From positions 7,451 through 71,450 of the forward strand of contig NZ_AYWX01000002.1 in the NCBI RefSeq assembly GCF_000502875.1: a DNA stretch of 64,000 nt, given 5' to 3'. The notes beneath the pieces were generated by a model that saw only the letters and a list, made by a program, of their open reading frames with translations, had not been told where the DNA came from and searched no databases. The position numbers and the translations under genes were made by a program. Shown here in pieces: positions 1 through 64,000 of this stretch (the stretch's first letter is position 1; each line of letters begins with the position of its first letter). This DNA is from Mesorhizobium sp. L2C084A000 (lineage in GTDB: Bacteria > Pseudomonadota > Alphaproteobacteria > Rhizobiales > Rhizobiaceae).

Positions 1-241
1 GGATCTATCCTGCCGGTCTTTGTCGTCGCGCAATCAGTCTGCCGCTCCGCACTGTGCAGGTGCGGCGTCGCTTGGTGTTGGTGGGCGCGAGGACGAACAT
101 GGCGCCAAGCTGGAACATGATGCGTGGCGCTGTCAAGGCGGCTGCTCGATCGGTAATGTCTCATGTCATGGAATCGCTGCGGGCCTTGCGATAAACGGCA
201 ATTGATCGATGGACAAAATATGACCGGAACGCTGAACAAGG

Positions 242-499
242 GTGCGGATGGTTGCCATCCTGAACCTGGCCTATTTCGGGATCGAGTTTGCCGTAGCCGT
301 CTGGATCGGATCGGCATCGCTGTTCGCGGACAGCATCGATTTTCTGGAGGACGCATCCGACAATCACCGCCGCCGACGGCCGGCTTTCGCCGTCGAGATG
401 CAGGGACGCGCGGCAAGCAACAATTACTGGGCCAGTTTCTCCCTCCCCGCGCAACACAGCCTGACCGCGCCTTCGGGAATCGTTGCCCCCGGCGGCCGG
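242..499 (+). pseudogene. Decayed cation-efflux (CDF-type) transporter fragment
   Basis: The first 39 or so codons from a GTG start read like the first membrane segments of a small cation diffusion facilitator, with the characteristic run SASLFADSIDFLEDAS. After this the reading frame loses resemblance, although a short later stretch (WASFSLPAQHSL) recalls the next loop of the same family. A full member has about 200 residues and several more helices, which are absent. The most economical reading is an internally deleted and frameshifted remnant. No other gene could be supported in the first 750 bases. The family assignment rests on a short motif only. Confidence 0.45.
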
Positions 500-758
500 T
501 GGCGGCGCAATGCCCGGCCAATGGAACACCCTCCATCCCCGTCGCCGATATCCACACAAATCCGGCGGACCCGGCCCGGCCTTGGCGGCGGACGGCGCGG
601 ACGGGAATCTATCAGCCGCATCTGGTGGACGACGACCAGCGGAGCAACGACCGCGGCATGTTCTAGGCGGCGCGCCGGCAGGCGATGTCGCATCTGGACT
701 GCACCCGCAGTCGTTCTATCTTTTTGCTCGACCCAGACCAAGCACCGGAGCCATCGCC

Positions 759-1136
759 GTGACCGTTACCGACCTCTATCGAGGCTACATCGCCTGCCTC
801 AACAATCAGGATTGGCAAAATCTGCATCGCTTCGTCCATGACGAGGTCCACTACAATGGCGACCGCGTCAGGCTGGCGGGGTACCGCGAAATGCTGGAGC
901 GCGATTTTCGGGAGATCCCAGACCTCTATTTCGACATCCAACTGCAAATCGCCGAACCGCCGTTCATAGCCAGCCGGCTCCAGTTCAACTGCACGCCGAA
1001 GGGAACCTTCTTCGGCCTGCCCATCAACGGCCGGAAGATCTCCTTCAGTGAGAACGTCTTCTATGAATTCCTCGACGACACAATCAGGAACGTCTGGTCG
1101 GTGATCGACAAGGCGGCGATCGAAGCGCAGCTTTAA
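759..1136 (+). CDS. SnoaL-like / ester cyclase family protein
   Basis: This 125-residue protein has the compact alpha+beta barrel pattern of the NTF2-like SnoaL family: an N-terminal helix with LYRGYIACLNNQDW, a following HxxVHYNGD-like strand, an EMLERDFREIPDLYF helix, and C-terminal strands ending in the FYEFLDDTIRNVWSVIDK pattern. Members bind small hydrophobic ligands and some act as cyclases or hydratases, but the substrate here cannot be told. The GTG start was chosen because the family begins a few residues before the conserved first helix; the open frame continues upstream with no family similarity. It stands alone, downstream of the decayed transporter fragment. Confidence 0.75.
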   Translation: MTVTDLYRGYIACLNNQDWQNLHRFVHDEVHYNGDRVRLAGYREMLERDFREIPDLYFDIQLQIAEPPFIASRLQFNCTPKGTFFGLPINGRKISFSENVFYEFLDDTIRNVWSVIDKAAIEAQL

Positions 1137-1275
1137 TCCAGGTCGGCCAGAAGATGACGCACAGCCAATGCCCGACCGATCGTTCGTAAAAACCGATCAT
1201 TATGACGAAAATAATTCGTTGGAAAGATTATTTGAGGAATGACATTCTCCCCGCGTACTCGCCTGGAGCATTGCA

Positions 1276-2331
1276 TTGTCTTCCGTTTCCCACTTCGCGA
1301 ACGATATTCCGAAAAGCGCTTTTCCTGCTGATCTGACACCAAGGCGGAAATCCCTCAACTGGAATGGCATCGTCCCCGGCGTCGTCCTTGTCACGATGAT
1401 CACGGCTGTTGCCTTCTCGGCCCGCAATGTCTCCGGCGTCGCCTTGTTCAGCCCGATGATCCTGGCCGTCGTTGCCGGCATGATCCACTCCAACGTGCTC
1501 GGCACACCGGTGCACGCCAAAGCCGGTATCGCATTCTCGCAAAAGCGCCTGTTGCGCTTCGCCATCGTGCTGCTCGGCTTCCAGCTGACGCTCGGCCAAG
1601 TCGTCTCGATCGGCGCCGGCGGCGTCGGCATTGTCGCGGCCACGCTTGGTGCCACCTTCGTTTTCACCATCACGCTCGGTCGGCTGATCGGCGTCGACGC
1701 CAAGCTGGCGCAGCTGATCGCCGCCGGCACCTCGATCTGCGGCGCCTCGGCTATCGTCGCCACCAACATCGTCACCGATGCGCGCGACGAGGACGTCACC
1801 TACGCCGTCGCCTCGATCACCTTGTTCGGCACCGTCGCCATGCTCGGCTTCCCGCTCATGGCGCCCATGCTCGGCCTCGACCAGCACGCTTTCGGCCTGT
1901 GGGCAGGCGCCTCGATCCATGAAGTGGCGCAAGTCATCGGCGCCGGCTTCCAGAACGGCACCCAGTCCGGCGAGATCGCCACCGTCGCCAAGCTGACCCG
2001 CGTCGCCATGCTGGCGCCGATGGTCGTCGCGCTCGGCCTGATGGCGCGCCGCAGGAGCAGCAGTGAGGTGGCGGCGCGGCCGCCCATGCCGTGGTTCGTC
2101 GCCGCCTTCGTCGCCATCGTGGCGCTGAACAGCCTCGTCACCGTGCCGGCCGAGGTGAAATCGGCAATGGCGCTCGCCACCACCATCATGCTGACCATGG
2201 GGCTGGCCGCCATGGGCCTGCAGGCCGACATCTCGCAGTTGCGCTCACGCGGCCTGCGCCCCTTGGCGCTCGCCTTCTCGGCCTTCCTGTTCATCGGCTG
2301 CTTCAGCCTGCTGCTGGTGAAATTCGCCTAG
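1276..2331 (+). CDS. YeiH/YadS-type putative sulfate exporter family membrane protein (UPF0324)
   Basis: This 351-residue integral membrane protein has about ten hydrophobic segments and the conserved UPF0324 signatures [18 protein letters not shown], a glycine-rich [12 protein letters not shown] core and an [13 protein letters not shown] segment. The family is widely annotated as putative sulfate exporters, but transport has rarely been shown. The TTG start follows the open frame and is the only start before the conserved region with a plausible N-terminal cytoplasmic arm of about 30 residues; a later ATG would cut into the first helix. The gene stands alone, tail-to-tail with the GAF-domain reductase 12 bases downstream. 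Confidence 0.88.
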
Positions 2332-2343
2332 TCTAAACCGGGC

Positions 2344-2841
2344 CTAGTCCTCGAACGAACTCGCCGCGGCATAGATCGCCGCCAGCGTCTCGATGCCGGC
2401 CTGGTCGGCCTTGTCGAAGCGGCCGGGCAGCGGGCTGTCGAGATCGAGCACGCCGAAGACGCCTTCATCGTCCTCGAGCAGCACCACCAGTTCCGAGCGC
2501 GAGTCGGCATCGCAGGCGATGTGGCCGGGAAAATCATGCACGTCCTTGATCAGCATCGAGGTGCCGAGTTCGACCGCCGTTCCGCACACGCCCTTGCCGA
2601 CGGCGATGCGCATACAGGCCGGCTTGCCCTGGAACGGCCCGAGCACCATTTCCTCGTCCGACTGCAGGAAATAGAACCCGGCCCAGTTGAGGTCCGGCAC
2701 CATCTGGAAGATGAGTGCTGCGGTGTTGGCGGCGTTGGCGATCGAATCGCGCTCGCCGTCGAGCAGCGCCTTAAGCTGAGTGGCGAGGTCGCGGTAGAAC
2801 GCGGCCTTGTCTGAGGTGTCGATGGCCTTGGCCGCAAACAT
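2344..2841 (-). CDS. Free methionine-(R)-sulfoxide reductase (GAF domain, fRMsr/YebR type)
   Basis: This 165-residue single GAF domain protein matches the family that reduces free methionine-R-sulfoxide in the cytosol using thioredoxin. The NWAGFYFL pocket motif is at about residues 52-59. The three family cysteines are present as C76, C86 and C110, with the same 10- and 24-residue spacing as the catalytic and resolving cysteines of the E. coli enzyme. The ATG at 2841 gives the usual family length; 28 upstream codons in the same frame have no similarity. It lies downstream of groEL on the same strand but is separated by a hairpin, so it is probably a separate unit. A link to oxidative protein damage is an inference. 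Confidence 0.9.
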   Translation of the reverse strand: MFAAKAIDTSDKAAFYRDLATQLKALLDGERDSIANAANTAALIFQMVPDLNWAGFYFLQSDEEMVLGPFQGKPACMRIAVGKGVCGTAVELGTSMLIKDVHDFPGHIACDADSRSELVVLLEDDEGVFGVLDLDSPLPGRFDKADQAGIETLAAIYAAASSFED

Positions 2842-3037
2842 GAACGTGTCTCCGTATCGAGGATAGCTGTTCGTCCGATCGCTTGCCAAAGTCGGCGAGC
2901 TCCGCGACCAGACGGCCGCCCGCACAGTCTAGCGTGGATTGCGTCCCCTCCGAAAGCCGCAAGATCAGGGGTGCCTCCCGGCGCTGAGCCGGACGGCAAG
3001 GCAGCTATGCGTAAACTTTGCGATCATCTTGAGAATC

Positions 3038-3063
3038 ATGACGGCCCCGATCGGGGCCGTCAT
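3038..3063 (-). terminator. GC-rich perfect palindrome after groEL
   Basis: A 26-base perfect palindrome with the core GGCCCCGATCGGGGCC lies 35 bases beyond the groEL stop codon. It can form a strong hairpin, but no T-run follows on the minus strand. It may therefore be a rho-assisted terminator or a 3'-end stabiliser of the groESL message. Confidence 0.5.
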
Positions 3064-3097
3064 TCACCTCTCAAAGAGATCGGACAAGTCCCGGGTT

Positions 3098-4756
<1,659 letters not shown>

Positions 4757-5119
4757 TCAGGCAGCTTTCTTGGCGGCCACGGTCTTGTCGGTTGCAGCCG
4801 TCTCGCCCTTGTCGATGATCCCGGTCTCGCTCTTGTCGATGACGCCCATGATGTCGGCTTCCTTCATGATCAGAAGGTCCTCGCCGTCGATCTTGACCTC
4901 GGTGCCCGACCATTTGCCGAACAGGATGAAGTCGCCGGCTTTGACGTCGAGCGGAACAAGCGCGCCGTTTTCGTCGCGTGCGCCAGGCCCGACGGCGATG
5001 ACTTCGCCCTCCTGCGGCTTTTCCTTGGCAGTGTCGGGGATGATGATCCCGCCCTTGGATTTGATATCGCCTTCGGCGCGACGAATGACGACGCGGTCGT
5101 GGAGTGGCCGAAATTTCAT
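4757..5119 (-). CDS. groES: Co-chaperonin GroES with a C-terminal extension
   Basis: This is the 10 kDa lid of the GroEL chamber. The core runs from [12 protein letters not shown] through the mobile loop (about residues 17-32, [11 protein letters not shown]) to the closing strand [13 protein letters not shown]. Usual GroES proteins have 95-105 residues; this one has 120. The extra tail holds three imperfect 8-residue units of the pattern xIDKxETx followed by a Lys/Ala end. The ATG at 5119 starts exactly at the conserved N-terminus; an in-frame upstream Met adds 12 residues with no similarity. It is the first gene of the groESL operon, preceded by CIRCE. Confidence 0.97.
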
Positions 5120-5175
5120 GGGAACTTTCTTTCTGGGGCCGGCACAGGCGGCCACGCCCCTCCTCTATAGACGCG

Positions 5176-5202
5176 TTGGCACTCGATAGATAGGAGTGCC
5201 AA
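5176..5202 (-). promoter_or_regulatory. CIRCE element (HrcA operator) of groESL
   Basis: A perfect inverted repeat TTGGCACTC-N9-GAGTGCCAA lies 56 bases upstream of the groES start. This matches the CIRCE consensus (TTAGCACTC-N9-GAGTGCTAA) in arm length and spacing, with a paired change at the third base of each arm. The repressor HrcA is known to bind this site and is inactivated on heat shock. Confidence 0.95.
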
Positions 5203-5369
5203 AAATTATTCGCGGACCATATTAAATATTCAAAAGTATTATTTCAGCTGGCCGTTTCGTGATATCCGCAGAATGTCAAATAATTCAAAAGATTGAATTT
5301 TGCCGATCGAGTGCCTATTTATCGGACAAGTTCACTTTCACGATTTCAGGCACAAGGGAGATTTCTTCG

Positions 5370-5618
5370 ATGGCCGAAGGCAATCAGACGATCATGGAAA
5401 AAGCTGAAGCCCGCTTTGTCGACAAGCAGAAGAAGACAGCGGAGAAAAACAAGGCGACCGCCGAATATATGTCCGAGGCAAGAGCCAGGGAAATCAAGAC
5501 GGCAAGGCTGAGGGAGCTTCGGCTGGCCAAGGAAGAGGCCGATCGTGTCGCCGAGGCCCTCAATCCGACGCCGAAGAAGAAGCGGGTGACCAAGAAAGCC
5601 ACGGAGGCCAAGACATGA
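5370..5618 (+). CDS. Small charged protein of unknown function
   Basis: This 82-residue protein is very rich in Lys, Glu, Ala and Arg and is predicted to be almost entirely helical, with a basic C-terminus (PKKKRVTKKATEAK). It contains no cysteine and no membrane segment. A purine-rich ribosome-binding site (AAGGGAG) precedes the ATG at good distance; the open frame upstream of it is not needed. Its stop overlaps the start of the following DUF1488 gene by four bases (ATGA), so the two are translationally coupled. I do not recognise a named family; a nucleic-acid or structural role would be a guess. Confidence 0.75.
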   Translation: MAEGNQTIMEKAEARFVDKQKKTAEKNKATAEYMSEARAREIKTARLRELRLAKEEADRVAEALNPTPKKKRVTKKATEAKT

Positions 5619-5881
5619 GCCTCACCTTTCCCAACCGCAGCCGCAGCTATGACGAAGCGGGCCAGCGCATTCGTTTCGTTGGCCATGACGGCATGTTCCA
5701 GATCTCGTTTTCCGTCGCTGCCGACGCCATGGCCAAGATGCGGCCGGGCACAGCTGCCGACGAAGCCGGTTATCTCCAGACATTCGACACCGAGAGCAGC
5801 GCCATCCGCGAGGTGGCGTCGAAGGCCTATGACCGCACCCGCAAGAGCATGTATGTGCTGACGGCGGCCGATTTCGGCTGA
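5615..5881 (+). CDS. DUF1488 family protein
   Basis: This 88-residue protein shows the DUF1488 pattern: an N-terminal LTFPNRSRSYDE motif, a strand with IRFVGHDGMFQISFSV, and a C-terminal helix of about 35 residues (IREVASKAYDRTRKSMYVL). The family is common in Rhizobiales and has no established function. Translational coupling with the preceding charged protein suggests they are made together. Confidence 0.85.
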   Translation: MSLTFPNRSRSYDEAGQRIRFVGHDGMFQISFSVAADAMAKMRPGTAADEAGYLQTFDTESSAIREVASKAYDRTRKSMYVLTAADFG

Positions 5882-5909
5882 AATGGCGGCGAGTTGGCGC
5901 TGACCGCGA

Positions 5910-6101
5910 TCAGGTCTTGCGCTCGGCCCTTTCGCGGCGTCTGACGTCGCGGACATTCATCTGCACGACCATGTCCTCGGCCTCGCGCGGCCCCATCCCG
6001 ACCATCACCTTTTGCCGGACAACCGCAGGCTGGCCGGTGAAGACATCGATGATGCTCCAGCTCTGGGGAAGCTCCATGCGCAGCGTGTAGCGGTTGGCCA
6101 T
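5910..6101 (-). CDS. Small conserved hypothetical protein
   Basis: This 63-residue soluble protein begins with a strand-rich segment (MANRYTLRMELPQSWSIID) and ends in a basic helix (RDVRRRERAERK). No family was recognised. It lies 5 bases behind the 67-residue membrane protein gene on the same strand, so the two form a small operon. The compact spacing and codon use like that of neighbours support it as a real gene. Confidence 0.6.
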   Translation of the reverse strand: MANRYTLRMELPQSWSIIDVFTGQPAVVRQKVMVGMGPREAEDMVVQMNVRDVRRRERAERKT

Positions 6102-6106
6102 GGCGG

Positions 6107-6310
6107 TCAGCCTTGCATCGTGAAAAACACGGCGCCCAGGATCAGCACCGTCCAGGCGACGACCGACAGTTTCAGCACCATGCCGCCATGCACGGCCAGA
6201 AGCTTCCGCAGGTGCGGCACACCTGCCGACGAGACCGGTGCCGCCGCCAAGGCGACAGGGGCCTTGAGGCCAAGTTTTCCAAAGACGGGCAGCAGCGACG
6301 GTTCACGCAC
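6107..6310 (-). CDS. Small membrane protein of unknown function
   Basis: This 67-residue protein has a weakly hydrophobic Ala-rich stretch at about residues 15-30 and one clear membrane helix near the C-terminus (MVLKLSVVAWTVLILGAVFF). It would sit in the inner membrane with a very short tail. It is the first gene of a two-gene unit with the downstream 63-residue protein. No family was recognised. Confidence 0.6.
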   Translation of the reverse strand: MREPSLLPVFGKLGLKAPVALAAAPVSSAGVPHLRKLLAVHGGMVLKLSVVAWTVLILGAVFFTMQG

Positions 6311-6500
6311 GAAAGGCCTCGAATGTCAGGGAAAAGCGAAGCAAGAACGCTCGCACCCCTTCCATAGCACTTTTTTCGCGAGCGCCTGCATGCCAAATTC
6401 AAGACAGGACTGCTTTGACGGCCAGTCCCTACTGCATTCGCAACACACAATCTATTCGTGGGAACTGACTGCGCCCGGGGCAGATTGGGACGCCAAATTT

Positions 6501-6576
6501 TGGAGGCCTCGCCTCGGGATCGAACCGAGGCTTCAGAGATTTGCCGTCTCCAGCGTAGCCGCTCCGCCACGAGGCC
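6501..6576 (-). tRNA. tRNA-Cys-like gene (anticodon GCA), probably degenerate
   Basis: The minus strand folds as a 76-base cloverleaf ending in encoded CCA. It has a perfect 7-bp acceptor stem (GGCCTCG with CGAGGCC), discriminator T, a 3-bp D stem, a 5-bp anticodon stem, and a perfect T arm (CTCGG, loop TTCGATC, CCGAG). The anticodon loop reads CGGCAAA, giving GCA for cysteine. Two defects argue against normal function: the universally conserved U33 is replaced by G, and one extra base sits between the T stem and the acceptor stem. It is either a decayed copy or a non-canonical tRNA. It lies in an otherwise gene-free stretch. Confidence 0.45.
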
Positions 6577-6726
6577 ATGGCTGTGAAGTAGCGGCCAAAT
6601 ATTTACGGAAAGGTTAATCCCGAGGGATTGTTCAGAATTTTCGGGGTCGAGTTTCAGAGCGTTCGCCAGCCAACCTTGCCGGGTCTCGCTTCCGGCGCAG
6701 AGTTGAAATCCTTCACGCCCCAAGCG

Positions 6727-6806
6727 GCAGCCCGCCCCGTCTCGACCGAGGGCCTCCAGCACTGCGACTGACGTTCTTCCCCTGAGCTACGCGCTTCCGA
6801 GGCTGC
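6727..6806 (-). other. tRNA-like relic
   Basis: The minus strand holds a D-arm-like run (TAGCTCAGGGGAAGAAC), a T-arm-like run with CCTCG and CGGGG flanking GTCGAGA, and short terminal complementary arms (GCAGCC and GGCTGC). Compared with a true tRNA the T loop lacks a T, the D stem has a mismatch and no proper anticodon stem is formed. It is best read as a decayed tRNA gene. The stretch of about 690 bases between the small membrane protein and the LacI gene otherwise holds only the tRNA-Cys-like sequence and two operator-like palindromes. Confidence 0.3.
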
Positions 6807-6896
6807 TTTTACCCCGCGTTGCATTTCGGAGGAGAGGAGCGGAGGCCAACCAACTTTTCCCCTTGAACAGCGATTCGATCTGGCTTAGCTTCATCT

Positions 6897-6912
6897 GAGA
6901 AAAGGTTTTCTC
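6897..6912. promoter_or_regulatory. Operator-like palindrome 1 upstream of the LacI gene
   Basis: GAGAAAAGGTTTTCTC is an inverted repeat with 7-base arms around a central GG. Its near-copy lies 68 bases downstream, and both precede the LacI-family regulator gene. This arrangement is typical of autoregulated LacI-type repressors that loop DNA between two operators. The regulator-site link is inferred. Confidence 0.6.
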
Positions 6913-6964
6913 AAACAATCGTCGTCGGGCTCGGCCACCTGCCGGGCCTTATCCGGCTCGGCAA

Positions 6965-6980
6965 GAGAAAACCTTTTCCC
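6965..6980. promoter_or_regulatory. Operator-like palindrome 2 upstream of the LacI gene
   Basis: GAGAAAACCTTTTCCC is a near-perfect inverted repeat and almost the reverse complement of the upstream site. It lies only 20 bases before the LacI start codon, where binding would block transcription or initiation. The ribosome-binding AAGGAT follows it directly. Confidence 0.6.
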
Positions 6981-6999
6981 AACCAAGGATCTCGGCGCG

Positions 7000-8043
7000 A
7001 TGCCATCGGACGATCTGCCTGTTCCGGTCTTTTCCAAGCCAGTCACCTTGCGTGACGTGGCCGCCCAGGCCGGAGTCAGCGTCGCCACCGCATCCAAGGC
7101 GCTCAACGGCCAGGGCCGGATGACAGCCGAGACGCGCGAACGCATTCGCGAGACCGCCCGGCGGCTTGGCTTCCGACCCAACAGCCTGGCGCAAAGCCTG
7201 CTCCGGCGCCGTAGCTTCACCGTCGGCCTGCTCACCAACGATACCTATGGCCGCTTCTCGCTGCCGTTGATGTCGGGCATTTCGGACGCGCTGGTCGACA
7301 ATGGCGTCTCGGTGTTCCTGTGCAATGTCGAGGAGGATCCGCGGCTGGGCCAGATGCATGTCGACGCCATGCTCGACAAGCGCGTGGACGGCATCATCGC
7401 CACCGGCAAGCGCATCGATCGCCATCTCCCCGTCGACCTCTCCAATCTGCGCGTCCCGGTGATCTATGCCTTCACGCAGCCAGATCCCGACGCCGTCGCT
7501 TTCGTCTCGGACGATGTTGGCGGCGCCCGGCTGGCCGTCGAGCATTTCTGCCGGCTGGGCCGCAAGCGCATCGCCCACGTCACCGGGCCGGCGAGCTTTG
7601 CCGTGGTGCACGCGCGCGTCCAGGCTTACCGCGACGTGCTCGTCGAAAACGGCCTGACGGTCAGCGAGCCGCTGCTCGGCTCCTGGTCGGAAGCCTGGGG
7701 TCACCAGGCGGTTGCGCAACTGTTCGACGGCAAAAGCGAAAGGCCGGACGCGGTCTTCTGCGGCAACGACCAGATCGCGCGCGGCGTCATTGATGCTCTG
7801 CGCGAACGCGGCCTCGACGTACCCGGCGATATCGGCGTCATCGGTTTCGACAATTGGGAGATCGTGGCCGAGGCGACGCGTCCGCCGCTGACCTCCATCG
7901 ACATGAACCTGGTTGCTCTCGGGCGCGAGGCCGGGCTGACCCTGCTTTCGCTGGTCGGCGGCAAGCCCGCCGCGCCGGGCATTCGAAAACTGCCGTGCCG
8001 GCTGGTGGTGCGGCAGTCATGCGGCCATCCGCTGGATGGCTGA
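7000..8043 (+). CDS. LacI-family transcriptional regulator of a sugar importer
   Basis: This 347-residue protein has an N-terminal LacI helix-turn-helix at about residues 15-35 (TLRDVAAQAGVSVATASKAL), a hinge helix (SLAQSLLRRR), and a periplasmic-binding-protein-like sensor domain with FCGNDQIARG and VPGDIGVIGFDNW motifs. It is expected to repress the downstream importer and GH127 genes and to release DNA on binding the imported sugar or its product. Two matching palindromes precede it. The start follows an AAGGAT ribosome-binding site. The binding-protein gene begins 62 bases after its stop, so it may also be transcribed with the transport genes. Confidence 0.93.
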   Translation: MPSDDLPVPVFSKPVTLRDVAAQAGVSVATASKALNGQGRMTAETRERIRETARRLGFRPNSLAQSLLRRRSFTVGLLTNDTYGRFSLPLMSGISDALVDNGVSVFLCNVEEDPRLGQMHVDAMLDKRVDGIIATGKRIDRHLPVDLSNLRVPVIYAFTQPDPDAVAFVSDDVGGARLAVEHFCRLGRKRIAHVTGPASFAVVHARVQAYRDVLVENGLTVSEPLLGSWSEAWGHQAVAQLFDGKSERPDAVFCGNDQIARGVIDALRERGLDVPGDIGVIGFDNWEIVAEATRPPLTSIDMNLVALGREAGLTLLSLVGGKPAAPGIRKLPCRLVVRQSCGHPLDG

Positions 8044-8105
8044 AACCAAGCGCCGCGCAGTCGGCGCCAAGCCGCGGAGCGCGGCCAACCCTGGAGGAGG
8101 AGAAC

Positions 8106-9353
8106 ATGAGGAACCTTATTGCCAAACTGGCCCTGGCCGCTGCCGTTCTGGGTGGCGGCATCGGTGCCGCGGCCGCCGAGACGGCCAACATCTGGGTGCG
8201 CGCCGACGGCTCGAATTTCATGCCGAGGATCGTCGACGCCTACAACAAGGCGCACACCAACCAGGTCAAGCTCGACATCATCCCCAATGCCGAGATCATC
8301 CCGAAATATGGTGCCTCCGCGGCCGGCGGCACCGCGCCCGACGCGCTGTCGCTCGACCTGATCTACACGCCCTCCTTCGCCGCCGCCGGCCAGCTGGAGG
8401 ACATCACCGACTGGGCCAAGTCCCTGCCCTATTTCTCGAGCCTGTCGCCTGCGCATGTGAAGACCGGCACCTACAAGGACCACATTTACGGGCTGCCGTT
8501 CTCCGCCGACGCCTCGGTGCTGATCTGGAACAAGAAACTGTTCAAGCAGGCTGGCCTCGACCCTGAAAAAGGCCCTGCCAACTGGGCCGAGATCGCGACC
8601 GACGCCGAGAAAGTCAACGCGCTCGGCGGCAACATCAAGGGCTTCTACTTCTCCGGCAATTGCGGCGGCTGCAACATCTTCACCTTCACGCCGCTGATCT
8701 GGGCGTCGGGTGGCGACATCCTCTCGGAGGACGGCTCGAAAGCGACGCTGGACAGCCCGCAGCTGCGCGGCGCCATCGATCTCTACCGCTCGATGGTCAA
8801 GAAAGACCTGGTCCCGGCAGGTGCGCAGACCGACACCGGCGCCAACTTCTTTGCCGCCTTCGCCGCCGGCAATATCGGCATCTCGCCGTCCGGCGCCTTC
8901 GCCATCGGCGCGCTCAACACCCAGTATCCCGATGTCGACTACGGCGTCACCTTCCTGCCGGGCAAGGACAGCGGCTGGTCGTCCTTTGCCGGCGGCGACA
9001 ATTTCGTCGTCACCAAGGGCACCACGAAACTGCCCGTGGTGAAGGAGTTCCTCGATTTCGCCTATTCGCTCGAGGGCCAGACCATCCTCGCCAAATACGG
9101 CAGCCTGCCGGTGCGCGGCGACATCGCCAAGGAGGCACTGAAGGACCTCGATCCACGCTATCAGATCGCCGCCGAGGCTATGGCCAAGGGCAAGACACCC
9201 TATTCGGTGGTGTTCAACGACCTGATCAACTCCGCCAACGGGCCGTGGACGCAGATGATCAACGAGGTCTTCTTCGGCGACGATGTCGATGGCGCCATAG
9301 CCAACGCACAAGAGACGATGCAGTCGATCATCGACCAGGCGCCGCAAAAATAG
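8106..9353 (+). CDS. Sugar ABC transporter periplasmic binding protein (cluster 1 / MalE-like)
   Basis: This 415-residue protein has a signal peptide of about 24 residues ending in GAAAA and the layout of family 1 solute-binding proteins (NIWVRADGSN start, YGLPFSADASVLIWNKKLF, KDSGWSSFAGGDNFVVTKGT). It captures a carbohydrate in the periplasm and delivers it to the two permeases encoded next. The start is set by a strong GGAGGAGGA site eight bases upstream. A 14-bp hairpin follows the stop and probably keeps binding-protein mRNA above that of the permeases. The next-door GH127 enzyme suggests an arabinofuranose-containing oligosaccharide as ligand, which is an inference. Confidence 0.93.
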   Translation: MRNLIAKLALAAAVLGGGIGAAAAETANIWVRADGSNFMPRIVDAYNKAHTNQVKLDIIPNAEIIPKYGASAAGGTAPDALSLDLIYTPSFAAAGQLEDITDWAKSLPYFSSLSPAHVKTGTYKDHIYGLPFSADASVLIWNKKLFKQAGLDPEKGPANWAEIATDAEKVNALGGNIKGFYFSGNCGGCNIFTFTPLIWASGGDILSEDGSKATLDSPQLRGAIDLYRSMVKKDLVPAGAQTDTGANFFAAFAAGNIGISPSGAFAIGALNTQYPDVDYGVTFLPGKDSGWSSFAGGDNFVVTKGTTKLPVVKEFLDFAYSLEGQTILAKYGSLPVRGDIAKEALKDLDPRYQIAAEAMAKGKTPYSVVFNDLINSANGPWTQMINEVFFGDDVDGAIANAQETMQSIIDQAPQK

Positions 9354-9364
9354 CGGCGGCCTAC

Positions 9365-9400
9365 CCGGCCACCCGCCCGTCTCCCTGGGCGGGTGGCCGG
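9365..9400 (+). terminator. Strong hairpin after the binding-protein gene
   Basis: A 14-bp perfect stem (CCGGCCACCCGCCC pairing with GGGCGGGTGGCCGG) with an 8-base loop begins 12 bases past the stop codon. A weak T-rich run follows. In binding-protein operons such hairpins act as partial terminators or 3' stabilisers that raise the ratio of binding protein to permease. Confidence 0.65.
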
Positions 9401-9410
9401 CGCGTTCTTT

Positions 9411-9522
9411 ACCCTCCCTCTTGTGGCGAGGGTCGCTGCAAAGCAGCGGGGTGGGGGCAGCGCCAGTACCCCCACCCGGACCTTCGGTCCGACCTCCCCA
9501 CAAGGGGGAGGTGGGGCGGCCA
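9411..9522. repeat. Interspersed palindromic intergenic element, mesorhizobial type
   Basis: The gap between the binding-protein and permease genes holds a GC-rich element with several nested inverted arms, including GGACCTTCGGTCC and CTCCCCACAAGGGGGAG, and a CCCTCTTGTGGCGAGGG arm. From general knowledge of these genomes, this sequence type recurs in many mesorhizobial intergenic spaces. It would be transcribed as structured RNA inside the operon. Confidence 0.65.
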
Positions 9523-9551
9523 ACTGTATCCGACGGAAGAACAGGCACGGC

Positions 9552-10478
9552 ATGAGCTCTATCACAACCGCAGCAACCCCTGCCCCGCCCCGCGCCCGCA
9601 GGGTCGCCAGCCGCCAACAATGGATCGGCCTGCTCTATGTCGCGCCGGCTGTCGCGCTGGTCGTCGTCTTCTTCCTGATCCCGCTCGGCATGACGGCGTG
9701 GATGTCGCTGCACAATTGGCCGCTGATGGGCGAGCACAGTTATATCGGCCTCGGCAACTACGTCGCCATCCTACGCGACACCAGGTTCTGGAACGCGCTG
9801 CGCTTCACCGCCTACTACACCGTGATCGTCACCATCGCGATCTTCGTGGTGGCCTTTCCGCTGGCGCTGTTCGTCGAAAGGCCGCGGCCGCTGACCAATC
9901 TCTACCGCACCATGTTCTTCATGCCGGCGGTTGTCGGTTTCGCCTCGGCCAGCCTGCTCTGGTCGTGGCTGTTGAACGTCGATTCCGGCCTGTTCAGCCC
10001 GGCCGCCTATGACCTCGGCCTGATCGACAGGAAGTTCAACCTTCTGGCCACCTTCCAGCCGGCCTTCTGGTCGATCATCGCCATGGTCGTCTGGAAGGTC
10101 GCCGGCTTCACCATGATCATCCTGATGGCCGGCCTGCAATCGATCCCGCAGGATCTGCAGGAGGCCGCAGTCATTGACGGTGCCGGTCCGTTCGCCAGGT
10201 TCCGGGCGATCACCTTGCCGCTGATGCGTCGTACGCTGGCGCTGGCGCTGATCCTGTCGGTCGCCGGCTCGATCCTCGCCTTCGACCAGTTCTACATCAT
10301 CCTGCGCGGCGGCCCGCGCAACCAGACGCTGACGGCGGTCTATTGGATCTTCAACCAGTCCTTCGTGTCGTTCAAGCTCGGCTATGGCGCGGCACTTTCC
10401 ATGGTGCTGCTGGTCATCCTGGTGGCGCTCAGCCTCGTCCAGCTATGGTTGTTGCGCAAACCCGAGGGTCTCGACTGA
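9552..10478 (+). CDS. Sugar ABC transporter permease (MalF/UgpA type)
   Basis: This 308-residue inner-membrane protein has six predicted helices. The cytoplasmic EAA loop is visible as DLQEAAVIDGAGPFARFRAI, where the ATPase docks. The ATG at 9552 follows the repeat element and gives a short cytoplasmic N-terminus; upstream in-frame codons lie in the repeat and are unlikely to be coding. Its stop overlaps the start of the second permease by one base (TGATG), showing translational coupling. It forms half of the membrane channel for the sugar carried by the preceding binding protein. Confidence 0.92.
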   Translation: MSSITTAATPAPPRARRVASRQQWIGLLYVAPAVALVVVFFLIPLGMTAWMSLHNWPLMGEHSYIGLGNYVAILRDTRFWNALRFTAYYTVIVTIAIFVVAFPLALFVERPRPLTNLYRTMFFMPAVVGFASASLLWSWLLNVDSGLFSPAAYDLGLIDRKFNLLATFQPAFWSIIAMVVWKVAGFTMIILMAGLQSIPQDLQEAAVIDGAGPFARFRAITLPLMRRTLALALILSVAGSILAFDQFYIILRGGPRNQTLTAVYWIFNQSFVSFKLGYGAALSMVLLVILVALSLVQLWLLRKPEGLD

Positions 10479-11335
10479 TGGCGCAGGCCGCCTCCCGTAG
10501 CCGCCGGCTCCTGAGCCGCGTCGCAGAGCATTCGACCGGCATCATCGCCTCGGTGCTGTTTGCCGCGCCGATCGTCTGGGCGGTGCTGTCGGCGTTCAAG
10601 CCGGCGGCCGAAGCGCGCCTGCCGCCGCTGCCGCCCTGGCCGACGACAGGCTTCTCGCTGGAGAACTACGCCACGCTCAACAGCTTCGGCGAAGGGCTGT
10701 GGGTCTCGGCGCAAAACAGCATCTATGTCTCGGTGATGACGGTGGTGCTGTCGGTCGCCGTCAGCGTGCTGGCCGGCTACGGCTTTTCGCGGTTCCGGTT
10801 TCCGTTCAAGGACCTGTTCTTCATCCTCATCCTGTCGACGATCATGATCCCGTTCCAGTCGATCCTGACGCCGATCTTCCTGGTGCTGACCAAGCTTGGC
10901 CTGCACAACACCCTGACCGGCCTGGTCGGCGTCTATGTGACGCTGCAACTGCCGTTCTCGATCTTCATGATGCGCAACGCCTTCGACGCCGTGCCGCGCG
11001 AAATCGAGGAGGCCGCCCGCATGGACGGTGCCAGCAATCTCACAATGCTTTTGAAGGTGATGCTGCCGCTGGTCTGGCCGGGCGTCGTCACCATCGCCCT
11101 GTTTGCCTTCCTCGGCGCCTGGAACGAATTCCTCGCCGCCCTCGTGCTGATGACCGACCAATCCAAGTTCACGCTGCCGGTGATGATGACCGCACTGCAG
11201 TCGGGCCGCTTCGGCGCCATCGACTGGGGCGCGGTGCAGGCTGGCGTCACCGTGATGATGGTGCCGTGCCTGATCCTGTTCCTGGCGCTGCAGCGCTTCT
11301 ACATCCGCGGCCTGATGGCCGGGGCCGTCAAATAG
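10478..11335 (+). CDS. Sugar ABC transporter permease (MalG/UgpE type)
   Basis: This 285-residue permease has six predicted helices and the EAA docking loop EIEEAARMDGASNLTMLLKV. It pairs with the preceding permease. It overlaps that gene by one base and is followed 23 bases later by the GH127 gene, so all are on one message. No ATP-binding subunit is encoded in this operon; members of this importer class often borrow a shared MsmK/UgpC-like ATPase from elsewhere, and I infer that here. Confidence 0.92.
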   Translation: MAQAASRSRRLLSRVAEHSTGIIASVLFAAPIVWAVLSAFKPAAEARLPPLPPWPTTGFSLENYATLNSFGEGLWVSAQNSIYVSVMTVVLSVAVSVLAGYGFSRFRFPFKDLFFILILSTIMIPFQSILTPIFLVLTKLGLHNTLTGLVGVYVTLQLPFSIFMMRNAFDAVPREIEEAARMDGASNLTMLLKVMLPLVWPGVVTIALFAFLGAWNEFLAALVLMTDQSKFTLPVMMTALQSGRFGAIDWGAVQAGVTVMMVPCLILFLALQRFYIRGLMAGAVK

Positions 11336-11358
11336 ACAGACCGAATGGAGTAAGTTTC

Positions 11359-13338
11359 ATGACCGCATCGCCATCCGCAAAAACCGGAAAACCGAAGCTC
11401 GCCTTCCGCCCGCTGCCGGTGCCGCAGGTCGACGTGCACGGCTTCTGGGGCGACCGCGCCGACGCTGTCGCCACACGCACCGCCGACATCCTCTACGAGC
11501 GCTGCGTCGAGGCCCGCATGCTGGAGCAGATCGATCCGGACCGCCCCTCGCCCGGCATAGTCATCCCCTTTCACTCGCCCTCTCCCGACGAAGCCGATCG
11601 CCAGGGCGCGGAATTCACCGGATCGACGGTGACCACGCAGATGTTCTGGGATTCCGATCTCGGCAAGACGATCGAGACCGCGGCCTATTCGCTTTACCGG
11701 CGCAAGAACCCCGAACTGGAGAAGAAGATCGATGCCGTCATCGACATGTATGGCAAGCTGCAGCAGGAGGACGGCTATCTCTCGAGCTGGTATCAGCGCA
11801 TCCAGCCCGGCAAGCGCTGGACCAATCTGCGCGACTGCCACGAGCTCTATTGCGCCGGCCACCTGATCGAGGGCGCGGTCGCCTATTACCAGGCGACGGG
11901 AAAACGCAAGCTGCTCGACATCATGTGCCGCTATGCCGACCATATCGCGTCGGTGCTCGGCCCCGAGCCCGGCAAGAAGAAGGGCTATTGCGGTCATGAG
12001 GAGATCGAGCTGGCACTGGTCAAGCTGGCGCGGGTGACCGGCGAGCGGAAATACATGGAGCTGGCCAAATACTTCATCGACCAGCGCGGGCAGCAGCCAC
12101 ATTATTTCGACGAGGAGGCCCGCGCCCGCGGCGCCGACCCGAAGGCCTATCATTTCAAGACCTATGAATACAGCCAGTCACACATCCCGGTGCGCGAACA
12201 GGACAAGGTCGTCGGCCATGCGGTCAGAGCGATGTACCTCTATTCGGGCATGGCCGACATCGCCACCGAATATGGCGACGACACGCTGCGGTCGACACTC
12301 GACCTTCTGTGGGACGATCTCACCACCAAGAGCCTCTATATCACTGGCGGACTGGGACCATCGGCGCACAATGAGGGGTTCACCAGCGACTACGACCTGC
12401 CCAACGAGAGCGCCTATGCCGAGACCTGTGCAGCGGTGGGCCTGGTGTTCTGGGCCAGCCGCATGCTTGGCATGGGGCCGAACGCGCGCTACGCCGACAT
12501 GATGGAACGCGCCCTCTACAACGGTTCGATCTCGGGCCTGTCGCTCGACGGCTCGCTGTTTTTCTACGAGAATCCATTGGAAAGCCGGGGCAAGCACAAC
12601 AGGTGGAAATGGCACCGCTGCCCGTGCTGCCCACCCAATATCGGGCGCATGGTCGCCTCGATCGGCAGCTATTTCTACAGCCTGGCCGACGATGCGTTGG
12701 CCATCCACCTCTATGGCGACTCGACCGCCCGTTTCGACATATCGGGCGTCCCGGTCAGCCTGACGCAGACGAGCAGGTATCCCTGGGACGGCGCCGTCGA
12801 GATCGCGCTCGAACCGCAGGCGCCGGTCGAATTCACCTTGCACCTGCGCATTCCCGCCTGGAGCGCCAGTGCCCAGTTGAAGGTGAACCGCGAAGCCATC
12901 AAGCTGGCTGAAATCACCAGCGACGGCTACGCCGCGATCAAGCGGACATGGAAAAAGGGCGACAATGTCCGGCTCGATCTCGAAATGCCGATCGAGCGGC
13001 TCTATGCCAACCCGCAGGTGCGCCAGGATGCGGGCCGCGTCGCGCTGTCGCGCGGTCCGCTGATTTATTGCGTCGAGGCATCAGACAATGACAGCCAGCC
13101 GCATCGCCTGACGCTGCCGCGGACGGCCACCATCGAAGCGCAGCACCGGCCGGAACTTCTCGGCGGTGTGGTGACGCTGTCGACCGCGGCACTTGCCGAT
13201 GTCCCCGACGGCTGGCAGGACGGGCTCTACAGGCCCGAGCCGCCGACCACCGCCGAGACGCGCCTGACCGCCATTCCCTATTTCGCCTGGGACAACCGCG
13301 AGCCCGGCGAAATGCTGGTGTGGCTCAGGGACGGCTGA
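11359..13338 (+). CDS. GH127 family beta-L-arabinofuranosidase (DUF1680)
   Basis: This 659-residue protein has the alpha/alpha-barrel glycosidase pattern of GH127. The zinc-thiolate active site known from Bifidobacterium HypBA1 is complete: E339 matches its acid/base, E355 and C357 (AETC) and C423 and C424 (CPCC) match its zinc ligands, one of these cysteines being the nucleophile. It has no signal peptide, so it should cleave imported oligosaccharides in the cytosol and release L-arabinose. A GGAG site precedes the ATG; the open frame upstream runs over the permease gene and is not used. It overlaps the tail of the convergent acyltransferase gene by 14 bases. Confidence 0.9.
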   Translation: MTASPSAKTGKPKLAFRPLPVPQVDVHGFWGDRADAVATRTADILYERCVEARMLEQIDPDRPSPGIVIPFHSPSPDEADRQGAEFTGSTVTTQMFWDSDLGKTIETAAYSLYRRKNPELEKKIDAVIDMYGKLQQEDGYLSSWYQRIQPGKRWTNLRDCHELYCAGHLIEGAVAYYQATGKRKLLDIMCRYADHIASVLGPEPGKKKGYCGHEEIELALVKLARVTGERKYMELAKYFIDQRGQQPHYFDEEARARGADPKAYHFKTYEYSQSHIPVREQDKVVGHAVRAMYLYSGMADIATEYGDDTLRSTLDLLWDDLTTKSLYITGGLGPSAHNEGFTSDYDLPNESAYAETCAAVGLVFWASRMLGMGPNARYADMMERALYNGSISGLSLDGSLFFYENPLESRGKHNRWKWHRCPCCPPNIGRMVASIGSYFYSLADDALAIHLYGDSTARFDISGVPVSLTQTSRYPWDGAVEIALEPQAPVEFTLHLRIPAWSASAQLKVNREAIKLAEITSDGYAAIKRTWKKGDNVRLDLEMPIERLYANPQVRQDAGRVALSRGPLIYCVEASDNDSQPHRLTLPRTATIEAQHRPELLGGVVTLSTAALADVPDGWQDGLYRPEPPTTAETRLTAIPYFAWDNREPGEMLVWLRDG

Positions 13339-14476
13339 ACGAGGTCGGTCTATGGGCGATGACCGATCCAAGCTCAGCCGCGGTCGATGCCGCAGTTTCG
13401 GGCTTTCGGTCCATATAGCGCAGACGCAGGCGCAGGAATGGCGCCTCGACGCAGGTGTAGCTGAGATAGCCGATCGGGATCGTCGCCACGAAGCACAATG
13501 CGGACCAGAGGCATGCGACGTAGAAATTGCTGATGCTCATGACATTCGTGTCTATGAACGCCGCCAATTGCATGACGAAGAACAGGTGCAGAAGATAGAT
13601 CGAATAGCTGTAGGCCCCCGCCTTCTCCAGTATCCTGAACGGCGGGCTTGTTCGCTTTTTCGAAAAGCTCGTGTCGTAGTAGGCGATGCCGAATGAATAG
13701 GCTGCCGCCTCCAGGGTCGGCAGGATGATCCATATCCAATGAGGCGACGGATAGCGGCCCAGTTGGTAAAATCCGCCGGCTGCATCGAACCACCAGAAGA
13801 ACCCCGAAAAAGCCATGAGAACGGCCAGCGCCAGCCAGTGTTGGTTCTTCGCGTGGGCACGCAGGTGGAAGGCAAGAATGCCGGCCAGGAACTGATCCGC
13901 ATGGCCTATGATGGTTACGGACGCCGCCGACTGCACTTCGCCGATCTGCACATACAGGACGGACCTCAGCACAATGGCTGCCGCGATGAACAGCAAGGGC
14001 GCGAACACAAACCGCCTGGATGCCATCAGCAAGAACGGCAGCAACAGGTAGAAGTGCGCTTCGATCGTTACCGACCAGCCGCCATTCGGGAGGGTGGGAA
14101 AAAGAAACCCCAATCCGACGCCCGTGAAATACCCGTCGAGGGACTGTCCGGCCAGGTACCTGCGGCAAGCCTCGATACATATCACGACCAGCAGAAGCGG
14201 AAGCAGCCTGAGGGCCCTGTTGGCAAAGAAGGGCAGATAGTTGATCTGCTTTCCATCGAGCAGCTTGGCGAACAGGTACCCGGAAAGCGCCATGAACAGG
14301 GAAACGCCAGTATGCCCTTCATCCAGAACGCTGAAGAGGGGAAGAGCCGGCACGAAGTCATAAGGCACCGGGCCTTCAGGAGACGCATGAAGGAAATGCC
14401 AGGAAAAGACAAGAAAGGCCGCCAGGCCACGAACATGATCCAGCGCTGGGTAATGCTCTCCGGTCGAGGATTTCAT
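13325..14476 (-). CDS. Acyltransferase family 3 membrane protein (OafA/YrhL type)
   Basis: This 383-residue protein has ten or so membrane helices and the family 3 acyltransferase marks: an N-terminal ALDHVRGLAAFLVFSWHFLHA with the catalytic-type His, an RNRxxRLLP-like FANRALRLLPLLLV, and a WSVTIEAHFYLLLPFLL segment. Such enzymes O-acylate surface polysaccharides, peptidoglycan or Nod factors at the inner membrane. The acceptor cannot be told. It is a single gene, convergent with the GH127 gene, and its last codons overlap that gene. Confidence 0.88.
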   Translation of the reverse strand: MKSSTGEHYPALDHVRGLAAFLVFSWHFLHASPEGPVPYDFVPALPLFSVLDEGHTGVSLFMALSGYLFAKLLDGKQINYLPFFANRALRLLPLLLVVICIEACRRYLAGQSLDGYFTGVGLGFLFPTLPNGGWSVTIEAHFYLLLPFLLMASRRFVFAPLLFIAAAIVLRSVLYVQIGEVQSAASVTIIGHADQFLAGILAFHLRAHAKNQHWLALAVLMAFSGFFWWFDAAGGFYQLGRYPSPHWIWIILPTLEAAAYSFGIAYYDTSFSKKRTSPPFRILEKAGAYSYSIYLLHLFFVMQLAAFIDTNVMSISNFYVACLWSALCFVATIPIGYLSYTCVEAPFLRLRLRYMDRKPETAASTAAELGSVIAHRPTSFSRP

Positions 14477-14652
14477 GATTTGCCCACGCGCACCGTTTCC
14501 TGCGCCGGTGTTCAGGTCATCGTTGGGCCAGAACTGTTTTCAATTCATTAAACCCTCACTGCGGAGACTTCCAAAATCAGAGATTTGCTTCGAAAAGTGC
14601 TGTGGCCTGCAAACATCCGGGGCCAAACACGACTGAAGCGTGCCGCGTCTGA

Positions 14653-14682
14653 GCGGATCACTTCTGGGCGGATCACTTCTGG
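14653..14682. repeat. 15-bp tandem duplication at the end of the ChaC-like gene
   Basis: The unit GCGGATCACTTCTGG occurs twice in direct succession. The right-hand copy contains the stop codon and last two codons of the ChaC-like gene on the minus strand. The left copy lies just beyond the stop, so the protein is not changed. It is a simple slippage duplication. Confidence 0.8.
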
Positions 14683-15401
14683 GCGATGGTCAGCCCGATC
14701 TCCACGGCCACCAATTCCTGCAACCGCCACAGATTGCGGTCGCGGATGCCGCAGGCTTCGAGGTGGCGGATCGTCTCGAAAAGATATTGCGCGCCCGAGC
14801 CCCAATGACCGGCGGCTGTCACCAGCGTCGCCGCGATCGCCTGCTTGTCGAGCTTGCCGGCATAACGCGGATTGGCGGGATCGACGACGAAGCCAAGCGC
14901 GCGACATGGGCCGCCTTCGGTCCTGACCTGCAGCCAGCGCGGCACGTTGACGGCGGGCAGGATGGTCATTTCGCGGCGCAGCAGCGCTTCGAGGTTAGCC
15001 GCCAGCGGCTCCGCGATCTCGAACACCATGCCCTGGCACTGGCCGCCGCGATCGAGCGCCATCATCAGGCCGGGCTGCTCGACCGTGCCGCGAAAACGCT
15101 GCACCGTGAAGCAGAACGAACGATGCCAGCCGCTGGCCACCGCGCGTTCTCCGCCCCTCACCTCGCCGGCGGGCTTCCACAACAGCGAGCCATAGGCAAA
15201 TAGTTTCAGCGGCCCGGCCGGAGCGCCGGCCAGCACCTCGTCGCGGATGCGCGCATAGTCGGCATCGATCATGTGAACCATGCCCGGCGTCGGCCCGGCA
15301 TCCTCGACAGCACGCATGGTGCGCGCGATGAGATCCTCGGTCAGAGCCATCGGCGCCTTGCGCGGGACCCTCGATGATGCGGTGGAAATAGCCTTGCTCA
15401 T
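14673..15401 (-). CDS. ChaC-like gamma-glutamylcyclotransferase
   Basis: This 242-residue protein shows the ChaC/GCT substrate loop FAYGSLLWKP near residue 70 and the following RSFCFTVQRFRGT and GMVFEI segments. Members cleave gamma-glutamyl compounds, in the ChaC branch mainly glutathione, to 5-oxoproline and a free amine. It is cytosolic. The N-terminal 40 residues before the conserved domain are variable in the family. It stands alone; neighbours suggest no pathway. Confidence 0.88.
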   Translation of the reverse strand: MSKAISTASSRVPRKAPMALTEDLIARTMRAVEDAGPTPGMVHMIDADYARIRDEVLAGAPAGPLKLFAYGSLLWKPAGEVRGGERAVASGWHRSFCFTVQRFRGTVEQPGLMMALDRGGQCQGMVFEIAEPLAANLEALLRREMTILPAVNVPRWLQVRTEGGPCRALGFVVDPANPRYAGKLDKQAIAATLVTAAGHWGSGAQYLFETIRHLEACGIRDRNLWRLQELVAVEIGLTIAQK

Positions 15402-15559
15402 CTTCGCGCTCCCAGCCCTACCGCCATGTTGCCGAAGGCTGAAGGATTCTCAAGGGCCGTGCAGCCGAGATAGATCACGAGTGGCCGATGCCGCTCTTGC
15501 GTGACGCGTCTTGGAACGATGTTGCCGGCAAACTGTTCTGTTCCTTGCCGGAGGATGCC

Positions 15560-16252
15560 ATGAACGACGCGTCGGCAAAGCCCGCTGGCCCCGTCCTTTC
15601 ATCGGCGGAGCGCGTCAACACGCTGTCCCATTTCCACCGCGCCGAGATCGCTCGCATGGCAGGATGGCGCGACCGGCTGGACAGGACAACCAACTGGGCA
15701 ATCACGGTGGTGGCGGCGCTGCTTTCGGTATCGCTGTCGACGGCCAGTGCGCATCACGGCGTGCTGCTGTTCGCCATGCTGCTGATCCTGCTGCTGCTGT
15801 GGATCGAGGCGCGCCGCTATCGGTTCTTCGATTTCTATCGGGCGCGCGTACGCCAGTTCGAACGCCACTATTTCGCCCAGATCTTTTCCCCACAGCCCGA
15901 CTTCGCCTCGGACTGGCTGCTCATCGTCGGCGAAGGCCTGCGCGCGCCGAAATTCCTGCTGTCGCAACGTGTCGCGCTGGCGCGCCGCCTGCGGCGAAAT
16001 TATCTCTATCTCTTCCTGATCCTGCTGCTGGCCTGGGTGCTGAAGATATCGACCCCCAGCCTTCAGTCCGCAGGTGTCAGGACCGGCTTTGTCGGCTCGC
16101 TTCGCGAGGCCGTAGACAGCGCCGCCCTTGGCCCGATTCCCGGTGTGGCGATCGTGGTCTTTGTGGCGGCTTTCTATGTCGGGCTGCTCGCCTTCGCCTT
16201 CTTCGCGGCCGGCGACGACGGCGAACTTTCCTTCGGCGACGTCCATGTTTGA
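15560..16252 (+). CDS. DUF2270 family membrane protein
   Basis: This 230-residue protein has four predicted membrane helices in two hairpins (about residues 45-85 and 148-212) around a conserved cytoplasmic segment (ARRYRFFDFYRARVRQFERHYF) typical of DUF2270. Its function is unknown. The ATG at 15560 follows a GGAGG-type site; an open frame extends 24 codons upstream without similarity. A hairpin terminator follows the stop. Confidence 0.85.
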   Translation: MNDASAKPAGPVLSSAERVNTLSHFHRAEIARMAGWRDRLDRTTNWAITVVAALLSVSLSTASAHHGVLLFAMLLILLLLWIEARRYRFFDFYRARVRQFERHYFAQIFSPQPDFASDWLLIVGEGLRAPKFLLSQRVALARRLRRNYLYLFLILLLAWVLKISTPSLQSAGVRTGFVGSLREAVDSAALGPIPGVAIVVFVAAFYVGLLAFAFFAAGDDGELSFGDVHV

Positions 16253-16280
16253 CGTTGATGTCCGGCGACACGCCGCTGCA

Positions 16281-16309
16281 ATGTCAACGGCGCCCCGCGG
16301 CGTTGACAT
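16281..16309. terminator. Hairpin between convergent genes
   Basis: ATGTCAACG pairs with CGTTGACAT over an 11-base GC-rich loop. It lies between the ends of the DUF2270 gene and the convergent 47-residue protein gene and can serve both strands. No T-run is present. Confidence 0.5.
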
Positions 16310-16357
16310 GGTTGGTCCGCCGGGACGTTTGGGGAACGGAAGACCCTGTCTTCGCGG

Positions 16358-16501
16358 CTAGATGCCGAAGAACTGCTTGCCAATCATGTAGCCCAGTGCC
16401 GCCACGACCAGCGGAAAAAGTGCCGGCGCGGCTTTGCCTAGAAGGGAGACCTGCTGGTCCTTCGCTGGCGTATGACGTGCATTGCCGAGATTCTTGGTCA
16501 T
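16358..16501 (-). CDS. Short membrane protein, 47 residues
   Basis: A short open frame codes for 47 residues: a basic, polar N-terminus (MTKNLGNARHTPAKD) and a C-terminal hydrophobic helix (ALFPLVVAALGYMIGKQFFG). A GAGG ribosome-binding site sits seven bases before the ATG. The composition suggests a single-pass inner-membrane peptide. No family was recognised. It is convergent with the DUF2270 gene. Confidence 0.55.
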   Translation of the reverse strand: MTKNLGNARHTPAKDQQVSLLGKAAPALFPLVVAALGYMIGKQFFGI

Positions 16502-16839
16502 TGCTTGCCTCAGGTTCGGAGGATTTATTAGCAAATGCTTATTAAAAGCATGGCCGCATTAACGGCCTGATAGGAAATCAACTCTGATCAGATGCAAATT
16601 CTAATGATCGGCACATGGACGGCAAAGACGCGCTGCCCTATTTAGCGCGTTCGAAGCATTGGCCGGGACGCGCGGCCGTTCGCGCCAATCGGCAAAACCG
16701 CGCCTGAACAACAAGATGGCTCAGGAACCCGATTTAGCAGGTGAACGCCAGCTCCAGAGCCGGTGCAGTTCGTCCGCCGCCTCGCCCGACAGGCGCGGGG
16801 TCGAACGGCATGCCTGTGGGTACGCAGGCCGTGCGCCTC

Positions 16840-16872
16840 AAAAAATTCGCAAACCCAAAAAATTCGCAAACC
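16840..16872. repeat. 17-bp tandem repeat in the AHSA1 upstream region
   Basis: The unit AAAAAATTCGCAAACC occurs twice with a one-base spacer. It lies about 70 bases upstream of the AHSA1-domain gene. The rest of the gene-free stretch between the short membrane protein and the AHSA1 gene (about 440 bases) holds no supported gene; it also has an A/T-rich inverted repeat near 16527-16547 that could be a promoter element. Confidence 0.7.
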
Positions 16873-16940
16873 AATGTCGGACTGGCTAGCCTTCGTCCGT
16901 CCTTGGGGTATCGAACAGGCATTCATGAAAGGATCCAGCA

Positions 16941-17384
16941 ATGCCCGGCACCGTACGTTTGCACCGCGTTCTGACGACCAGCCCGGAAAAGGTCTATCGC
17001 GCCTTCGTTGAAGCGGACGCGCTGGCCAAGTGGCTTCCGCCAAACGGCTTCACCTGCACGGTCCATAATTTCGAGGCAAAGGTCGGAGGCACGTTCAAGA
17101 TGTCGTTCCGCAATTTCACCACCGGCGACAGCCACTCCTTCGGCGGCGAATATCTCGAACTCGTTCCGGGCGAGCGCCTGCTTTACACCGACAGGTTCGA
17201 CGATCCCAACCTGCCCGGCGAGATACGAGTGACCGTGGTCTTGAAAAAAGTGTCGGTCGGCACTGAAATCGACATCACCCAGGCGGGCATTCCGGACGTC
17301 ATTCCGGTCGAGGCCTGCTATCTCGGCTGGCAGGAGTCGCTCAGAAATCTGGCAAAGCTCGTCGAGCCCGAGATCAATCAATAG
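16941..17384 (+). CDS. AHSA1/SRPBCC-domain protein
   Basis: This 147-residue protein has the START-like fold of the activator-of-Hsp90 homology family: TSPEKVYRAFVEADALAKWLPP at the N-terminus, a strand block with GGTFKMSFRNF, and the C-terminal helix EACYLGWQESLRNLAKLVE. Members bind small hydrophobic ligands; no enzyme activity can be assigned. It is a single gene. Confidence 0.85.
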   Translation: MPGTVRLHRVLTTSPEKVYRAFVEADALAKWLPPNGFTCTVHNFEAKVGGTFKMSFRNFTTGDSHSFGGEYLELVPGERLLYTDRFDDPNLPGEIRVTVVLKKVSVGTEIDITQAGIPDVIPVEACYLGWQESLRNLAKLVEPEINQ

Positions 17385-17547
17385 GCTGAGAGTGGCTGGG
17401 AGAACGGTCGTTTCTGGCCTGCCGAAGCCCGAAACTTGGACTGTGGCGGGAACTGCCCTTTATCGCTAGCAATTCAACATTGCGTTTGACACCCCCTGTG
17501 ACTGGACGTGTCAATGAAATGAAGAGTGCAGCGGAGGCTGAAAAAGC

Positions 17548-18696
17548 ATGACTTTGACCAATCGAGACATTGTCGAACTAACCGAATGGCGGCGCAAGCT
17601 GCATCAGCAACCGGAAATCTCGAATGAAGAGGAGAAGACCGCAAAAGAGGTCGTCGCCTTCCTCGCCGATACGGGGCCGGACAAGGTGCTGACACAGCTC
17701 GGCGGGCACGGCGTCGCGGCCATATATGACAGCGGCAAAGCGGGGCCGACGGTGCTGTTCCGTTCGGAACTCGATGCCTTGCCTATCGAAGAACTTTCAG
17801 GCGTGCCGCATTCGTCGCGCGTGCCGGGCAAGTCGCATATGTGCGGCCATGACGGACACACCGCGATCCTGGCATCCCTCGGCCGTCAGTTGGGGCGCGA
17901 GAGGCCTGCAAGCGGCCGCGTCGTGCTGATGTTCCAGCCGGCGGAGGAAACCGGCAATGGCGCGGCCGGCGTCGTCGCCGATCCGCGCTTCGGCGAGATC
18001 GTGCCGGATTTCGCTTTCTCATTGCACAACCTGCCCGGCGTGCCGTTCGGCGAGGTGCGGCTCAAAGCCGGCGTGGTCAACTGTGCATCACGCGGCATGC
18101 GCATCGTGCTGGAAGGCAAGACCGCCCATTCGTCCATGCCGGAGACCGGCATCTCGCCGATGCTGGCGATCAGTGAGTTGATGCCGGCGCTGCCGGCGCT
18201 CGGGCGCGGAACCTTCGCCGATGACGATTTCTCCATGCTGACGGTCACCCATGCCGCGATGGGCGAAGCCGTGTTCGGCATCGCGCCGGCTCACGCCGAG
18301 GTGTGGGCAACGCTGCGCACCCGGCGTGACGAGCGCATGGCAAACCTGTGCGCTGCTGCCGAAGCACTGGTCGCCAGGATCGCGGGCGAGCATCGCCTTT
18401 CCGTCCGCTGGGACTATCACGAGATCTTCGTCGCCAGCGTCAACGCGCCGGACGCGGTGGAGCATCTGCGGCGCGCGCTCGATGAAGAGGGCGTCGCGCA
18501 CGGCGAAGAAGCCCTGCCGATGCGCGCCTCTGAAGATTTCGGCCTGTTCGGCCATAGTGCCAAGTCGGCGATGTTCTTCCTCGGTGCAGGCGAGCGGCAC
18601 CCTGCCTTGCACAATCCCGACTATGACTTTCCCGACGACCTGATCCCGATCGGGTCAAGGATCTTCATGCGCACGGCACGTAATTTGCTGGGCTGA
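17548..18696 (+). CDS. M20 family amidohydrolase
   Basis: This 382-residue protein has the two-domain layout of M20D amidohydrolases (hippurate/IAA-amino-acid hydrolase type). Metal-binding motifs are present: CGHDGHTA near residue 97, the catalytic PAEETGNGA at about 131, and a dimerisation domain starting near GKTAHSSMPETG. It should hydrolyse N-acyl amino acids in the cytosol. It is followed at 34 bases by a VOC protein gene on the same strand and could share its message. Confidence 0.9.
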   Translation: MTLTNRDIVELTEWRRKLHQQPEISNEEEKTAKEVVAFLADTGPDKVLTQLGGHGVAAIYDSGKAGPTVLFRSELDALPIEELSGVPHSSRVPGKSHMCGHDGHTAILASLGRQLGRERPASGRVVLMFQPAEETGNGAAGVVADPRFGEIVPDFAFSLHNLPGVPFGEVRLKAGVVNCASRGMRIVLEGKTAHSSMPETGISPMLAISELMPALPALGRGTFADDDFSMLTVTHAAMGEAVFGIAPAHAEVWATLRTRRDERMANLCAAAEALVARIAGEHRLSVRWDYHEIFVASVNAPDAVEHLRRALDEEGVAHGEEALPMRASEDFGLFGHSAKSAMFFLGAGERHPALHNPDYDFPDDLIPIGSRIFMRTARNLLG

Positions 18697-18730
18697 CCTC
18701 CGCCAACTCTAACACCGAAAGGAACACGCA

Positions 18731-19213
18731 ATGCCAACGATGCCAAAGAACAAGATTTGCCTCTGGTTCGACAAGGACGCCGAGGCTGCGGCTCGCTTCT
18801 ACGCGGAGACCTTTCCCGACACCAGGGTGGGCGCCGTTCACCGTGCGCCGAGCGACTTTCCGTCCGGCAAGAAAGGCGACGTGTTGACGGTCGAATTTAC
18901 CGTTGCCGGCATTCCCTGCATCGGATTGAACGGCGGCTCCACATTCAAGCAGAGCGAGGCCTTCTCGTTCCAGATCGCCACCGACGATCAGCAGGAAACC
19001 GACCGCTACTGGAATGCCATCGTCGGCAATGGCGGCCAGGAGAGCGCGTGCGGCTGGTGCAAGGACAAATGGGGCGTGTCCTGGCAAATCACGCCGCGCA
19101 CGTTGACCGAGGCCATGGCGGCCGGCGGCGAGGAAGCCAAACGCGCCTTTGATGCGATGATGGAGATGACGAAGATTGACGTCGCGGCGATCGATGCAGC
19201 CCGGCGCGGCTGA
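18731..19213 (+). CDS. VOC family protein (PhnB-like)
   Basis: This 160-residue protein has the glyoxalase/PhnB-like beta-alpha repeats: CLWFDKDAEAAARFYAETFPDT at the start and the WGVSWQITPRTLTEAM segment typical of proteins once annotated as 3-demethylubiquinone methyltransferase-like. The reaction is unknown. An AAAGGA ribosome-binding site precedes the ATG. It may be co-transcribed with the M20 gene. Confidence 0.87.
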   Translation: MPTMPKNKICLWFDKDAEAAARFYAETFPDTRVGAVHRAPSDFPSGKKGDVLTVEFTVAGIPCIGLNGGSTFKQSEAFSFQIATDDQQETDRYWNAIVGNGGQESACGWCKDKWGVSWQITPRTLTEAMAAGGEEAKRAFDAMMEMTKIDVAAIDAARRG

Positions 19214-19233
19214 CCTCGATCGCAGCTGAGTTG

Positions 19234-20235
19234 CTATCTGACCTTGATGACGACCTTGCCCTTGGCGCGTCCTGTTTCGACATAGGCCAGCGCCTCGTTG
19301 GCGGCTTCGAAGGGAAAGACCCGGTCGACAACCGGGCGGATCGCACCAGCTTCGATGAGCGATGCGATCTTGCTCAATTGCTCGCCCTGCGCCCACATGA
19401 AGAGAAACGAGAACGTCACGCCACGGCGCTTGGCTCTCGCTCGAATACCGCGGCTCAGCAGGCGAAGCACCAGCTTCAGCACCATGTTCAGTCCCTTTTC
19501 CCTGGCGAAGTCGGGATCCGGTGGGCCGGAGATGGAGATGAGCTTGCCTCCCGGTTTCAGCACATTCAGTGACTTTTCAAGTGTCTTTGTGTCCTGGCTG
19601 TTCAAGACGACGTCGTAGCCCGACAGCACTTTTTCGAAATCGTCTTTCTTGTAGTCGACGACGACATCGGCGCCGAGCCCCTTGACCAGACCGGCACTCG
19701 CCGCGCTGGCGGTGGTCGCAACGGTCGCGCCGAGATGCTTTGCCAGTTGGATGGCGAATGTCCCCACGCCGCCGGATCCGGCTTGAATGAAGACCTTCTG
19801 TCCCCTCTTCAGGTTGGCCCTTTCGATGAGCGCCTGCCAGGCGGTCAGGCCGACCAGCGGGATCGAGGCCGCCTCTTCCATGCTGAGGTTCCCGGGCTTC
19901 AGCGCCACATCCGCCTCATCCATGGCTATGAACTCGGCAAATGTCCCGATCCGGCCATCGCGCGGCCGCGCATAGACGTCGTCGCCGAGTTTGAACTTGC
20001 GGACTTTCGATCCCACGCGGACAACCCTCCCGGCCACGTCGTGACCCAGGATGAATGGTCGGCGATAGGGCAGGATCAGCTTGAACTCTCCGGTTTTGAC
20101 CTTGGAATCCAGCAGGTTCACCGCCGCGGCGTGGACCTCGACAAGGACATCGCTGTCCCCGAGTTTCGGCTCCGGCATTTCGGCCAGCCGCAGCGTGCCG
20201 TTCTTACTATACTTGTCGACGACGAATGCCTTCAT
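19234..20235 (-). CDS. NADP-dependent quinone oxidoreductase-like alcohol dehydrogenase (zinc-free MDR)
   Basis: This 333-residue medium-chain dehydrogenase has the N-terminal GroES-like domain (GHDVAGRVVRVGSKVRKFKLGDDVYA) and a Rossmann motif (VFIQAGSGGVGTFAIQLAKHLGA). The zinc-binding residues of classical alcohol dehydrogenases are missing, as in quinone oxidoreductases. It probably reduces quinones or unsaturated aldehydes with NADPH. It sits 59 bases after the alpha/beta hydrolase gene and in line with an SDR, suggesting a three-gene redox unit. Confidence 0.9.
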   Translation of the reverse strand: MKAFVVDKYSKNGTLRLAEMPEPKLGDSDVLVEVHAAAVNLLDSKVKTGEFKLILPYRRPFILGHDVAGRVVRVGSKVRKFKLGDDVYARPRDGRIGTFAEFIAMDEADVALKPGNLSMEEAASIPLVGLTAWQALIERANLKRGQKVFIQAGSGGVGTFAIQLAKHLGATVATTASAASAGLVKGLGADVVVDYKKDDFEKVLSGYDVVLNSQDTKTLEKSLNVLKPGGKLISISGPPDPDFAREKGLNMVLKLVLRLLSRGIRARAKRRGVTFSFLFMWAQGEQLSKIASLIEAGAIRPVVDRVFPFEAANEALAYVETGRAKGKVVIKVR

Positions 20236-20294
20236 GGCAGTGACTTTCTGAGAGATTGTTGATGTTCGGGACGCAAGCCGCCCGGTGAGAGGTG

Positions 20295-21161
20295 TCAGGC
20301 CTCGAGAAAGGCCAATGCTTTCGGAACGAAATCCGCGTGGTTCTGGAACACCCCGCCATGGCCGGCATCCGCATAGATCACCAATTGCGCCCCCGGAATG
20401 CGGCGGGCGAGATCGTGGGTATTGACGCTCGGCACCATCCTGTCGTGATCGCCATTTGCGATCAGCGCGGGGATGCGGATGGCGCTCAAATCTTGCGGCG
20501 CCTGTAGTCCATAAGCCTTCACCGCCCGGAGTTGCGCGCCGAATGCGCTAAGCGATATCGGCCTGTCGCGGTCGGCCTTGCGCTCTGTCAGCCGCTGCAG
20601 GAACGCCTTCGCGGCGCGACGCCCATTCACCGTTCTGGTGAAGAACAGATAGTATTTCGGATCCCGAAAAGTCAGCGCACCCTTGATCATGTCCACGATC
20701 GTAAGTGGTGTCATCTTGTCGATGCCTTGGCCGCCGGCCGGTCCGGTGCCGGCCAGGATGAGCTTGCGCACAAGCCTGGGTTCGGTCAGCACGATCTCCT
20801 GCGCCACGAAGCCGCCGAGTGAGAAACCGAAGAGATCGACTTGATCGAACCCCAGCGCCCGGACAAAGGCGACCGCATCCCGTGCCATCCCGGCGACGCG
20901 TGACGGCGTTTTGCCGCCTGAAGCACCAACGCCCCTGTTGTCGAAGGCGATCACCCACCGGGCCGCGGCGAGGCCATCGACGATGCGTGGATCGAAATTG
21001 TCCAGTTGAGCGCCGAGATGGTTCAGCAGGATTACCGGCACGCCCGTCCTTGGTCCGAGCTGCCGATAGACGAATGCCGTGCCGCCGACATCGACGGAAT
21101 GCGTTGGCGTGTCCTGGAACGATGCCCGTAAGTGGGGCGACCGCTTGAACCCATGTGTCAT
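20295..21161 (-). CDS. Alpha/beta hydrolase
   Basis: This 288-residue protein has the hydrolase fold marks: VILLNHLGAQLDNFDP with the oxyanion-hole region, the nucleophile elbow GFSLGG with Ser, the acid in IANGDHDRMVPS, and the His in DAGHGGVFQ. The substrate is unknown. The ATG at 21161 was chosen because GGAGG lies nine bases upstream; an in-frame extension of 70 residues has no similarity. It follows the SDR gene at 85 bases and precedes the quinone reductase. Confidence 0.88.
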   Translation of the reverse strand: MTHGFKRSPHLRASFQDTPTHSVDVGGTAFVYRQLGPRTGVPVILLNHLGAQLDNFDPRIVDGLAAARWVIAFDNRGVGASGGKTPSRVAGMARDAVAFVRALGFDQVDLFGFSLGGFVAQEIVLTEPRLVRKLILAGTGPAGGQGIDKMTPLTIVDMIKGALTFRDPKYYLFFTRTVNGRRAAKAFLQRLTERKADRDRPISLSAFGAQLRAVKAYGLQAPQDLSAIRIPALIANGDHDRMVPSVNTHDLARRIPGAQLVIYADAGHGGVFQNHADFVPKALAFLEA

Positions 21162-21246
21162 GCTTGGCACCTCCGCCTTGTGGGGGCTGGCCAATCGTGT
21201 TGTCGTTCCTAGACGCATGTGCGTGAAATCCTCTGCTCGTTGTTGT

Positions 21247-22062
21247 TCAAACCGGCAGGCGGAACTGTTTGCGCAGGCTCTTGTCGAATATCCCTGCGGG
21301 AGCAAAGCGACGCAGCAGGCTGACTTGGCGCGCTGCCTTGCCGGCGGTGTAGCGCCGTTGCGGACGGGCATCGGTCGCTGCTTTGACGACCACCTGCGCC
21401 ACCACTTCGGGCCGATCGGCGACAGGCATCACATCGCGAAGCAGCGCTTCCAGCGTAGCTCGAGCCTGATCGTATTCCTGCAAAGGCGAATCCGGCTGGA
21501 GCCCGTTCTGGTCGAAGACAGTACGAACGAATGCCGGCTCGATGACCGAGACACGGATATTGAAGGCACGAACCTCATGGTCGAGCGATTCAGAATAGCC
21601 CTCGAGCGCGTGCTTGACTGCCGAATAATGCGCTGAATACGGCGCCGGCACCAGTCCCAGCACAGAGCCGATATTGACAATGCGCCCTTCGCCACGCCGC
21701 CGCATCGACGGCAGCACCGCATTGGTCACGCGGATGACGCCGAACAGATTGACGTCGAACAAGGCCTGCACCTGTGCAATCGAGAATTCCTCGGCGCCTC
21801 CAAGCTGGCCGACGCCGGCATTGTTGACCAAGAGGTCGATCCGGCCGGTTTGCGACAGCACCGTCGAAACGAGTGCGGCAACGGCTTCACCGTCGGTCAC
21901 GTCGCAAACCAGCATGGTCACCCCGTCCGGGCCGTCGTCGGCCTTGCGCCGGCTGGTTCCGAAGACCGTGAACCCCGCCCTTGCCAGAGCCTCGGCACTG
22001 GCGCGGCCAATGCCCGAAGAGGCTCCCGTTACAACAGCGGTTTTTCCGGAATTCGCATTCAT
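21247..22062 (-). CDS. Short-chain dehydrogenase/reductase
   Basis: This 271-residue SDR has the cofactor motif TGASSGIGRA, the NNAG motif, the catalytic Ser in NIGSVLG and the YSAVK motif. The C-terminus is longer than that of classical SDRs and resembles the branch often labelled oxidoreductase with a retinol-dehydrogenase-like fold. It is transcribed away from the TetR gene, and the two share a promoter region with a palindrome, so TetR control is likely. GGAG precedes the ATG. Confidence 0.9.
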   Translation of the reverse strand: MNANSGKTAVVTGASSGIGRASAEALARAGFTVFGTSRRKADDGPDGVTMLVCDVTDGEAVAALVSTVLSQTGRIDLLVNNAGVGQLGGAEEFSIAQVQALFDVNLFGVIRVTNAVLPSMRRRGEGRIVNIGSVLGLVPAPYSAHYSAVKHALEGYSESLDHEVRAFNIRVSVIEPAFVRTVFDQNGLQPDSPLQEYDQARATLEALLRDVMPVADRPEVVAQVVVKAATDARPQRRYTAGKAARQVSLLRRFAPAGIFDKSLRKQFRLPV

Positions 22063-22115
22063 TTCGTGCTCCAAAATCATGAGGGCTAGCTTTTTTGCGC
22101 CCGTTGAATTACAGT

Positions 22116-22132
22116 CGTAATATCAGATTACG
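22116..22132. promoter_or_regulatory. Palindromic operator between SDR and TetR genes
   Basis: CGTAAT-ATCAG-ATTACG is a perfect 6-base-arm inverted repeat centred in the 103-base divergent intergenic space. Its size and position fit a TetR-family operator that controls both the SDR-led unit and the regulator itself. Confidence 0.65.
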
Positions 22133-22165
22133 TTCATAATGCAATAGCAGAAAGGAATAGCAGCC

Positions 22166-22729
22166 ATGCGCTACGAAAAGGGCCGGAAGGACGCCTCGCG
22201 CGGACGGATCATGGAGGTCGCAGCGGAACGCTTTCGCGGCGACGGCATAGCTGCGTCCGGACTGGCGACCATCATGAGCGACGCCGGGCTGACGAACGGC
22301 GCCTTCTATCCACACTTTCAATCCAAGGCGCAGCTTGTCCGCGAAAGCGTGGCGGCGGCGATGGAGCTTCAGGCGCAGCAACTGGCGGAAGCATTGGCTT
22401 CGGGCGTGGAGATGGCCATCGACATGTATCTGTCGGCCGAGCACCGGGACAATCCCGGAAAGGGCTGCGCGTCAGCTGCGCTGCTGCCGGAGCTCGCCCG
22501 TCAGCCGCCTGAAACGCGTGAAGCCTATACAGACCACCTGCTGGCTTTGGTGCGCCAGTTGGCGGAAGCGCTACCGCAGGCCAAGAATCCGGAGGGCGTG
22601 GCGCTGGCTGTCTTTGCAACGCTCCTCGGCACGCTGCAAATGGCCCGCGCCGTGGGCGGAACGGAATTGTCCGATCGCATCCTCGCGGTGGGGAAAAATG
22701 CGGCGAAGACGCTGATCGAGCAGCGTTAG
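22166..22729 (+). CDS. TetR/AcrR-family transcriptional regulator
   Basis: This 187-residue regulator has the TetR helix-turn-helix at about residues 11-58 (SRGRIMEVAAERFRGDGI through GLTNGAFYPHFQSKAQLV). The C-terminal ligand domain contains the HRDNPGKGCASAALLPEL segment of the branch common next to SDRs. It is divergent from the SDR gene and probably represses it and the following hydrolase and quinone reductase. The inducer is unknown. Confidence 0.9.
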   Translation: MRYEKGRKDASRGRIMEVAAERFRGDGIAASGLATIMSDAGLTNGAFYPHFQSKAQLVRESVAAAMELQAQQLAEALASGVEMAIDMYLSAEHRDNPGKGCASAALLPELARQPPETREAYTDHLLALVRQLAEALPQAKNPEGVALAVFATLLGTLQMARAVGGTELSDRILAVGKNAAKTLIEQR

Positions 22730-22839
22730 CGCTCCAGGAAAGATCGTAACGGCGTTGCCGGCCATATGGCTGACATCGGGTGATCGCGAAGGAAGCTGAT
22801 CGTGAGGAATATGCCGGGCGTTGACGGATAGCCGATCCG

Positions 22840-24471
22840 TCAGATCTTCCGGCTGGCCAGCAGCCTTGTCAGCCAGTCCGGATTCATTTCCGGAACAGAG
22901 GACAATAGCCGTTCGGTATAGGCCGCGTGCGGTGGCGTGAGAACTTCGCTCTTCAATCCTTGCTCGACGACTTTGCCGCGGTGCATGACGACGATTTCGT
23001 CGGCTATCGCGCGCACGGTAGCAATGTCATGGGTAATGAAGATGTAGCTCATTCCGAGTTCACGTTGGAGACGTATGAGAAGCTTGAGAATTTCCTCTTG
23101 GACGATCTGGTCGAGCGCGGACGTGATCTCGTCGCAGATGATAAGCTCCGGATCGGCAGCCAACGCTCGGGCAATGCAGACGCGCTGTTTTTGGCCACCC
23201 GACAGCTCGCCAGGCAGGCGTTCCAGAAAATCTTCGCTCATCTCGACCATGTGCATAAGTTCGCCGATCCGGCGATCCCTCCGCGCGCCTTTAAGGCCGA
23301 GGTAGAATTCGAGCGGCCGCGCTATGACTTCTTCGACCGTTTGGCGCGGATTCAGGGCGTTGTCGGGCATTTGATAAATCATCTGTATGCGGCGCAGGAC
23401 CTCCTTCGGCCGCGTCTTCAGGCCCGTGGAAAGAAGCCGGCCGGCAAAAGAAATCGAACCTGAAATTGGCGGCAAAAGGCCGGTGACGACTCGAGCGAGC
23501 GTCGATTTTCCCGAACCGGATTCGCCGACCACAGCCACGGTTCTTCCGCGCGGAACCTTGATGGAGACATCCTGGAGCACCTTGACCTTTCCTGCATAGG
23601 CCGCGGTAACGTTGTCTATCGTCAGCAGATAGTCATCGGCTGGAACTTCGGGCTTGGCGAGCTTGCGTACGGCCCAGAGCGTCTTTGTATATTCCTGGCT
23701 GGGCGAGGCCAGCATCTGGCGTGTGTCAGCCTCCTCCACGGTACGTCCGTGGCGCAGAACCATGATACGATCCGCCATTTGCGCCACCACCGCCAGGTCA
23801 TGCGTCACATAGATTGCAGCGGTGCTGAATTCCTCCACGATGTTGCGAATGGAAGCTAGAACTTCAACCTGCGTGGTCACATCGAGCGCCGTTGTTGGCT
23901 CGTCGAATATTATGAGGTCCGGACGACAAGCCATTGCCATCGCTGTCATTGCCCGTTGCAACTGCCCGCCGGAGACCTGATGAGGATAACGAAAGCCTAT
24001 GGTCTCCGGTTCTGGGAGTTGAAGGCGTCGATAAAGATCGACGGCGCTCCGGTTCGCCTCTTCCCGGCCGGCAATTCCATGCGCCACCGCGGTTTCGACA
24101 GTTTGTTCCAAGAGCCGATGTGCCGGATTGAAAGAGGCAGCCGCGCTTTGCGCGACATAGGCAATGCGGGAGCCCCTGAGGCGACGGCGCCCTTTTTCAT
24201 TGACCGCCAGAAGATCAATCCCGTCGAACAGGACCGAGCCTTGCGTGATCCGGCAGCCCGGCTTGGCATAACCCATAGCGGCAAGGCCAATGGTGGACTT
24301 GCCGGCGCCTGACTCTCCGATCAGCCCAAGAACCTGGCCCCGCTTCAGCGTCAGATCGACCCCGTGGACAATGGGATGCCACCGCTCATCCGAGAACCCC
24401 TCCACATGCAGATTGCGGATTTGAAGCAGATCCTTTCCTTTTTCGCGTGGGCCTGGGCCGCTACTTTTCAT
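22840..24471 (-). CDS. Dipeptide-type ABC transporter, fused double ATPase (DppD-DppF)
   Basis: This 543-residue cytosolic protein carries two complete ABC domains. The first has Walker A GESGAGKST, signature VSGGQLQ and Walker B LIIFDEPTTALD; the second has GESGSGKST, LSGGQKQR and LIICDEITSALD, where the usual Pro after Glu is Ile-Thr. It powers the importer formed by the two upstream permeases. Its start overlaps the end of the DppC-type gene by 11 bases. It is the last gene of the amidohydrolase-Rieske-transporter operon. Confidence 0.93.
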   Translation of the reverse strand: MKSSGPGPREKGKDLLQIRNLHVEGFSDERWHPIVHGVDLTLKRGQVLGLIGESGAGKSTIGLAAMGYAKPGCRITQGSVLFDGIDLLAVNEKGRRRLRGSRIAYVAQSAAASFNPAHRLLEQTVETAVAHGIAGREEANRSAVDLYRRLQLPEPETIGFRYPHQVSGGQLQRAMTAMAMACRPDLIIFDEPTTALDVTTQVEVLASIRNIVEEFSTAAIYVTHDLAVVAQMADRIMVLRHGRTVEEADTRQMLASPSQEYTKTLWAVRKLAKPEVPADDYLLTIDNVTAAYAGKVKVLQDVSIKVPRGRTVAVVGESGSGKSTLARVVTGLLPPISGSISFAGRLLSTGLKTRPKEVLRRIQMIYQMPDNALNPRQTVEEVIARPLEFYLGLKGARRDRRIGELMHMVEMSEDFLERLPGELSGGQKQRVCIARALAADPELIICDEITSALDQIVQEEILKLLIRLQRELGMSYIFITHDIATVRAIADEIVVMHRGKVVEQGLKSEVLTPPHAAYTERLLSSVPEMNPDWLTRLLASRKI

Positions 24472-25345
24472 CCCGCAACCCGCTTGTTGCTTGCAGGAAC
24501 CAGTCCACCACGAAATTCACGGACACGGTAAGGAGAGCAATCGCGCCGGCCGGAAGTAGCGGGGTGACATCGCCGTAGGTGATCAGGGTCGCGTTCTCGC
24601 GCACCATTGATCCCCAATCGGCCGTCGGCGGCTGAATACCGACGCCGAGAAACGACAGCGCCGCAACTGTCAGGAACACGAAGCAGAATCGCAAGCCGAA
24701 CTCGGCGACCAGTGGCGGCATGACATTGGGAAGGATTTCCTTGGCGATGATCCATTTCGGTCCCTCGCCGCGTAATCGTGCCACCTCGACATATTCCATC
24801 ACCGCCACGTTAAGCCCGACGGCGCGAGAAAGCCGAAAGACCCGGGTGGAATCCAGAAGCGCAATGATGACAATCAGGCTGGTGATCGACGAGCCGAAGA
24901 TCGTCAGCAGCACCAGCGCGAAGATCAGACTCGGGATTGACATCAGCACGTCTACCGCACGCGATAATATCTGGTCGAGCCACCCCCTGTACAATGCGGC
25001 AAGAAGGCCGAGCGAGACGCCGACCGCGAAGGACAGCAACGTGGTCGCCACCGCGATAGCGATGGTGTTGCGCGCACCGTAGATCAAGCGGGTGAGCATG
25101 TCGCGGCCGAGCTGATCGGTTCCCAGTTTGAACTCCTGGCTCCACGGCGCGAAGGCTTCGCTGAAAACCTGCGTCTCGCCATATGGGGCTATCCAGTGCG
25201 CGAAAACCGCAACAAAGACGTAGCCGAGGATCACGACGATGCCGAACCACGCGCTGAACGGTGCCTTCTTCAGCGCAGTTTTCGCCCGGGTGGCACGCGA
25301 GCGCCTCAGCCTCCGAACCGCCGCGACAGAGTCGGATCTGGTCAT
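24461..25345 (-). CDS. Dipeptide-type ABC transporter permease (DppC type)
   Basis: This 294-residue inner-membrane protein has a basic N-terminus, a first helix (WFGIVVILGYVFVAVFAHWI), and the ABC permease core with GTDQLGRDMLTRLIYGARNT and the docking loop EVARLRGEGPKWIIAKEILP. It pairs with the DppB-type permease, whose stop overlaps its start by four bases. The substrate is set by the binding protein upstream and is probably not a simple peptide given the neighbouring hydrolase and redox genes. Confidence 0.93.
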   Translation of the reverse strand: MTRSDSVAAVRRLRRSRATRAKTALKKAPFSAWFGIVVILGYVFVAVFAHWIAPYGETQVFSEAFAPWSQEFKLGTDQLGRDMLTRLIYGARNTIAIAVATTLLSFAVGVSLGLLAALYRGWLDQILSRAVDVLMSIPSLIFALVLLTIFGSSITSLIVIIALLDSTRVFRLSRAVGLNVAVMEYVEVARLRGEGPKWIIAKEILPNVMPPLVAEFGLRFCFVFLTVAALSFLGVGIQPPTADWGSMVRENATLITYGDVTPLLPAGAIALLTVSVNFVVDWFLQATSGLRDEK

Positions 25346-26388
25346 CGTGGGTGCAAGAGCCTGGGATTGGTGGCGATGGAAATAACGTCGGCTAGCAAGT
25401 TGAGAAGGATGTAAGTCGCGGCGAAAATCAGGGCGCAGGCCTGGACAACCGGAACATCCCTGGATTTCACCGCGTCAACCATCAGTTGGCCGATGCCGGG
25501 GTAGACGAACACTACCTCGACCACGACCACTCCGACGATGAGATACGCCAGGTTGAACGCCACCACAGTGACGATCGGAGCCCAGGCATTGGGCAGGGCA
25601 TGCCTCAGCACGATCACGATCGGGGACATTCCCTTGAGGCGCGCCATATCGATGTAGGGGCTTGCCAGCATGTTGATGATGGCCGCTCGGGTCATGCGCA
25701 TCATGTGGGCCACGATTACGAGCGTAAGGGTGATTGCCGGCAGGGCCACTTTCCAGAGATGCTCCCAAAATGGCGTCTGATCGTTCACATTCGACAATGT
25801 CGGAAATTTAGGAACCGCATTGAGCGCCCAGTTCAGCGAGACAGTGAGCCAATGAGGCAGCGTTTGAGCGAAATCGGATCCGATGAACGTGTCGCGCGAG
25901 ATCACCAGGTAGGCGAGCATATAGGCGACGAAAAATTCCGGGAATGAAATGGTTGTCAGTGTCGCGACATTCACCAGCCGGTCGAACCAGCCGTTGCGGT
26001 ACAGCGCAGCCAGAATGCCAAGCCCTAAGGCCAGCGGAACGGCTATCAGCGCCGTCACCGCTGCAAGGAACATCGTGTTGTAGAGGCGGGGTGCGATGAT
26101 CTCGGCCACGGTACGCCGATATCCGGTGCGGCTCGCAAACGAAGAGCCGAAATCGCCATGGAGCATCTGGGCGACCCAAACGAAGTAGCGCTCGACAGGC
26201 GGACGATCGATGCCGATTTCCCGCTGGAACGCGGCGACCGTTTCGGGCGTCGCCGATTGCCCAAGCGTGGCCTTGGCGAAGTCGCCTGGAAGCATTGCGA
26301 TCGCAGAGAAGATGATGATGGACACGATGAACAAAGTGACCAGGCCGAGGCCAAGGCGCTGCAGGACCGTTCTTGCGACGGGGTTCAT
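25342..26388 (-). CDS. Dipeptide-type ABC transporter permease (DppB type)
   Basis: This 348-residue permease has the family start RTVLQRLGLGLVTLFIVSIIIF, a periplasmic loop of about 70 residues, and the docking loop DMARLKGMSPIVIVLRHALP. The ATG at 26388 gives the usual N-terminus; a longer frame adds 29 unrelated residues. It lies 88 bases after the binding-protein gene and overlaps the DppC-type gene (ATGA). Confidence 0.92.
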   Translation of the reverse strand: MNPVARTVLQRLGLGLVTLFIVSIIIFSAIAMLPGDFAKATLGQSATPETVAAFQREIGIDRPPVERYFVWVAQMLHGDFGSSFASRTGYRRTVAEIIAPRLYNTMFLAAVTALIAVPLALGLGILAALYRNGWFDRLVNVATLTTISFPEFFVAYMLAYLVISRDTFIGSDFAQTLPHWLTVSLNWALNAVPKFPTLSNVNDQTPFWEHLWKVALPAITLTLVIVAHMMRMTRAAIINMLASPYIDMARLKGMSPIVIVLRHALPNAWAPIVTVVAFNLAYLIVGVVVVEVVFVYPGIGQLMVDAVKSRDVPVVQACALIFAATYILLNLLADVISIATNPRLLHPR

Positions 26389-26476
26389 GTGCGTGGCGTT
26401 TCCCTTTGGGCGGCAGCCCTGCACTCGGAGTAAGCCGGCCGGAGCCACAAGACCATCGCGGCTCCGGCCCGCCATC

Positions 26477-28084
26477 TCATGCCGTGGCGATCCACCAGCG
26501 TTCGGCCATTTTCAGTCCATCGTTCTCCCAGTTGGGCGCCACATCACCGTGTGCGAGCTTTTTGGATTGCGCGCTGACGAAATTGTTGAAGACCAGCACG
26601 ATGCTGCCGCCGTCATCGTGGGTTAACTGCTGCATCTCGGCATACATCGCCGCTCGCTTGGCCTCGTCCGTCTCGGCGCGCGCCTGGACAAGCAATTCGT
26701 TGAAGTGGGGATTTTTCCAGAAAGACTCATTCCAACTGGAGTCGGCGGCGAAGGCTTGCGTGAACATCCAGTCGGCCGTGGCCCGACCGCTCCAATAGGA
26801 AGCGCACCAGGGTTTCTTCAGCCAGACATTGTCCCAATAAGCGTCCTCGGCCTCACGCACGACATTTACGTCGATGCCGCATTGGGCCGCCGTTTCGCGA
26901 ATGAGCGAAGCCGCGTCCACGGCGCCGGCAAAAGCGGCATCGGCGACCGAGAGATCCACTTTCAGGTTCTCCATTCCGGCCTTTTTCAGGTAGTGCTTTG
27001 CTTTTTCCGGATCGAAGCTGTGTTGCGGTTGCGGATCTTTGGCGAATTTGATGGCCGGCGCGATGGGGTTGTCGTTGGCCACAGTAGCGTGGCCAAGAAA
27101 AATCTTGTCGACGATTTCTTGGCGATTGATCGCCCATTTCAACGCCATTCGCACGTCCGGATTATCAAACGGCGCCATCGTGACATTCATCGGCAAGGTA
27201 TAGTGCCCGTAGCCAGTGACTTCGACGATTTCCACCTTGGGATTGCGTTTCAACATGCCGAGGGTCTTCAGGTCGGCGCGGCCGATATAGTCCACCTCCC
27301 CCGTGGACAGCGCCGCCATGCGGGCGGCAAGATCCGTGATTGCGATGAACTCCACCTCGTCGAGATAGGGCTTGCCATTCTTGAAGTAGTTTGGATTGCG
27401 CTTGAGTTTGGCCGAAACACCGGGCTGGAAATTCTCGAGGACGAAAGCACCGGTGCGAACGCCTGAAGCCCAATCCGCCTTGCCGTCCTTGGCCGGCATG
27501 ATGACCAGATGGTAGTCACTCATAATGTAAGGGAAATCGGCGTTGCCGTCCTTGAGCGTGAAGACCACCGTTTCCGGGCCGTCCGCCTTGACGTCGGCGA
27601 CGGAGTCCAACAGCGATTTCGCCGCCGATTTGGTGTCCTTGCCCATGTGATATTGCAAGGAGGTCACGACGTCATCCGCCGTCACGGTCTTGCCGTTATG
27701 AAAGGTTGCGCCTTTGCGCAGCTTGAAGGCCCAGGTTTTGGCCCCATCCGAAGTTTCAAAGCTCTCGGCGAGGTCCGGTTGGACATTGCCTTTGGCGTCG
27801 ACCTCGGTGAGGCTGTTGGACAGCGAGCCCGAAAAAGCGGTTTGTGTGAACGTGTCGGGGTAGCCGGCCGGATCGATCGAATCCGTCGTCGCGCCATGAG
27901 CCATGCCGAGCTTGGCGAAGCCGCCCTGCATCGGTTCGGCCCGCGCCGTGCTCACGAACAGCCGGTCGGCGGCGGCAACGGTCAGGCCCGCGGCCAGCCC
28001 AAGATGAATGAAGTCGCGGCGGGAAACCTTGCCGCCTCCGATCAGGCTTTGCGCGATACCAAGCTTGTATTCAGATTCTGACAT
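26477..28084 (-). CDS. ABC transporter solute-binding protein, family 5
   Basis: This 535-residue protein is a family 5 (dipeptide/oligopeptide/nickel class) periplasmic binding protein. A twin-arginine motif SRRDF at residues 21-25 followed by a hydrophobic stretch indicates Tat export. Typical segments include WAFKLRKGATFHNGKTVTADDV and VRMALKWAINRQEI. Family 5 proteins bind peptides but also opines, sugars and other amphiphiles. Encoded downstream of the Rieske gene by 121 bases, it probably captures the compound processed by the amidohydrolase. Confidence 0.92.
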   Translation of the reverse strand: MSESEYKLGIAQSLIGGGKVSRRDFIHLGLAAGLTVAAADRLFVSTARAEPMQGGFAKLGMAHGATTDSIDPAGYPDTFTQTAFSGSLSNSLTEVDAKGNVQPDLAESFETSDGAKTWAFKLRKGATFHNGKTVTADDVVTSLQYHMGKDTKSAAKSLLDSVADVKADGPETVVFTLKDGNADFPYIMSDYHLVIMPAKDGKADWASGVRTGAFVLENFQPGVSAKLKRNPNYFKNGKPYLDEVEFIAITDLAARMAALSTGEVDYIGRADLKTLGMLKRNPKVEIVEVTGYGHYTLPMNVTMAPFDNPDVRMALKWAINRQEIVDKIFLGHATVANDNPIAPAIKFAKDPQPQHSFDPEKAKHYLKKAGMENLKVDLSVADAAFAGAVDAASLIRETAAQCGIDVNVVREAEDAYWDNVWLKKPWCASYWSGRATADWMFTQAFAADSSWNESFWKNPHFNELLVQARAETDEAKRAAMYAEMQQLTHDDGGSIVLVFNNFVSAQSKKLAHGDVAPNWENDGLKMAERWWIATA

Positions 28085-28205
28085 TTGACTCTCCCATTGC
28101 GGAGTTCTCCGCGTTATTTCTCGTCAAGCACCGGCGAACAAATCTGCTTATTGGCTCCCGCCACCTTTCCTTCGAATTTTTCCAATCCCAATCGGCTTGC
28201 GCCAA

Positions 28206-28559
28206 TCAGGCCGTCACGTAGATGCCGCCGGCTTCGACGGTGACTGGAAATGTGCGCGCGCGAACGGAGGGATCGACCAAGGCCGCGCCCGACTTGATGT
28301 CGAACTCCCAGCCGTGCCAGGCGCATCGAACGATCTCGTTTTCGCGATGATAGATGAATTGCGCCTGTTCAACGGGCGCGGTTGTGCCGCATTGCGGCCC
28401 CTCGCAAAGCGGAGCGCCGCGGTGCGGACAGACATTGAGCAGCGCGTGGAATGAATCTCCGATGCGGAAAATCCCGACGGAAAGGCTGCGGATCTTGGCG
28501 ATGAACGGAGACCCTGTTTCGATCTCGTCGACGCGGCAGATATAGGTCTTCTCGGGCAT
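28206..28559 (-). CDS. Single-domain Rieske [2Fe-2S] protein
   Basis: This 117-residue protein is one Rieske domain. Cluster ligands are C44 and H46 (CPHRGAPL) and C79 and H82 (CAWHG). The 32-residue gap between the two ligand pairs is longer than in typical dioxygenase ferredoxins and holds an extra Cys pair region (C52, C57). The usual role is electron transfer to a ring-hydroxylating oxygenase, but none is encoded here. The ATG at 28559 lies 11 bases after the amidohydrolase stop, so the two are co-translated. The electron donor could be the divergent flavin/2Fe-2S reductase. Confidence 0.88.
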   Translation of the reverse strand: MPEKTYICRVDEIETGSPFIAKIRSLSVGIFRIGDSFHALLNVCPHRGAPLCEGPQCGTTAPVEQAQFIYHRENEIVRCAWHGWEFDIKSGAALVDPSVRARTFPVTVEAGGIYVTA

Positions 28560-28570
28560 CGTATGCTTCC

Positions 28571-29653
28571 TCAGGCGGCATTCGCGGCTTGCGCGCGGGG
28601 GATGCGTTTGTAGACTTCCAGCGCGTTCAGTCCCATGATCTTGCTCTTCCAGGCAGGAGGGATTTGCAGCGTGTTGGCATCGTCGTAATCCCAGTGCGGA
28701 TAGTCCGATGCGAACATCAGCGTGTTTTCGCCGTCCATCGCCTCGAGCGTGGACCAGAGATGTTGGATGTTTGCAGGCTGCTCCAGCGGCTGCGTGGAAA
28801 AGCGGATGTTGCGCCGGCAATATTCAGACGGCAGCATCTTCAGCCATGGCGTCTCCTTGCGCAGCGCTTTGTAGTCGGCGTCCAGGCGCCAAAGGACCGA
28901 CGGAACCCAGGCGACGCCGCACTCGATGATCACGAAGTAGAGGTCCGGCCATTTCTCGAAGACGCCATGGGCGATCATGCTTGCCACGTGCGACATCGCC
29001 GACATGTGCAGAATGGCATGCGTTTCCCAGAAGAATGTCGTCGGGGCAGGAGCAATGGCAGTTGAATTCACGCCGCCATGCCCGCCCAGATGAATGGCGA
29101 ATGGCAACCCCACTTCCGCGCAGGCTTCGTAGATCGGATGGTAAAACGGGTCGCCATACGGCTTGACGGACCCCTGGGAGGCGAGAACCTGGACCATGCG
29201 CGGATGACTGCCAAGACGGCGTATCTCGGCGGCAGCGAGCTTCGGATCCTGTGGCGCGATGATGATCGAGCCCATGAAACGATCGTCTTTCGGCAACCAT
29301 TGATCGATCTGATAATCGTTGTAAGCGCTGACCAGAGCGCTGGCATAGTAAGGGTTAGCCAGGGTCGACGCCTCGATAGGCTCATCGCCGGTCAGGATCG
29401 CCACGTCGACTTTGTATTTGTCGAGGTGCTTCTCTTTCATGATGAGATAGTTGTCGGCTTCCGTTTTCGGACGGATGTCCTTGCGGGAGAAGTCCTGCGG
29501 GTGGAACCAGGGCCGATGACCATGCGGAAAGGCGCCAACGGGGCCTGTTTTCTCGCCCTCGATGAACATGTCTTTCCACAAGCCGGAGAGATAGGGCTCC
29601 AACACGGTGGCGCTTGACCAGTAATTATGACAGTCGCAGTCCACTATGAACAC
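28571..29653 (-). CDS. Amidohydrolase-2 family metal-dependent hydrolase
   Basis: This 360-residue protein has the TIM-barrel metal-site pattern of the ACMSD-like amidohydrolase-2 family: the N-terminal DCDCH strand (one His of the usual HxH), LPFAIHLGGHGG near residue 196, SAMSHVASMIAHGVFEKWPDL, and the C-terminal FASDYPHWD aspartate motif. Members hydrolyse or decarboxylate aromatic and related acids. It is the first gene of the operon that continues with the Rieske protein and the importer and is divergent from the LysR gene, its probable regulator. Confidence 0.9.
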   Translation of the reverse strand: MFIVDCDCHNYWSSATVLEPYLSGLWKDMFIEGEKTGPVGAFPHGHRPWFHPQDFSRKDIRPKTEADNYLIMKEKHLDKYKVDVAILTGDEPIEASTLANPYYASALVSAYNDYQIDQWLPKDDRFMGSIIIAPQDPKLAAAEIRRLGSHPRMVQVLASQGSVKPYGDPFYHPIYEACAEVGLPFAIHLGGHGGVNSTAIAPAPTTFFWETHAILHMSAMSHVASMIAHGVFEKWPDLYFVIIECGVAWVPSVLWRLDADYKALRKETPWLKMLPSEYCRRNIRFSTQPLEQPANIQHLWSTLEAMDGENTLMFASDYPHWDYDDANTLQIPPAWKSKIMGLNALEVYKRIPRAQAANAA

Positions 29654-29733
29654 TTCTTCCGCTCCGTATCCGTACCTCGTCCCGGCGGCGCTGCCGGCCG
29701 CTGATCTGCTGCAGCTTCCGCCTTGAGTATTGT

Positions 29734-29764
29734 TTGATCAAGCTTATGATACGTCGAATATGAT
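29734..29764. promoter_or_regulatory. Possible LysR binding region
   Basis: The divergent intergenic space holds the palindrome TTGATCAA followed by two TATGAT copies 14 bases apart. LysR regulators bind loosely palindromic T-N11-A sites in such positions. This is a suggestion from layout rather than a recognised consensus. Confidence 0.35.
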
Positions 29765-29787
29765 CGAGTTTTTCGATTGGAGATTTC

Positions 29788-30645
29788 ATGCAACTTGATC
29801 ACATCGAGACCTTTCTCGACATCATCGAATCGAGAAACTTCAATCGCACCGCGGATCGGCTAGGATTGACCCAGTCGACGATCAGCACCCGCATCAAGAA
29901 CCTCGAGAGCGCAATCGGGTCCGAACTGTTCCAGCGCGGACGCGCCGGGGCGGAGCCGACCGCCGCAGGGCGCCGGTTCGAAGCTTATGCAAGATCCTTG
30001 CTGTCCACATGGTCGCAGGCTCGCCACGATGTCCGGGCGTTCAATCGTTTCGAAGGCACCTTGCGCGTCGCCGCGCAGGTCGGGATGACCCGCTCGGTTT
30101 TGCCGGGTTGGGTGGAGACGCTGTGTCAGGCTCTTCCCAAATCGTCGATCCATGTCGAGTCGGATTATTCAAACCAGATGGTCAGCGACCTAAGCATGGG
30201 AAATCTCGACATCGCAGTGCTTTACGCTCCGCGATACCTACCCGAAATCTCCTATGAGCATTTGATGGTTGAGGAATATGTGATGGTTTCCACGGTGGCC
30301 AGAACCCTCTCCGAGGTCGATCCCGAAACCTACATTCGTCCGGGCTATACGGTCCTGCTGGAGAAGGCCCATGCCGAATTGCTCGGCGAGTTGGCGATCT
30401 GTCGCCTTTCCATGGGATCGGAAACCTTGGCGGAGATGATGCTACGGCGCACGGGCGGCACCTGCTATATGAGAAGTGACGATGCGCGCAGGTTCGCCCT
30501 CGAACGCCCATCGTTCATCGTCGAAGGCGCTCCGACGCTGCATCAGCCGGTACACACGGCCATCCTGGCGCGCCGCAAACACGAACCGATCATCCGCAAG
30601 GGAATCCGCGCCCTTCACGTTGCCGTGATGTCACTGGATATGTAA
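29788..30645 (+). CDS. LysR-family transcriptional regulator
   Basis: This 285-residue regulator has the N-terminal winged helix (FLDIIESRNFNRTADRLGLTQSTISTRIKNLE, about residues 9-40) followed by a periplasmic-binding-like effector domain. It is divergent from the amidohydrolase operon and directly followed by the reductase gene, so it probably activates both units in response to the substrate. Confidence 0.92.
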   Translation: MQLDHIETFLDIIESRNFNRTADRLGLTQSTISTRIKNLESAIGSELFQRGRAGAEPTAAGRRFEAYARSLLSTWSQARHDVRAFNRFEGTLRVAAQVGMTRSVLPGWVETLCQALPKSSIHVESDYSNQMVSDLSMGNLDIAVLYAPRYLPEISYEHLMVEEYVMVSTVARTLSEVDPETYIRPGYTVLLEKAHAELLGELAICRLSMGSETLAEMMLRRTGGTCYMRSDDARRFALERPSFIVEGAPTLHQPVHTAILARRKHEPIIRKGIRALHVAVMSLDM

Positions 30646-30733
30646 TCGAAATAATCGATCATAACTTGGGAGGGATGCTTCTGTTGCGGGGGGCCTGGAA
30701 CTGGCATCTTGGCTCGACTTCAAACCGAGATGA

Positions 30734-31813
30734 ATGATGAACGCACACGTTTCCTTTGGGGCCCCCGACCTCCTCCCGATGAGGCGTCATCGGCAATGGG
30801 CACAAACCACATCGCAGCTTGTACTCTGCCGTCGTGTAATCGAGGAAACGCCCGATGTGAAAACCTTCGTTTTCACATCCCCGACGGATCGGATGTTCTG
30901 CTTCAGCGCGGGCCAGTATGTGCTCGTGCACCTTAAGATCGAGGGTGCCGCGGTGACGCGCTCCTACTCTGTTTCGTCACCACCGACGCGACCGCTCGAC
31001 CTGCAGATCACGGTGAAGCGAACACCGGGCGGCCTGGTTTCGAATTGGCTCCACGACAATTTGGGGGCGGGCGACGAGATCGAGATCGAAGGGCCGCTCG
31101 GCTCATTCAATCTCGATGACCTGCCATATGAAAAGCCGCTCTTCCTTTCGGGCGGCAGCGGGATAACGCCGGTGATGTCCATGCTGCGTGCGCTTACCGA
31201 CCGCGCGGCCGACCAGGATATCTCATTCGTTCATAGTGCCAGAACGCCTGGTGACATAATCTTTCGAGGGGAATTGGACGCACTTGCCTCTCGCTTTCCC
31301 AACGTAAAAGTAACGTGCGTTTGTAGCCAGGAAGATCCCACCTGGAGGGGGCCGACTGGCAGAATAGACAGCCAGATGCTGCTGACCCTCGTTCCCGATC
31401 TCCACAACCGCACTATCTTTGCCTGTGGCCCTGAAGCGTACATGAAAGCCGCACGTGCCTGCCTGGATGCGATTGGCGTGGCTCCGTCGCGGTACCACCA
31501 GGAGAGCTTCGGCGGCGTCAGCAGCCCTCAGTTGGAACCGGCCTCGACAATACCATCTTCGGTCCGTTTCGTCCGCTCCGGGATCGTGCATAACTGCTTG
31601 CCCGGAGAGACGCTGCTGGAGGCGGCACGCCAATGTGGCGTCTACGTCCCAACCGCCTGCCAGCAGGGAGTTTGCGGCACATGCCGCATCGCCAAGTTGT
31701 CCGGCGAAGTCGCCATGGAGGATCTCGGCGGTCTGGCCCCTGAAGAGAAGTCGGCCGGCTATGTCCTGGCATGTTGCAGCCGCCCGCAAGGAACGGTTTT
31801 GCTCGATCTTTAA
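30734..31813 (+). CDS. FAD/NAD(P)H reductase with C-terminal 2Fe-2S ferredoxin domain
   Basis: This 359-residue protein has three parts in order: an FAD domain with RSYSVSSPP at about 76-84, an NAD(P) domain with GGSGITPVMSML at 140-151, and a plant-type 2Fe-2S domain with C309, C314, C317 and C347. This is the order seen in hybrid-cluster protein reductases and in reductases of Rieske oxygenases such as those demethylating betaines. It should pass electrons from NAD(P)H to an oxygenase or to the nearby Rieske protein. It lies 88 bases behind the LysR gene. Confidence 0.92.
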   Translation: MMNAHVSFGAPDLLPMRRHRQWAQTTSQLVLCRRVIEETPDVKTFVFTSPTDRMFCFSAGQYVLVHLKIEGAAVTRSYSVSSPPTRPLDLQITVKRTPGGLVSNWLHDNLGAGDEIEIEGPLGSFNLDDLPYEKPLFLSGGSGITPVMSMLRALTDRAADQDISFVHSARTPGDIIFRGELDALASRFPNVKVTCVCSQEDPTWRGPTGRIDSQMLLTLVPDLHNRTIFACGPEAYMKAARACLDAIGVAPSRYHQESFGGVSSPQLEPASTIPSSVRFVRSGIVHNCLPGETLLEAARQCGVYVPTACQQGVCGTCRIAKLSGEVAMEDLGGLAPEEKSAGYVLACCSRPQGTVLLDL

Positions 31814-31920
31814 CCCCGGGTGCTTGGTTCAGCATTGAAGCCGGCGCAGTAGTGTTGAACTGCCGGTGAAGGCGTTGCCGGCGTAGCGGACTGATGCCCA
31901 TCGACCCCAGCCGATATTGC

Positions 31921-32118
31921 TCAGAAGTCGAGAGCGACCATCATGCCGCGGACTTCGGCCATTTCCAGCAGCAGGTCTTGCAGTCTTTCGTCCAGCGCGG
32001 CACCGGTCAGCGCCAGAAGCTCGGTGATGCTCTCTCTCATCGATATGACGGCAGCGCCTGTCTTCTCGGCGAGCAGCCGACCGATGGCAGCTCGGATCAG
32101 GTCGTCCTGATCAGACAT
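31921..32118 (-). CDS. Small helical protein of unknown function
   Basis: This 65-residue acidic protein is predicted to form two long helices (DLIRAAIGRLLAEKTGAA and ITELLALTGAALDERLQDLL). GGAGGTGAAGCG directly precedes the ATG, a strong ribosome-binding site that fixes this start within a longer open frame. No family was recognised. It follows the 77-residue gene on the same strand at 120 bases. Confidence 0.6.
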   Translation of the reverse strand: MSDQDDLIRAAIGRLLAEKTGAAVISMRESITELLALTGAALDERLQDLLLEMAEVRGMMVALDF

Positions 32119-32238
32119 CGCTTCACCTCCCGACGCACTGCAACCTCCCCTTGCTTTCCATGCCTCACCGCCGCTTTCGACAACAGGGCGTGATTTCCCA
32201 TACGGTATGATTTTCGATGCGACATCAGGCACCTTTGC

Positions 32239-32472
32239 TCATGCCAGCAGACCGTCTCGATGGGCCCGCCAGTCGTTCAACACCGACAATGAGGGCAGCA
32301 GCGAAAAAGGGCCGGGCTGGACCGTTTCAACCGCTGCAAGCAGCGCCAGCGGCACTTCGTGCCTATAAAGCCCAATGCACACGCCCCCTTCGACCGTTGC
32401 CGGCAATTCCGTGATTGTGTCGAAAATCGAAAACGTACCCGTTGGCTCTTCCACGATTTCGAAACGCCCCAC
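32239..32472 (-). CDS. Small protein of unknown function
   Basis: This 77-residue protein starts at a GTG preceded by GAGGGAGG at eight bases. The sequence begins with a strand-like run (VGRFEIVEEPTGTFSIFDT) and ends WRAHRDGLLA. It has no membrane segment and two possible beta hairpins. No family was recognised. Support comes from the ribosome-binding site and codon use only. Confidence 0.5.
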   Translation of the reverse strand: MGRFEIVEEPTGTFSIFDTITELPATVEGGVCIGLYRHEVPLALLAAVETVQPGPFSLLPSLSVLNDWRAHRDGLLA

Positions 32473-32631
32473 CCGAAACCTCCCTCTGCACAAAAGTAGC
32501 GACCAACGCGGACATCCCCAACCGGTTCCCTGAGGCCGGCACTTTTTTTCGCGCCTTGGTTGTAGCGCATACCGCCAGGACAGTCATGCCCGCAGGGCGC
32601 ACAGTCAAAATCGCTACGCACATTTTAAATC

Positions 32632-32645
32632 TTGACGCGTGTCAA
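32632..32645. promoter_or_regulatory. Palindrome in the promoter region of the ribose-type importer
   Basis: TTGAC-GCGT-GTCAA is an inverted repeat followed at once by an A/T-rich run with TATAAA. It lies about 235 bases before the binding-protein start and could be an operator overlapping a promoter. The rest of the roughly 400-base gap holds no supported gene. Confidence 0.4.
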
Positions 32646-32879
32646 TTTTTTATAAAACATGCGCAAACGCTGGCATGGCATCGGCCGGCGCTCTGGGAGG
32701 AGCAATGCCTGACGTCGAAAGCGCCCGAACCTGGGCTGCAGTCCACATCCCAAGCGGGCAGCATTCTGTTGGCGAGACCCATCGCGCTAGGCGCCGGGTC
32801 GCTTGCGTGCCGTCTAACATTGCAGTCGCCGGACAGCGACATTGATGCAGCCCATAAAACAATCAGGAGGAGGAAAACC

Positions 32880-33884
32880 ATGCGTATGTTCAATTGCCTG
32901 AAGCTTGGCACGAACTTGCTTGGCGCAGGCATACTTGCAGCCATCGTCGCAGCGCCCGCCCATGCCGAGGATACGGCGAAAGTCGCGGCCATCGTCAAAG
33001 GCCTCGACAATCCGTTCTTCCAGACCATGCAGAAGGGCATCGAGGAGCAGGCCAAGGCAAACGGCGTGAATGTCAGCGTCCAGGCCGCCGCCAACATGGG
33101 TGACGCCACCGGCCAGGCCGACCGCCTGACCGCCATGGCCATGCAGGATTTCGATTGCTACCTGGTCAACCCGATCAGCGTCTCCAATCTCGTCCAGGCG
33201 CTGGTGCCGGTCGCCCAGAAGAAGAAGCCGATCGTCAACATCGACTCGACCATCGACCCCGAGCAGGCCAAGGCCGCCGGCTTTGCCGTCTCGACCTATA
33301 TCGGCACCGACAATGTCGCCGCCGGCGCGCTGGCCGGCGAAGAGATGCTGAAGCTGGTGCCGAAGGGCTCCAAGGTCGCGCTGGTCGCCGGCATCGTCGG
33401 CGATGTCGGCTCCAACGCCCGCATCAAGGGCTTCAAGCAGGCGGTGGAAGGTAAACTCGACATCGTGGTGATGGTCAGCGCCGACTGGGATCGCGAAAAG
33501 GCGCTGACCGCCGCAACCGATATCCTCGCTGCCCATCCGGACCTCGCCGGCTTCTTCGCCGCCAACGACATCATGGCACTCGGCGTCGAGCGCGCCGTGC
33601 GGACCTCGGGCAAGGACGTCAAGGTGATCGGCCTCGACGGCATCGTCGATGCGCTGAAGTCGATCGCATCAGGCGAACTCACCGCCACCGTCGCCCAATA
33701 TCCCTATGTCGTCGGCGCCATGGGCCTCGAGGCCTGTGCAGTGGCCGCCAAGGGCAAGGAACTGCCGGCCAACGTGCCAGCACCGGTGCTGTTGATCAAC
33801 AAGGACAATGCCGAAGCCTCGCTGAAGAATTTTCCGCGTCCGGGCGGCGACTATCCCGATCCCTTCCGCGAGATGCTGAAGTGA
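32880..33884 (+). CDS. Sugar ABC transporter substrate-binding protein (RbsB-like)
   Basis: This 334-residue protein has a signal peptide ending AHA at about residue 29 and the type 1 periplasmic-binding fold of ribose/galactose-binding proteins (KVAAIVKGLDNPFFQTMQKGIEEQA, AAMAMQDFDCYLVNP region, GFFAANDIMALGVERAV). A GGAGGAGG site precedes the ATG. Its stop overlaps the permease start (GTGA). It delivers a sugar or polyol to the importer encoded next; the neighbouring Gfo/Idh/MocA enzyme suggests an inositol- or sugar-like ligand. Confidence 0.93.
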   Translation: MRMFNCLKLGTNLLGAGILAAIVAAPAHAEDTAKVAAIVKGLDNPFFQTMQKGIEEQAKANGVNVSVQAAANMGDATGQADRLTAMAMQDFDCYLVNPISVSNLVQALVPVAQKKKPIVNIDSTIDPEQAKAAGFAVSTYIGTDNVAAGALAGEEMLKLVPKGSKVALVAGIVGDVGSNARIKGFKQAVEGKLDIVVMVSADWDREKALTAATDILAAHPDLAGFFAANDIMALGVERAVRTSGKDVKVIGLDGIVDALKSIASGELTATVAQYPYVVGAMGLEACAVAAKGKELPANVPAPVLLINKDNAEASLKNFPRPGGDYPDPFREMLK

Positions 33885-34882
33885 GCACACCTGCAGACAA
33901 CGCGCCCGCCGCCCATTCGGCGGGTGCGGAGGAGAGCCGTCCCTCCCTGGCGGCTCTCCTCCTCGATCCCTCCTTCTGGGCCGACTGGGCATCCGTCGTC
34001 GGCCTGGTCGGCCTCGTCATCGTCTTCGGCATCGCCCAGCCGGTCTTTCTCAGCGTCGCCAATCTGCAGGCGCTGTTGCTGGCGGCTGCGATCCTGGTCG
34101 TGCTGTCGATCGGCCAGACCTTCGTCATCGCCACCTCGGGCATCGACCTGTCGCTGGCGGCCGCCGTCATGCTCGGCGCCATCATCCTCGGCCTCGTCAA
34201 TGCCGCCGACTACGGCATCTTCATCGCCTGCATGCTCGCGGTTCTCGCCACCAGCGCCGTCGGCTTCCTCAACGGGCTGATCATTACGGCAGGCAAGATC
34301 CCCGACTTCGTGGTGACGCTCGGCACGCTGTCGGGCATCACCGGGCTTGGGCTCATCCTGTCGGGCGGCGAACCGACCATGGTCGGCTCGACCTTCCTGC
34401 TCAGGCTCGCCTCGGGCTCGTTCGGACCGTTCGGCTATCCGGTCTGGGTAGCGATCGCAGCCGTCATCGTCGCCCATATCGCGCTCTACCACACGCGCTT
34501 CGGCGTGCATCTGCTGGCGACCGGCGGCCAGGCTGAAAGTGCCGGCGCGCTGGGCATCCGCACCAACCGGGTCAAGATCGCCGCCTATACGATTTCCGGT
34601 CTCTGCGCCGGCATCGCGGCCATTCTCCTGGTCGCCCGCATCGGCTCGGCCGAACCGCAGATCAACACCAGCCTGCTCTTGAATTCGGTGGCGGCGGTGG
34701 TGCTGGGCGGCGTCAGCCTGTTCGGCGGCCGCGCCAGCATTCTGGGACCGGCGATCGGCGCGCTGATGCTCACAGCACTCGTCAACGGCCTGACCTTGCT
34801 CAACGTCTCGGCTTTCTACCAACCGCTTGCCGTGGGGGCCATCGTGGTGCTGGCGGCGCTGATCATGCGGTATCAGAAATGA
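33881..34882 (+). CDS. Sugar ABC transporter permease (RbsC-like)
   Basis: This 333-residue inner-membrane protein has about ten hydrophobic segments and the RbsC marks TSGIDLSLAAAVMLGAI, GKIPDFVVTLGTLSGITG and LGGVSLFGGRASILGPAIGAL. The start is GTG, overlapping the binding-protein stop by four bases; its own stop overlaps the ATPase start by four bases. The three transport genes are thus tightly coupled. Confidence 0.93.
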   Translation: MSTPADNAPAAHSAGAEESRPSLAALLLDPSFWADWASVVGLVGLVIVFGIAQPVFLSVANLQALLLAAAILVVLSIGQTFVIATSGIDLSLAAAVMLGAIILGLVNAADYGIFIACMLAVLATSAVGFLNGLIITAGKIPDFVVTLGTLSGITGLGLILSGGEPTMVGSTFLLRLASGSFGPFGYPVWVAIAAVIVAHIALYHTRFGVHLLATGGQAESAGALGIRTNRVKIAAYTISGLCAGIAAILLVARIGSAEPQINTSLLLNSVAAVVLGGVSLFGGRASILGPAIGALMLTALVNGLTLLNVSAFYQPLAVGAIVVLAALIMRYQK

Positions 34883-35643
34883 GCGCTCCCCATCATATCC
34901 CCGCCACTGAGGCGATCATCGCCTGCGAAGGGCTGAGCAAGCATTTCGGCGGCATCCGCGCCTTCACCGACGTCGCCTTCCAGGCCCGTCGCGGCGAGGT
35001 CACCGCCGTCATCGGCGACAATGGCGCCGGCAAGTCGACGCTGATCCGCAGCCTGGTCGGCGTGCATCAGCCGGACACCGGCAATTTGTTCTTCGACGGA
35101 CGGGCGCGGCCCTTCGCCAATCCCGACGAGGCACGCAAGGCCGGCATCGAGACCGTGCACCAGAACCTGGCGCTGATCGACGAACTGACGGTCGCGCAGA
35201 ACCTGTTCCTCAACCGCGAGATCGTGCGCCGCATCGGCCCGTTCGCTTTCCTCGACCGCAAGGCGATGAAGCGCGAGGCCCGCTTAATGCTGTCGCGGCT
35301 GTCGATCAACGTGCCGTCGATCAACCAGCGTGTGCGGCGTCTGTCGGGCGGCCAGCGGCAGGCGATCTCGATCTGCCGCGCTGTCGGCTCCGGCGCCAAG
35401 CTGGTGGTGATGGACGAACCGACGGCGGCGCTCGGCGTGCAGGAGACGGCCAATGTCGAGGCGCTGATCCGGCGCCTGCGCGAGCAATCCGTCAGCGTCA
35501 TCCTGGTCAGCCACAATTTCGATCAGGTCCGCCGCCTGTCCGACCAGATCTGGGTGATGCGGGCGGGAAAGATGGCGGCGACCGTGCGCGCTTCCGAAAC
35601 GTCCGGAAATGAGCTCGTCGCGCTGGTAACCGGCGCGGCATAG
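34879..35643 (+). CDS. Sugar ABC transporter ATPase, single-domain (FrcA type)
   Basis: This 254-residue ATPase has Walker A GDNGAGKST, signature LSGGQRQ and Walker B LVVMDEPTAAL. Only one ABC domain is present, unlike RbsA with two, so it should act as a homodimer as in the fructose importer of rhizobia. It overlaps the permease gene by four bases. Confidence 0.93.
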   Translation: MSAPHHIPATEAIIACEGLSKHFGGIRAFTDVAFQARRGEVTAVIGDNGAGKSTLIRSLVGVHQPDTGNLFFDGRARPFANPDEARKAGIETVHQNLALIDELTVAQNLFLNREIVRRIGPFAFLDRKAMKREARLMLSRLSINVPSINQRVRRLSGGQRQAISICRAVGSGAKLVVMDEPTAALGVQETANVEALIRRLREQSVSVILVSHNFDQVRRLSDQIWVMRAGKMAATVRASETSGNELVALVTGAA

Positions 35644-35682
35644 TCCTGCAGCATCAGACTTGAAATCAAAGGGAGTTCGCCT

Positions 35683-36768
35683 GTGGCACCAATTCGTGTC
35701 GGACTGATAGGTCTTGGAGAGGTCGCGCAGTCGATCCATCTGCCTGTGCTGGGCGATCAGCGCGACCGCTGGGTGATCGCGGGCGTGTACGACGTGTCGC
35801 CCAGCCTGATGTCACTCGTCACCTCCGAATTTGCGACGGCAAAGGCCTTCGACACGGCCGAGGCGCTGATTAATTCGCCCGACATCGACGCTGTGTTCGT
35901 GCTGTCATCCGACGATACCCACAGCCGCTTCGTGCGGGCGGCGATTGCTGCCAACAAACATATCCTGCTGGAAAAGCCCGCTTGCCTCACGGTGCGCGAA
36001 ATCGACGATCTGCTGGCGCTGATGCCGGGCTACGACAAGACCCTGTTCGTCGGCTATATGCGCCGCTATGCGCCCGCCTATCTGGCCGCCAGGGACGAGC
36101 TGCCCGCCTTCGCCGACATCACCCATGTCCGCATCTTCGACCTGATCTCGGAGGGCCGGCATTTCCTCAAGAAGAGCCAGAACGTCCTTTACCCCCAGGA
36201 CATCGACCCTGCCCTGCTGGCGCGTGGCGCAAGCGAACGCGACGCGCTGATCCGCGAGGTGGTGGGCGCCGACGCGCCGGCCGATCTGGTGCGCGCCTAT
36301 CGCGGGCTGACGGCACTTTCCTCGCACCACATTTCGGCGATGCGTGGGCTGATCGGCGAGCCGACGCGCGTGCTGGCCGCGCACCGCACCAACGGCGGCG
36401 CCAACACATCAGTCACCTTCGACTACGGCCATTTCGCCTGTCTCTACGACGCGGTGGTCGACGATCTCGGCTTATTCGACGCCATGATCGAGGTGCGCTC
36501 GAACAACAGGCGGGTGCGCATCATCTACGACACGCCCTACATCCGCAGCCTGCCGACGCGGCTGGAGGTCACCGATGCCGGCCCGTTCGGCCCGGTGACG
36601 AAAACCCTCGGGCCTCTCTACGGCGATGCTTTCTCGAAAGAACTCGAGACTTTCCACCGCCACATCACCCAAGGCACAAAGCCGCTGACCGACCTCGCCG
36701 ATTCCCGCCGCGACCTGGCGCTGATGGCCGAGATCATCGAGCGGATGAAGGAGAGTGGCGGGCGCTGA
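35683..36768 (+). CDS. Gfo/Idh/MocA family oxidoreductase
   Basis: This 361-residue protein has the N-terminal Rossmann motif GLIGLGEVAQSIHLP and the family LEKPAC motif with the Lys that contacts substrate, followed by an alpha/beta substrate domain. These enzymes oxidise sugars, inositols or sugar acids with NAD(P). A GGGAG site precedes the GTG start. It lies 39 bases behind the ATPase gene, so the imported compound is its likely substrate. Confidence 0.9.
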   Translation: MAPIRVGLIGLGEVAQSIHLPVLGDQRDRWVIAGVYDVSPSLMSLVTSEFATAKAFDTAEALINSPDIDAVFVLSSDDTHSRFVRAAIAANKHILLEKPACLTVREIDDLLALMPGYDKTLFVGYMRRYAPAYLAARDELPAFADITHVRIFDLISEGRHFLKKSQNVLYPQDIDPALLARGASERDALIREVVGADAPADLVRAYRGLTALSSHHISAMRGLIGEPTRVLAAHRTNGGANTSVTFDYGHFACLYDAVVDDLGLFDAMIEVRSNNRRVRIIYDTPYIRSLPTRLEVTDAGPFGPVTKTLGPLYGDAFSKELETFHRHITQGTKPLTDLADSRRDLALMAEIIERMKESGGR

Positions 36769-36783
36769 GGCGCTGCCTGCCGC

Positions 36784-37059
36784 CTACTTCCCACAGTGAT
36801 GATCGTTGATCTTGTTCAACGCATTCGCGTCGGGTCCGACGCGATGATAGGAGCACGCGCCGGCTGCTGTCGTGACCAACTGCTGATCGTAGTAGCGCGG
36901 GCCGCCGAACAGGATGTCGATGAGATCGCCTTCGGCGGGAACGTAGCGTTCGGAGTGGACCCGGCGGTCGTGATACCGGTCGCCAGCGAAAGCCGGGGCG
37001 CAAACGCTTGAGCCCATGGCGACAGCGAGAGCTAGGATCGCAACGCATTTCGTGGTCAT
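36784..37059 (-). CDS. Small exported protein
   Basis: This 91-residue protein has a signal peptide (MTTKCVAILALAVAMGSS to about APAFA) and a short mature part rich in Tyr, His and Asp with two cysteines that could pair (ACSYH and HHCGK). The ATG is preceded by GGAGGG. A longer open frame adds 39 residues before this start. No family was recognised. It is convergent with the oxidoreductase gene. Confidence 0.65.
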   Translation of the reverse strand: MTTKCVAILALAVAMGSSVCAPAFAGDRYHDRRVHSERYVPAEGDLIDILFGGPRYYDQQLVTTAAGACSYHRVGPDANALNKINDHHCGK

Positions 37060-37205
37060 CGCCAATACCCTCCTGGCCATTTCCGGAATCACACCATACA
37101 TCCAAAACCGCCAGCCGGACAAAAGTTCCGGAGATGACCGCGATAGGCTCTTGCCGAAGCCAGCTGCCTCGCTCATCCATGGTGCGTGGAAATGTGGGAC
37201 CCGTG

Positions 37206-39224
37206 ATGACCGATGCCGGCTTTCATCTCGTCGAAGCGACGATCGACCAATTGCGCCGCGCGCTCGATGACGGCACCGTCACCAGCGTCGAACTGGTCGG
37301 GGCGTATCTCAGGCGCATCGCGCATTTCGACCGGCACGGCATCAGCCTCAATGCCGTCCCGTTGCTCAACCCTGGCATGTTCGAGGAGGCTGCCGCCTCC
37401 GACCAGCGCCGCCGCAACGGCACCGTGCTCGGGCCACTCGACGGCATCCCCTACACCGCCAAGGACAGCTACAAGGTATCAGGCCTGACGGTCGCCGCCG
37501 GCTCGCCGGCCTTCGAGCATCTCATTGCCAATGAGGACGCCTTCACCATCGCCCGGCTGCGGGCCGGCGGCGCGGTGCTGATCGGGCTGACCAACATGCC
37601 GCCGATGGCCAATGGCGGCATGCAGCGCGGCGTCTATGGCCGCGCCGAAAGTCCGTACAATGGCGACTATCTCACCGCCGCCTTCGCATCGGGCTCATCC
37701 AATGGCTCCGGCACAGCGACAGCGGCCAGCTTCTGCGCCTTCGGGCTTGGCGAGGAAACCTGGTCGTCCGGCCGCGCGCCGGCCACCAACAATGCGCTGG
37801 TCGCCTATACGCCGTCGCGCGGTGTCATTTCGGTGCGCGGCAACTGGCCGCTGGTCCCGACCATGGATGTCGTCGCGCCGCACACGCGCAGCGTCCCCGA
37901 CATGCTCGAACTGCTCGACGTGATTGTCGCCGACGACCCCGAGACGCACGGCGATTTCTGGCGCGCGCAGCCCTGGGTCAAGCTGCCGAAAAGCTCCGAC
38001 GTGCGGCCGCCGCGCTATACCGACCTCACACTGGCGGGGTCGTTGAAAGGCATGCGGCTTGGCGTGCCCAGAATGTATATCGGCCGCGACACCGAGGCCG
38101 ACAAGCCGATCGAAACCCGCGCCTCGGTACTTGCCCTGTGGGAGCAGGCGGCGGCCGATCTGAGGCGGCTTGGCGCCGAGGTGATCGAGGTCGATTTTCC
38201 CGTCGTCTCCAACTATGAACGCGACCGCCCCGGCGCGCGCAGCATGGTCGAGCGCGGGCTGGTGCCCCCAGAGTTCGCCGAGCGCGAGCTCTGGGACCTC
38301 TGCATCTGGGGCTGGGACGACTTTTTGCGCGCCAATGCCGATCCGGCGCTTCCCGATCTCGTCTCGGTCGATGGCCCAAAGATCTTCCCGCAACCGCCCG
38401 GCACGCTGTCCGACCGATACGAAGGCGGCTTCGACCTGAGGGTATATGTCGAGCGGGCACGGTCCGGCGTCACGCCCCTCGTGGACATTCCAACGCTGGA
38501 AGAGGGACTGAAGGGACTGGAAGCGACAAGGCGGATCGATTTCGAGGACTGGCTGGACGCGCAAGGCATCGACGCCGTGGTGCTGCCCGCCGCTGCCGAT
38601 GTCGGGCCGGCCGATGCAGACATCGACGAGGCGTCCGCCGCCTTTGCCTGGCGCAATGGCACCTGGGTCGCCAACGGCAATCTGGTCTGGCGCCATTTCG
38701 GCATCCCCACCGTCACCGTGCCGATGGGTACGATGGCCGATATCGGTATGCCGGTCGGCCTGACTTTCGCCGGCAAGGCCTATGACGACGAAAGGCTGCT
38801 GCGCATGGCCGGCGATTTCGAACGCTCCACGCAGCGCCGCACCCGCCCGCCGCGCACGCCAGAACTTGCCGCCGATGTGTTTTCAGGCCGCCCCGCCCGA
38901 GCCGACAGCAAGGCGTCAGCGTTCGCCATCACGCTTGCCGCCGAGACGCGGCCTTTCGGCGATCAGGACGAGATCGTCATCACGCTCGACCTGCCAAATG
39001 AGGTGTCTGGGACGGCCTGCCTCAAGGTACATGTCAACGGAGAGGCCGTCGCGCTGCAGCGAAGCGGTGCGCGCTTCAGCGGGCACGCGCTCATTCCGGC
39101 CGCCGAGCATCAGCGCTTCCACAGCGTCTGGCGTGGCTCCTACGGTTCGATCGTCACAGCGGTGGTGTGGCTGGAGGATGGGCGCAGCGCCGGCGCCTAT
39201 CTGGTTACGGGCGGGATTGGGTGA
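37206..39224 (+). CDS. Amidase-signature family protein with C-terminal extension
   Basis: This 672-residue protein contains the amidase signature fold in its first 550 residues. The catalytic triad can be placed: K86 (TAKDS), cis-Ser S164 (GSSNGSG) and nucleophile S188, with the same 24-residue spacing as in malonamidase. The loop before the nucleophile reads ETWSSGRAPA, where most members have ETDGS. About 100 extra residues follow, predicted beta-rich, not found in standard amidases. The frame is open upstream for 66 codons; the ATG at 37206 starts just before the conserved first helix, but a GTG or ATG up to 30 bases earlier is possible. Confidence 0.85.
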   Translation: MTDAGFHLVEATIDQLRRALDDGTVTSVELVGAYLRRIAHFDRHGISLNAVPLLNPGMFEEAAASDQRRRNGTVLGPLDGIPYTAKDSYKVSGLTVAAGSPAFEHLIANEDAFTIARLRAGGAVLIGLTNMPPMANGGMQRGVYGRAESPYNGDYLTAAFASGSSNGSGTATAASFCAFGLGEETWSSGRAPATNNALVAYTPSRGVISVRGNWPLVPTMDVVAPHTRSVPDMLELLDVIVADDPETHGDFWRAQPWVKLPKSSDVRPPRYTDLTLAGSLKGMRLGVPRMYIGRDTEADKPIETRASVLALWEQAAADLRRLGAEVIEVDFPVVSNYERDRPGARSMVERGLVPPEFAERELWDLCIWGWDDFLRANADPALPDLVSVDGPKIFPQPPGTLSDRYEGGFDLRVYVERARSGVTPLVDIPTLEEGLKGLEATRRIDFEDWLDAQGIDAVVLPAAADVGPADADIDEASAAFAWRNGTWVANGNLVWRHFGIPTVTVPMGTMADIGMPVGLTFAGKAYDDERLLRMAGDFERSTQRRTRPPRTPELAADVFSGRPARADSKASAFAITLAAETRPFGDQDEIVITLDLPNEVSGTACLKVHVNGEAVALQRSGARFSGHALIPAAEHQRFHSVWRGSYGSIVTAVVWLEDGRSAGAYLVTGGIG

Positions 39225-39256
39225 GGTTGCGCAATTCGTGCCTTAAGCCTCCCCGA

Positions 39257-39319
39257 ATTCGTCATCCTAGGGCGGAGCAAGGAGCGAAGCGACGCGGCGC
39301 AGACCCTAGGATCCATGCC
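39257..39319. repeat. Interspersed repeat, copy 1 of an inverted pair
   Basis: A 63-base element starting ATTCGTCATCCTAGGG and ending CCCTAGGATCCATGCC lies just past the amidase gene. A second copy in the opposite direction lies about 110 bases further on. The internal part (GCGAAGCGACG) is itself partly symmetrical. This element type recurs in mesorhizobial genomes from general knowledge. Confidence 0.75.
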
Positions 39320-39430
39320 AGGACTGTGACCGAAGAATGCATCGGTCCAGAGCAATTGAGGTCAACTTTTCTTTCCAGATGCAGCGATTGCGACTGAAAG
39401 TTCTCCACCGTCGCACCGCACGGAAGTCGC

Positions 39431-39491
39431 GGCATGGATCCTAGGGTCTTCGCCACGTCGCTTCGCGACTGCTACGCCCTAGGATGACGAA
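39431..39491. repeat. Interspersed repeat, copy 2 of an inverted pair
   Basis: The sequence GGCATGGATCCTAGGG through CCCTAGGATGACGAA is the reverse complement of copy 1 with scattered changes. Together the pair can form a large stem around about 110 bases of unique DNA. The 340-base gap between the amidase and FRP-like genes holds nothing else recognisable. It may end transcription of both convergent neighbours. Confidence 0.75.
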
Positions 39492-39565
39492 GCGTGGGGT
39501 TCGCAAAAGTGTCGTCAATCAACGATCGCCAACCTCTCGCAGTTCTGGCAGCGCCGTTCCCCTCG

Positions 39566-39910
39566 TCATCCACTTGCAAAGCGACTCTCGACATAGGCCA
39601 GGTCCCGCTGAATGACATCCCGCTTGTCTTGCGACAGACCGCCAAGCAGCTTTTCATCGAGATATCCTGCTCGAATAAGCTGCGCGAACACGAAGAGAAG
39701 CTGCGAATAGCGATAGTCGAACGTGCGATCGATTTCCCGTCGCTGTTCACGCAAATAGCCTTCGAGCTCCCACATCTCGGAGGGCTGCGTCACCGCACTC
39801 GCCTTGCTTTTGAAGTCGGCCATCGTCTTTGCGAGCGCCGCCTCAAGAGCGGTATCGAAGGCATGGCGCGCGAGCTTCTTTTCGGATCCGGACCACTCGA
39901 AATCACTCAT
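39566..39910 (-). CDS. FRP-like protein (homolog of cyanobacterial fluorescence recovery protein)
   Basis: This 114-residue, all-helical protein aligns along its length with cyanobacterial FRP, which speeds relaxation of the orange carotenoid protein (OCP). Shared positions include WSxxE at 6-10, the AFD/F-x-x-A helix, W47, the YLxxxRxEID run at 52-61, and SxxxFVFAQL at 69-78. R57 matches FRP R60 and W47 matches W50, both needed in FRP. H53 and D54 of FRP are E50 and G51 here. No OCP or phycobilisome gene is nearby and rhizobia are not known to have them. The ATG at 39910 starts at the family N-terminus. It follows ThuA by 61 bases. Confidence 0.8.
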   Translation of the reverse strand: MSDFEWSGSEKKLARHAFDTALEAALAKTMADFKSKASAVTQPSEMWELEGYLREQRREIDRTFDYRYSQLLFVFAQLIRAGYLDEKLLGGLSQDKRDVIQRDLAYVESRFASG

Positions 39911-39971
39911 TTGATATCTCCATGGATGCCCTGTGAATTCAACCCAGGTTTTCACGAAAACGTGCCTGCTG

Positions 39972-40619
39972 CTACCCCCGCGCCGCCCAAAGCAAACCCC
40001 GCTCCACCATCAGCGCCATTTCCGGCACCGCGAACTCATCCGCCGTGTGACCAAGGGAACTGTAGAAAACCTTCCCCGCCCCATAGCGCCGTTTCCAGAC
40101 GACCGGCATGACGACGCCGCCTATCCCCGGAAAATGCGCGTCGGTGAAGGTGGTGGTCGCCAGCACCTCGTTGCTTGGGTCGACATGCATGTAATATTGC
40201 TCCGACCGGTAGGCGAAATCGCTGATACCTTTTGTGATCGGATCGTCCGGCCGGGTGATGGCGACGTGATAGTCGATGATGTTGCCGGGATGCGCGACCC
40301 ATTGACCGCCGGTCATGAACTGATAGTCGGGCTCGTTGCGGAAACTGTCGCCCATCGTCCCGTGGAAACCGCCGAGTCCGCTCCCCCCGAGAACCGCATG
40401 CGTCAGGTTCTGCAGTTCGGTCTTCTCGATCGTCGACATGGTGATGACGGGCACGATGAGATCGAATGACGACAGCTCCGGATCGGCGAACATCGCCGTG
40501 CCCTCGCCCAACGTGACGTCGAAGCCGTTTCGCTCAAGCAAGGTGCGAACGATCTTCGCGCTCTGCTCCGGCGTATGGCCCTCCCAGCCGCCCCAGGCGA
40601 TCAAGGCCTTCTTTGGCAT
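39972..40619 (-). CDS. ThuA-domain protein
   Basis: This 215-residue protein has the class I glutamine-amidotransferase-like ThuA fold: LIAWGGWEGHTPEQSAKIV at the start, a central GGFHGTMGDSF turn in the position of the nucleophile elbow but without Cys, and a late YGAGKVFYSSLGHTADEF segment. ThuA was first linked to trehalose utilisation in Sinorhizobium; in many loci it accompanies sugar oxidoreductases. Here it is the last but one gene of the flavin-oxidoreductase/importer run, 42 bases behind the LLM gene. Confidence 0.9.
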   Translation of the reverse strand: MPKKALIAWGGWEGHTPEQSAKIVRTLLERNGFDVTLGEGTAMFADPELSSFDLIVPVITMSTIEKTELQNLTHAVLGGSGLGGFHGTMGDSFRNEPDYQFMTGGQWVAHPGNIIDYHVAITRPDDPITKGISDFAYRSEQYYMHVDPSNEVLATTTFTDAHFPGIGGVVMPVVWKRRYGAGKVFYSSLGHTADEFAVPEMALMVERGLLWAARG

Positions 40620-40661
40620 GGTGTACCTCCCTTGGAGCACTCCGCTTCGATCGATCCGGCG

Positions 40662-41690
40662 TCAGCGCCAGCCCAGAGCCGGCGCGACATGGGTCAGGAT
40701 CGCCTCGATGACATGCGCATTATAGTCGACGCCGAGCTGGTTCGGAACGGTGAGCAGCAGCGTGTCGGCCTCGGCGATCGCCTCGTCCTGCGCCAATTCC
40801 TTGATCAGCACATCCGGCTCAGCCGCATAGCTGCGCCCGAAGATCGCCTTGGTGTTCTCCTCGATGAAGCCGATCTGGTCGCGGCTTTCGTTGCCGCGGC
40901 CGAAATAGGCACGGTCGTGATCGTCGACCAGCGCGAAGATGCTGCGGCTGACCGAGACGCGCGGCTCGCGCTTGTGGCCGGCCGCCTTCCAGGCCTCGCG
41001 ATAGATGCGGATCTGCTCGGCCTGCTGGATGTGGAACGGCTTGCCGCTCTCGTCGAATTTGAGCGTCGAGCTCTGCAGGTTCATGCCGAGCTTGGCCGCC
41101 CATTCCGACGTGGCGTTGGTAGCCGCACCCCACCAGATCCGCTCGCGCAAACCCTCCGAATGCGGCTCGAGGCGCAAGAGGCCGGGCGGATTGGGGAACA
41201 TCGGCCGCGGATTGGGCTGGGCGAACCCCTCGCCCCGCAGCGTCTCGAGGAATACCTCGGCATGATGCCGCGCCATGTCGGCGTCGCTTTTGCCTTCCGG
41301 TGGCGCGTAGCCAAAATGGCGCCAGCCATCGATCACCTGCTCGGGCGAGCCACGGCTGATGCCAAGCTGCAGGCGGCCGCCGGCGATGATGTCGGCGGCA
41401 CCGGCATCTTCCGCCATGTAGAGCGGATTCTCATAGCGCATGTCGATTACTGCAGTGCCAATCTCGATGCGGCTGGTCTTGGCGCCAACGGCGGCCAGCA
41501 GCGGGAACGGCGAAGCGAGTTGGCGGGCGAAATGATGCACGCGGAAATACGCCCCATCCGCGCCAAGCTGTTCGGCGGCGACGGCGAGGTCGATGGATTG
41601 CAAAAGCGCGTCCGATGCCGAGCGCACTTGCGATTGCGACGAGGGCGTCCAGTGCCCGAACGACAGGAAACCGATTTTCTTCATAGCCAT
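40662..41690 (-). CDS. LLM class flavin-dependent oxidoreductase
   Basis: This 342-residue protein has the luciferase-like TIM barrel: a FLSFGHW start, the LAVAAEQLGADGAYFRVHHF segment, SRIEIGTAVIDMRYENPLYMAEDAGAAD, and GGRLQLGISRGSP. It should use reduced FMN supplied by a partner and oxygen to oxidise a small molecule. It lies 64 bases after the DppC-type permease gene on the same strand and probably shares its operon. A second ATG six bases in is an equally good start. Confidence 0.9.
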   Translation of the reverse strand: MAMKKIGFLSFGHWTPSSQSQVRSASDALLQSIDLAVAAEQLGADGAYFRVHHFARQLASPFPLLAAVGAKTSRIEIGTAVIDMRYENPLYMAEDAGAADIIAGGRLQLGISRGSPEQVIDGWRHFGYAPPEGKSDADMARHHAEVFLETLRGEGFAQPNPRPMFPNPPGLLRLEPHSEGLRERIWWGAATNATSEWAAKLGMNLQSSTLKFDESGKPFHIQQAEQIRIYREAWKAAGHKREPRVSVSRSIFALVDDHDRAYFGRGNESRDQIGFIEENTKAIFGRSYAAEPDVLIKELAQDEAIAEADTLLLTVPNQLGVDYNAHVIEAILTHVAPALGWR

Positions 41691-41754
41691 GCGATATAAG
41701 GATGCGCGTCAGGCTTCAATGCCAAAGAGATTTTTCGACGCACCCGATCAAGGC

Positions 41755-42642
41755 TCATGCATCGCTGTTTTCGAAGGCGCCGATGCCTTGTGCGATAAGG
41801 TTGGTCGCCATGACCAATGAGACGATTGCCGCGGAATTGAAGACGACGACCCACCATTTGCCGCCGGTCAGGAAGCCGTAGCCGTCGGCGACGGCCAGTC
41901 CCCAGTCGGCCGATGGCGGCTGGATGCCGAGGCCGAGAAAGCTCAGCGTCGCGATCGAAAAGAACGCGTAGCCCAGCCTTGTGACCAGCTCGATCAAGAT
42001 CGTTTCCCTGATGTTGGGCAGTATCTCCAGAAACATGATGGCGAGCGGGCCCTCGCCGCCAAGCCGCGCAGCGCTGACATAGTCGCGCTCCTTCTGCTCG
42101 CGCACGGCGGCGCGGACGGTGCGAGCCACCAGCGGCGCGTAGGCGATGCCGATCACCAGGATGACGGTCAGGTTCGACGGGCCGATCGCCACCAGCGTCA
42201 TGGTGACGAGAACAATGAACGGAAACGCCATCAGCGTATCGAGCAGCCGCGCGCCGATGGCATCGACCAGGCCGTCGAAATAGCCGAGCACCAGACCGAT
42301 GATGCTGCCGGCGGCAACGCCGGCCAGCGTCGCCAGCGGCGCAACCAGCAGGATATCGCGCGATCCGACGACTATGCGGGACAGCACGTCGCGGCCGAGA
42401 TGATCGGTGCCGAACCAGTGCAGCGCATCGGGCGGCGTCAGCATCGCCAGAAAATCCTCGGCATAGGGATCGTAGGGAACGAAGAGGTTGCCGAACAGTG
42501 CGCAAACGACCCAGAACAGAAGCAGCAGCGATCCGACCACGACCGACGGGGCCAGTCCGGAGAAAACACTGCGGATCCTGCGCACTGCCGGAAAGCCGGC
42601 CACCGCGCGCCGTGGTGCGGGAAACTCCGCCAGATCCGTCAT
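41755..42642 (-). CDS. Dipeptide-type ABC transporter permease (DppC type)
   Basis: This 295-residue permease has the GTDHLGRDVLSRIVVGSRD segment and the docking loop SAARLGGEGPLAIMFLEILP. The ATG at 42642 overlaps the DppB-type stop by four bases, which fixes the start; an open frame running far upstream lies inside that gene. With its partner and the divergent fused ATPase it makes a full importer. Confidence 0.93.
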   Translation of the reverse strand: MTDLAEFPAPRRAVAGFPAVRRIRSVFSGLAPSVVVGSLLLLFWVVCALFGNLFVPYDPYAEDFLAMLTPPDALHWFGTDHLGRDVLSRIVVGSRDILLVAPLATLAGVAAGSIIGLVLGYFDGLVDAIGARLLDTLMAFPFIVLVTMTLVAIGPSNLTVILVIGIAYAPLVARTVRAAVREQKERDYVSAARLGGEGPLAIMFLEILPNIRETILIELVTRLGYAFFSIATLSFLGLGIQPPSADWGLAVADGYGFLTGGKWWVVVFNSAAIVSLVMATNLIAQGIGAFENSDA

Positions 42643-43598
42643 GGCGAGGTCCGGCGGCGTTGCCGCGGATCGAGCAGCGCCAGCACGAGGTCGCCGGCCG
42701 CCGCCGACAGCACGAAGATTGCCGCCATCACCAGCACGCCGGCCTCGAGCATCGGGAAATCGCGTGCCTTGGCCGCATTCAGAACCAGATTGCCAAGCCC
42801 CTGGATGCCGAACAGCGCCTCGATCACCACCAGCCCGCCAAGCATGTAGCCGGTCTGCGTCGCCAGCACCGCGATGGTCGGCGTCAGCGCGTTGCGCAGC
42901 ACGTGCCGAAAGATGATCTCGCGCCGCTCCAGCCCTTTCAGGACGGCGGTGCGCGTATAGTCGGCGGCCATTGCCTCGATCACCCCTGCCCGCGTCATCC
43001 GGGCGATGTAGCCGGCAAGGTTCAGCACCAGCGGCAGCGCCGGCAGGATCAGATAATAGCCATGCGTCCAGAAGCCCGCGCCATCGGGCGCAACGCCGGA
43101 GATCGGGAACCAGTTCAGCCACAGGCCGAAGAGGATAAGGAGCATCAGCCCGGAAACGAAATCAGGCACGATGCCGAAGGAAACGCCCGCCATCACGATC
43201 AGCCGGTCGATCAGGCGGCCGGCATTGAGACCCGCGATGACGCCGGCCCCTACACCAAGCGGCACGAGAAAAATCAGAATAATGCCGGCAAGGGCAGCAG
43301 AGCGCTTGAGGCTTTCGAGCACGAACGGCGCCACCGGCCCGCGCATAGACAACGAGGTGCCGAAGTCACCGGTCACGGCCTTGCTGAACCATAGCCAGTA
43401 CTGGACGAGAATCGGCTGGTCGGCGCCGAGCCGCTTGTTCAGTTCCGCCACCGCCTGCGCGTCGGCAAACGGACCGAGCATCACGCGGCCGACATCGCCG
43501 GGCAGGACCTGCCCGGCGAAGAACACCAGGATGCTGACCAGCCACAGCGTGAGGACAAGTGTGCCCACACGCGTTGACAAAGTGCGGCCCGTCAGCAT
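42639..43598 (-). CDS. Dipeptide-type ABC transporter permease (DppB type)
   Basis: This 319-residue permease begins LSTRVGTLVLTLWLVSILVFF and has the docking loop YTRTAVLKGLERREIIFRHVL. It starts seven bases after the binding-protein stop and overlaps the DppC-type gene (ATGA). The tight spacing shows a single transcription unit. Confidence 0.93.
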   Translation of the reverse strand: MLTGRTLSTRVGTLVLTLWLVSILVFFAGQVLPGDVGRVMLGPFADAQAVAELNKRLGADQPILVQYWLWFSKAVTGDFGTSLSMRGPVAPFVLESLKRSAALAGIILIFLVPLGVGAGVIAGLNAGRLIDRLIVMAGVSFGIVPDFVSGLMLLILFGLWLNWFPISGVAPDGAGFWTHGYYLILPALPLVLNLAGYIARMTRAGVIEAMAADYTRTAVLKGLERREIIFRHVLRNALTPTIAVLATQTGYMLGGLVVIEALFGIQGLGNLVLNAAKARDFPMLEAGVLVMAAIFVLSAAAGDLVLALLDPRQRRRTSP

Positions 43599-43605
43599 GT
43601 CTCGA

Positions 43606-45243
43606 TCATGCCTGGACGAAGGAAACGCGGTCGAGCAGCAGATGCGAGATCGCCGTGAAGCGCACGCCCTCGACCTTGGAGCTGACGATTCGGCTGTATT
43701 GCGAGAAGTAGCTGATGATCGCCGGCGTTTCGTCGAGCAGCAAGGTCTGGATCTTGCCGGCAACGAGGCGCTGTGCCTGCAGATCACGCGCCTTCGAGTA
43801 ATCGAGCAGCAGCGCATCATAGGCCGGGTTGTTGAAATGCGCCGCGTTCCAGGCTCCCGAACTCTTCAGCGTGGCGTTGAGGAAGATGTCGGGAGTGCCG
43901 CGATGGCCGTAGTCGGTGATGCCGAGCACCGAATCCAGCCATGGTGAGCTGCCGAAGGTCGCCGAGCCGTAATAGGCGTCCTGCGGCAGGACATTGAGCT
44001 TGATGTCGATGCCGGCCTTCCTGGCGAAGTTCTGGATGATCACCGCATAGTCGGGAATGTCATAGGCGCGTTCGGTGGTCAGCGTCACCTCGAAGCCGTT
44101 GGGCACGCCCGCCTCGCCAAGCAGGCGCTTGGCCTCGGCAATGTCTTGCTTGCGCTGCGGCACCGATGGATCGGCCGATGGGAAGATCGGCGCGAACGGG
44201 GTGTCGTTGCCGACGATGGCGCGGCCCTTCAGCAGGCCCTTGACGATCGCCTCGCGATCGAGCGTGAGCGCCAGCGCGCGGCGGACCCGCTTGTCGGTGA
44301 ACGGAGCCTGGTCGGTTCTGAGATGCACCTGGTCATGCGAGCTTGCCTGCACGCTGAGCAGCTTGAAGTTGGGATTGCCTTCGATCGCGAGTTCCAGGCG
44401 CGTCGTGCTCGGGATGACGTCGAGCTGGCCGGCCTGCAGCGCCAGCACCTGCGCCTGCTCGTCGTCGAAAAACTTGATCTCGACCCGGTCGGGCAGCGCC
44501 TTGTCGCCCCAGTAGTCCTCATTGCGCACGAAGCTGGCGCCTTGCTTGGGACGGAAGGATTCCAGCTTGAACGGACCCGTGCCGTTGAAATTCTTCTCGA
44601 AATCGCCGGCATAGTCGGCCGGCAGGATCACGGCATTGTAGACGTCTGAGGAGACATAGAAGGGGAAGTTGCTGTTTGGGCCGTCGAGATCGAAGGCGAC
44701 GGTTTCGTCGTCGACCAGCTTGGCGCCGCCCTTGGACAGGATGCCCTTGTAGGCCGACAGGGCCGACGAGCCGCTGGCCGGATCGACCAGCCGCTCGAAG
44801 CTCGCCACAACATCCCTAGCGGTGACCGCGCGACCATCGTGGAATTTCACCCCTGGCCGCAATTTGAAGGTCCAGCGACTGGCCGTCTCGTTTGCCTCCC
44901 AGGACAGAGCGAGCTTCGGCTGCAGACCATCCTTCGGATCGTCGAGGATCAGATACTCGCCGACCTGGCTGATCACCCCGATGCTGGCCGGATCGGTCAC
45001 CGAAACCGGATCGATCGCCTTGGTCGGCTGGCCGAGCCCGACGCGAACCGTGCCGCCGGCAGCAGTCGCGGCGCGTGCGCCTCCAAGCCCCTGCGAGGCG
45101 GCAAAGCCGGTCAGGCCGAGCAGTGCGGCGTATTTCAGGAGATCGCGGCGCTTGAGAAAGCCGCCCTGATATTCGTCGACGGCGACATTCCAGATGTCCC
45201 CCGACAGGTTGCGAACTGCGTCGATATCTCTGCGTTTGGTCAT
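43606..45243 (-). CDS. ABC transporter solute-binding protein, family 5
   Basis: This 545-residue protein is a family 5 periplasmic binding protein with a twin-arginine-like KRRDLLK motif at residues 31-37 followed by a hydrophobic stretch ending in GARA. Characteristic runs are WTFKLRPGVKFHDGRAVTARDV and RVRRALALTLDREAI. It probably binds the substrate of the neighbouring flavin monooxygenase rather than a peptide. It follows the DUF427 gene by 34 bases. Confidence 0.92.
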   Translation of the reverse strand: MTKRRDIDAVRNLSGDIWNVAVDEYQGGFLKRRDLLKYAALLGLTGFAASQGLGGARAATAAGGTVRVGLGQPTKAIDPVSVTDPASIGVISQVGEYLILDDPKDGLQPKLALSWEANETASRWTFKLRPGVKFHDGRAVTARDVVASFERLVDPASGSSALSAYKGILSKGGAKLVDDETVAFDLDGPNSNFPFYVSSDVYNAVILPADYAGDFEKNFNGTGPFKLESFRPKQGASFVRNEDYWGDKALPDRVEIKFFDDEQAQVLALQAGQLDVIPSTTRLELAIEGNPNFKLLSVQASSHDQVHLRTDQAPFTDKRVRRALALTLDREAIVKGLLKGRAIVGNDTPFAPIFPSADPSVPQRKQDIAEAKRLLGEAGVPNGFEVTLTTERAYDIPDYAVIIQNFARKAGIDIKLNVLPQDAYYGSATFGSSPWLDSVLGITDYGHRGTPDIFLNATLKSSGAWNAAHFNNPAYDALLLDYSKARDLQAQRLVAGKIQTLLLDETPAIISYFSQYSRIVSSKVEGVRFTAISHLLLDRVSFVQA

Positions 45244-45277
45244 GTTAAACCCCTGCTCTGAAATGAAGATTGAAAAG

Positions 45278-46054
45278 CTATGCGACGGGTTCGCCGTCGA
45301 GATGGATGCGGTCGACGGCCTGCGGATAGAAGGCGATGAGCCCTTTGATCTTCGGCATTTCCTCTATCGGATCCCGGTAGCTCCAGGCGATGTCCGGGCG
45401 CACCGTTCCGTCGCTCAGCAGGCCGGACCAGTAGGAGGCGATGCCCTTGTAAGGACATCGCGTCGTTGTGACGGACGCCGTCAGCCGCTCCAGCCGGATG
45501 TCTTCCGCCGGCAGATAGAAACGCGTCGGCAGATGCGTCTCGAACAGCAGAACCGGACGGTGGCTGTCGGCGATTGGCTCGCCGTCGAACCAGATTTGCA
45601 CATGGCTGGAGCTCTGCAGCACATCGATGCGCGCATACGGGTCTCGAGCGTGGACGAAGACTTCTTCATCCTCCTCGAACCACTGGTCGACGGCCTTCCA
45701 GGTGAAGGCGATGCGGCCAGCCAGCGGCGACAGGTTTTCATCCGGCGGCGAAACGAACGCCCAGGCCGCGTTGGCGCTGCGCCTGTCACCGGTATCAATA
45801 TCCCAATAGGCTGTCTCGCCACCGACCGGATGCGGTTCGCGATGCAATGAGGGTCTCAGCACCGACGGGTCGACCGCTGACGGCGGGAAGAAATAGATCG
45901 GCAGGAAATGGTTGGAGCGCAACACCAGCACGTTGCGGCTGTCGGCGATGGTGCGGCCGCCGAATTTGACACGCACGCGCTTGGGGCTGTGCAGGACATT
46001 GACGAGCTGCGGCGCGGTGGCTTCGCGGGGCTGCAATCTTGGTGCAACGGTCAT
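45278..46054 (-). CDS. Tandem DUF427 protein
   Basis: This 258-residue protein contains two copies of the DUF427 fold. Repeat 1 (about 27-120) has VRVKFGGRTIADSRNVLVLR and FYFP-like IYFFP; repeat 2 (about 150-245) has VQIWFDGEPIADSHRPVLLF and RFYLP. Both have the YWDIDTG / CPYKGIASYW segments of the family. The function of DUF427 is unknown. It lies between a flavin monooxygenase gene (21 bases) and an importer binding-protein gene (34 bases), so it is probably part of the same pathway. Confidence 0.88.
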   Translation of the reverse strand: MTVAPRLQPREATAPQLVNVLHSPKRVRVKFGGRTIADSRNVLVLRSNHFLPIYFFPPSAVDPSVLRPSLHREPHPVGGETAYWDIDTGDRRSANAAWAFVSPPDENLSPLAGRIAFTWKAVDQWFEEDEEVFVHARDPYARIDVLQSSSHVQIWFDGEPIADSHRPVLLFETHLPTRFYLPAEDIRLERLTASVTTTRCPYKGIASYWSGLLSDGTVRPDIAWSYRDPIEEMPKIKGLIAFYPQAVDRIHLDGEPVA

Positions 46055-46075
46055 GATCGTTCTCCCGGCCTGACG

Positions 46076-47434
46076 TCAGGACACCGCGCGCGCATTGTCG
46101 CGCTGTTCGGCGAAGCGATTGGCTGGTCGCGCCAGGCCGAAGCGGTCGCGCAACGTTCCCGGCGCGTATTCGAGGGGGAATACGCCGCGCCGCTGCAGCT
46201 CCGGAACCACCTGTTCGGCGAAATTCACCCAGTCCTCGGGCAGCAGCGGGAACATCAGGTTGAAGCCATCGGCGGCACCCGAAACGAACCAGTCCTGCAA
46301 TTGGTCGGCGATCTGTACCGGCGTGCCGGCGACGGTCGGCACCGAACCGCTGTTGGCAAGCTTGCGGGCGATCTCGCGCAGGCTGAGATTCTGCTTCGCC
46401 CACTGCTTGACCCGGTTGAGCGACGTGCGTCCGCCATTGAACGTGCTCTCGTCCGGCAGAGGCGGCAATGGCCCGTCCGGCGGGAACAGCGACAGGTCCA
46501 ACCCGCTCCAGCTGGACAGAAGGTCGATGCCGACCTGATCGGGAAGCAAGGTCTGCAGATATTCCTGCTTTTCCCGGCCTTCCGCCTCGGAGGCGGCGAC
46601 AACAGGCAGGATGCCGGGCAGGATCTTGAAGCTCTCCGGCCGCCTGCCGTGGCGGGCCAGCCGCTCGTTGATATCCTGACGGTATTTGATGCCATCCTCC
46701 TTGGTGCTGTAGATGGCGAAGTGCGCATCGGCCTGGGCGGTGGCGAAGTTCTTGCCGTCTTCGGAGGATCCGGCCTGGACGATCAGCGGATGACCTTGCG
46801 GCGGCCGCGAGACGTTGAGCGGCCCGCGCACCTTGAAATGCTTGCCCTTATGGTCGATGGGGTGGACCTTGTCGGGATCGGCGAAATAGCCCGACGCCTT
46901 GTCGATCAGCAGCGCCTCGTCTTCCCAACTGTCCCACAGCGCTTTGACGATATCGAGGAATTCGGCCGCGCGCTCATAGCGGAATGCATGTTCGATATTG
47001 CCGTCGCGGCCGAAATTGCGCGCCTCCTCGTCCATAGCCGAGGTGACGACGTTCCAAGACGCCCTGCCCTTGCTGATATGGTCGAGCGACGCGAACATGC
47101 GCGCCACATTGTAGGGCTCGCTGTAGGAGCTCGACGCCGTGGTGATCAGGCCGATATGCTTGGTCACGCCGGCTAGCGCCGACAACAGCGTCAGCGGTTC
47201 GAGGCGGGCATTGGCATAGTGGGCAACGCCGCTCTTGACCGAATCCCAGATCGACACGTGGTCGGCGACGAAGATGGTGTCGATCCTGGCGCGCTCGGCC
47301 GCCTGCACGAGATCGCGGTAGAACTCGAAGTCCAGCACTTCCCGGCCCGGTGCCCGCGGATGGCGCCACGACATTCGATGATCGCCCTGCGGGTTGAAGA
47401 AGAATGCGCTGAGGATCATGTGGTCTCGAGCCAT
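46076..47434 (-). CDS. NtaA/SnaA/DszA family FMN-dependent monooxygenase
   Basis: This 452-residue protein is a luciferase-like monooxygenase of the branch containing nitrilotriacetate monooxygenase and dibenzothiophene-sulfone monooxygenase. Marks are the MILSAFFFNPQGDHRMSWRHP start, GLITTASSSYSEPYNVAR, the RASWNVVTSAMDEEARNFG block and PLIVQAGSSEDGKNFA. It needs FMNH2 from a reductase not encoded here. It opens the operon that runs through DUF427, importer, second LLM oxidoreductase and ThuA. The ATG at 47434 starts at the family N-terminus. The likely role is scavenging of carbon, nitrogen or sulfur from an imported compound. Confidence 0.92.
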   Translation of the reverse strand: MARDHMILSAFFFNPQGDHRMSWRHPRAPGREVLDFEFYRDLVQAAERARIDTIFVADHVSIWDSVKSGVAHYANARLEPLTLLSALAGVTKHIGLITTASSSYSEPYNVARMFASLDHISKGRASWNVVTSAMDEEARNFGRDGNIEHAFRYERAAEFLDIVKALWDSWEDEALLIDKASGYFADPDKVHPIDHKGKHFKVRGPLNVSRPPQGHPLIVQAGSSEDGKNFATAQADAHFAIYSTKEDGIKYRQDINERLARHGRRPESFKILPGILPVVAASEAEGREKQEYLQTLLPDQVGIDLLSSWSGLDLSLFPPDGPLPPLPDESTFNGGRTSLNRVKQWAKQNLSLREIARKLANSGSVPTVAGTPVQIADQLQDWFVSGAADGFNLMFPLLPEDWVNFAEQVVPELQRRGVFPLEYAPGTLRDRFGLARPANRFAEQRDNARAVS

Positions 47435-47624
47435 GCCGGCCTCCTTCCAGATCTGCTCCGGAGACCGTCGCGCTGCTTCGGCAGGCGGCGACAATCTCTG
47501 CTGATCCGAGAAAGGTAGATTGCGCTCCGGCTTAATCCGAGTAATTTTATAGAGATAATGCGTTGCGAAAGCGGAAGCGATTGCCCTCGATCGCAGCCCG
47601 CGAAGAAAGTGGTTTCAAGTCCCC

Positions 47625-49433
47625 ATGTCCTCCTCGGTTCTGAACGTCGACCAGCTGTCCATCGCCTATGACGGGCACAAGGGATCGCATCCCGCCGTCA
47701 GCGGCGTGTCGCTGCATATAGGCGAAGGCGAAGCGCTCGGCCTGGTCGGCGAGTCGGGATCTGGGAAAAGCTCGGTGGCGCTCGCCATCCTGCGCTATCT
47801 GCCGAAGAATGCCCGCATGGCGGTGTCAGCGCTCGAATTCCAGGGCCGGGAAATCCGCGACCTCTCCGCCGAGCAGCTGCGCCAGCTCCGGGGAAATCAC
47901 ATCGCCGCCGTCTACCAGCATCCGGGCGCGGCCCTCAATCCGAGCATGACGATCGGCCGGCAGATCACCGAAACGATCATGCGGCACCGCCCGGTTCGCC
48001 CCGACGAGGCGCGCGAGCGTGCCGCGGAACTGCTCGGACGGGTCCGCGTCAGCCATCCGGAGCGTGTGCTGGATCTCTATCCGCACGAATCGTCCGGTGG
48101 CATGCAGCAGCGCGCCAACATCGCCATTGCGATTGCGCTCGATCCGTCGCTGCTGGTGCTGGACGAGCCAACGACGGCGCTCGATGCCAGCGTCCAGTCC
48201 GAGATCATCGCCATCCTGCATGACCTTCGCAAGGATCACAAAACCAGCATCCTGCTGATCAGCCACGACATCCATATGATCCGCTGCTCCTGCGACCGTG
48301 TGGCGGTAATGCAGGAGGGCACGGTGGTCGAGAGCGGCGCCGTCGGCGATGTATTCGACAACCCCTCTCATGCCTACACAAAGGCGCTCATCGCCTCGAT
48401 CCCGGCGCTCAACTACACCAAGCGGGACGGAAGACTGGCGGAGACGGACGGCATGCCAGCGCACCCCACAGCCCAAGGCGAAGACGCCGGCTTGCCAAAA
48501 GAACGCCGGATCGCGATCGCCTGCAAAGGCATCAGTCATGCCTTCGGCAGCCAGCCAGTGCTGCACGGCATCGATCTCGACATCGGCCAAGGCGAAACCT
48601 TCGGGCTGATCGGCGAGTCCGGTTCCGGCAAGTCGACCCTGGCACGCATCGTCACCGGCCTGCAGACGCCCAGCGCCGGATCGGTCGAGCTGTTCGGCAG
48701 AACGGTCGCGCCGCGCGTCGAGAAGAGAAACCTTGCCGAACGCCGCGACGTGCAGATGGTCTTCCAGTCGCCGGATCGCACGCTCAACCCGCGCCAGCGG
48801 ATCGGCAGGATCCTTGGCCGCCCGTTGCGGCGGCTCGCCGGGCTGCGCGGCAGTGAGGTGAGAGCGCGCGTCAGCGACCTGCTGCAATCGGTCCGCCTCG
48901 CCGGCGCCACGGCCGAGCAGAAATCGCGGTCGCTTTCCGGCGGACAACGGCAACGGGCGGCGATCGCGCGCGCCTTCGCCGGCGTGCCGAAGGTCCTCGT
49001 GCTCGACGAACCCACCTCCGCACTCGACGTCTCGGTCCAGGCGACAGTGCTCAACCTGCTCAACGACCTGCAGCGCGACAAGGACACCACCTATCTGTTC
49101 ATCAGCCACGACCTCAGGGTGGTGCGCTACATGGCCGACAGAATTGGCGTGCTCTATCGCGGCCGCTTGGTCGAGACAGGCTCATCCGACCAGATCTTTC
49201 GCGGCCCGAACCACCCCTACACCGCACTGCTTCTGGCGGCATCTTCCGATGAGGCCGCGCCAAAGCTTTCCGCTTCGGTCGAGACAGAGGCCACCGGCAT
49301 CCCGAACACGGGATGCTCCTTCGCCGACCGCTGCCCGCTGGTCCTGCCCGACTGCAGAAAGGCAGAGTCGCCCGCTAACGAGGTCGCGCACGGCCACCGG
49401 ATCGCCTGCTGGCGGCACAGCCAGGGTTTTTGA
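47625..49433 (+). CDS. Dipeptide-type ABC transporter, fused double ATPase (DppD-DppF)
   Basis: This 602-residue protein has two ABC domains: GESGSGKSS, the ESSGGMQQR signature and LLVLDEPTTALD in the first; GESGSGKST, LSGGQRQR and VLVLDEPTSALD in the second. The first signature departs from LSGGQ. The C-terminus has the oligopeptide-type Cys motif (GCSFADRCPLVLPDC). It is divergent from the monooxygenase operon that holds the matching permeases and binding protein, an unusual split, and the 190-base intergenic space must hold both promoters. Confidence 0.93.
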   Translation: MSSSVLNVDQLSIAYDGHKGSHPAVSGVSLHIGEGEALGLVGESGSGKSSVALAILRYLPKNARMAVSALEFQGREIRDLSAEQLRQLRGNHIAAVYQHPGAALNPSMTIGRQITETIMRHRPVRPDEARERAAELLGRVRVSHPERVLDLYPHESSGGMQQRANIAIAIALDPSLLVLDEPTTALDASVQSEIIAILHDLRKDHKTSILLISHDIHMIRCSCDRVAVMQEGTVVESGAVGDVFDNPSHAYTKALIASIPALNYTKRDGRLAETDGMPAHPTAQGEDAGLPKERRIAIACKGISHAFGSQPVLHGIDLDIGQGETFGLIGESGSGKSTLARIVTGLQTPSAGSVELFGRTVAPRVEKRNLAERRDVQMVFQSPDRTLNPRQRIGRILGRPLRRLAGLRGSEVRARVSDLLQSVRLAGATAEQKSRSLSGGQRQRAAIARAFAGVPKVLVLDEPTSALDVSVQATVLNLLNDLQRDKDTTYLFISHDLRVVRYMADRIGVLYRGRLVETGSSDQIFRGPNHPYTALLLAASSDEAAPKLSASVETEATGIPNTGCSFADRCPLVLPDCRKAESPANEVAHGHRIACWRHSQGF

Positions 49434-49560
49434 GCGGCTCAACAGCAGCCCGAAGGCCCGCGGCAGTTCGGTTTTAGCGGCAGGCGCGATGCGATGCCGG
49501 GATTGTCGCAGCATTGGAATCCAGCTTGCAAAAGCCATCTTTTGAGGCCAGCCTAGACGG

Positions 49561-49959
49561 ATGATGGCACGCCGGTCGCCAAAACATATTCTTGTCATGC
49601 TGCTCGCGGTATTCCTGACCGCCGGGTTCAGCCTGTCTGCCGCTCAGGCGAGCGTCATGTCGGCGAAGATGATGATGACGACTGGCAGCGGCATGCCTGC
49701 CGGCACCGGCATGGCCAGGATGGCCGACACCGCCATGAATGGCGATTGTAGCGCGTGCCTCAAGGGCGCCGCCGACAGTGGCAAATCGATGCATTGTCCG
49801 CCGACCTGCGTCGCACCGGTGCTCGCGGTGTTGCCGCTCGAGTTCGCGGCGATGACTTTGACCCGGGCATCGCTGCCGTCGGCACTGCCGACCCCGTTCC
49901 TTCATGGGCGAAGTTCCTTGCCCGACCCATTCCCTCCCAAATCCACCGATCTCGTCTGA
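49561..49959 (+). CDS. Exported Cys/Met-rich protein of a copper-type module
   Basis: This 132-residue protein has a signal peptide (ILVMLLAVFLTAGFSLSAAQA) followed by a Met-rich stretch (MSAKMMMTTGSGM) and a cysteine cluster (GDCSACLKG and HCPPTCVAP), then a Pro-rich tail. It looks like a small metal-binding periplasmic or membrane-anchored protein of the DUF2946-like kind. It lies 126 bases before the multicopper oxidase gene. The metal is not proven by sequence. Confidence 0.65.
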   Translation: MMARRSPKHILVMLLAVFLTAGFSLSAAQASVMSAKMMMTTGSGMPAGTGMARMADTAMNGDCSACLKGAADSGKSMHCPPTCVAPVLAVLPLEFAAMTLTRASLPSALPTPFLHGRSSLPDPFPPKSTDLV

Positions 49960-50085
49960 CGCAGTTTCAGCCGCCTCGCGGCTGACTTCTGGCGTTTGAT
50001 TACCGCTGGCGCTTTGCGCCGGCGAGCACACGGCAACTCGACGTCGAGAGGCTCGCCGTCGATCGAGATCGCAAAGGGCTTGAGA

Positions 50086-51528
50086 GTGAGTATCGATTTC
50101 AGTCATTCCATTTCACGCCGCAGGTTTGTCCTCGCGGCGGCGGGCGTTGCGGCGGCCACCGTAGTGCGCCCCGTATCGTCGATGGCATCCGCCGTCGATG
50201 AGCGCCGCATAAGGATGGCGCCGGGCCAGGCCATGTTCACCGGCGCTAGCGGTCCGCTTACGCCTGTCTGGACCTATGATGGGACGGTCCCAGGCCCGGT
50301 GCTGCGCTTACGCCAAGGCCAGCCCGCCCGTATCGTCGTCGAGAACGGATTGAACGAGGACACGACAGTCCACTGGCATGGCATCCGCCTGCAAAACGCC
50401 ATGGACGGCGTGCCCGGCCTGACACAGCCGCCGATCAAGCCGGGGACAGATTGCGTCTATGAATTCACGCCGCCCGACGCCGGCACCTTCTGGTACCATC
50501 CGCATGCCAACAGCCTCGTGCAGCTCGGCCGCGGGCTGGCCGGCGTCCTCGTTGTCGAGGAGACCGAACCTGTCGCCGTCGACCGCGACCTCCTGTGGTT
50601 GCTGCAGGACTGGCGGCTTGCCGACGACGGGCAGATGGCCCTCGGCTTCGGCAGCGCGATGGACGCGGCGATGTCCGGCCGCGTCGGCAACGTCGTCACC
50701 ATCAACGGCACGGCGCCGGCCGACCAGAGCGCAAGGGCGGGCGAACGCGTCAGGCTGCGGCTGGCCAATGCCTCGCTCGCCCGCATCATGGCGTTGCGCT
50801 TCGAAGGCCACCGCCCGGTCGTCGTGGCGATCGACGGCCAGCCCTGTGATCCGCACGAACCGGATGACGGCCGTCTTGTTCTGGCACCCGCCATGCGCAT
50901 CGATGTCATGATCGACACGCAGGGCGACCCGGGCAAGCGTTACGCGGTGATCGACGACTTCTATGACGGTCTCGCCTATACGCTGACCACGCTTGCCTAT
51001 GACAGCGCATCGCCGCTTCGGACCCATCCTCTCGACACGCCGCTTGGCCTGCCGCGCAACCCGTTGCAGCAACCCGATCTCGCAAGCGCCGAACGTCAGG
51101 AGATCGTCCTGCAGGGCGGCATGATGGGTGGCGGCAAGCTCGCCGGCGTCGGCGGCATGATGGGCATGGCGACACCCGGCATGAAGGGTGGCGCGGCCTG
51201 GGCGATCAACGGCATGTCGATGACCGGTGACGGCCACGCCGGCATGGCGCCGCAGTTCACCTTGCCGCGCGGCGCAACCTGTCATCTCACCATGCGCAAC
51301 GAAACCGCCTGGTGGCACCCGATGCACATCCACGGCTTCAGCATGCTGGTGCTTGCGCGCAACGGTTCGCCGGTGACGCACCGGCAATGGCAGGACACGG
51401 TGCTGCTCGCCCCCAAGGACACGATCGAATGCGCTTTCGTCGCCGACAATCCAGGCGACTGGATGCTGCACTGCCATGTCGCCGACCACCAGATGGCCGG
51501 CCTCATGACGGTGTTTCGAGTGACCTGA
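50086..51528 (+). CDS. Multicopper oxidase with twin-arginine signal
   Basis: This 480-residue protein has a Tat signal (SRRRFVLAAAGVAAA) and three cupredoxin domains. Copper ligands are clear: HWHG, WYHPH, HPMHIHG and the C-terminal HCHVADHQMAG motif with the type 1 Cys. A Met/Gly-rich segment (about GGMMGMATPGMKGG) before the last domain is like that of CueO and PcoA, which oxidise Cu(I) in the periplasm. The GTG start gives a normal Tat leader; an open frame of 30 codons upstream is not needed. It sits between a Cys/Met-rich protein and a DUF411 protein. Confidence 0.92.
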   Translation: MSIDFSHSISRRRFVLAAAGVAAATVVRPVSSMASAVDERRIRMAPGQAMFTGASGPLTPVWTYDGTVPGPVLRLRQGQPARIVVENGLNEDTTVHWHGIRLQNAMDGVPGLTQPPIKPGTDCVYEFTPPDAGTFWYHPHANSLVQLGRGLAGVLVVEETEPVAVDRDLLWLLQDWRLADDGQMALGFGSAMDAAMSGRVGNVVTINGTAPADQSARAGERVRLRLANASLARIMALRFEGHRPVVVAIDGQPCDPHEPDDGRLVLAPAMRIDVMIDTQGDPGKRYAVIDDFYDGLAYTLTTLAYDSASPLRTHPLDTPLGLPRNPLQQPDLASAERQEIVLQGGMMGGGKLAGVGGMMGMATPGMKGGAAWAINGMSMTGDGHAGMAPQFTLPRGATCHLTMRNETAWWHPMHIHGFSMLVLARNGSPVTHRQWQDTVLLAPKDTIECAFVADNPGDWMLHCHVADHQMAGLMTVFRVT

Positions 51529-51569
51529 TTTTCTCGTCAAACAACGTCAAGACAACAAGGAGAACTGCG

Positions 51570-52010
51570 ATGAAACTGACTTACTCCCTCGCCGCCTTAG
51601 CGGTCGCGATCGCCATGCCGCTGCCAGCTGTCGCGGCGACCATCAACGCGGTGATGTACAAGAACCCGCAATGCAGCTGCTGCGAATCCTATGCCAACTA
51701 TCTGGAACACAACGGCTTCAAGGTCGACATCAAGCCGGTCAACAACCTGTCCCAGATCAGCAGCGATGCCGGCGTGCCGGCCGACCTCGAAGGCTGCCAC
51801 ACGCTGATGGTCGACGGCTATGTCGTCGATGGCTTGGTGCCGGTCGATATCGTCAAGAAACTGCTGACGGAGCGGCCCGCCATCACCGGCATCACGCTAG
51901 CCGGCATGCCGACCGGCGCTCCCGGCATGGGTGGCGAGAAGGCCGGCCCGTTCATCGTCTACGCCTTCACCAAGGACGGCAAGGCGCCCACCGTCTACGC
52001 GACGGACTGA
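51570..52010 (+). CDS. DUF411 family protein
   Basis: This 146-residue protein has a signal peptide ending AVAA and the DUF411 motif NPQCSCCESYANYLEHNGF, with a thioredoxin-like beta-alpha-beta layout and a later GCHTLMVDGYVVDGLVPVD. DUF411 proteins are found next to copper resistance genes and bind metal in the periplasm. AAGGAG precedes the ATG. It lies 41 bases after the multicopper oxidase gene. Confidence 0.92.
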   Translation: MKLTYSLAALAVAIAMPLPAVAATINAVMYKNPQCSCCESYANYLEHNGFKVDIKPVNNLSQISSDAGVPADLEGCHTLMVDGYVVDGLVPVDIVKKLLTERPAITGITLAGMPTGAPGMGGEKAGPFIVYAFTKDGKAPTVYATD

Positions 52011-52195
52011 AAGGCAACCGCGATGTCTGCCGATATGTCGGATTGCCCTGCCCGAACCTGGCTCGCCATGATGTTCCGGTCCTTCGCACGGCCTCGTGTC
52101 CTGCTTTTGCGCCATTTCGCATACAAGGACATGAGTTTGTGCTAATATACAATGGCCATGCACCTTCGTGCGTGACCAACCAATGGGAGGATGCA

Positions 52196-52618
52196 ATGAA
52201 AACCATAAATCGCAGGTCTGCAATTGCTCTCGGTGTGACGGCCGCCGCGATTACGCCTCTGTTCACCCTGGCGGCATCCGCGAAGGTCAAGAAATACGGC
52301 CCGAAGGAAGGCAAGGAGATTGCGCCCGGTGTAAGGGTGGTGGAGGTCGGCACCGGCGACTCCGACATCGCCGCTTACAAGAGCATCGCGATCGTCGATG
52401 TGGTGTTTCAGCCCGGAGCGCACGCTTCCGCGATGATGATGGACAACGACATGGTATGCACCATCACTTCAGGCGCGTTCACCATCAAGAAGGCAGACAA
52501 GGAATTCAAGCTCAAGACGGGTGACATGTACACCTGCGCCAAGGGCAAGACCGACGAGGCGACGAATACAAGCAAAGAGGTCGGCGTGCATCGTATCGCC
52601 GTCCTGATACCTGCGTAG
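52196..52618 (+). CDS. Exported cupin-like protein
   Basis: This 140-residue protein has a basic leader with NRRSAIALGV and a hydrophobic stretch ending ASA, then a single small beta barrel with VVFQPGAHASAMMMDNDMVC and GDMYTCAKGKTD segments resembling cupin strands. The usual cupin His ligands are largely missing. GGGAGG precedes the ATG. A strong hairpin follows the stop. Membership of the copper-type module is inferred from position only. Confidence 0.6.
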   Translation: MKTINRRSAIALGVTAAAITPLFTLAASAKVKKYGPKEGKEIAPGVRVVEVGTGDSDIAAYKSIAIVDVVFQPGAHASAMMMDNDMVCTITSGAFTIKKADKEFKLKTGDMYTCAKGKTDEATNTSKEVGVHRIAVLIPA

Positions 52619-52630
52619 CAGTTGGAGTTC

Positions 52631-52664
52631 CGGCCGGACAGGCGGCTTGCATGCTGTCCGGCCG
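52631..52664. terminator. Hairpin terminator between convergent genes
   Basis: CGGCCGGACAG pairs with CTGTCCGGCCG over a 12-base loop, 12 bases after the cupin-like gene. TCGTTT follows. It can end transcription from the left and also from the ATPase gene on the minus strand. Confidence 0.7.
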
Positions 52665-52723
52665 TCGTTTGCGTATCGCCGGGTGCTAGCCTCGTCCGGC
52701 ATGATTGGGCCTACCACAAGCGC

Positions 52724-53506
52724 CTACGCCATTTCGGGGCGTTTTGAACCCTCGCGGATGGCCTTGTGCACGCCGCGCTGCAGATCCATGAATGCAGGGC
52801 TTTCCATCACCTCTTCGCGGCGCGGGCGCTCGATATCGACGTTGAAGGTCTGGGTGATGCGGCCCGGGCCGATGCCCATGACGACGATGCGGTCCGACAG
52901 ATAGACGGCCTCCTCCACATCATGGGTGACAAACAGGACGGTCAACCTGTGTTCCTCCCAGATCTGGGTGAGCAGTTCCTGCATCTGGTGCCGGGTCAAG
53001 GCATCGAGCGCGCCGAAGGGCTCGTCCATCAACAGCATCTTGGGCCGGTAGGAAAGCGCGCGCGCAATGGCGACGCGCTGTTTCATGCCGCCCGAGAGTT
53101 CGGCCGGGTAGCGGTCGGCGCTGTCGGACAGCTTGACGAGTTCGAGATGCTCCAGCGCGATCCTGCGGCAGGTCGGGCGATCGTAGCCGGCGGCCTTGAG
53201 GGCAAACTCGATGTTCTGCCGCGCCGTCAGCCAGGGAAGCAGCGTGTAGGACTGGAAGACGACGCCACGGTCGAGACCCGGCTGCAGGATCGGCGCGCCG
53301 TCGATGCTGAGATCGCCCGCGTCGAAGTCCTGCAGTCCGGCAACGATCGACAGCAGCGTGCTCTTGCCGCAGCCCGACGTACCGACCAGGGACACAAACT
53401 CGTTGTCGGCAAGATCGAGGTTGATATCGCGCAGCACTTCCGTGCGCCGTTCGCCCGTGCCGAAGCTCTTGCGGAGGCCGGCGATCCGCAATTTGGGGAA
53501 ACTCAT
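52724..53506 (-). CDS. Nitrate/taurine-type ABC transporter ATPase (TauB/SsuB-like)
   Basis: This 260-residue ATPase has Walker A GTSGCGKST, signature LSGGMKQR and Walker B MLLMDEPFGALDALTR, the classical form of the nitrate/sulfonate/taurine class. It is the third gene of a three-gene importer operon, 10 bases behind the permease. An upstream 20-bp motif shared with the HisD/HisC-like genes links this importer to that catabolic set. Confidence 0.93.
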   Translation of the reverse strand: MSFPKLRIAGLRKSFGTGERRTEVLRDINLDLADNEFVSLVGTSGCGKSTLLSIVAGLQDFDAGDLSIDGAPILQPGLDRGVVFQSYTLLPWLTARQNIEFALKAAGYDRPTCRRIALEHLELVKLSDSADRYPAELSGGMKQRVAIARALSYRPKMLLMDEPFGALDALTRHQMQELLTQIWEEHRLTVLFVTHDVEEAVYLSDRIVVMGIGPGRITQTFNVDIERPRREEVMESPAFMDLQRGVHKAIREGSKRPEMA

Positions 53507-53516
53507 CGGCTGGACC

Positions 53517-54368
53517 TCATTGCGAGCGGCCCTCTTGCTTGAACAGCACCTTCTCCAGCGCCTTCATCACCTGGTCGGTGATGAGGCCAAGCAGGCCAAG
53601 CAGCAGGATGTAGCCGATGATCGTGTTGGTCTGGAAATAGCGCTGCGACACGGTGATGCGATAGCCGAGCCCCGAAGTCGCGGCGACAAGTTCGGCCAGC
53701 ACCAGCCAGGTCCATGCCCAGCCCAGGCTGATGCGCAGCGTATCCCAGATACCCGGCAAGGCGCTGGGGACGACGATGCGCGTCAGGATCTTGCGATCCG
53801 GCAGGCCGAGTGTGCGCCCAAGGCCGATGAAATCGGTGGGAACCCGTTTGACGTTGTCCATGATCATAAGGACCTGCTGGAAGAAGGTGCCGATGAAGAT
53901 GATCAGGAACTTCTGCGAATCTCCGGTGCCGGCCCAAAGAATGGAGAGCGGCACGAAAGCGACGACCGGCATGTAGCGGATGAAATCAACCAGCGGCTCG
54001 ATGGCCGCTTCCCAAGAACGGAAACTGCCAATCAGAACGCCGATCGGTATCGACAGTACCGAGGCGATGAGGAAGCCGATGGAGATGCGATACATCGAGG
54101 CTTTGAGGTCCAGCCACAACGTGCCGTCGGCAGCGAGCTTGGCGATCTGCGTCGCGACGCTGCCCGGCGAAGGCAGGAAGATCGGCTTTACCAACCCCAG
54201 TCCGGTCGCCGCCCACCAGGCAAGGCCCAGCCCAACGAACACGGCCACCGCGATGATCAGAAAGCGCGACCTGGCGATGGGCACGCCGATCCCGGAGGAT
54301 CGGCGGCGCCTCGCCTGTTTCGCGATCGGTCCTGGCGCCGGTCGCTCCCCGGGCATCTGTGTCACCAC
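53517..54368 (-). CDS. Nitrate/taurine-type ABC transporter permease (TauC/SsuC-like)
   Basis: This 283-residue inner-membrane protein has six predicted helices and the class-specific segments FLPSPGSVATQIAKLA, PLVDFIRYMPVVAFVPLSI, and the docking loop RTLGLPDRKILTRIVVPSALP. It lies 16 bases behind the binding-protein gene and 10 before the ATPase gene. Its substrate is that of the binding protein. Confidence 0.93.
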   Translation of the reverse strand: MVTQMPGERPAPGPIAKQARRRRSSGIGVPIARSRFLIIAVAVFVGLGLAWWAATGLGLVKPIFLPSPGSVATQIAKLAADGTLWLDLKASMYRISIGFLIASVLSIPIGVLIGSFRSWEAAIEPLVDFIRYMPVVAFVPLSILWAGTGDSQKFLIIFIGTFFQQVLMIMDNVKRVPTDFIGLGRTLGLPDRKILTRIVVPSALPGIWDTLRISLGWAWTWLVLAELVAATSGLGYRITVSQRYFQTNTIIGYILLLGLLGLITDQVMKALEKVLFKQEGRSQ

Positions 54369-54384
54369 CGCGATCCGGCCTTGA

Positions 54385-55395
54385 TCATTCCGCCGCCTTG
54401 ACGAAGGACGGGTCGATCATCTGCTCCGGCGTCACATCGGCCTGCAGCAGCTTGGCGTTCTTGGCGGCGGCTTCGACATCGGCGAAGGTCTTGGTGGTGA
54501 AGTCGCCGGTGAGCGCCGTCTTGTTTTCGGCCAGCGAGTAGTAGCGCACGCCGTCAAAGGCGGTGTTGAGGTCCTTGACGTCCGAACCGACAGCCTTGGC
54601 GATGATGGCGCGGCCGCCGGGCGTATCAGCATTGTAGTCCTTGAGCGCTGCGTCCCAGCTCTTGATCATGGCCAGCACCTGGCCGGGCCGCGACTTGATC
54701 ACCTCGTCACGCACCACCAGCACGTCGCTGATCAGGCCGGGATCCTCGCCGGCGGTGAACAGAAGCTTGAGGTCCTTGTTCTGCGCCATGGCGACGGTGA
54801 GGTACGGTTCATAAGTCACCGCGACCGGCACCTGACCGGCGATCAAGGCGCTGCCGGCATCGGACGCCGGCATCGGGACCGGCTTCACATCGTCGATCGA
54901 CATGCCGTTCCTGGCGAGCGCGTATTTGAGCAGGATGTCGCTCGTCGTGCCTTCCTCGAAGGCGACCTGCTTGCCCTTAAGGTCCGCGATGGAGGTGACG
55001 TCCTTGCCGGCGATGATGGCGTCGGCGGTCATGGAGACGTCGAGCAGCAGCACGATCTTCACCGGCAGGCCGGCCGCAACCATGCCCATCGCCGTGTGGG
55101 TGGCGATGTTGGCGGCGTCGAGCTGGCCGCTTGCAAGTGCTGCATTGATGTCCTTGTCCTCGGCGAAGTTGACGATCTGGACGTCGCTCAGCCCGTTTGT
55201 CTTGAACAGACCCTTGGCCTCGGCGACATGCCACTGGCCATAGCCGAGCCAGGGCTCGATGCCGATCTTGAACGCTCCTGCCTCGGGCGTGGTGGGAATG
55301 GCCGCATCGGCCGCGTAGGCTGCCGGGGCGGCGGCGAGTCCGATGGCGGCGGCCATCACGAGCGCGCGAAACTGTCCTGTTAGGTTACGCATCAT
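54385..55395 (-). CDS. Nitrate/taurine-type ABC transporter substrate-binding protein
   Basis: This 336-residue protein has a signal peptide ending AAYAAD and the TauA/SsuA/NMT1-like two-lobe pattern (FKIGIEPWLGYGQWHVAEAKGLF, AALASGQLDAANIATHTAMG, KGKQVAFEEGTTSDILLKYAL). Such proteins bind sulfonates, nitrate, pyrimidine precursors or other small polar compounds, so class does not fix the ligand. A copy of the TGTATATRC-type motif lies about 170 bases upstream of its start. It opens the importer operon. Confidence 0.92.
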   Translation of the reverse strand: MMRNLTGQFRALVMAAAIGLAAAPAAYAADAAIPTTPEAGAFKIGIEPWLGYGQWHVAEAKGLFKTNGLSDVQIVNFAEDKDINAALASGQLDAANIATHTAMGMVAAGLPVKIVLLLDVSMTADAIIAGKDVTSIADLKGKQVAFEEGTTSDILLKYALARNGMSIDDVKPVPMPASDAGSALIAGQVPVAVTYEPYLTVAMAQNKDLKLLFTAGEDPGLISDVLVVRDEVIKSRPGQVLAMIKSWDAALKDYNADTPGGRAIIAKAVGSDVKDLNTAFDGVRYYSLAENKTALTGDFTTKTFADVEAAAKNAKLLQADVTPEQMIDPSFVKAAE

Positions 55396-55561
55396 CTTTG
55401 TTCCCCTTGATGATCAGACCGCTTTTTCTAGCTGAGGTAGCCGGTCTGGTGAGACTGCGGGTTTCTGCTCTTGCGGCACTGTGCCTCGGCGTCTTACCTG
55501 CCACTTCATGGTGAAGTGCGAGGATATTTCAGCGTCAGCGGGAGCGGATGTCAAGGCTAAA

Positions 55562-55581
55562 ATACATACATGCATATACAA
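55562..55581. promoter_or_regulatory. Regulon motif copy A, upstream of the importer operon
   Basis: On the minus strand the site reads TTGTATATGCATGTATGTAT. It is made of two 10-base units of the type WTGTATRTRC in direct order, and also has partial dyad symmetry. Close copies occur in three other intergenic spaces of the cluster and none was noticed elsewhere in the window. The bases match the kind of A/T-rich TGTATATACA operator described for HutC-type repressors. Confidence 0.75.
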
Positions 55582-55592
55582 GTTGGAAAGAC

Positions 55593-56891
55593 TCAATTTC
55601 CCACCTTGGCCGGATCGATCCGGTCGAGGAAACCTGTCACCCGATCGGCTCCGGCAACGGGTTCGCTGCCGACCATGACCGCGACTGAGAAGGCAATGAG
55701 GGAGGAGACCGGCGTGTGGCTGCGCGCGCCAGCCCGCAGGTTCATAACCAGCGTCGGCGACAGGAAAAGACCGGCTCGCAGCACCGCGCGCCAATCGGCC
55801 GGCAGCATGCCGCGCCGTTTGAGCTCCAGCAGCAATGGCCGCCACAGCGCTGTCGCCTTGACCTCCAGCAGGTCGCGGCGGACGAGGCTCAGGTCCCAGT
55901 CCGTGTCGACATGGAGCAGATTTCCGTCCAGCCGCGCCTGGGCGCGAAAAGCCTCTGTCGCGGTCGCCGGATCATAGAGCCAGAACGGGTGGGCGAAGAT
56001 GTTGTGGAACGTCGCCTTCACCTCGGCCAGCAGCGTCGGGATGTGCGAGCCGGCAAAGGCGGGATCGAAGAAGGACAGCTCCGCCCTCCCCGCCTTCGCC
56101 GTGTACCAGACATTGGCGTTGTGGGCGTCGCCATGCGCGACCACGCCGCCGGCATCGGCAAGGCGGTCGGGCCGTAAGCGCACAGCCGCGGCATCGAAAA
56201 GCTCACCGATGCTGTCGGTGTACTGCTGGTCGTTGATGACGAATTTCAGCCGGGAAAACCGATCCCAATCCAGCTCGGCACCGGGAAAGACGAACGGCTT
56301 GCCGACATAGAAATCGGCCAGCCTTCCGCCTGGTGACAAGCGTGTCTCGGCATCGATCAGCCGCTCATGAAACAGCCTGTGGATCGGCTCCGCCGCCACG
56401 TCCTCGACAGTGACGGGATGCAGCGTCTCGAGATAGACCTTGAGCAGCCTGGCCGACAGGTCGCGCTCGGCAAGAACGGCTTCTTGCCGCTTGCAGGCAT
56501 CGTCCTGCCCATCCAGCGCGAACAGCACATCCGAAAATCTTGGATCCGTGCGGCGGCGATAGACAAGGATCTGCTCGCCTGGTTGGGCAGACATATGCAC
56601 GGGTTGGTCGACCGGCAGGCCGGCGCGCGACAGAATCTCGGCGCGGTAATACTCGCCCGTCATCGCCTCTTCCCGCTCCTCCTGATGGAACTTGAAGAAG
56701 TAGGCCTTGCCATCGTCCTCGAAGAAGCCGTTCAACGAATTGAGGCTGTACTTGTCGAAGTTGATGCGCACATTGCGGGGGGTCATCGCGAACAGGTCGC
56801 CCAGCAATGCCGCCAGCGCGCTTTGTGCTTCGGCAACATCATGCTGCGCGAGTGCCCGGATCCGCGCCGTGCGGCTCAGTGCCGGCGTCAT
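55593..56891 (-). CDS. Phosphotransferase (APH/choline-kinase fold) protein
   Basis: This 432-residue protein has the small-molecule kinase fold. The N-lobe Lys is probably K67 (YFFKFHQEE), the catalytic loop is VAHGDAHNANVWY with D255 near residues 252-263, and the metal-binding DFG-type motif reads FDPAF (276-278). It should phosphorylate a small alcohol or amine in the cytosol. The ATG at 56891 begins the family-like region; the open frame upstream runs into the operator. It has its own motif copy directly upstream and is therefore a separate unit in the same regulon. It could instead be a non-catalytic or a different phosphotransferase. Confidence 0.8.
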   Translation of the reverse strand: MTPALSRTARIRALAQHDVAEAQSALAALLGDLFAMTPRNVRINFDKYSLNSLNGFFEDDGKAYFFKFHQEEREEAMTGEYYRAEILSRAGLPVDQPVHMSAQPGEQILVYRRRTDPRFSDVLFALDGQDDACKRQEAVLAERDLSARLLKVYLETLHPVTVEDVAAEPIHRLFHERLIDAETRLSPGGRLADFYVGKPFVFPGAELDWDRFSRLKFVINDQQYTDSIGELFDAAAVRLRPDRLADAGGVVAHGDAHNANVWYTAKAGRAELSFFDPAFAGSHIPTLLAEVKATFHNIFAHPFWLYDPATATEAFRAQARLDGNLLHVDTDWDLSLVRRDLLEVKATALWRPLLLELKRRGMLPADWRAVLRAGLFLSPTLVMNLRAGARSHTPVSSLIAFSVAVMVGSEPVAGADRVTGFLDRIDPAKVGN

Positions 56892-56939
56892 CTGTCGCTC
56901 CTTCCAGCCAGTTCGTTCGCCGAGGGCGAAACCGTTTTC

Positions 56940-56959
56940 ATCGATACATGTATATACAT
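56940..56959. promoter_or_regulatory. Regulon motif copy B, upstream of the kinase gene
   Basis: On the minus strand the site reads ATGTATATACATGTATCGAT. It contains the perfect 12-base palindrome ATGTATATACAT. It lies 48 bases before the kinase start, between that gene and the HutC-like regulator gene. Confidence 0.8.
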
Positions 56960-57000
56960 TGGCAGCGGGGCCGCTCCGACTTGCATTCGACCTGCTTCCG

Positions 57001-57732
57001 TTAGCTGCTTTTTGAAGGTGAATAGCGGCTGCCGAGCGAGTAGCGGCTGCCGGCATAAGTCAGCTTGCTGATCGTCGCCACCACCGCGCCTGTCCATGTC
57101 CGGCGGTGCAGGAAGAGGCAGCAGGCGCCGACATCGATGCCCAGATGCCGCGCCGTCTCGGCATCCGCCGGGATGGCGGAAATGATATGCTCGACCTCGG
57201 TCACCGGGGTTTTCTGCATGAGGTAGTCATAGGTCGCCGTCTTCGAAAAATCCTGCTTGTCATAGTCGGGGATGAGGCTCGGATTGACGAAGCGCTCTTC
57301 CAGTTGCACCGGCAAATCATTCTCGAAATTGACGACGACAGAATGATAGATCGGGACGCGCTTTGCGAACTCGAACGACAGCGCCAGCTCCTTTGTCGGC
57401 ATGATGGTTTCGAGGACGAGGACTTCGGAACGATGCCTGTTGCCGCGCTCGACGATCTCGGCTGCGATGTTGTTGATCTCGATCAGTGTCGATTGCGGCC
57501 GCGGTGGCGCGATGAAAGTTCCCACACCTTGCAGACGGATCAGGAACCCGGCCGAGGTCAACTCTCTGAGCGCCCGGTGAACCGTCATCCGCGACACGCC
57601 GAGTGAAGCCACCAACTCATTCTCGGACGGCAGCTTGCGATCCTTGCCCCACCGGCCCGTTCCGATGTTGGCCAGGATGTAGTCCTTCACCTTCTCGTAG
57701 AGAGGGCTGGCCGTGTCAGGCAAAGTGACCAT
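57001..57732 (-). CDS. GntR-family repressor of the HutC type
   Basis: This 243-residue regulator has a GntR winged helix at about residues 8-73 (SPLYEKVKDYILANI, KLPSENELVASLGVSRMTVH) and a UTRA effector domain. The effector domain resembles HutC, the histidine-utilisation repressor that senses urocanate, in YHSVVVNFENDLPVQLEERFVNP and HRRTWTGAVVATISKLTYAGSRYSLGSRY. The ATG at 57732 has AAAGGA eight bases upstream; a GTG 36 bases earlier overlapping the dehydrogenase stop is possible. It is the third gene of the HisD-like operon, and four copies of a HutC-like motif lie in the cluster. I infer that it represses all of them. Its effector may be an imidazole or related acid. Confidence 0.9.
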   Translation of the reverse strand: MVTLPDTASPLYEKVKDYILANIGTGRWGKDRKLPSENELVASLGVSRMTVHRALRELTSAGFLIRLQGVGTFIAPPRPQSTLIEINNIAAEIVERGNRHRSEVLVLETIMPTKELALSFEFAKRVPIYHSVVVNFENDLPVQLEERFVNPSLIPDYDKQDFSKTATYDYLMQKTPVTEVEHIISAIPADAETARHLGIDVGACCLFLHRRTWTGAVVATISKLTYAGSRYSLGSRYSPSKSS

Positions 57733-57764
57733 TTCCAAAGTCCTTTCCGGCGATTCATCGGAAA

Positions 57765-58790
57765 TCACGACCGCTCGACAGGTTGCCGCATGCGGATGAT
57801 TGTTTTCAAGCCGTCGCTGTGTCCCGCCAACAGCCGCTCATAGGCAGCCGGAATGTCATCCAGGCCAATCTCCTGGTCGATCAGCGCCAACAGCGGTTCG
57901 CTGAGCTCACCTAGCATCCGCACGGCCTCGGGCAGCTCATCGGCAAAGGCGTGGCATCCCAGCAACCCGATTTCGCGTTCGACCAGCGTATTGGGATCAA
58001 TGTTGAGGCGGCCGTGAAAGATGCCCACCATGGCGATCGTGCCGCCGGGATCGAGAACGCCAAGCAACTGGTTGAGCGCCGCGACGCTGCCGGTCGCCTC
58101 AATGGCCGCGAGCAGCGGGGCATTGGCGGTTGCGGCGGCAACGGCATCCCGGTTCAGATCGACCATCGTGGCACCCGTCACCCGCGCCACCCGGGCGCAG
58201 CGGCTCTGGTTGCGGTCGGCGACGAGCACGATGCCGGCGAAGGTCCGCGACAGCAGCAGCGCGGCAAGACCGCCGATGGGCCCGCAGCCGACGACCAGCA
58301 CCGCGCCTGCCGTTTTCGGCAGCCGCCGCACCGCATGCAACGCCACCGCCAGCGGCTCGGCCATCGCCGCGACCCGCTCGTCGAGCCCGGCATCGATGAT
58401 ATGCAAGAGCCGTGCGGGCAGCACCGCCTGTTCGGCAAACCCACCGTCGCAGATCTCCCCCACAAAGCCCAGCGACGCACAGAGATGCCGCCTGCCGGCA
58501 TGACATTGCGCGCAGTCTCCGCACCAGAACCGTGAATCGGCAACCACCCTGTCACCGACGGCGACGCTATCAACGCCTGCGCCGATGGCGGTCACCGTGC
58601 CGGCCAGTTCATGGCCGGCCGTCGACGGCGACCGGCTTATCCATTGCCCCGTGCGGAAATTGTGCAGATCAGAACCACAGATGCCGGCGGCATCGACCCT
58701 CAGCTTCACCCAGCCCGGATCCGGCGCGCCTGGCGGAGCGATGTCCTCGACACGCAGGTCACCAGGTTGATAAAGTCGAGCAGCCCTCAT
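57765..58790 (-). CDS. Zinc-dependent alcohol dehydrogenase (MDR family)
   Basis: This 341-residue dehydrogenase has the catalytic zinc Cys in GICGSDLH, the GHELAGTV motif, the four-cysteine structural zinc lobe (CGDCAQCHAGRRHLC) and the Rossmann motif VVGCGPIGGLAALL. It oxidises a secondary alcohol with NAD(P). It starts 16 bases after the HisD-like gene stop. Together with the SDR across the operator it gives the cluster two separate alcohol dehydrogenases. Confidence 0.92.
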   Translation of the reverse strand: MRAARLYQPGDLRVEDIAPPGAPDPGWVKLRVDAAGICGSDLHNFRTGQWISRSPSTAGHELAGTVTAIGAGVDSVAVGDRVVADSRFWCGDCAQCHAGRRHLCASLGFVGEICDGGFAEQAVLPARLLHIIDAGLDERVAAMAEPLAVALHAVRRLPKTAGAVLVVGCGPIGGLAALLLSRTFAGIVLVADRNQSRCARVARVTGATMVDLNRDAVAAATANAPLLAAIEATGSVAALNQLLGVLDPGGTIAMVGIFHGRLNIDPNTLVEREIGLLGCHAFADELPEAVRMLGELSEPLLALIDQEIGLDDIPAAYERLLAGHSDGLKTIIRMRQPVERS

Positions 58791-58805
58791 CGCGATCGTT
58801 TCCGC

Positions 58806-60128
58806 TCAGCCGGCGAGATAGCGGTCGCGGATTTCCGAGACCGCGTTCTCGTGCGAACTGAAGCCCTCATAGCGGGCAAGCCTGCGGGCATGCAGAGCGA
58901 GTTCCGGATAGGCCGCCGAGGTGACATAGCCGACCGACGAGCGCTTGACGAAATCCGTCACCGAAAGCGGGCCGTAGGTCCGCGCCCACCGGCTGGTCGG
59001 CAGCACTGCATTGGGTCCAAGGACGAAGTTGGCAAGGGTCACCGGCGTATGCGGTCCCATGAGGATTTCGGCCGCCTCGGTGATGCGTCCGAGATGGGCG
59101 AACGGCTCCGTCGACAGGATCTCGAGATGTTCGGGCGCATAGTCGTTGATGAAGCGGTAGCTGTCTTCCAGCGATGCGGTCAGCACGATGCCGCCGCGCT
59201 TGCCGGTCAGCACCGCGCGCGAAAACTCCACACGCTGCTCGGTCATCCGCGACCAATGCTCGGGAAGTGCGGCGAGTGCTGCTTCTGCGATCTTGCGGCT
59301 GTGCGTCACCAGATAGGCCGAGGAATCTGGCCCGTGCTCGGCTTCGATCAACAGGTCGAGCGCGGCAAGCCCGCCGTCGACGCTGTCATCGGCAAAGATA
59401 ATCGCTTCCGACGGGCCCGCCGGAAGGCCTGTGTTGATGACCGATGACAGCACGCTCTTGGCCGCCACCACCCACGGGCTGCCGGGACCGACGATCTTGA
59501 GTGCGGGCTTCACCGTCTCGGTGCCGTAAGCGACGGCGGCAACTGCCTGGGCGCCGCCGCATTTGTAGACCGTGCCCACGCCGGCGAGACGCGCGGCGAC
59601 GAGCGTTGCCGCGTCCACCGAACCATCCGATGTCGGCGGCGTCACGATGGCAATCTGCGGCACGCCGGCAATCACCGCCGGCACCGACGTCATCATCGTC
59701 ACCGACGGGAAAGCGCCCTTGCCGCGCGGCACGTAGAGCGCAACGGATGCGATGGGCGTGTACCTGTCCCCGGCATAGGCGCCCGGCCGGACTTCCTTGA
59801 GCCACATCGTCTCCGGCTTCTGCTCCTCATGGAAGCGCCTGATGTTGTCGATGCCGAACTGGATGCTCTCGACGACGTCCCTTTCCACCTTGTCGAACGC
59901 CGCATCGAACTCGGCTTCCGACACCTGCAGTTCGCCCTCGGCGACATTGGCCTTGTCGAGTTCCCCGGCGAAGCGGATCAAGGCGGCGTCGCCTTCGTCC
60001 TTGACGGCCTGGATGATCGGCCGGACCTTCTCAACGAAGACCGTCAGATCGGCCTCGGCGCGCTTCAGCAGACTGGCGCGCTGGTCGGCATCGATGGATG
60101 ACAGATCGTGGAAGCTGATGTCGGACAT
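58806..60128 (-). CDS. HisD-family dehydrogenase with altered zinc site
   Basis: This 440-residue protein is a full-length relative of histidinol dehydrogenase, which makes two successive NAD-dependent oxidations of an amino alcohol to an acid. The general bases E333 and H334 (APEHL) are kept. By alignment to E. coli HisD, zinc ligands Q259, H262, D360 and H419 correspond to E262, H265, N367 and H426, so Gln and Asp have become Glu and Asn. Substrate-contacting H367 of HisD is A374 here (GPNAVLP for GxNHVLP). It is therefore not the biosynthetic enzyme. The sulfopropanediol dehydrogenase HpsN is another HisD paralog. The ATG gives the usual length. It opens the operon HisD-like, alcohol dehydrogenase, HutC-like. 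Confidence 0.88.
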   Translation of the reverse strand: MSDISFHDLSSIDADQRASLLKRAEADLTVFVEKVRPIIQAVKDEGDAALIRFAGELDKANVAEGELQVSEAEFDAAFDKVERDVVESIQFGIDNIRRFHEEQKPETMWLKEVRPGAYAGDRYTPIASVALYVPRGKGAFPSVTMMTSVPAVIAGVPQIAIVTPPTSDGSVDAATLVAARLAGVGTVYKCGGAQAVAAVAYGTETVKPALKIVGPGSPWVVAAKSVLSSVINTGLPAGPSEAIIFADDSVDGGLAALDLLIEAEHGPDSSAYLVTHSRKIAEAALAALPEHWSRMTEQRVEFSRAVLTGKRGGIVLTASLEDSYRFINDYAPEHLEILSTEPFAHLGRITEAAEILMGPHTPVTLANFVLGPNAVLPTSRWARTYGPLSVTDFVKRSSVGYVTSAAYPELALHARRLARYEGFSSHENAVSEIRDRYLAG

Positions 60129-60252
60129 GATTGCTCGTCTCCTGGAACTCTTGGAACGCAATGACGGTTGGCCCGTGGATGGCCATAGTTCTGCGGGTCG
60201 ACAAGCCGACCGGGGCAAGGATCAAAGCCGTCGAGAGGCTTCACTCAGGCAA

Positions 60253-60272
60253 AAGTATATACATGTATGTAT
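60253..60272. promoter_or_regulatory. Regulon motif copy C, upstream of the HisD-like operon
   Basis: On the plus strand the site reads AAGTATATACATGTATGTAT, a close match to copies A and B. It lies 124 bases upstream of the HisD-like start, in the gap between that operon and the SDR gene that is transcribed towards it. Confidence 0.75.
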
Positions 60273-60335
60273 GATGGTCGCCAGCAATTTTTCCATCATC
60301 CTTCCCGTCGAAACTGCGGAGGCAAACCTGCCTCA

Positions 60336-61109
60336 TCAGATCGAGGCGAGAAAGCCGCCATCGACCGGAATGGACTGGCCGGTTATGTAGGCAGCCGCAT
60401 CCGAAGCGAGGAACACGGCGATGCCGTGCAAGTCGTGGAGATCACCGAAACGCCGCTGCGGGATCTTGGCCAGCATGGAGTGCTGCCATGCCTCGTCGCT
60501 GTAAAAAACGTCGGTCATCGCCGTCCTGAAATAGCCCGGCGCGATGGCGTTGACCCTTATGCCAAGCTCCGCCCACTCCGCCGCAAGGGCGCGGGTCATG
60601 CCGAGCAGGCCCGACTTCGACGAGCCATACGGCACCGCGGTGGGGATTCCGACTTCGGATGTCAGCGAGCACAGATTGATGATGGCACCAGGGCGTCCGG
60701 CGTCGCGCATCTGCCGCGCGGCGGCCTGGGCGCAGAAGAACGCTCCCTTGAGATTCGTGTCGACGATCCTGTCCCACAGCGCCTCGTCGACATCGAGCGA
60801 GGGCCGCACCTCCTCCACGCCGGCATTGTTGACGAGAATGTCGAGACCGCCAAGCAGGCTGGCAGCCTCTGCGGTTGCTGCCCGGCAGCGGCCGACATCG
60901 GTGACGTCGAGAGCGATGGCGTGCGCCACTCCGCCGGCGGCGCGGATGGCTGCCGTGGTGGCCTCCAGCGAGGCCAGGCTGCGCGCCGTGACCGCGACGT
61001 CTGCGCCGGCAGCACTCAGCGCCTCGGCGATGCTGCGCCCGATGCCCCGGCTTGCACCGGTGACAAGCGCCTTCCTGCCGGAGAGATCGAAGAGAGAAGC
61101 GTTGCGCAT
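60336..61109 (-). CDS. Short-chain dehydrogenase/reductase of the regulon
   Basis: This 257-residue classical SDR has TGASRGIGRS, the NNAG motif, the catalytic Ser in NLCSLTSEVG, YGSSK, and the C-terminal ITGQSIPVDGGFLASI. It probably oxidises a hydroxyl group of the imported compound or a later product. Its start is 58 bases from motif copy D, which it shares with the divergent aminotransferase gene. Its stop lies about 60 bases before motif copy C on the other side. Confidence 0.92.
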   Translation of the reverse strand: MRNASLFDLSGRKALVTGASRGIGRSIAEALSAAGADVAVTARSLASLEATTAAIRAAGGVAHAIALDVTDVGRCRAATAEAASLLGGLDILVNNAGVEEVRPSLDVDEALWDRIVDTNLKGAFFCAQAAARQMRDAGRPGAIINLCSLTSEVGIPTAVPYGSSKSGLLGMTRALAAEWAELGIRVNAIAPGYFRTAMTDVFYSDEAWQHSMLAKIPQRRFGDLHDLHGIAVFLASDAAAYITGQSIPVDGGFLASI

Positions 61110-61167
61110 GTGATCCTCCTGATCGGTGTCGGTTTCCGCTTCAGCGTCGAGACTATCAGATCAAGTT

Positions 61168-61187
61168 GCATATACAAGCATATACAA
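61168..61187. promoter_or_regulatory. Regulon motif copy D, divergent SDR/aminotransferase promoter
   Basis: On the minus strand the site reads TTGTATATGCTTGTATATGC, an exact direct repeat of the 10-base unit TTGTATATGC. This copy shows best that the motif is built from tandem units. It lies between the starts of the SDR and the HisC-like gene and can control both. Confidence 0.8.
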
Positions 61188-61239
61188 ACTGTTTGGGCTA
61201 CGGTACGGATGACGAAATCCACCGCAGAGGAGCCCGCCC

Positions 61240-62343
61240 TTGTCGAAAGCCTCGGATATGGTCCGTACCGAAGTCAACCGCCTGTCGCCCTACAATTCCG
61301 GGCTGACAATTGACGAGGTCATGGAGCGATACGCACCGGCCAGAATCGCCAAACTGTGCTCGAACGAAAACCCGCTCGGGCCCAGCCCGACCCTCGCCAC
61401 GACGATGCATGCCGGCTCCGAGATGTTCCGCCTCTATCCGGACCCTGCCGGGCGCAAGCTGCGCCAGGCGATCGGCGACAAATATGCCGTCACCGAGGAC
61501 CAGATTATCCTCGGCAACGGTTCCGAAGACCTTCTCTCCGTCATCAGCCGTGCCGTGTTGCGGCCGGGCGACGCGGTCGTCACGCTCTATCCGTCGTTTC
61601 CGCTGCATGAGGACTACGCGACGTTGATGGGCGCTACCGTCAAGCGCGTTGTCGTCAACGACGATCTGACCATTAATGTCGATGCGCTGGTCGAGGCGGC
61701 GCGCGAGCGGCCGCGCATGCTGCTGTTCTCGAACCCGATGAACCCGGTCGGCAGCTGGCTCTCCGGCGGCGATCTGTCGAGGGTTCTGGATGCGACGAGC
61801 GACGAGACGCTGATCGTCATCGACGAAGCCTATGCCGAATATGCCGAGGGCGACGACTATGCGTCGTCCCTGCCCTATCTCGAAAAGCTGGACCGGCCCT
61901 GGATCGTGCTGCGGACCTTTTCCAAGGCGTTCGGTCTGGCCGGATTGCGGATCGGCTTCGGCATCGTCGGTGACCCGGAGCTGCGCGCGCTGCTCGACCG
62001 CGTCCGCACGCCTTTCAACGCCAACGGCATGGCCCAAGCCGCCGCACTCGCGGCGCTGGCCGACGACGAACACCTCGCCAGGGTCGTCGCGCTGGCCAGG
62101 GCGGAGAGAAAACGCGTCGAGACTTTTCTGGCGAGCAAGGGCCTCGACGTCGCCGCCTCCAGGGGCAACTTCCTGTTCTTCAACTGCCGGCGAGATGCTT
62201 CCGTGTTCGTCGAAAGCCTGTTGCGGCAAGGCGTCATCGTCAAGCCGTGGAAGCAGCAGGGTTTTGACACCTATGTGCGCGTCAGCATCGGCTCGGCTGC
62301 GGAGAACGACCACTTCATGGCCGTTCTGTCGGAGCTGTTGTGA
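61240..62343 (+). CDS. HisC-like PLP aminotransferase
   Basis: This 367-residue protein is a class I/II aminotransferase of the histidinol-phosphate branch. Marks are the ENPLGPSP loop, GNGSEDLL, SNPMNPVGSWL, the DEAYAEYAEG aspartate segment and the PLP lysine in TFSKAFGLAGLRIGFG. The TTG start has AGGAG at eight bases; an ATG 18 bases later is a second choice. It is controlled by motif copy D. In the regulon it may deaminate or aminate the amino alcohol handled by the HisD-like enzyme. It is unlikely to be the biosynthetic HisC given its company. Confidence 0.9.
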   Translation: MSKASDMVRTEVNRLSPYNSGLTIDEVMERYAPARIAKLCSNENPLGPSPTLATTMHAGSEMFRLYPDPAGRKLRQAIGDKYAVTEDQIILGNGSEDLLSVISRAVLRPGDAVVTLYPSFPLHEDYATLMGATVKRVVVNDDLTINVDALVEAARERPRMLLFSNPMNPVGSWLSGGDLSRVLDATSDETLIVIDEAYAEYAEGDDYASSLPYLEKLDRPWIVLRTFSKAFGLAGLRIGFGIVGDPELRALLDRVRTPFNANGMAQAAALAALADDEHLARVVALARAERKRVETFLASKGLDVAASRGNFLFFNCRRDASVFVESLLRQGVIVKPWKQQGFDTYVRVSIGSAAENDHFMAVLSELL

Positions 62344-62562
62344 ATACACGCTTTGATCGGGATTCGGAACGGACCAGCCAAATTGACCTGCTCCTTGCGG
62401 CAGCGAGGTACCAGTTCGGGCACGATGTCACGCTGCGGCGCAATTCGTCGAATGAGGCAGCAGATTTTTTTGAGCTTCAGGCCGACAGCAGGCCTTAACT
62501 TTCGCGGCGTGGGTTTTTACATCTCTGGGGTCTGCAAACGATCGACGCTTGAGGAGGCTCCC

Positions 62563-62823
62563 TTGCAGCAACCAGATGACATCGCCGCCCGCCGATTGGG
62601 CATTCTCATCGAGCAATATGTGGAAGCGCGCAAAAAACGATACGGCTATGTGTCGACCGAGCAGGCCTATCGGGCCATCCGGCAGGTCCTCAAACCCGTC
62701 ATTCCCGACCGCGAACTCGACGACATGGTCGCCTCGCTTGCCGTGAAGAACGGTCTGGCGGTCGTTTTCGACCGCCAAACCAAAGCGTCCGCCGATGACG
62801 TAGCTCCGAGGCCAAGCCCCTAG
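62563..62823 (+). CDS. Small soluble protein of unknown function
   Basis: This 86-residue protein starts at a TTG with GAGGAGG at six bases. It is rich in helix-forming residues (ILIEQYVEARKKRYGYVSTEQAYRAI) with a C-terminal strand (NGLAVVFDRQTK). The open frame continues upstream but without a better start. I believe similar small proteins occur in Rhizobiales, but I recognise no named family. The 219 bases between it and the aminotransferase gene hold nothing recognisable. Confidence 0.6.
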   Translation: MQQPDDIAARRLGILIEQYVEARKKRYGYVSTEQAYRAIRQVLKPVIPDRELDDMVASLAVKNGLAVVFDRQTKASADDVAPRPSP

Positions 62824-62862
62824 ATCGACGCACATCTGCCGGCGCAGGGCGCCATATCAATA

Positions 62863-62889
62863 CGGGGCCAAACGCATCGTTCGGCCCCG
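62863..62889. terminator. Hairpin between convergent genes
   Basis: CGGGGCC pairs with GGCCCCG, with an inner AACG/CGTT extension across one mismatch. It lies between the stops of the 86-residue gene and the SGNH hydrolase and can end transcription in both directions. Confidence 0.55.
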
Positions 62890-62970
62890 CATCGATGTGC
62901 ATCGCCGGAGGAACCTGCGATACACCTGCGCCGTGGGCCTGTGTGCCGCAAGCCGACGGGCGTGGCGGCT

Positions 62971-63654
62971 TCAAGCGGCGGTGCTGACCTGGCCCGGCTC
63001 GAGGATCGACTTGACCTTGCCGGCCACCGCGCGTCCCAGATCGGCGTTGTTTGCGGCGGTGAAATGAATTCCGTCGACACCGTCCGTGGTGAGGTAATCG
63101 CCGGCATTGAGGAAGTCGATCTTCATGAAATCCGCCATCGCCTTGTACTGCCTGGCCAGATCCCTGGATTTTTCGTGCCCGCCGCCGAACATGCCCTCGA
63201 ACCACGGATCGGGCATCGGGGTCAGCGGCGGCGGCGCAATGACCAGCGCCTTCGGCGCCGGATAAGGCGTGCCGATGCCGCCGGCACTGGTCAGGATCTG
63301 CCCGACCAGTTTCGCCATTCCATTGGCGATCTCATAAGGCGTCCGGCGGAAATAAGACTTGGTGTCGTTGGTGCCGAGCATGACAATGACCAGGTCCAGC
63401 GGCAGATGGCTGGCGATGGCCGAGGGCAGATAATTGGCCCCGTTCAGGCGCGGATCGTTGGGGTCGTCGAGACAGGTGGTGCGCGCGCTCAGGCCTTCTT
63501 CGATGATATGGTAGCCCGCCCCCAGCGCCGCCGACATCACACCGGTCCAGCGCTGGTCATAGGGGTAGCGGTAGGTCGGCGACCCCTCCTTGACCGGAAC
63601 CCAGCCCCAGGTCAGCGAGTCGCCGTAGCACATGATGTTTTTTGGCGGTGACAT
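62971..63654 (-). CDS. SGNH/GDSL family hydrolase
   Basis: This 227-residue protein has the four SGNH blocks: GDSLTWGW with the nucleophile Ser, the Gly of EEGLSART, the Asn of MLGTNDTK, and the DGIHFT catalytic Asp-His pair. No signal peptide is seen, so it acts in the cytosol as an esterase, probably on acetylated sugars. GGAG precedes the ATG. It follows the sugar permease gene by 64 bases, consistent with de-esterification of the imported compound. Confidence 0.92.
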   Translation of the reverse strand: MSPPKNIMCYGDSLTWGWVPVKEGSPTYRYPYDQRWTGVMSAALGAGYHIIEEGLSARTTCLDDPNDPRLNGANYLPSAIASHLPLDLVIVMLGTNDTKSYFRRTPYEIANGMAKLVGQILTSAGGIGTPYPAPKALVIAPPPLTPMPDPWFEGMFGGGHEKSRDLARQYKAMADFMKIDFLNAGDYLTTDGVDGIHFTAANNADLGRAVAGKVKSILEPGQVSTAA

Positions 63655-63718
63655 CCATGTTTCTCCATCTGTTTGCAATTGTCTGAACGCCGGCGCACTT
63701 GCTTTTCGCCGTCTTAAG

Positions 63719-64000
63719 TCAGGGGTTTCGCACGCGCACTCCGTAGAAGATCGCCGCGCCGAGGATGATGACGCCCTGCGCGATGAGCTTGCCGGGCTCG
63801 TCGATGCCGAGCACCGTCATCACCACGAACAGCAGCGCAAAGCACAGCGCCCCGAAGAAGGGCCCCCAGACGCCGCCGTCGCCACGACCGAAGACGACGC
63901 CGCCGAGGATCGTTGCCGCGACCGCCAGGATCGGCAGGTCGAGGCCGACACGGACGCTGCCGACGGCGATCGAACCGGTCTGCACCAGGGCCGCGATCGC
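63719..64000 (-). CDS. Sugar ABC transporter permease (RbsC-like), C-terminal part
   Basis: The last 93 residues of a ribose-type permease are visible, with PILAVAATILGGVVFGRGDG, two or three membrane helices and a short basic tail (GVRVRNP). The reading frame continues past the window edge, so the start and most of the protein are missing. It lies upstream of and on the same strand as the SGNH hydrolase gene, and both are probably in a sugar-uptake operon extending to the right. Confidence 0.85.
   Translation of the reverse strand, partial: AIAALVQTGSIAVGSVRVGLDLPILAVAATILGGVVFGRGDGGVWGPFFGALCFALLFVVMTVLGIDEPGKLIAQGVIILGAAIFYGVRVRNP

Follow-up and report, generated by a model that had tools for sequence, protein, structure and literature searches.

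A gene cluster of Mesorhizobium with a HutC-type regulator, a kinase-fold protein and a HisD homologue, possibly devoted to an imidazole polyol

The N-terminal part of Escherichia coli HisB is a HAD phosphatase, joined to an imidazoleglycerol-phosphate dehydratase (IGPD, PF00475); IGPD is a herbicide target. We know of no described replacement for IGPD, and a literature search returned none among the matches listed. In ATP-dependent NAD(P)H-hydrate dehydratase, a kinase fold serves to remove water from a small molecule at the expense of ATP. Precedents for kinases performing phosphorylation followed by elimination are LanM and CaoK, according to the available portion of PMC9486802.

Catabolism of dihydroxypropanesulfonate (DHPS) relies on HpsN, HpsO and HpsP, with a HisD-family enzyme, an SDR and a Zn-dehydrogenase, as given in the available excerpts of PMC11131964 and PMC11382572; the latter presents a histidine at position 126 of CpHpsN as a feature of HpsN, the DHPS 3-dehydrogenase. 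The boxes of HutC follow the consensus TGTA-N2-TACA in the accessible part of PMC12977541. The locus compared here with these systems lies in a 64,000-nucleotide stretch of Mesorhizobium sp. L2C084A000, hereafter the window.

Layout, boxes and conservation of the cluster

The genes and coordinates given in the initial annotation for positions 52724 to 62343 were upheld (Table 1). The regulator, whose effector domain is described there as HutC-like, scored above the NCBIfam HutC cut-off. This protein (HutC2) and the HutC encoded with the genome's hut operon share 30 % identity; HutC2 is not the genome's HutC itself, as a higher-scoring HutC accompanies that operon at C3. HutC repressors as a class have urocanate as inducer and hut genes as targets. 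The aminotransferase passed both NCBIfam HisC equivalog cut-offs. Among what we take to be the HisC substrate-site positions, it retained Y20, Y55, N157 and R335, with R322 replaced by K and D85 by E.

Table 1. Genes and tandem HutC-type boxes of the cluster (positions in the window)
Feature	Position	Strand	Basis
ABC importer ATPase, nitrate/sulfonate/taurine class	52724..53506	-	NCBIfam ntrCD 278 bits (below the 291.8 cut-off); PF00005
ABC importer permease	53517..54368	-	PF00528
ABC solute-binding protein, NMT1/SsuA type	54385..55395	-	PF09084; SsuA_fam 148.6 bits (below the 163.5 cut-off)
KIN, APH-fold kinase-like protein, 432 aa	55593..56891	-	fold model, invariant kinase residues, APH-family fold matches
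HutC2, regulator of GntR/UTRA type, paralogous to the HutC of the genome	57001..57732	-	TIGR02018 273.6 bits (cut-off 220)
Zn-dependent medium-chain dehydrogenase	57765..58790	-	PF08240, PF00107
HisD2, dehydrogenase of the HisD family, zinc site altered	58806..60128	-	PF00815
SDR-family dehydrogenase	60336..61109	-	PF13561
HisC-like aminotransferase	61240..62343	+	PRK05166 586.5 bits (cut-off 540); hisC 309 bits (276.55)
Box 1, upstream of importer operon	55562-55581	-	20-mer, 0 mismatches
Box 2, upstream of KIN	56940-56959	-	20-mer, 2 mismatches; contains exact TGTATATACA
Box 3, upstream of the operon of HisD2, Zn-dehydrogenase and HutC2	60253-60272	+	20-mer, 1 mismatch
Box 4, between the divergently transcribed SDR and aminotransferase	61168-61187	-	20-mer, 0 mismatches

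The four tandem HutC-type boxes proposed at the four cluster promoters were recovered by scanning the 6.65-Mb genome with the 20-mer WTGTATATRCWTGTATRTRY, a pattern composed from the boxes themselves, at up to three mismatches. All six matches were the four boxes, two of them matched again on the opposite strand with a 2-base shift; the tandem 20-mer was thus restricted to the cluster, and its reversed control had three matches genome-wide. The window contained 16 occurrences of the 10-mer WTGTATRTRC (at most one mismatch), where 4.98 were expected and none of 100 shuffles reached 16; together with the genome scan, this ruled out a chance motif. The looser 10-mer TRTATATRYR displayed no genome-wide enrichment (16 matches, control 17), so that the evidence resides in the tandem 20-mer and its positions rather than in the half-site alone. 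The operator TGTA-N2-TACA was exact at box 2 and nearly matched at boxes 1, 3 and 4; exact TGTATATACA was encountered solely at the KIN promoter and in the hut operon.

The cluster recurred in alpha- and gammaproteobacteria and in Microbacterium with its gene content kept and with interchangeable importers. KIN and HisD2 were the steadiest partners, and the SDR and Zn-dehydrogenase were usually present too; the aminotransferase and the regulator were found in 35 and 40 of the 76 loci, respectively, which counts against the pathway proposed below. A matrix built from the four boxes located boxes at cluster promoters in many relatives, including those with another importer family, and at hut promoters in some; no site of at least 11 bits was present in 11 of the 76 loci. 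The suspected link to histidine catabolism gained further weight from structural hut genes lying within about 10 kb of 16 of the 76 loci, in several lineages (initially 18; L027 and L033 were dropped, having only a 31-32 % HutH-like protein). This neighbourhood indicates that the route probably ends in histidine.

In Sinorhizobium meliloti the cluster resides on pSymA, and in a tolC mutant its expression drops along with that of ntrBC and hutU, according to the available part of PMC2912261. The literature on the S. meliloti cluster genes comprised two expression studies and nothing further among the matches listed. HisD had 11 matches in phage records, all below 60 % identity (best 36.9 % among five of the 11), and the viral contigs searched contained neither KIN nor a Monoglobus-type HisD.

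HisD2 and the kinase-fold protein KIN

HisD2 passed TIGR00069 with 422.1 bits (cut-off 243.8) and retained the catalytic Glu326 and His327. The zinc ligands of HisD are Gln259, His262, Asp360 and His419 (E. coli numbering) in the available text of PMC11382572 and PMC5585171; Gln259 and Asp360 were both altered in 84 of 86 HisD2 sequences. In the window, E259, N360, A367 and F138 were found. The count drew on 88 loci, among which L041 and L130, as well as L073 and L144, are the same places. It left out L145 (61 % HisD match, 371 aa, at the locus edge), and no HisD was scored in L071, with a short match at the locus end, or in L014 and L081, with no HisD match and little DNA upstream of KIN. Judged by these residues, HisD2 departs from a typical histidinol dehydrogenase. 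Since its zinc site is changed, histidinol, which had been suggested as a possible substrate, found no support in that form. A separate HisD with a better score is encoded elsewhere in the genome.

Two residue arguments were discarded. The presence of Glu414 in HisD2 cannot establish that the substrate is an imidazole because an HpsN-type protein has it too, and R133 and K135 were rejected as substrate-binding since the corresponding Medicago residues bind the NAD pyrophosphate (PMC5585171, available portion).

That the kinase is the most telling gene of the cluster escaped the initial annotation. KIN of the window had no Pfam or NCBIfam match, PF01636 included; 37 of 74 family members matched the latter at E <=1 (best 6.8e-06). 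Its AF2 model (pLDDT 95.3) had APH-family folds as structural matches, and the KIN profile, run against PDB sequences, retrieved a single match (E 0.74), taken as chance. Residues K67, E80, H253-G254-D255, N260 and D276 were invariant in 74 sequences; they presumably represent the kinase Lys/Glu pair (K67/E80), the HGDxxxxN motif (H253-N260) and the DFG-like Asp (D276). Both kinase motif blocks were present in 314 of 321 homologues.

KIN relatives were situated inside the histidine biosynthesis operon in three Patescibacteria, and PF00475 was not found in these three genomes, whose completeness is unreported; it was detected in 13 of 14 control genomes. IGPD was present in eight of ten alphaproteobacterial KIN genomes checked, and PF00475 was not found in G1007 and G905, two alphaproteobacteria having the HisD2-KIN pair. 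Fusions of HisIE to KIN and of HAD to KIN (P0139) were also encountered, without a second HisIE-KIN fusion among the best 120 of 647 matches. In Monoglobus, a HisD2 locus devoid of KIN has an IGPD paralog, a single case with a partly degenerate IGPD motif. A split PF00475 match in the genome of the window (at C4) was rejected as a broken HisB; it spans an N in a short tandem duplication and was read as an assembly join. KIN had no match to PF00475 and would be at most a functional counterpart of IGPD/HisB.

Proposed pathway and alternatives

We infer, at close to an even chance, an inducible, HutC2-repressed cluster that takes up an imidazole with a short polyol side chain and makes histidine from it for the genome's hut operon; our best guess for the substrate is imidazoleglycerol, one of its close stereoisomers or a close analogue. 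After uptake by the ABC importer, the SDR and Zn-dehydrogenase would handle stereoisomers or oxidation states, and HisD2 would convert the CH2OH at the chain end into a carboxylate by oxidation. KIN would phosphorylate the hydroxyl adjoining the imidazole and then eliminate the phosphate, an ATP-dependent dehydration leading to imidazolepyruvate, from which the aminotransferase would yield histidine for degradation by the hut enzymes. Alternatively, KIN could act first, giving imidazoleacetol, followed by the aminotransferase and then HisD2. More tentatively, and at somewhat less than an even chance, KIN may form a new class of APH-kinase-fold, ATP-dependent imidazolyl-diol dehydratases. As a kinase-fold counterpart of HisB, it would perform the IGPD step on imidazoleglycerol phosphate in some Patescibacteria, in place of IGPD itself, and would have been drawn, alongside a re-tooled HisD, into a widespread pathway from imidazole polyols to histidine under HutC2 control.

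The proposal draws on the cluster-specific boxes, exact TGTATATACA in the hut operon and the neighbouring hut genes; on KIN in histidine operons of Patescibacteria genomes in which PF00475 was not found, its fusions and the IGPD paralog beside a KIN-less HisD2; and on the invariant kinase residues, the HisD2 zinc-site change, the joint fall in the S. meliloti tolC mutant and the LanM and CaoK precedents. Several observations count against it. The importer class gives no pointer to imidazoles, and Y20, Y55 and R335 of the aminotransferase would suit phosphorylated substrates as well. No separate lyase gene was seen. At L117, KIN shares only 20-26 % identity with the others and forms a very long branch, and G328, the fourth relative from Patescibacteria, has its KIN away from any histidine context in a genome also without PF00475. 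PF00475 was likewise not found in the alphaproteobacteria G1007 and G905, and the Monoglobus exchange is a single case.

KIN could instead be a plain kinase producing imidazoleglycerol phosphate, which host HisB, HisC and a phosphatase would convert to histidinol, and a HisD enzyme to histidine. The APH fold with intact kinase motifs, the aminotransferase within the cluster and the frequent IGPD in alphaproteobacterial KIN genomes agree with this, but the genomes without detected PF00475, both the three Patescibacteria and G1007 and G905, do not, and the SDR and Zn-dehydrogenase are left unexplained; we regard it as unlikely. Utilisation of histidinol or D-histidinol, with import, conversion to histidine by HisD2, entry into hut, and other enzymes handling side products, appears a shade less probable still: the family score, retained catalytic residues and hut linkage are set against altered zinc ligands and a better-scoring HisD elsewhere, and KIN, both other dehydrogenases and the aminotransferase would have no role.

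Quite improbable is a non-imidazole substrate, degraded by a diol module as for DHPS that combines a HisD-type enzyme, an SDR and a Zn-dehydrogenase and frequently includes an FMN hydroxy-acid dehydrogenase; the proximity of hut genes would then be fortuitous. This trio and the FMN enzyme do occur in a DHPS-type cluster of Leisingera, the importer is related to sulfonate/taurine/nitrate systems, and Glu414, shared with HpsN, does not prove an imidazole. KIN relatives in histidine operons and fused to HisIE, hut genes adjoining in several lineages, and the HutC-type regulator and boxes argue against it. DHPS degradation itself was ruled out, as HisD2 has Phe at the CpHpsN-126 position, where the Leisingera control has the histidine diagnostic of HpsN, and none of the ten cluster proteins scanned was a sulfonate gene product.

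Under the preferred imidazole polyol pathway, genes annotated as hisD2, hisC3, hutC and 'hypothetical protein' are predicted to form one route for an imidazole compound, and the cluster would identify an unknown rhizobial nutrient, for S. meliloti pSymA too. Should KIN perform the IGPD step, genomes scored as histidine auxotrophs because HisB is missing may in fact be prototrophic, and the APH fold would gain a new role in dehydrating a small metabolite.

Comparison with known systems

The cluster shares with DHPS catabolism a HisD-family enzyme, an SDR, a Zn-dehydrogenase and an importer, to which the Leisingera example adds an FMN hydroxy-acid oxidase; it differs in HisD2, which lacks the histidine of HpsN and has changed zinc ligands, and in possessing KIN, HutC2 and the hut linkage. 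Like hut under HutC, it has a HutC-family regulator, TGTA-N2-TACA-type boxes and, in relatives, adjoining hut genes; in contrast, its regulator is a separate paralog, its boxes are tandem, it contains no hut structural gene, and the genome's hut operon carries its own HutC.

PsiK, LxmK/CaoK and methylthioribose kinase are APH-fold proteins like KIN, with 8-13 % sequence identity to it, and CaoK acts on peptides and uses a separate lyase. NAD(P)H-hydrate dehydratase resembles the proposed KIN in its ATP-costing, kinase-fold dehydration, but has a ribokinase fold and a different substrate. HisB/IGPD belongs to a family unrelated to KIN, which would consume ATP, but the proposed reaction is of the same type, KIN occupies the operon slot of IGPD in L117, and the HAD phosphatase joined to IGPD in E. 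coli HisB has its parallel in the HAD joined to KIN in P0139.

Gene content and regulatory sites of the cluster

The window covers positions 7451-71450 of contig C2. The gene set proposed in the initial annotation was recovered from coordinates and family scans: an importer (here an NMT1/SsuA-type ABC system), the kinase-fold protein KIN, a GntR/UTRA regulator (HutC2), a Zn-dehydrogenase, a HisD-family protein (HisD2), an SDR and, divergently oriented, a HisC-like aminotransferase gene. KIN (432 residues) displayed no match in Pfam and NCBIfam scans. The tandem 20-mer boxes noticed at the importer, KIN, HisD2 operon and SDR/aminotransferase promoters were indeed confined to the cluster, as a genome-wide scan allowing up to three mismatches returned these four promoters alone in 6.65 Mb.

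Exact TGTATATACA was encountered at two genomic places only, the KIN promoter and a site directly before hutI in the hut operon on contig C3, where hutF, hutI, hutH, hutG and hutU each scored over their NCBIfam cut-offs. The HutC operator is given as TGTA-N2-TACA in PMC12977541. HutC2 scored over the NCBIfam HutC cut-off and shared 30 % identity with the separate HutC belonging to the hut operon (290.5 bits). The public names hutC, given to a HutC2 paralog at L112 and L155, and hisD, given to the enzyme there, are probably misleading.

Positions of individual features in the window, other contigs (C3, C4) and fetched loci (L numbers)
Record	Position	Feature
Window	49996-52618	Adjoins the cluster; by-eye likeness to multicopper oxidase, small metal-binding protein and cupin-like protein
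Window	62971-63678	GDSL-type hydrolase (PF13472), immediately outside the cluster
C3	6144	Exact motif copy before hutI
C3	4014-4691	HutC of the hut operon
C4 (L149)	~68324-68831	Split hisB
L110 (Klebsiella plasmid)	16642-23345	Glutamine-synthetase-like protein, amino acid permease, N-formylglutamate amidohydrolase and class III aminotransferase beside the cassette
L156 (Klebsiella plasmid)	22343-27724	As L110, class III aminotransferase excepted
L112	13166-13897	HutC2 paralog annotated as hutC, histidine utilization repressor
L155	12391-13122	HutC2 paralog, same annotation
L142 (genome G1007)	9087-11852	HisD2-KIN gene pair
L143 (genome G905)	2928-5499	HisD2-KIN gene pair
L152 (Monoglobus pectinilyticus)	9001-12482	HisD2-type gene, then PF00475 protein and HAD protein
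L153 (Sulfitobacter pontiacus plasmid)	5926-7257	HisD-family protein

Conservation and association with histidine utilization

The closest named relatives of the KIN gene were from Mesorhizobium. Its distribution was patchy: nine of the 61 genomes of a genus sample matched, all among the 37 that belong to the window's genus (counting the genome of the window itself), and one of these nine copies was a fragment with an internal stop. A set of 76 loci, namely 75 fetched from named genomes with the KIN query and the S. meliloti 1021 pSymA copy, contains KIN in 76/76 by construction; neighbourhood content was read from open frames that matched by BLAST or by family, and not from curated genes. HisD was found in 72 loci (51 of 54 without Mesorhizobium loci L012-L033), SDR in 65 and Zn-dehydrogenase in 63. 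All three accompanied KIN in 56 of these KIN-selected loci. The regulator was present in 40, the aminotransferase in 35, an NMT1-type binding protein in 30 and an FMN lactate-dehydrogenase-like enzyme in 14. Among 72,556 plasmid records, 107 matched KIN and 105 matched HisD at 60 % identity or more. The gene set also occurred in Serratia and Microbacterium, and on Klebsiella and Pantoea plasmids.

The importer family varied, being of NMT1 type in Mesorhizobium, Serratia and Klebsiella and of PotD type in Sinorhizobium and Phyllobacterium. Despite this change, many Rhizobiales loci displayed boxes at importer, HisD or SDR/aminotransferase promoters; 11 of the 76 loci had no box of at least 11 bits. 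None of the listed titles and abstract openings of CC-licensed PMC literature gave an account of the cluster as a pathway or of a HisB replacement; such an account may exist elsewhere.

The suspected tie to histidine utilization gained support: 16 of the 76 loci carried structural hut genes (at least 41 % identity to those of the window's genome) no more than ~10 kb from KIN, and eight of these 16 represented one Pleomorphomonas-like lineage. In Tolumonas, KIN was followed by hutU pieces and the beginning of hutI, and one Rhizobiales genome (L043) displayed strong boxes at both the cluster promoter (23 bits) and the hutI/hutF promoter (25 bits). Genes beside the Klebsiella cassettes are reminiscent of a histamine/imidazole-acetate island. 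In an S. meliloti tolC mutant, according to table passages of PMC2912261 that do not list KIN, seven genes of SMa0387-SMa0402 were down 8- to 24-fold together with ntrB, ntrC, glnK and hutU; this joint drop fits a cluster substrate used as nitrogen source.

KIN among histidine biosynthesis genes

KIN relatives were detected in four of 379 sampled genomes of the phylum of L082, which we take to be Patescibacteria, and three of the four lay among his genes. The orders were HisG-HisC-HisD-HAD-x-KIN-HisH-HisA (L082), HisG-HisD-HAD-KIN-HisC-HisA-HisH (L116) and HisG-HisD-KIN-HisH-HisA-HisF-HisIE-HAD (L117). HisG, HisD, HisH and HisA were over NCBIfam cut-offs in all three; both HisC were below theirs (258.4 and 246.8 vs 276.55). 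In L117, where HisF and HisIE were matched, hisF over its cut-off, KIN occupied the hisB position of the E. coli order, hisC aside. The fourth relative (G328) was a 660-residue frame outside his context. No imidazoleglycerol-phosphate dehydratase (IGPD, PF00475) turned up in the four KIN-bearing genomes, which are of unstated completeness, whereas 13 of 14 controls had a match.

Among the 120 matches listed of 1316 to KIN, at least one was fused with HisIE and at least one with a HAD phosphatase. Between L082, L116 and the HAD fusion, the HAD parts shared 36-37 % identity and are related; the L117 counterpart was less similar (24-25 %). Two KIN relatives, P0196 and P0222 (one named from Cyanothece), branched outside the other KIN groups, the long branch L117 excepted.

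IGPD was present in eight of ten alphaproteobacterial KIN genomes, the window's own included, and PF00475 was not found in the other two, G1007 and G905. In these ~2-Mb genomes, neither an importer nor further genes of the cluster accompanied the HisD2-KIN pair, and no further his gene was recognised beside it (19.9 and 14.3 kb compared). In the window's genome hisB is split; an N lies at the break, inside a short tandem duplication, and we read this as an assembly join.

The reciprocal arrangement was encountered in Monoglobus pectinilyticus, the single case of HisD2 with an IGPD paralog among the few KIN-less HisD records looked into. Its PF00475 protein (104.9 bits, annotated hypothetical) had a partly degenerate metal motif, and the record held no KIN match. 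Monoglobus mirrors Patescibacteria: KIN occurs where IGPD is missing, and an IGPD relative stands beside HisD2 where KIN is missing. The Monoglobus locus, which also encodes a fumarase-C-terminus-type hydro-lyase, may represent the pathway in a clostridial form.

HisD2 and the proposed reaction order

Aligned with E. coli HisD, HisD2 retained His262, His419, Glu326, His327 and Glu414 and displayed Gln->Glu259, Asp->Asn360, His->Ala367 and Leu->Phe138. The signature (367 = Ala, once Cys) was found in 84 of 86 HisD sequences drawn from 85 of 88 KIN loci (86 distinct places); the exceptions were the HisD for biosynthesis in L082 and, in L080, an additional copy of canonical type. Zinc ligands of HisD and HpsN, the HisD-family enzyme of dihydroxypropanesulfonate (DHPS) catabolism, include this Gln and Asp (PMC11382572 and PMC5585171). 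HisD2 lacks the hallmark histidine of HpsN, which a DHPS-type cluster from Leisingera, taken as a reference, does encode. In the tree, HisD2 sequences, those of Monoglobus and Microbacterium among them, grouped separately from HpsN-type and canonical HisD, some deep forks being weak. Because of the zinc-ligand changes, the missing histidine and the separate grouping, HisD2 is, judged by sequence, a third subtype, and histidinol, the substrate guessed initially, becomes doubtful. The Sulfitobacter HisD-family protein displayed Met at the HpsN-histidine position, being neither HpsN nor HisD2; its gene adjoins an SDR and a TAXI-TRAP importer.

In the simplest reading, KIN and IGPD would share a reaction type, water loss from an imidazolyl diol, which KIN may phosphorylate before elimination. 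The preferred catabolic order would run from HisD2, yielding an acid, through KIN, yielding imidazolepyruvate, to the aminotransferase, yielding histidine. This order would explain the altered HisD, and a general aminotransferase would be enough where the cluster is without a HisC-like gene; reaction type, substrate and step order are all putative. Kinase active sites are known to host elimination in LanM; CaoK, a kinase of the APH type, provides the phosphorylation for a dehydration that involves a distinct lyase (PMC9486802).
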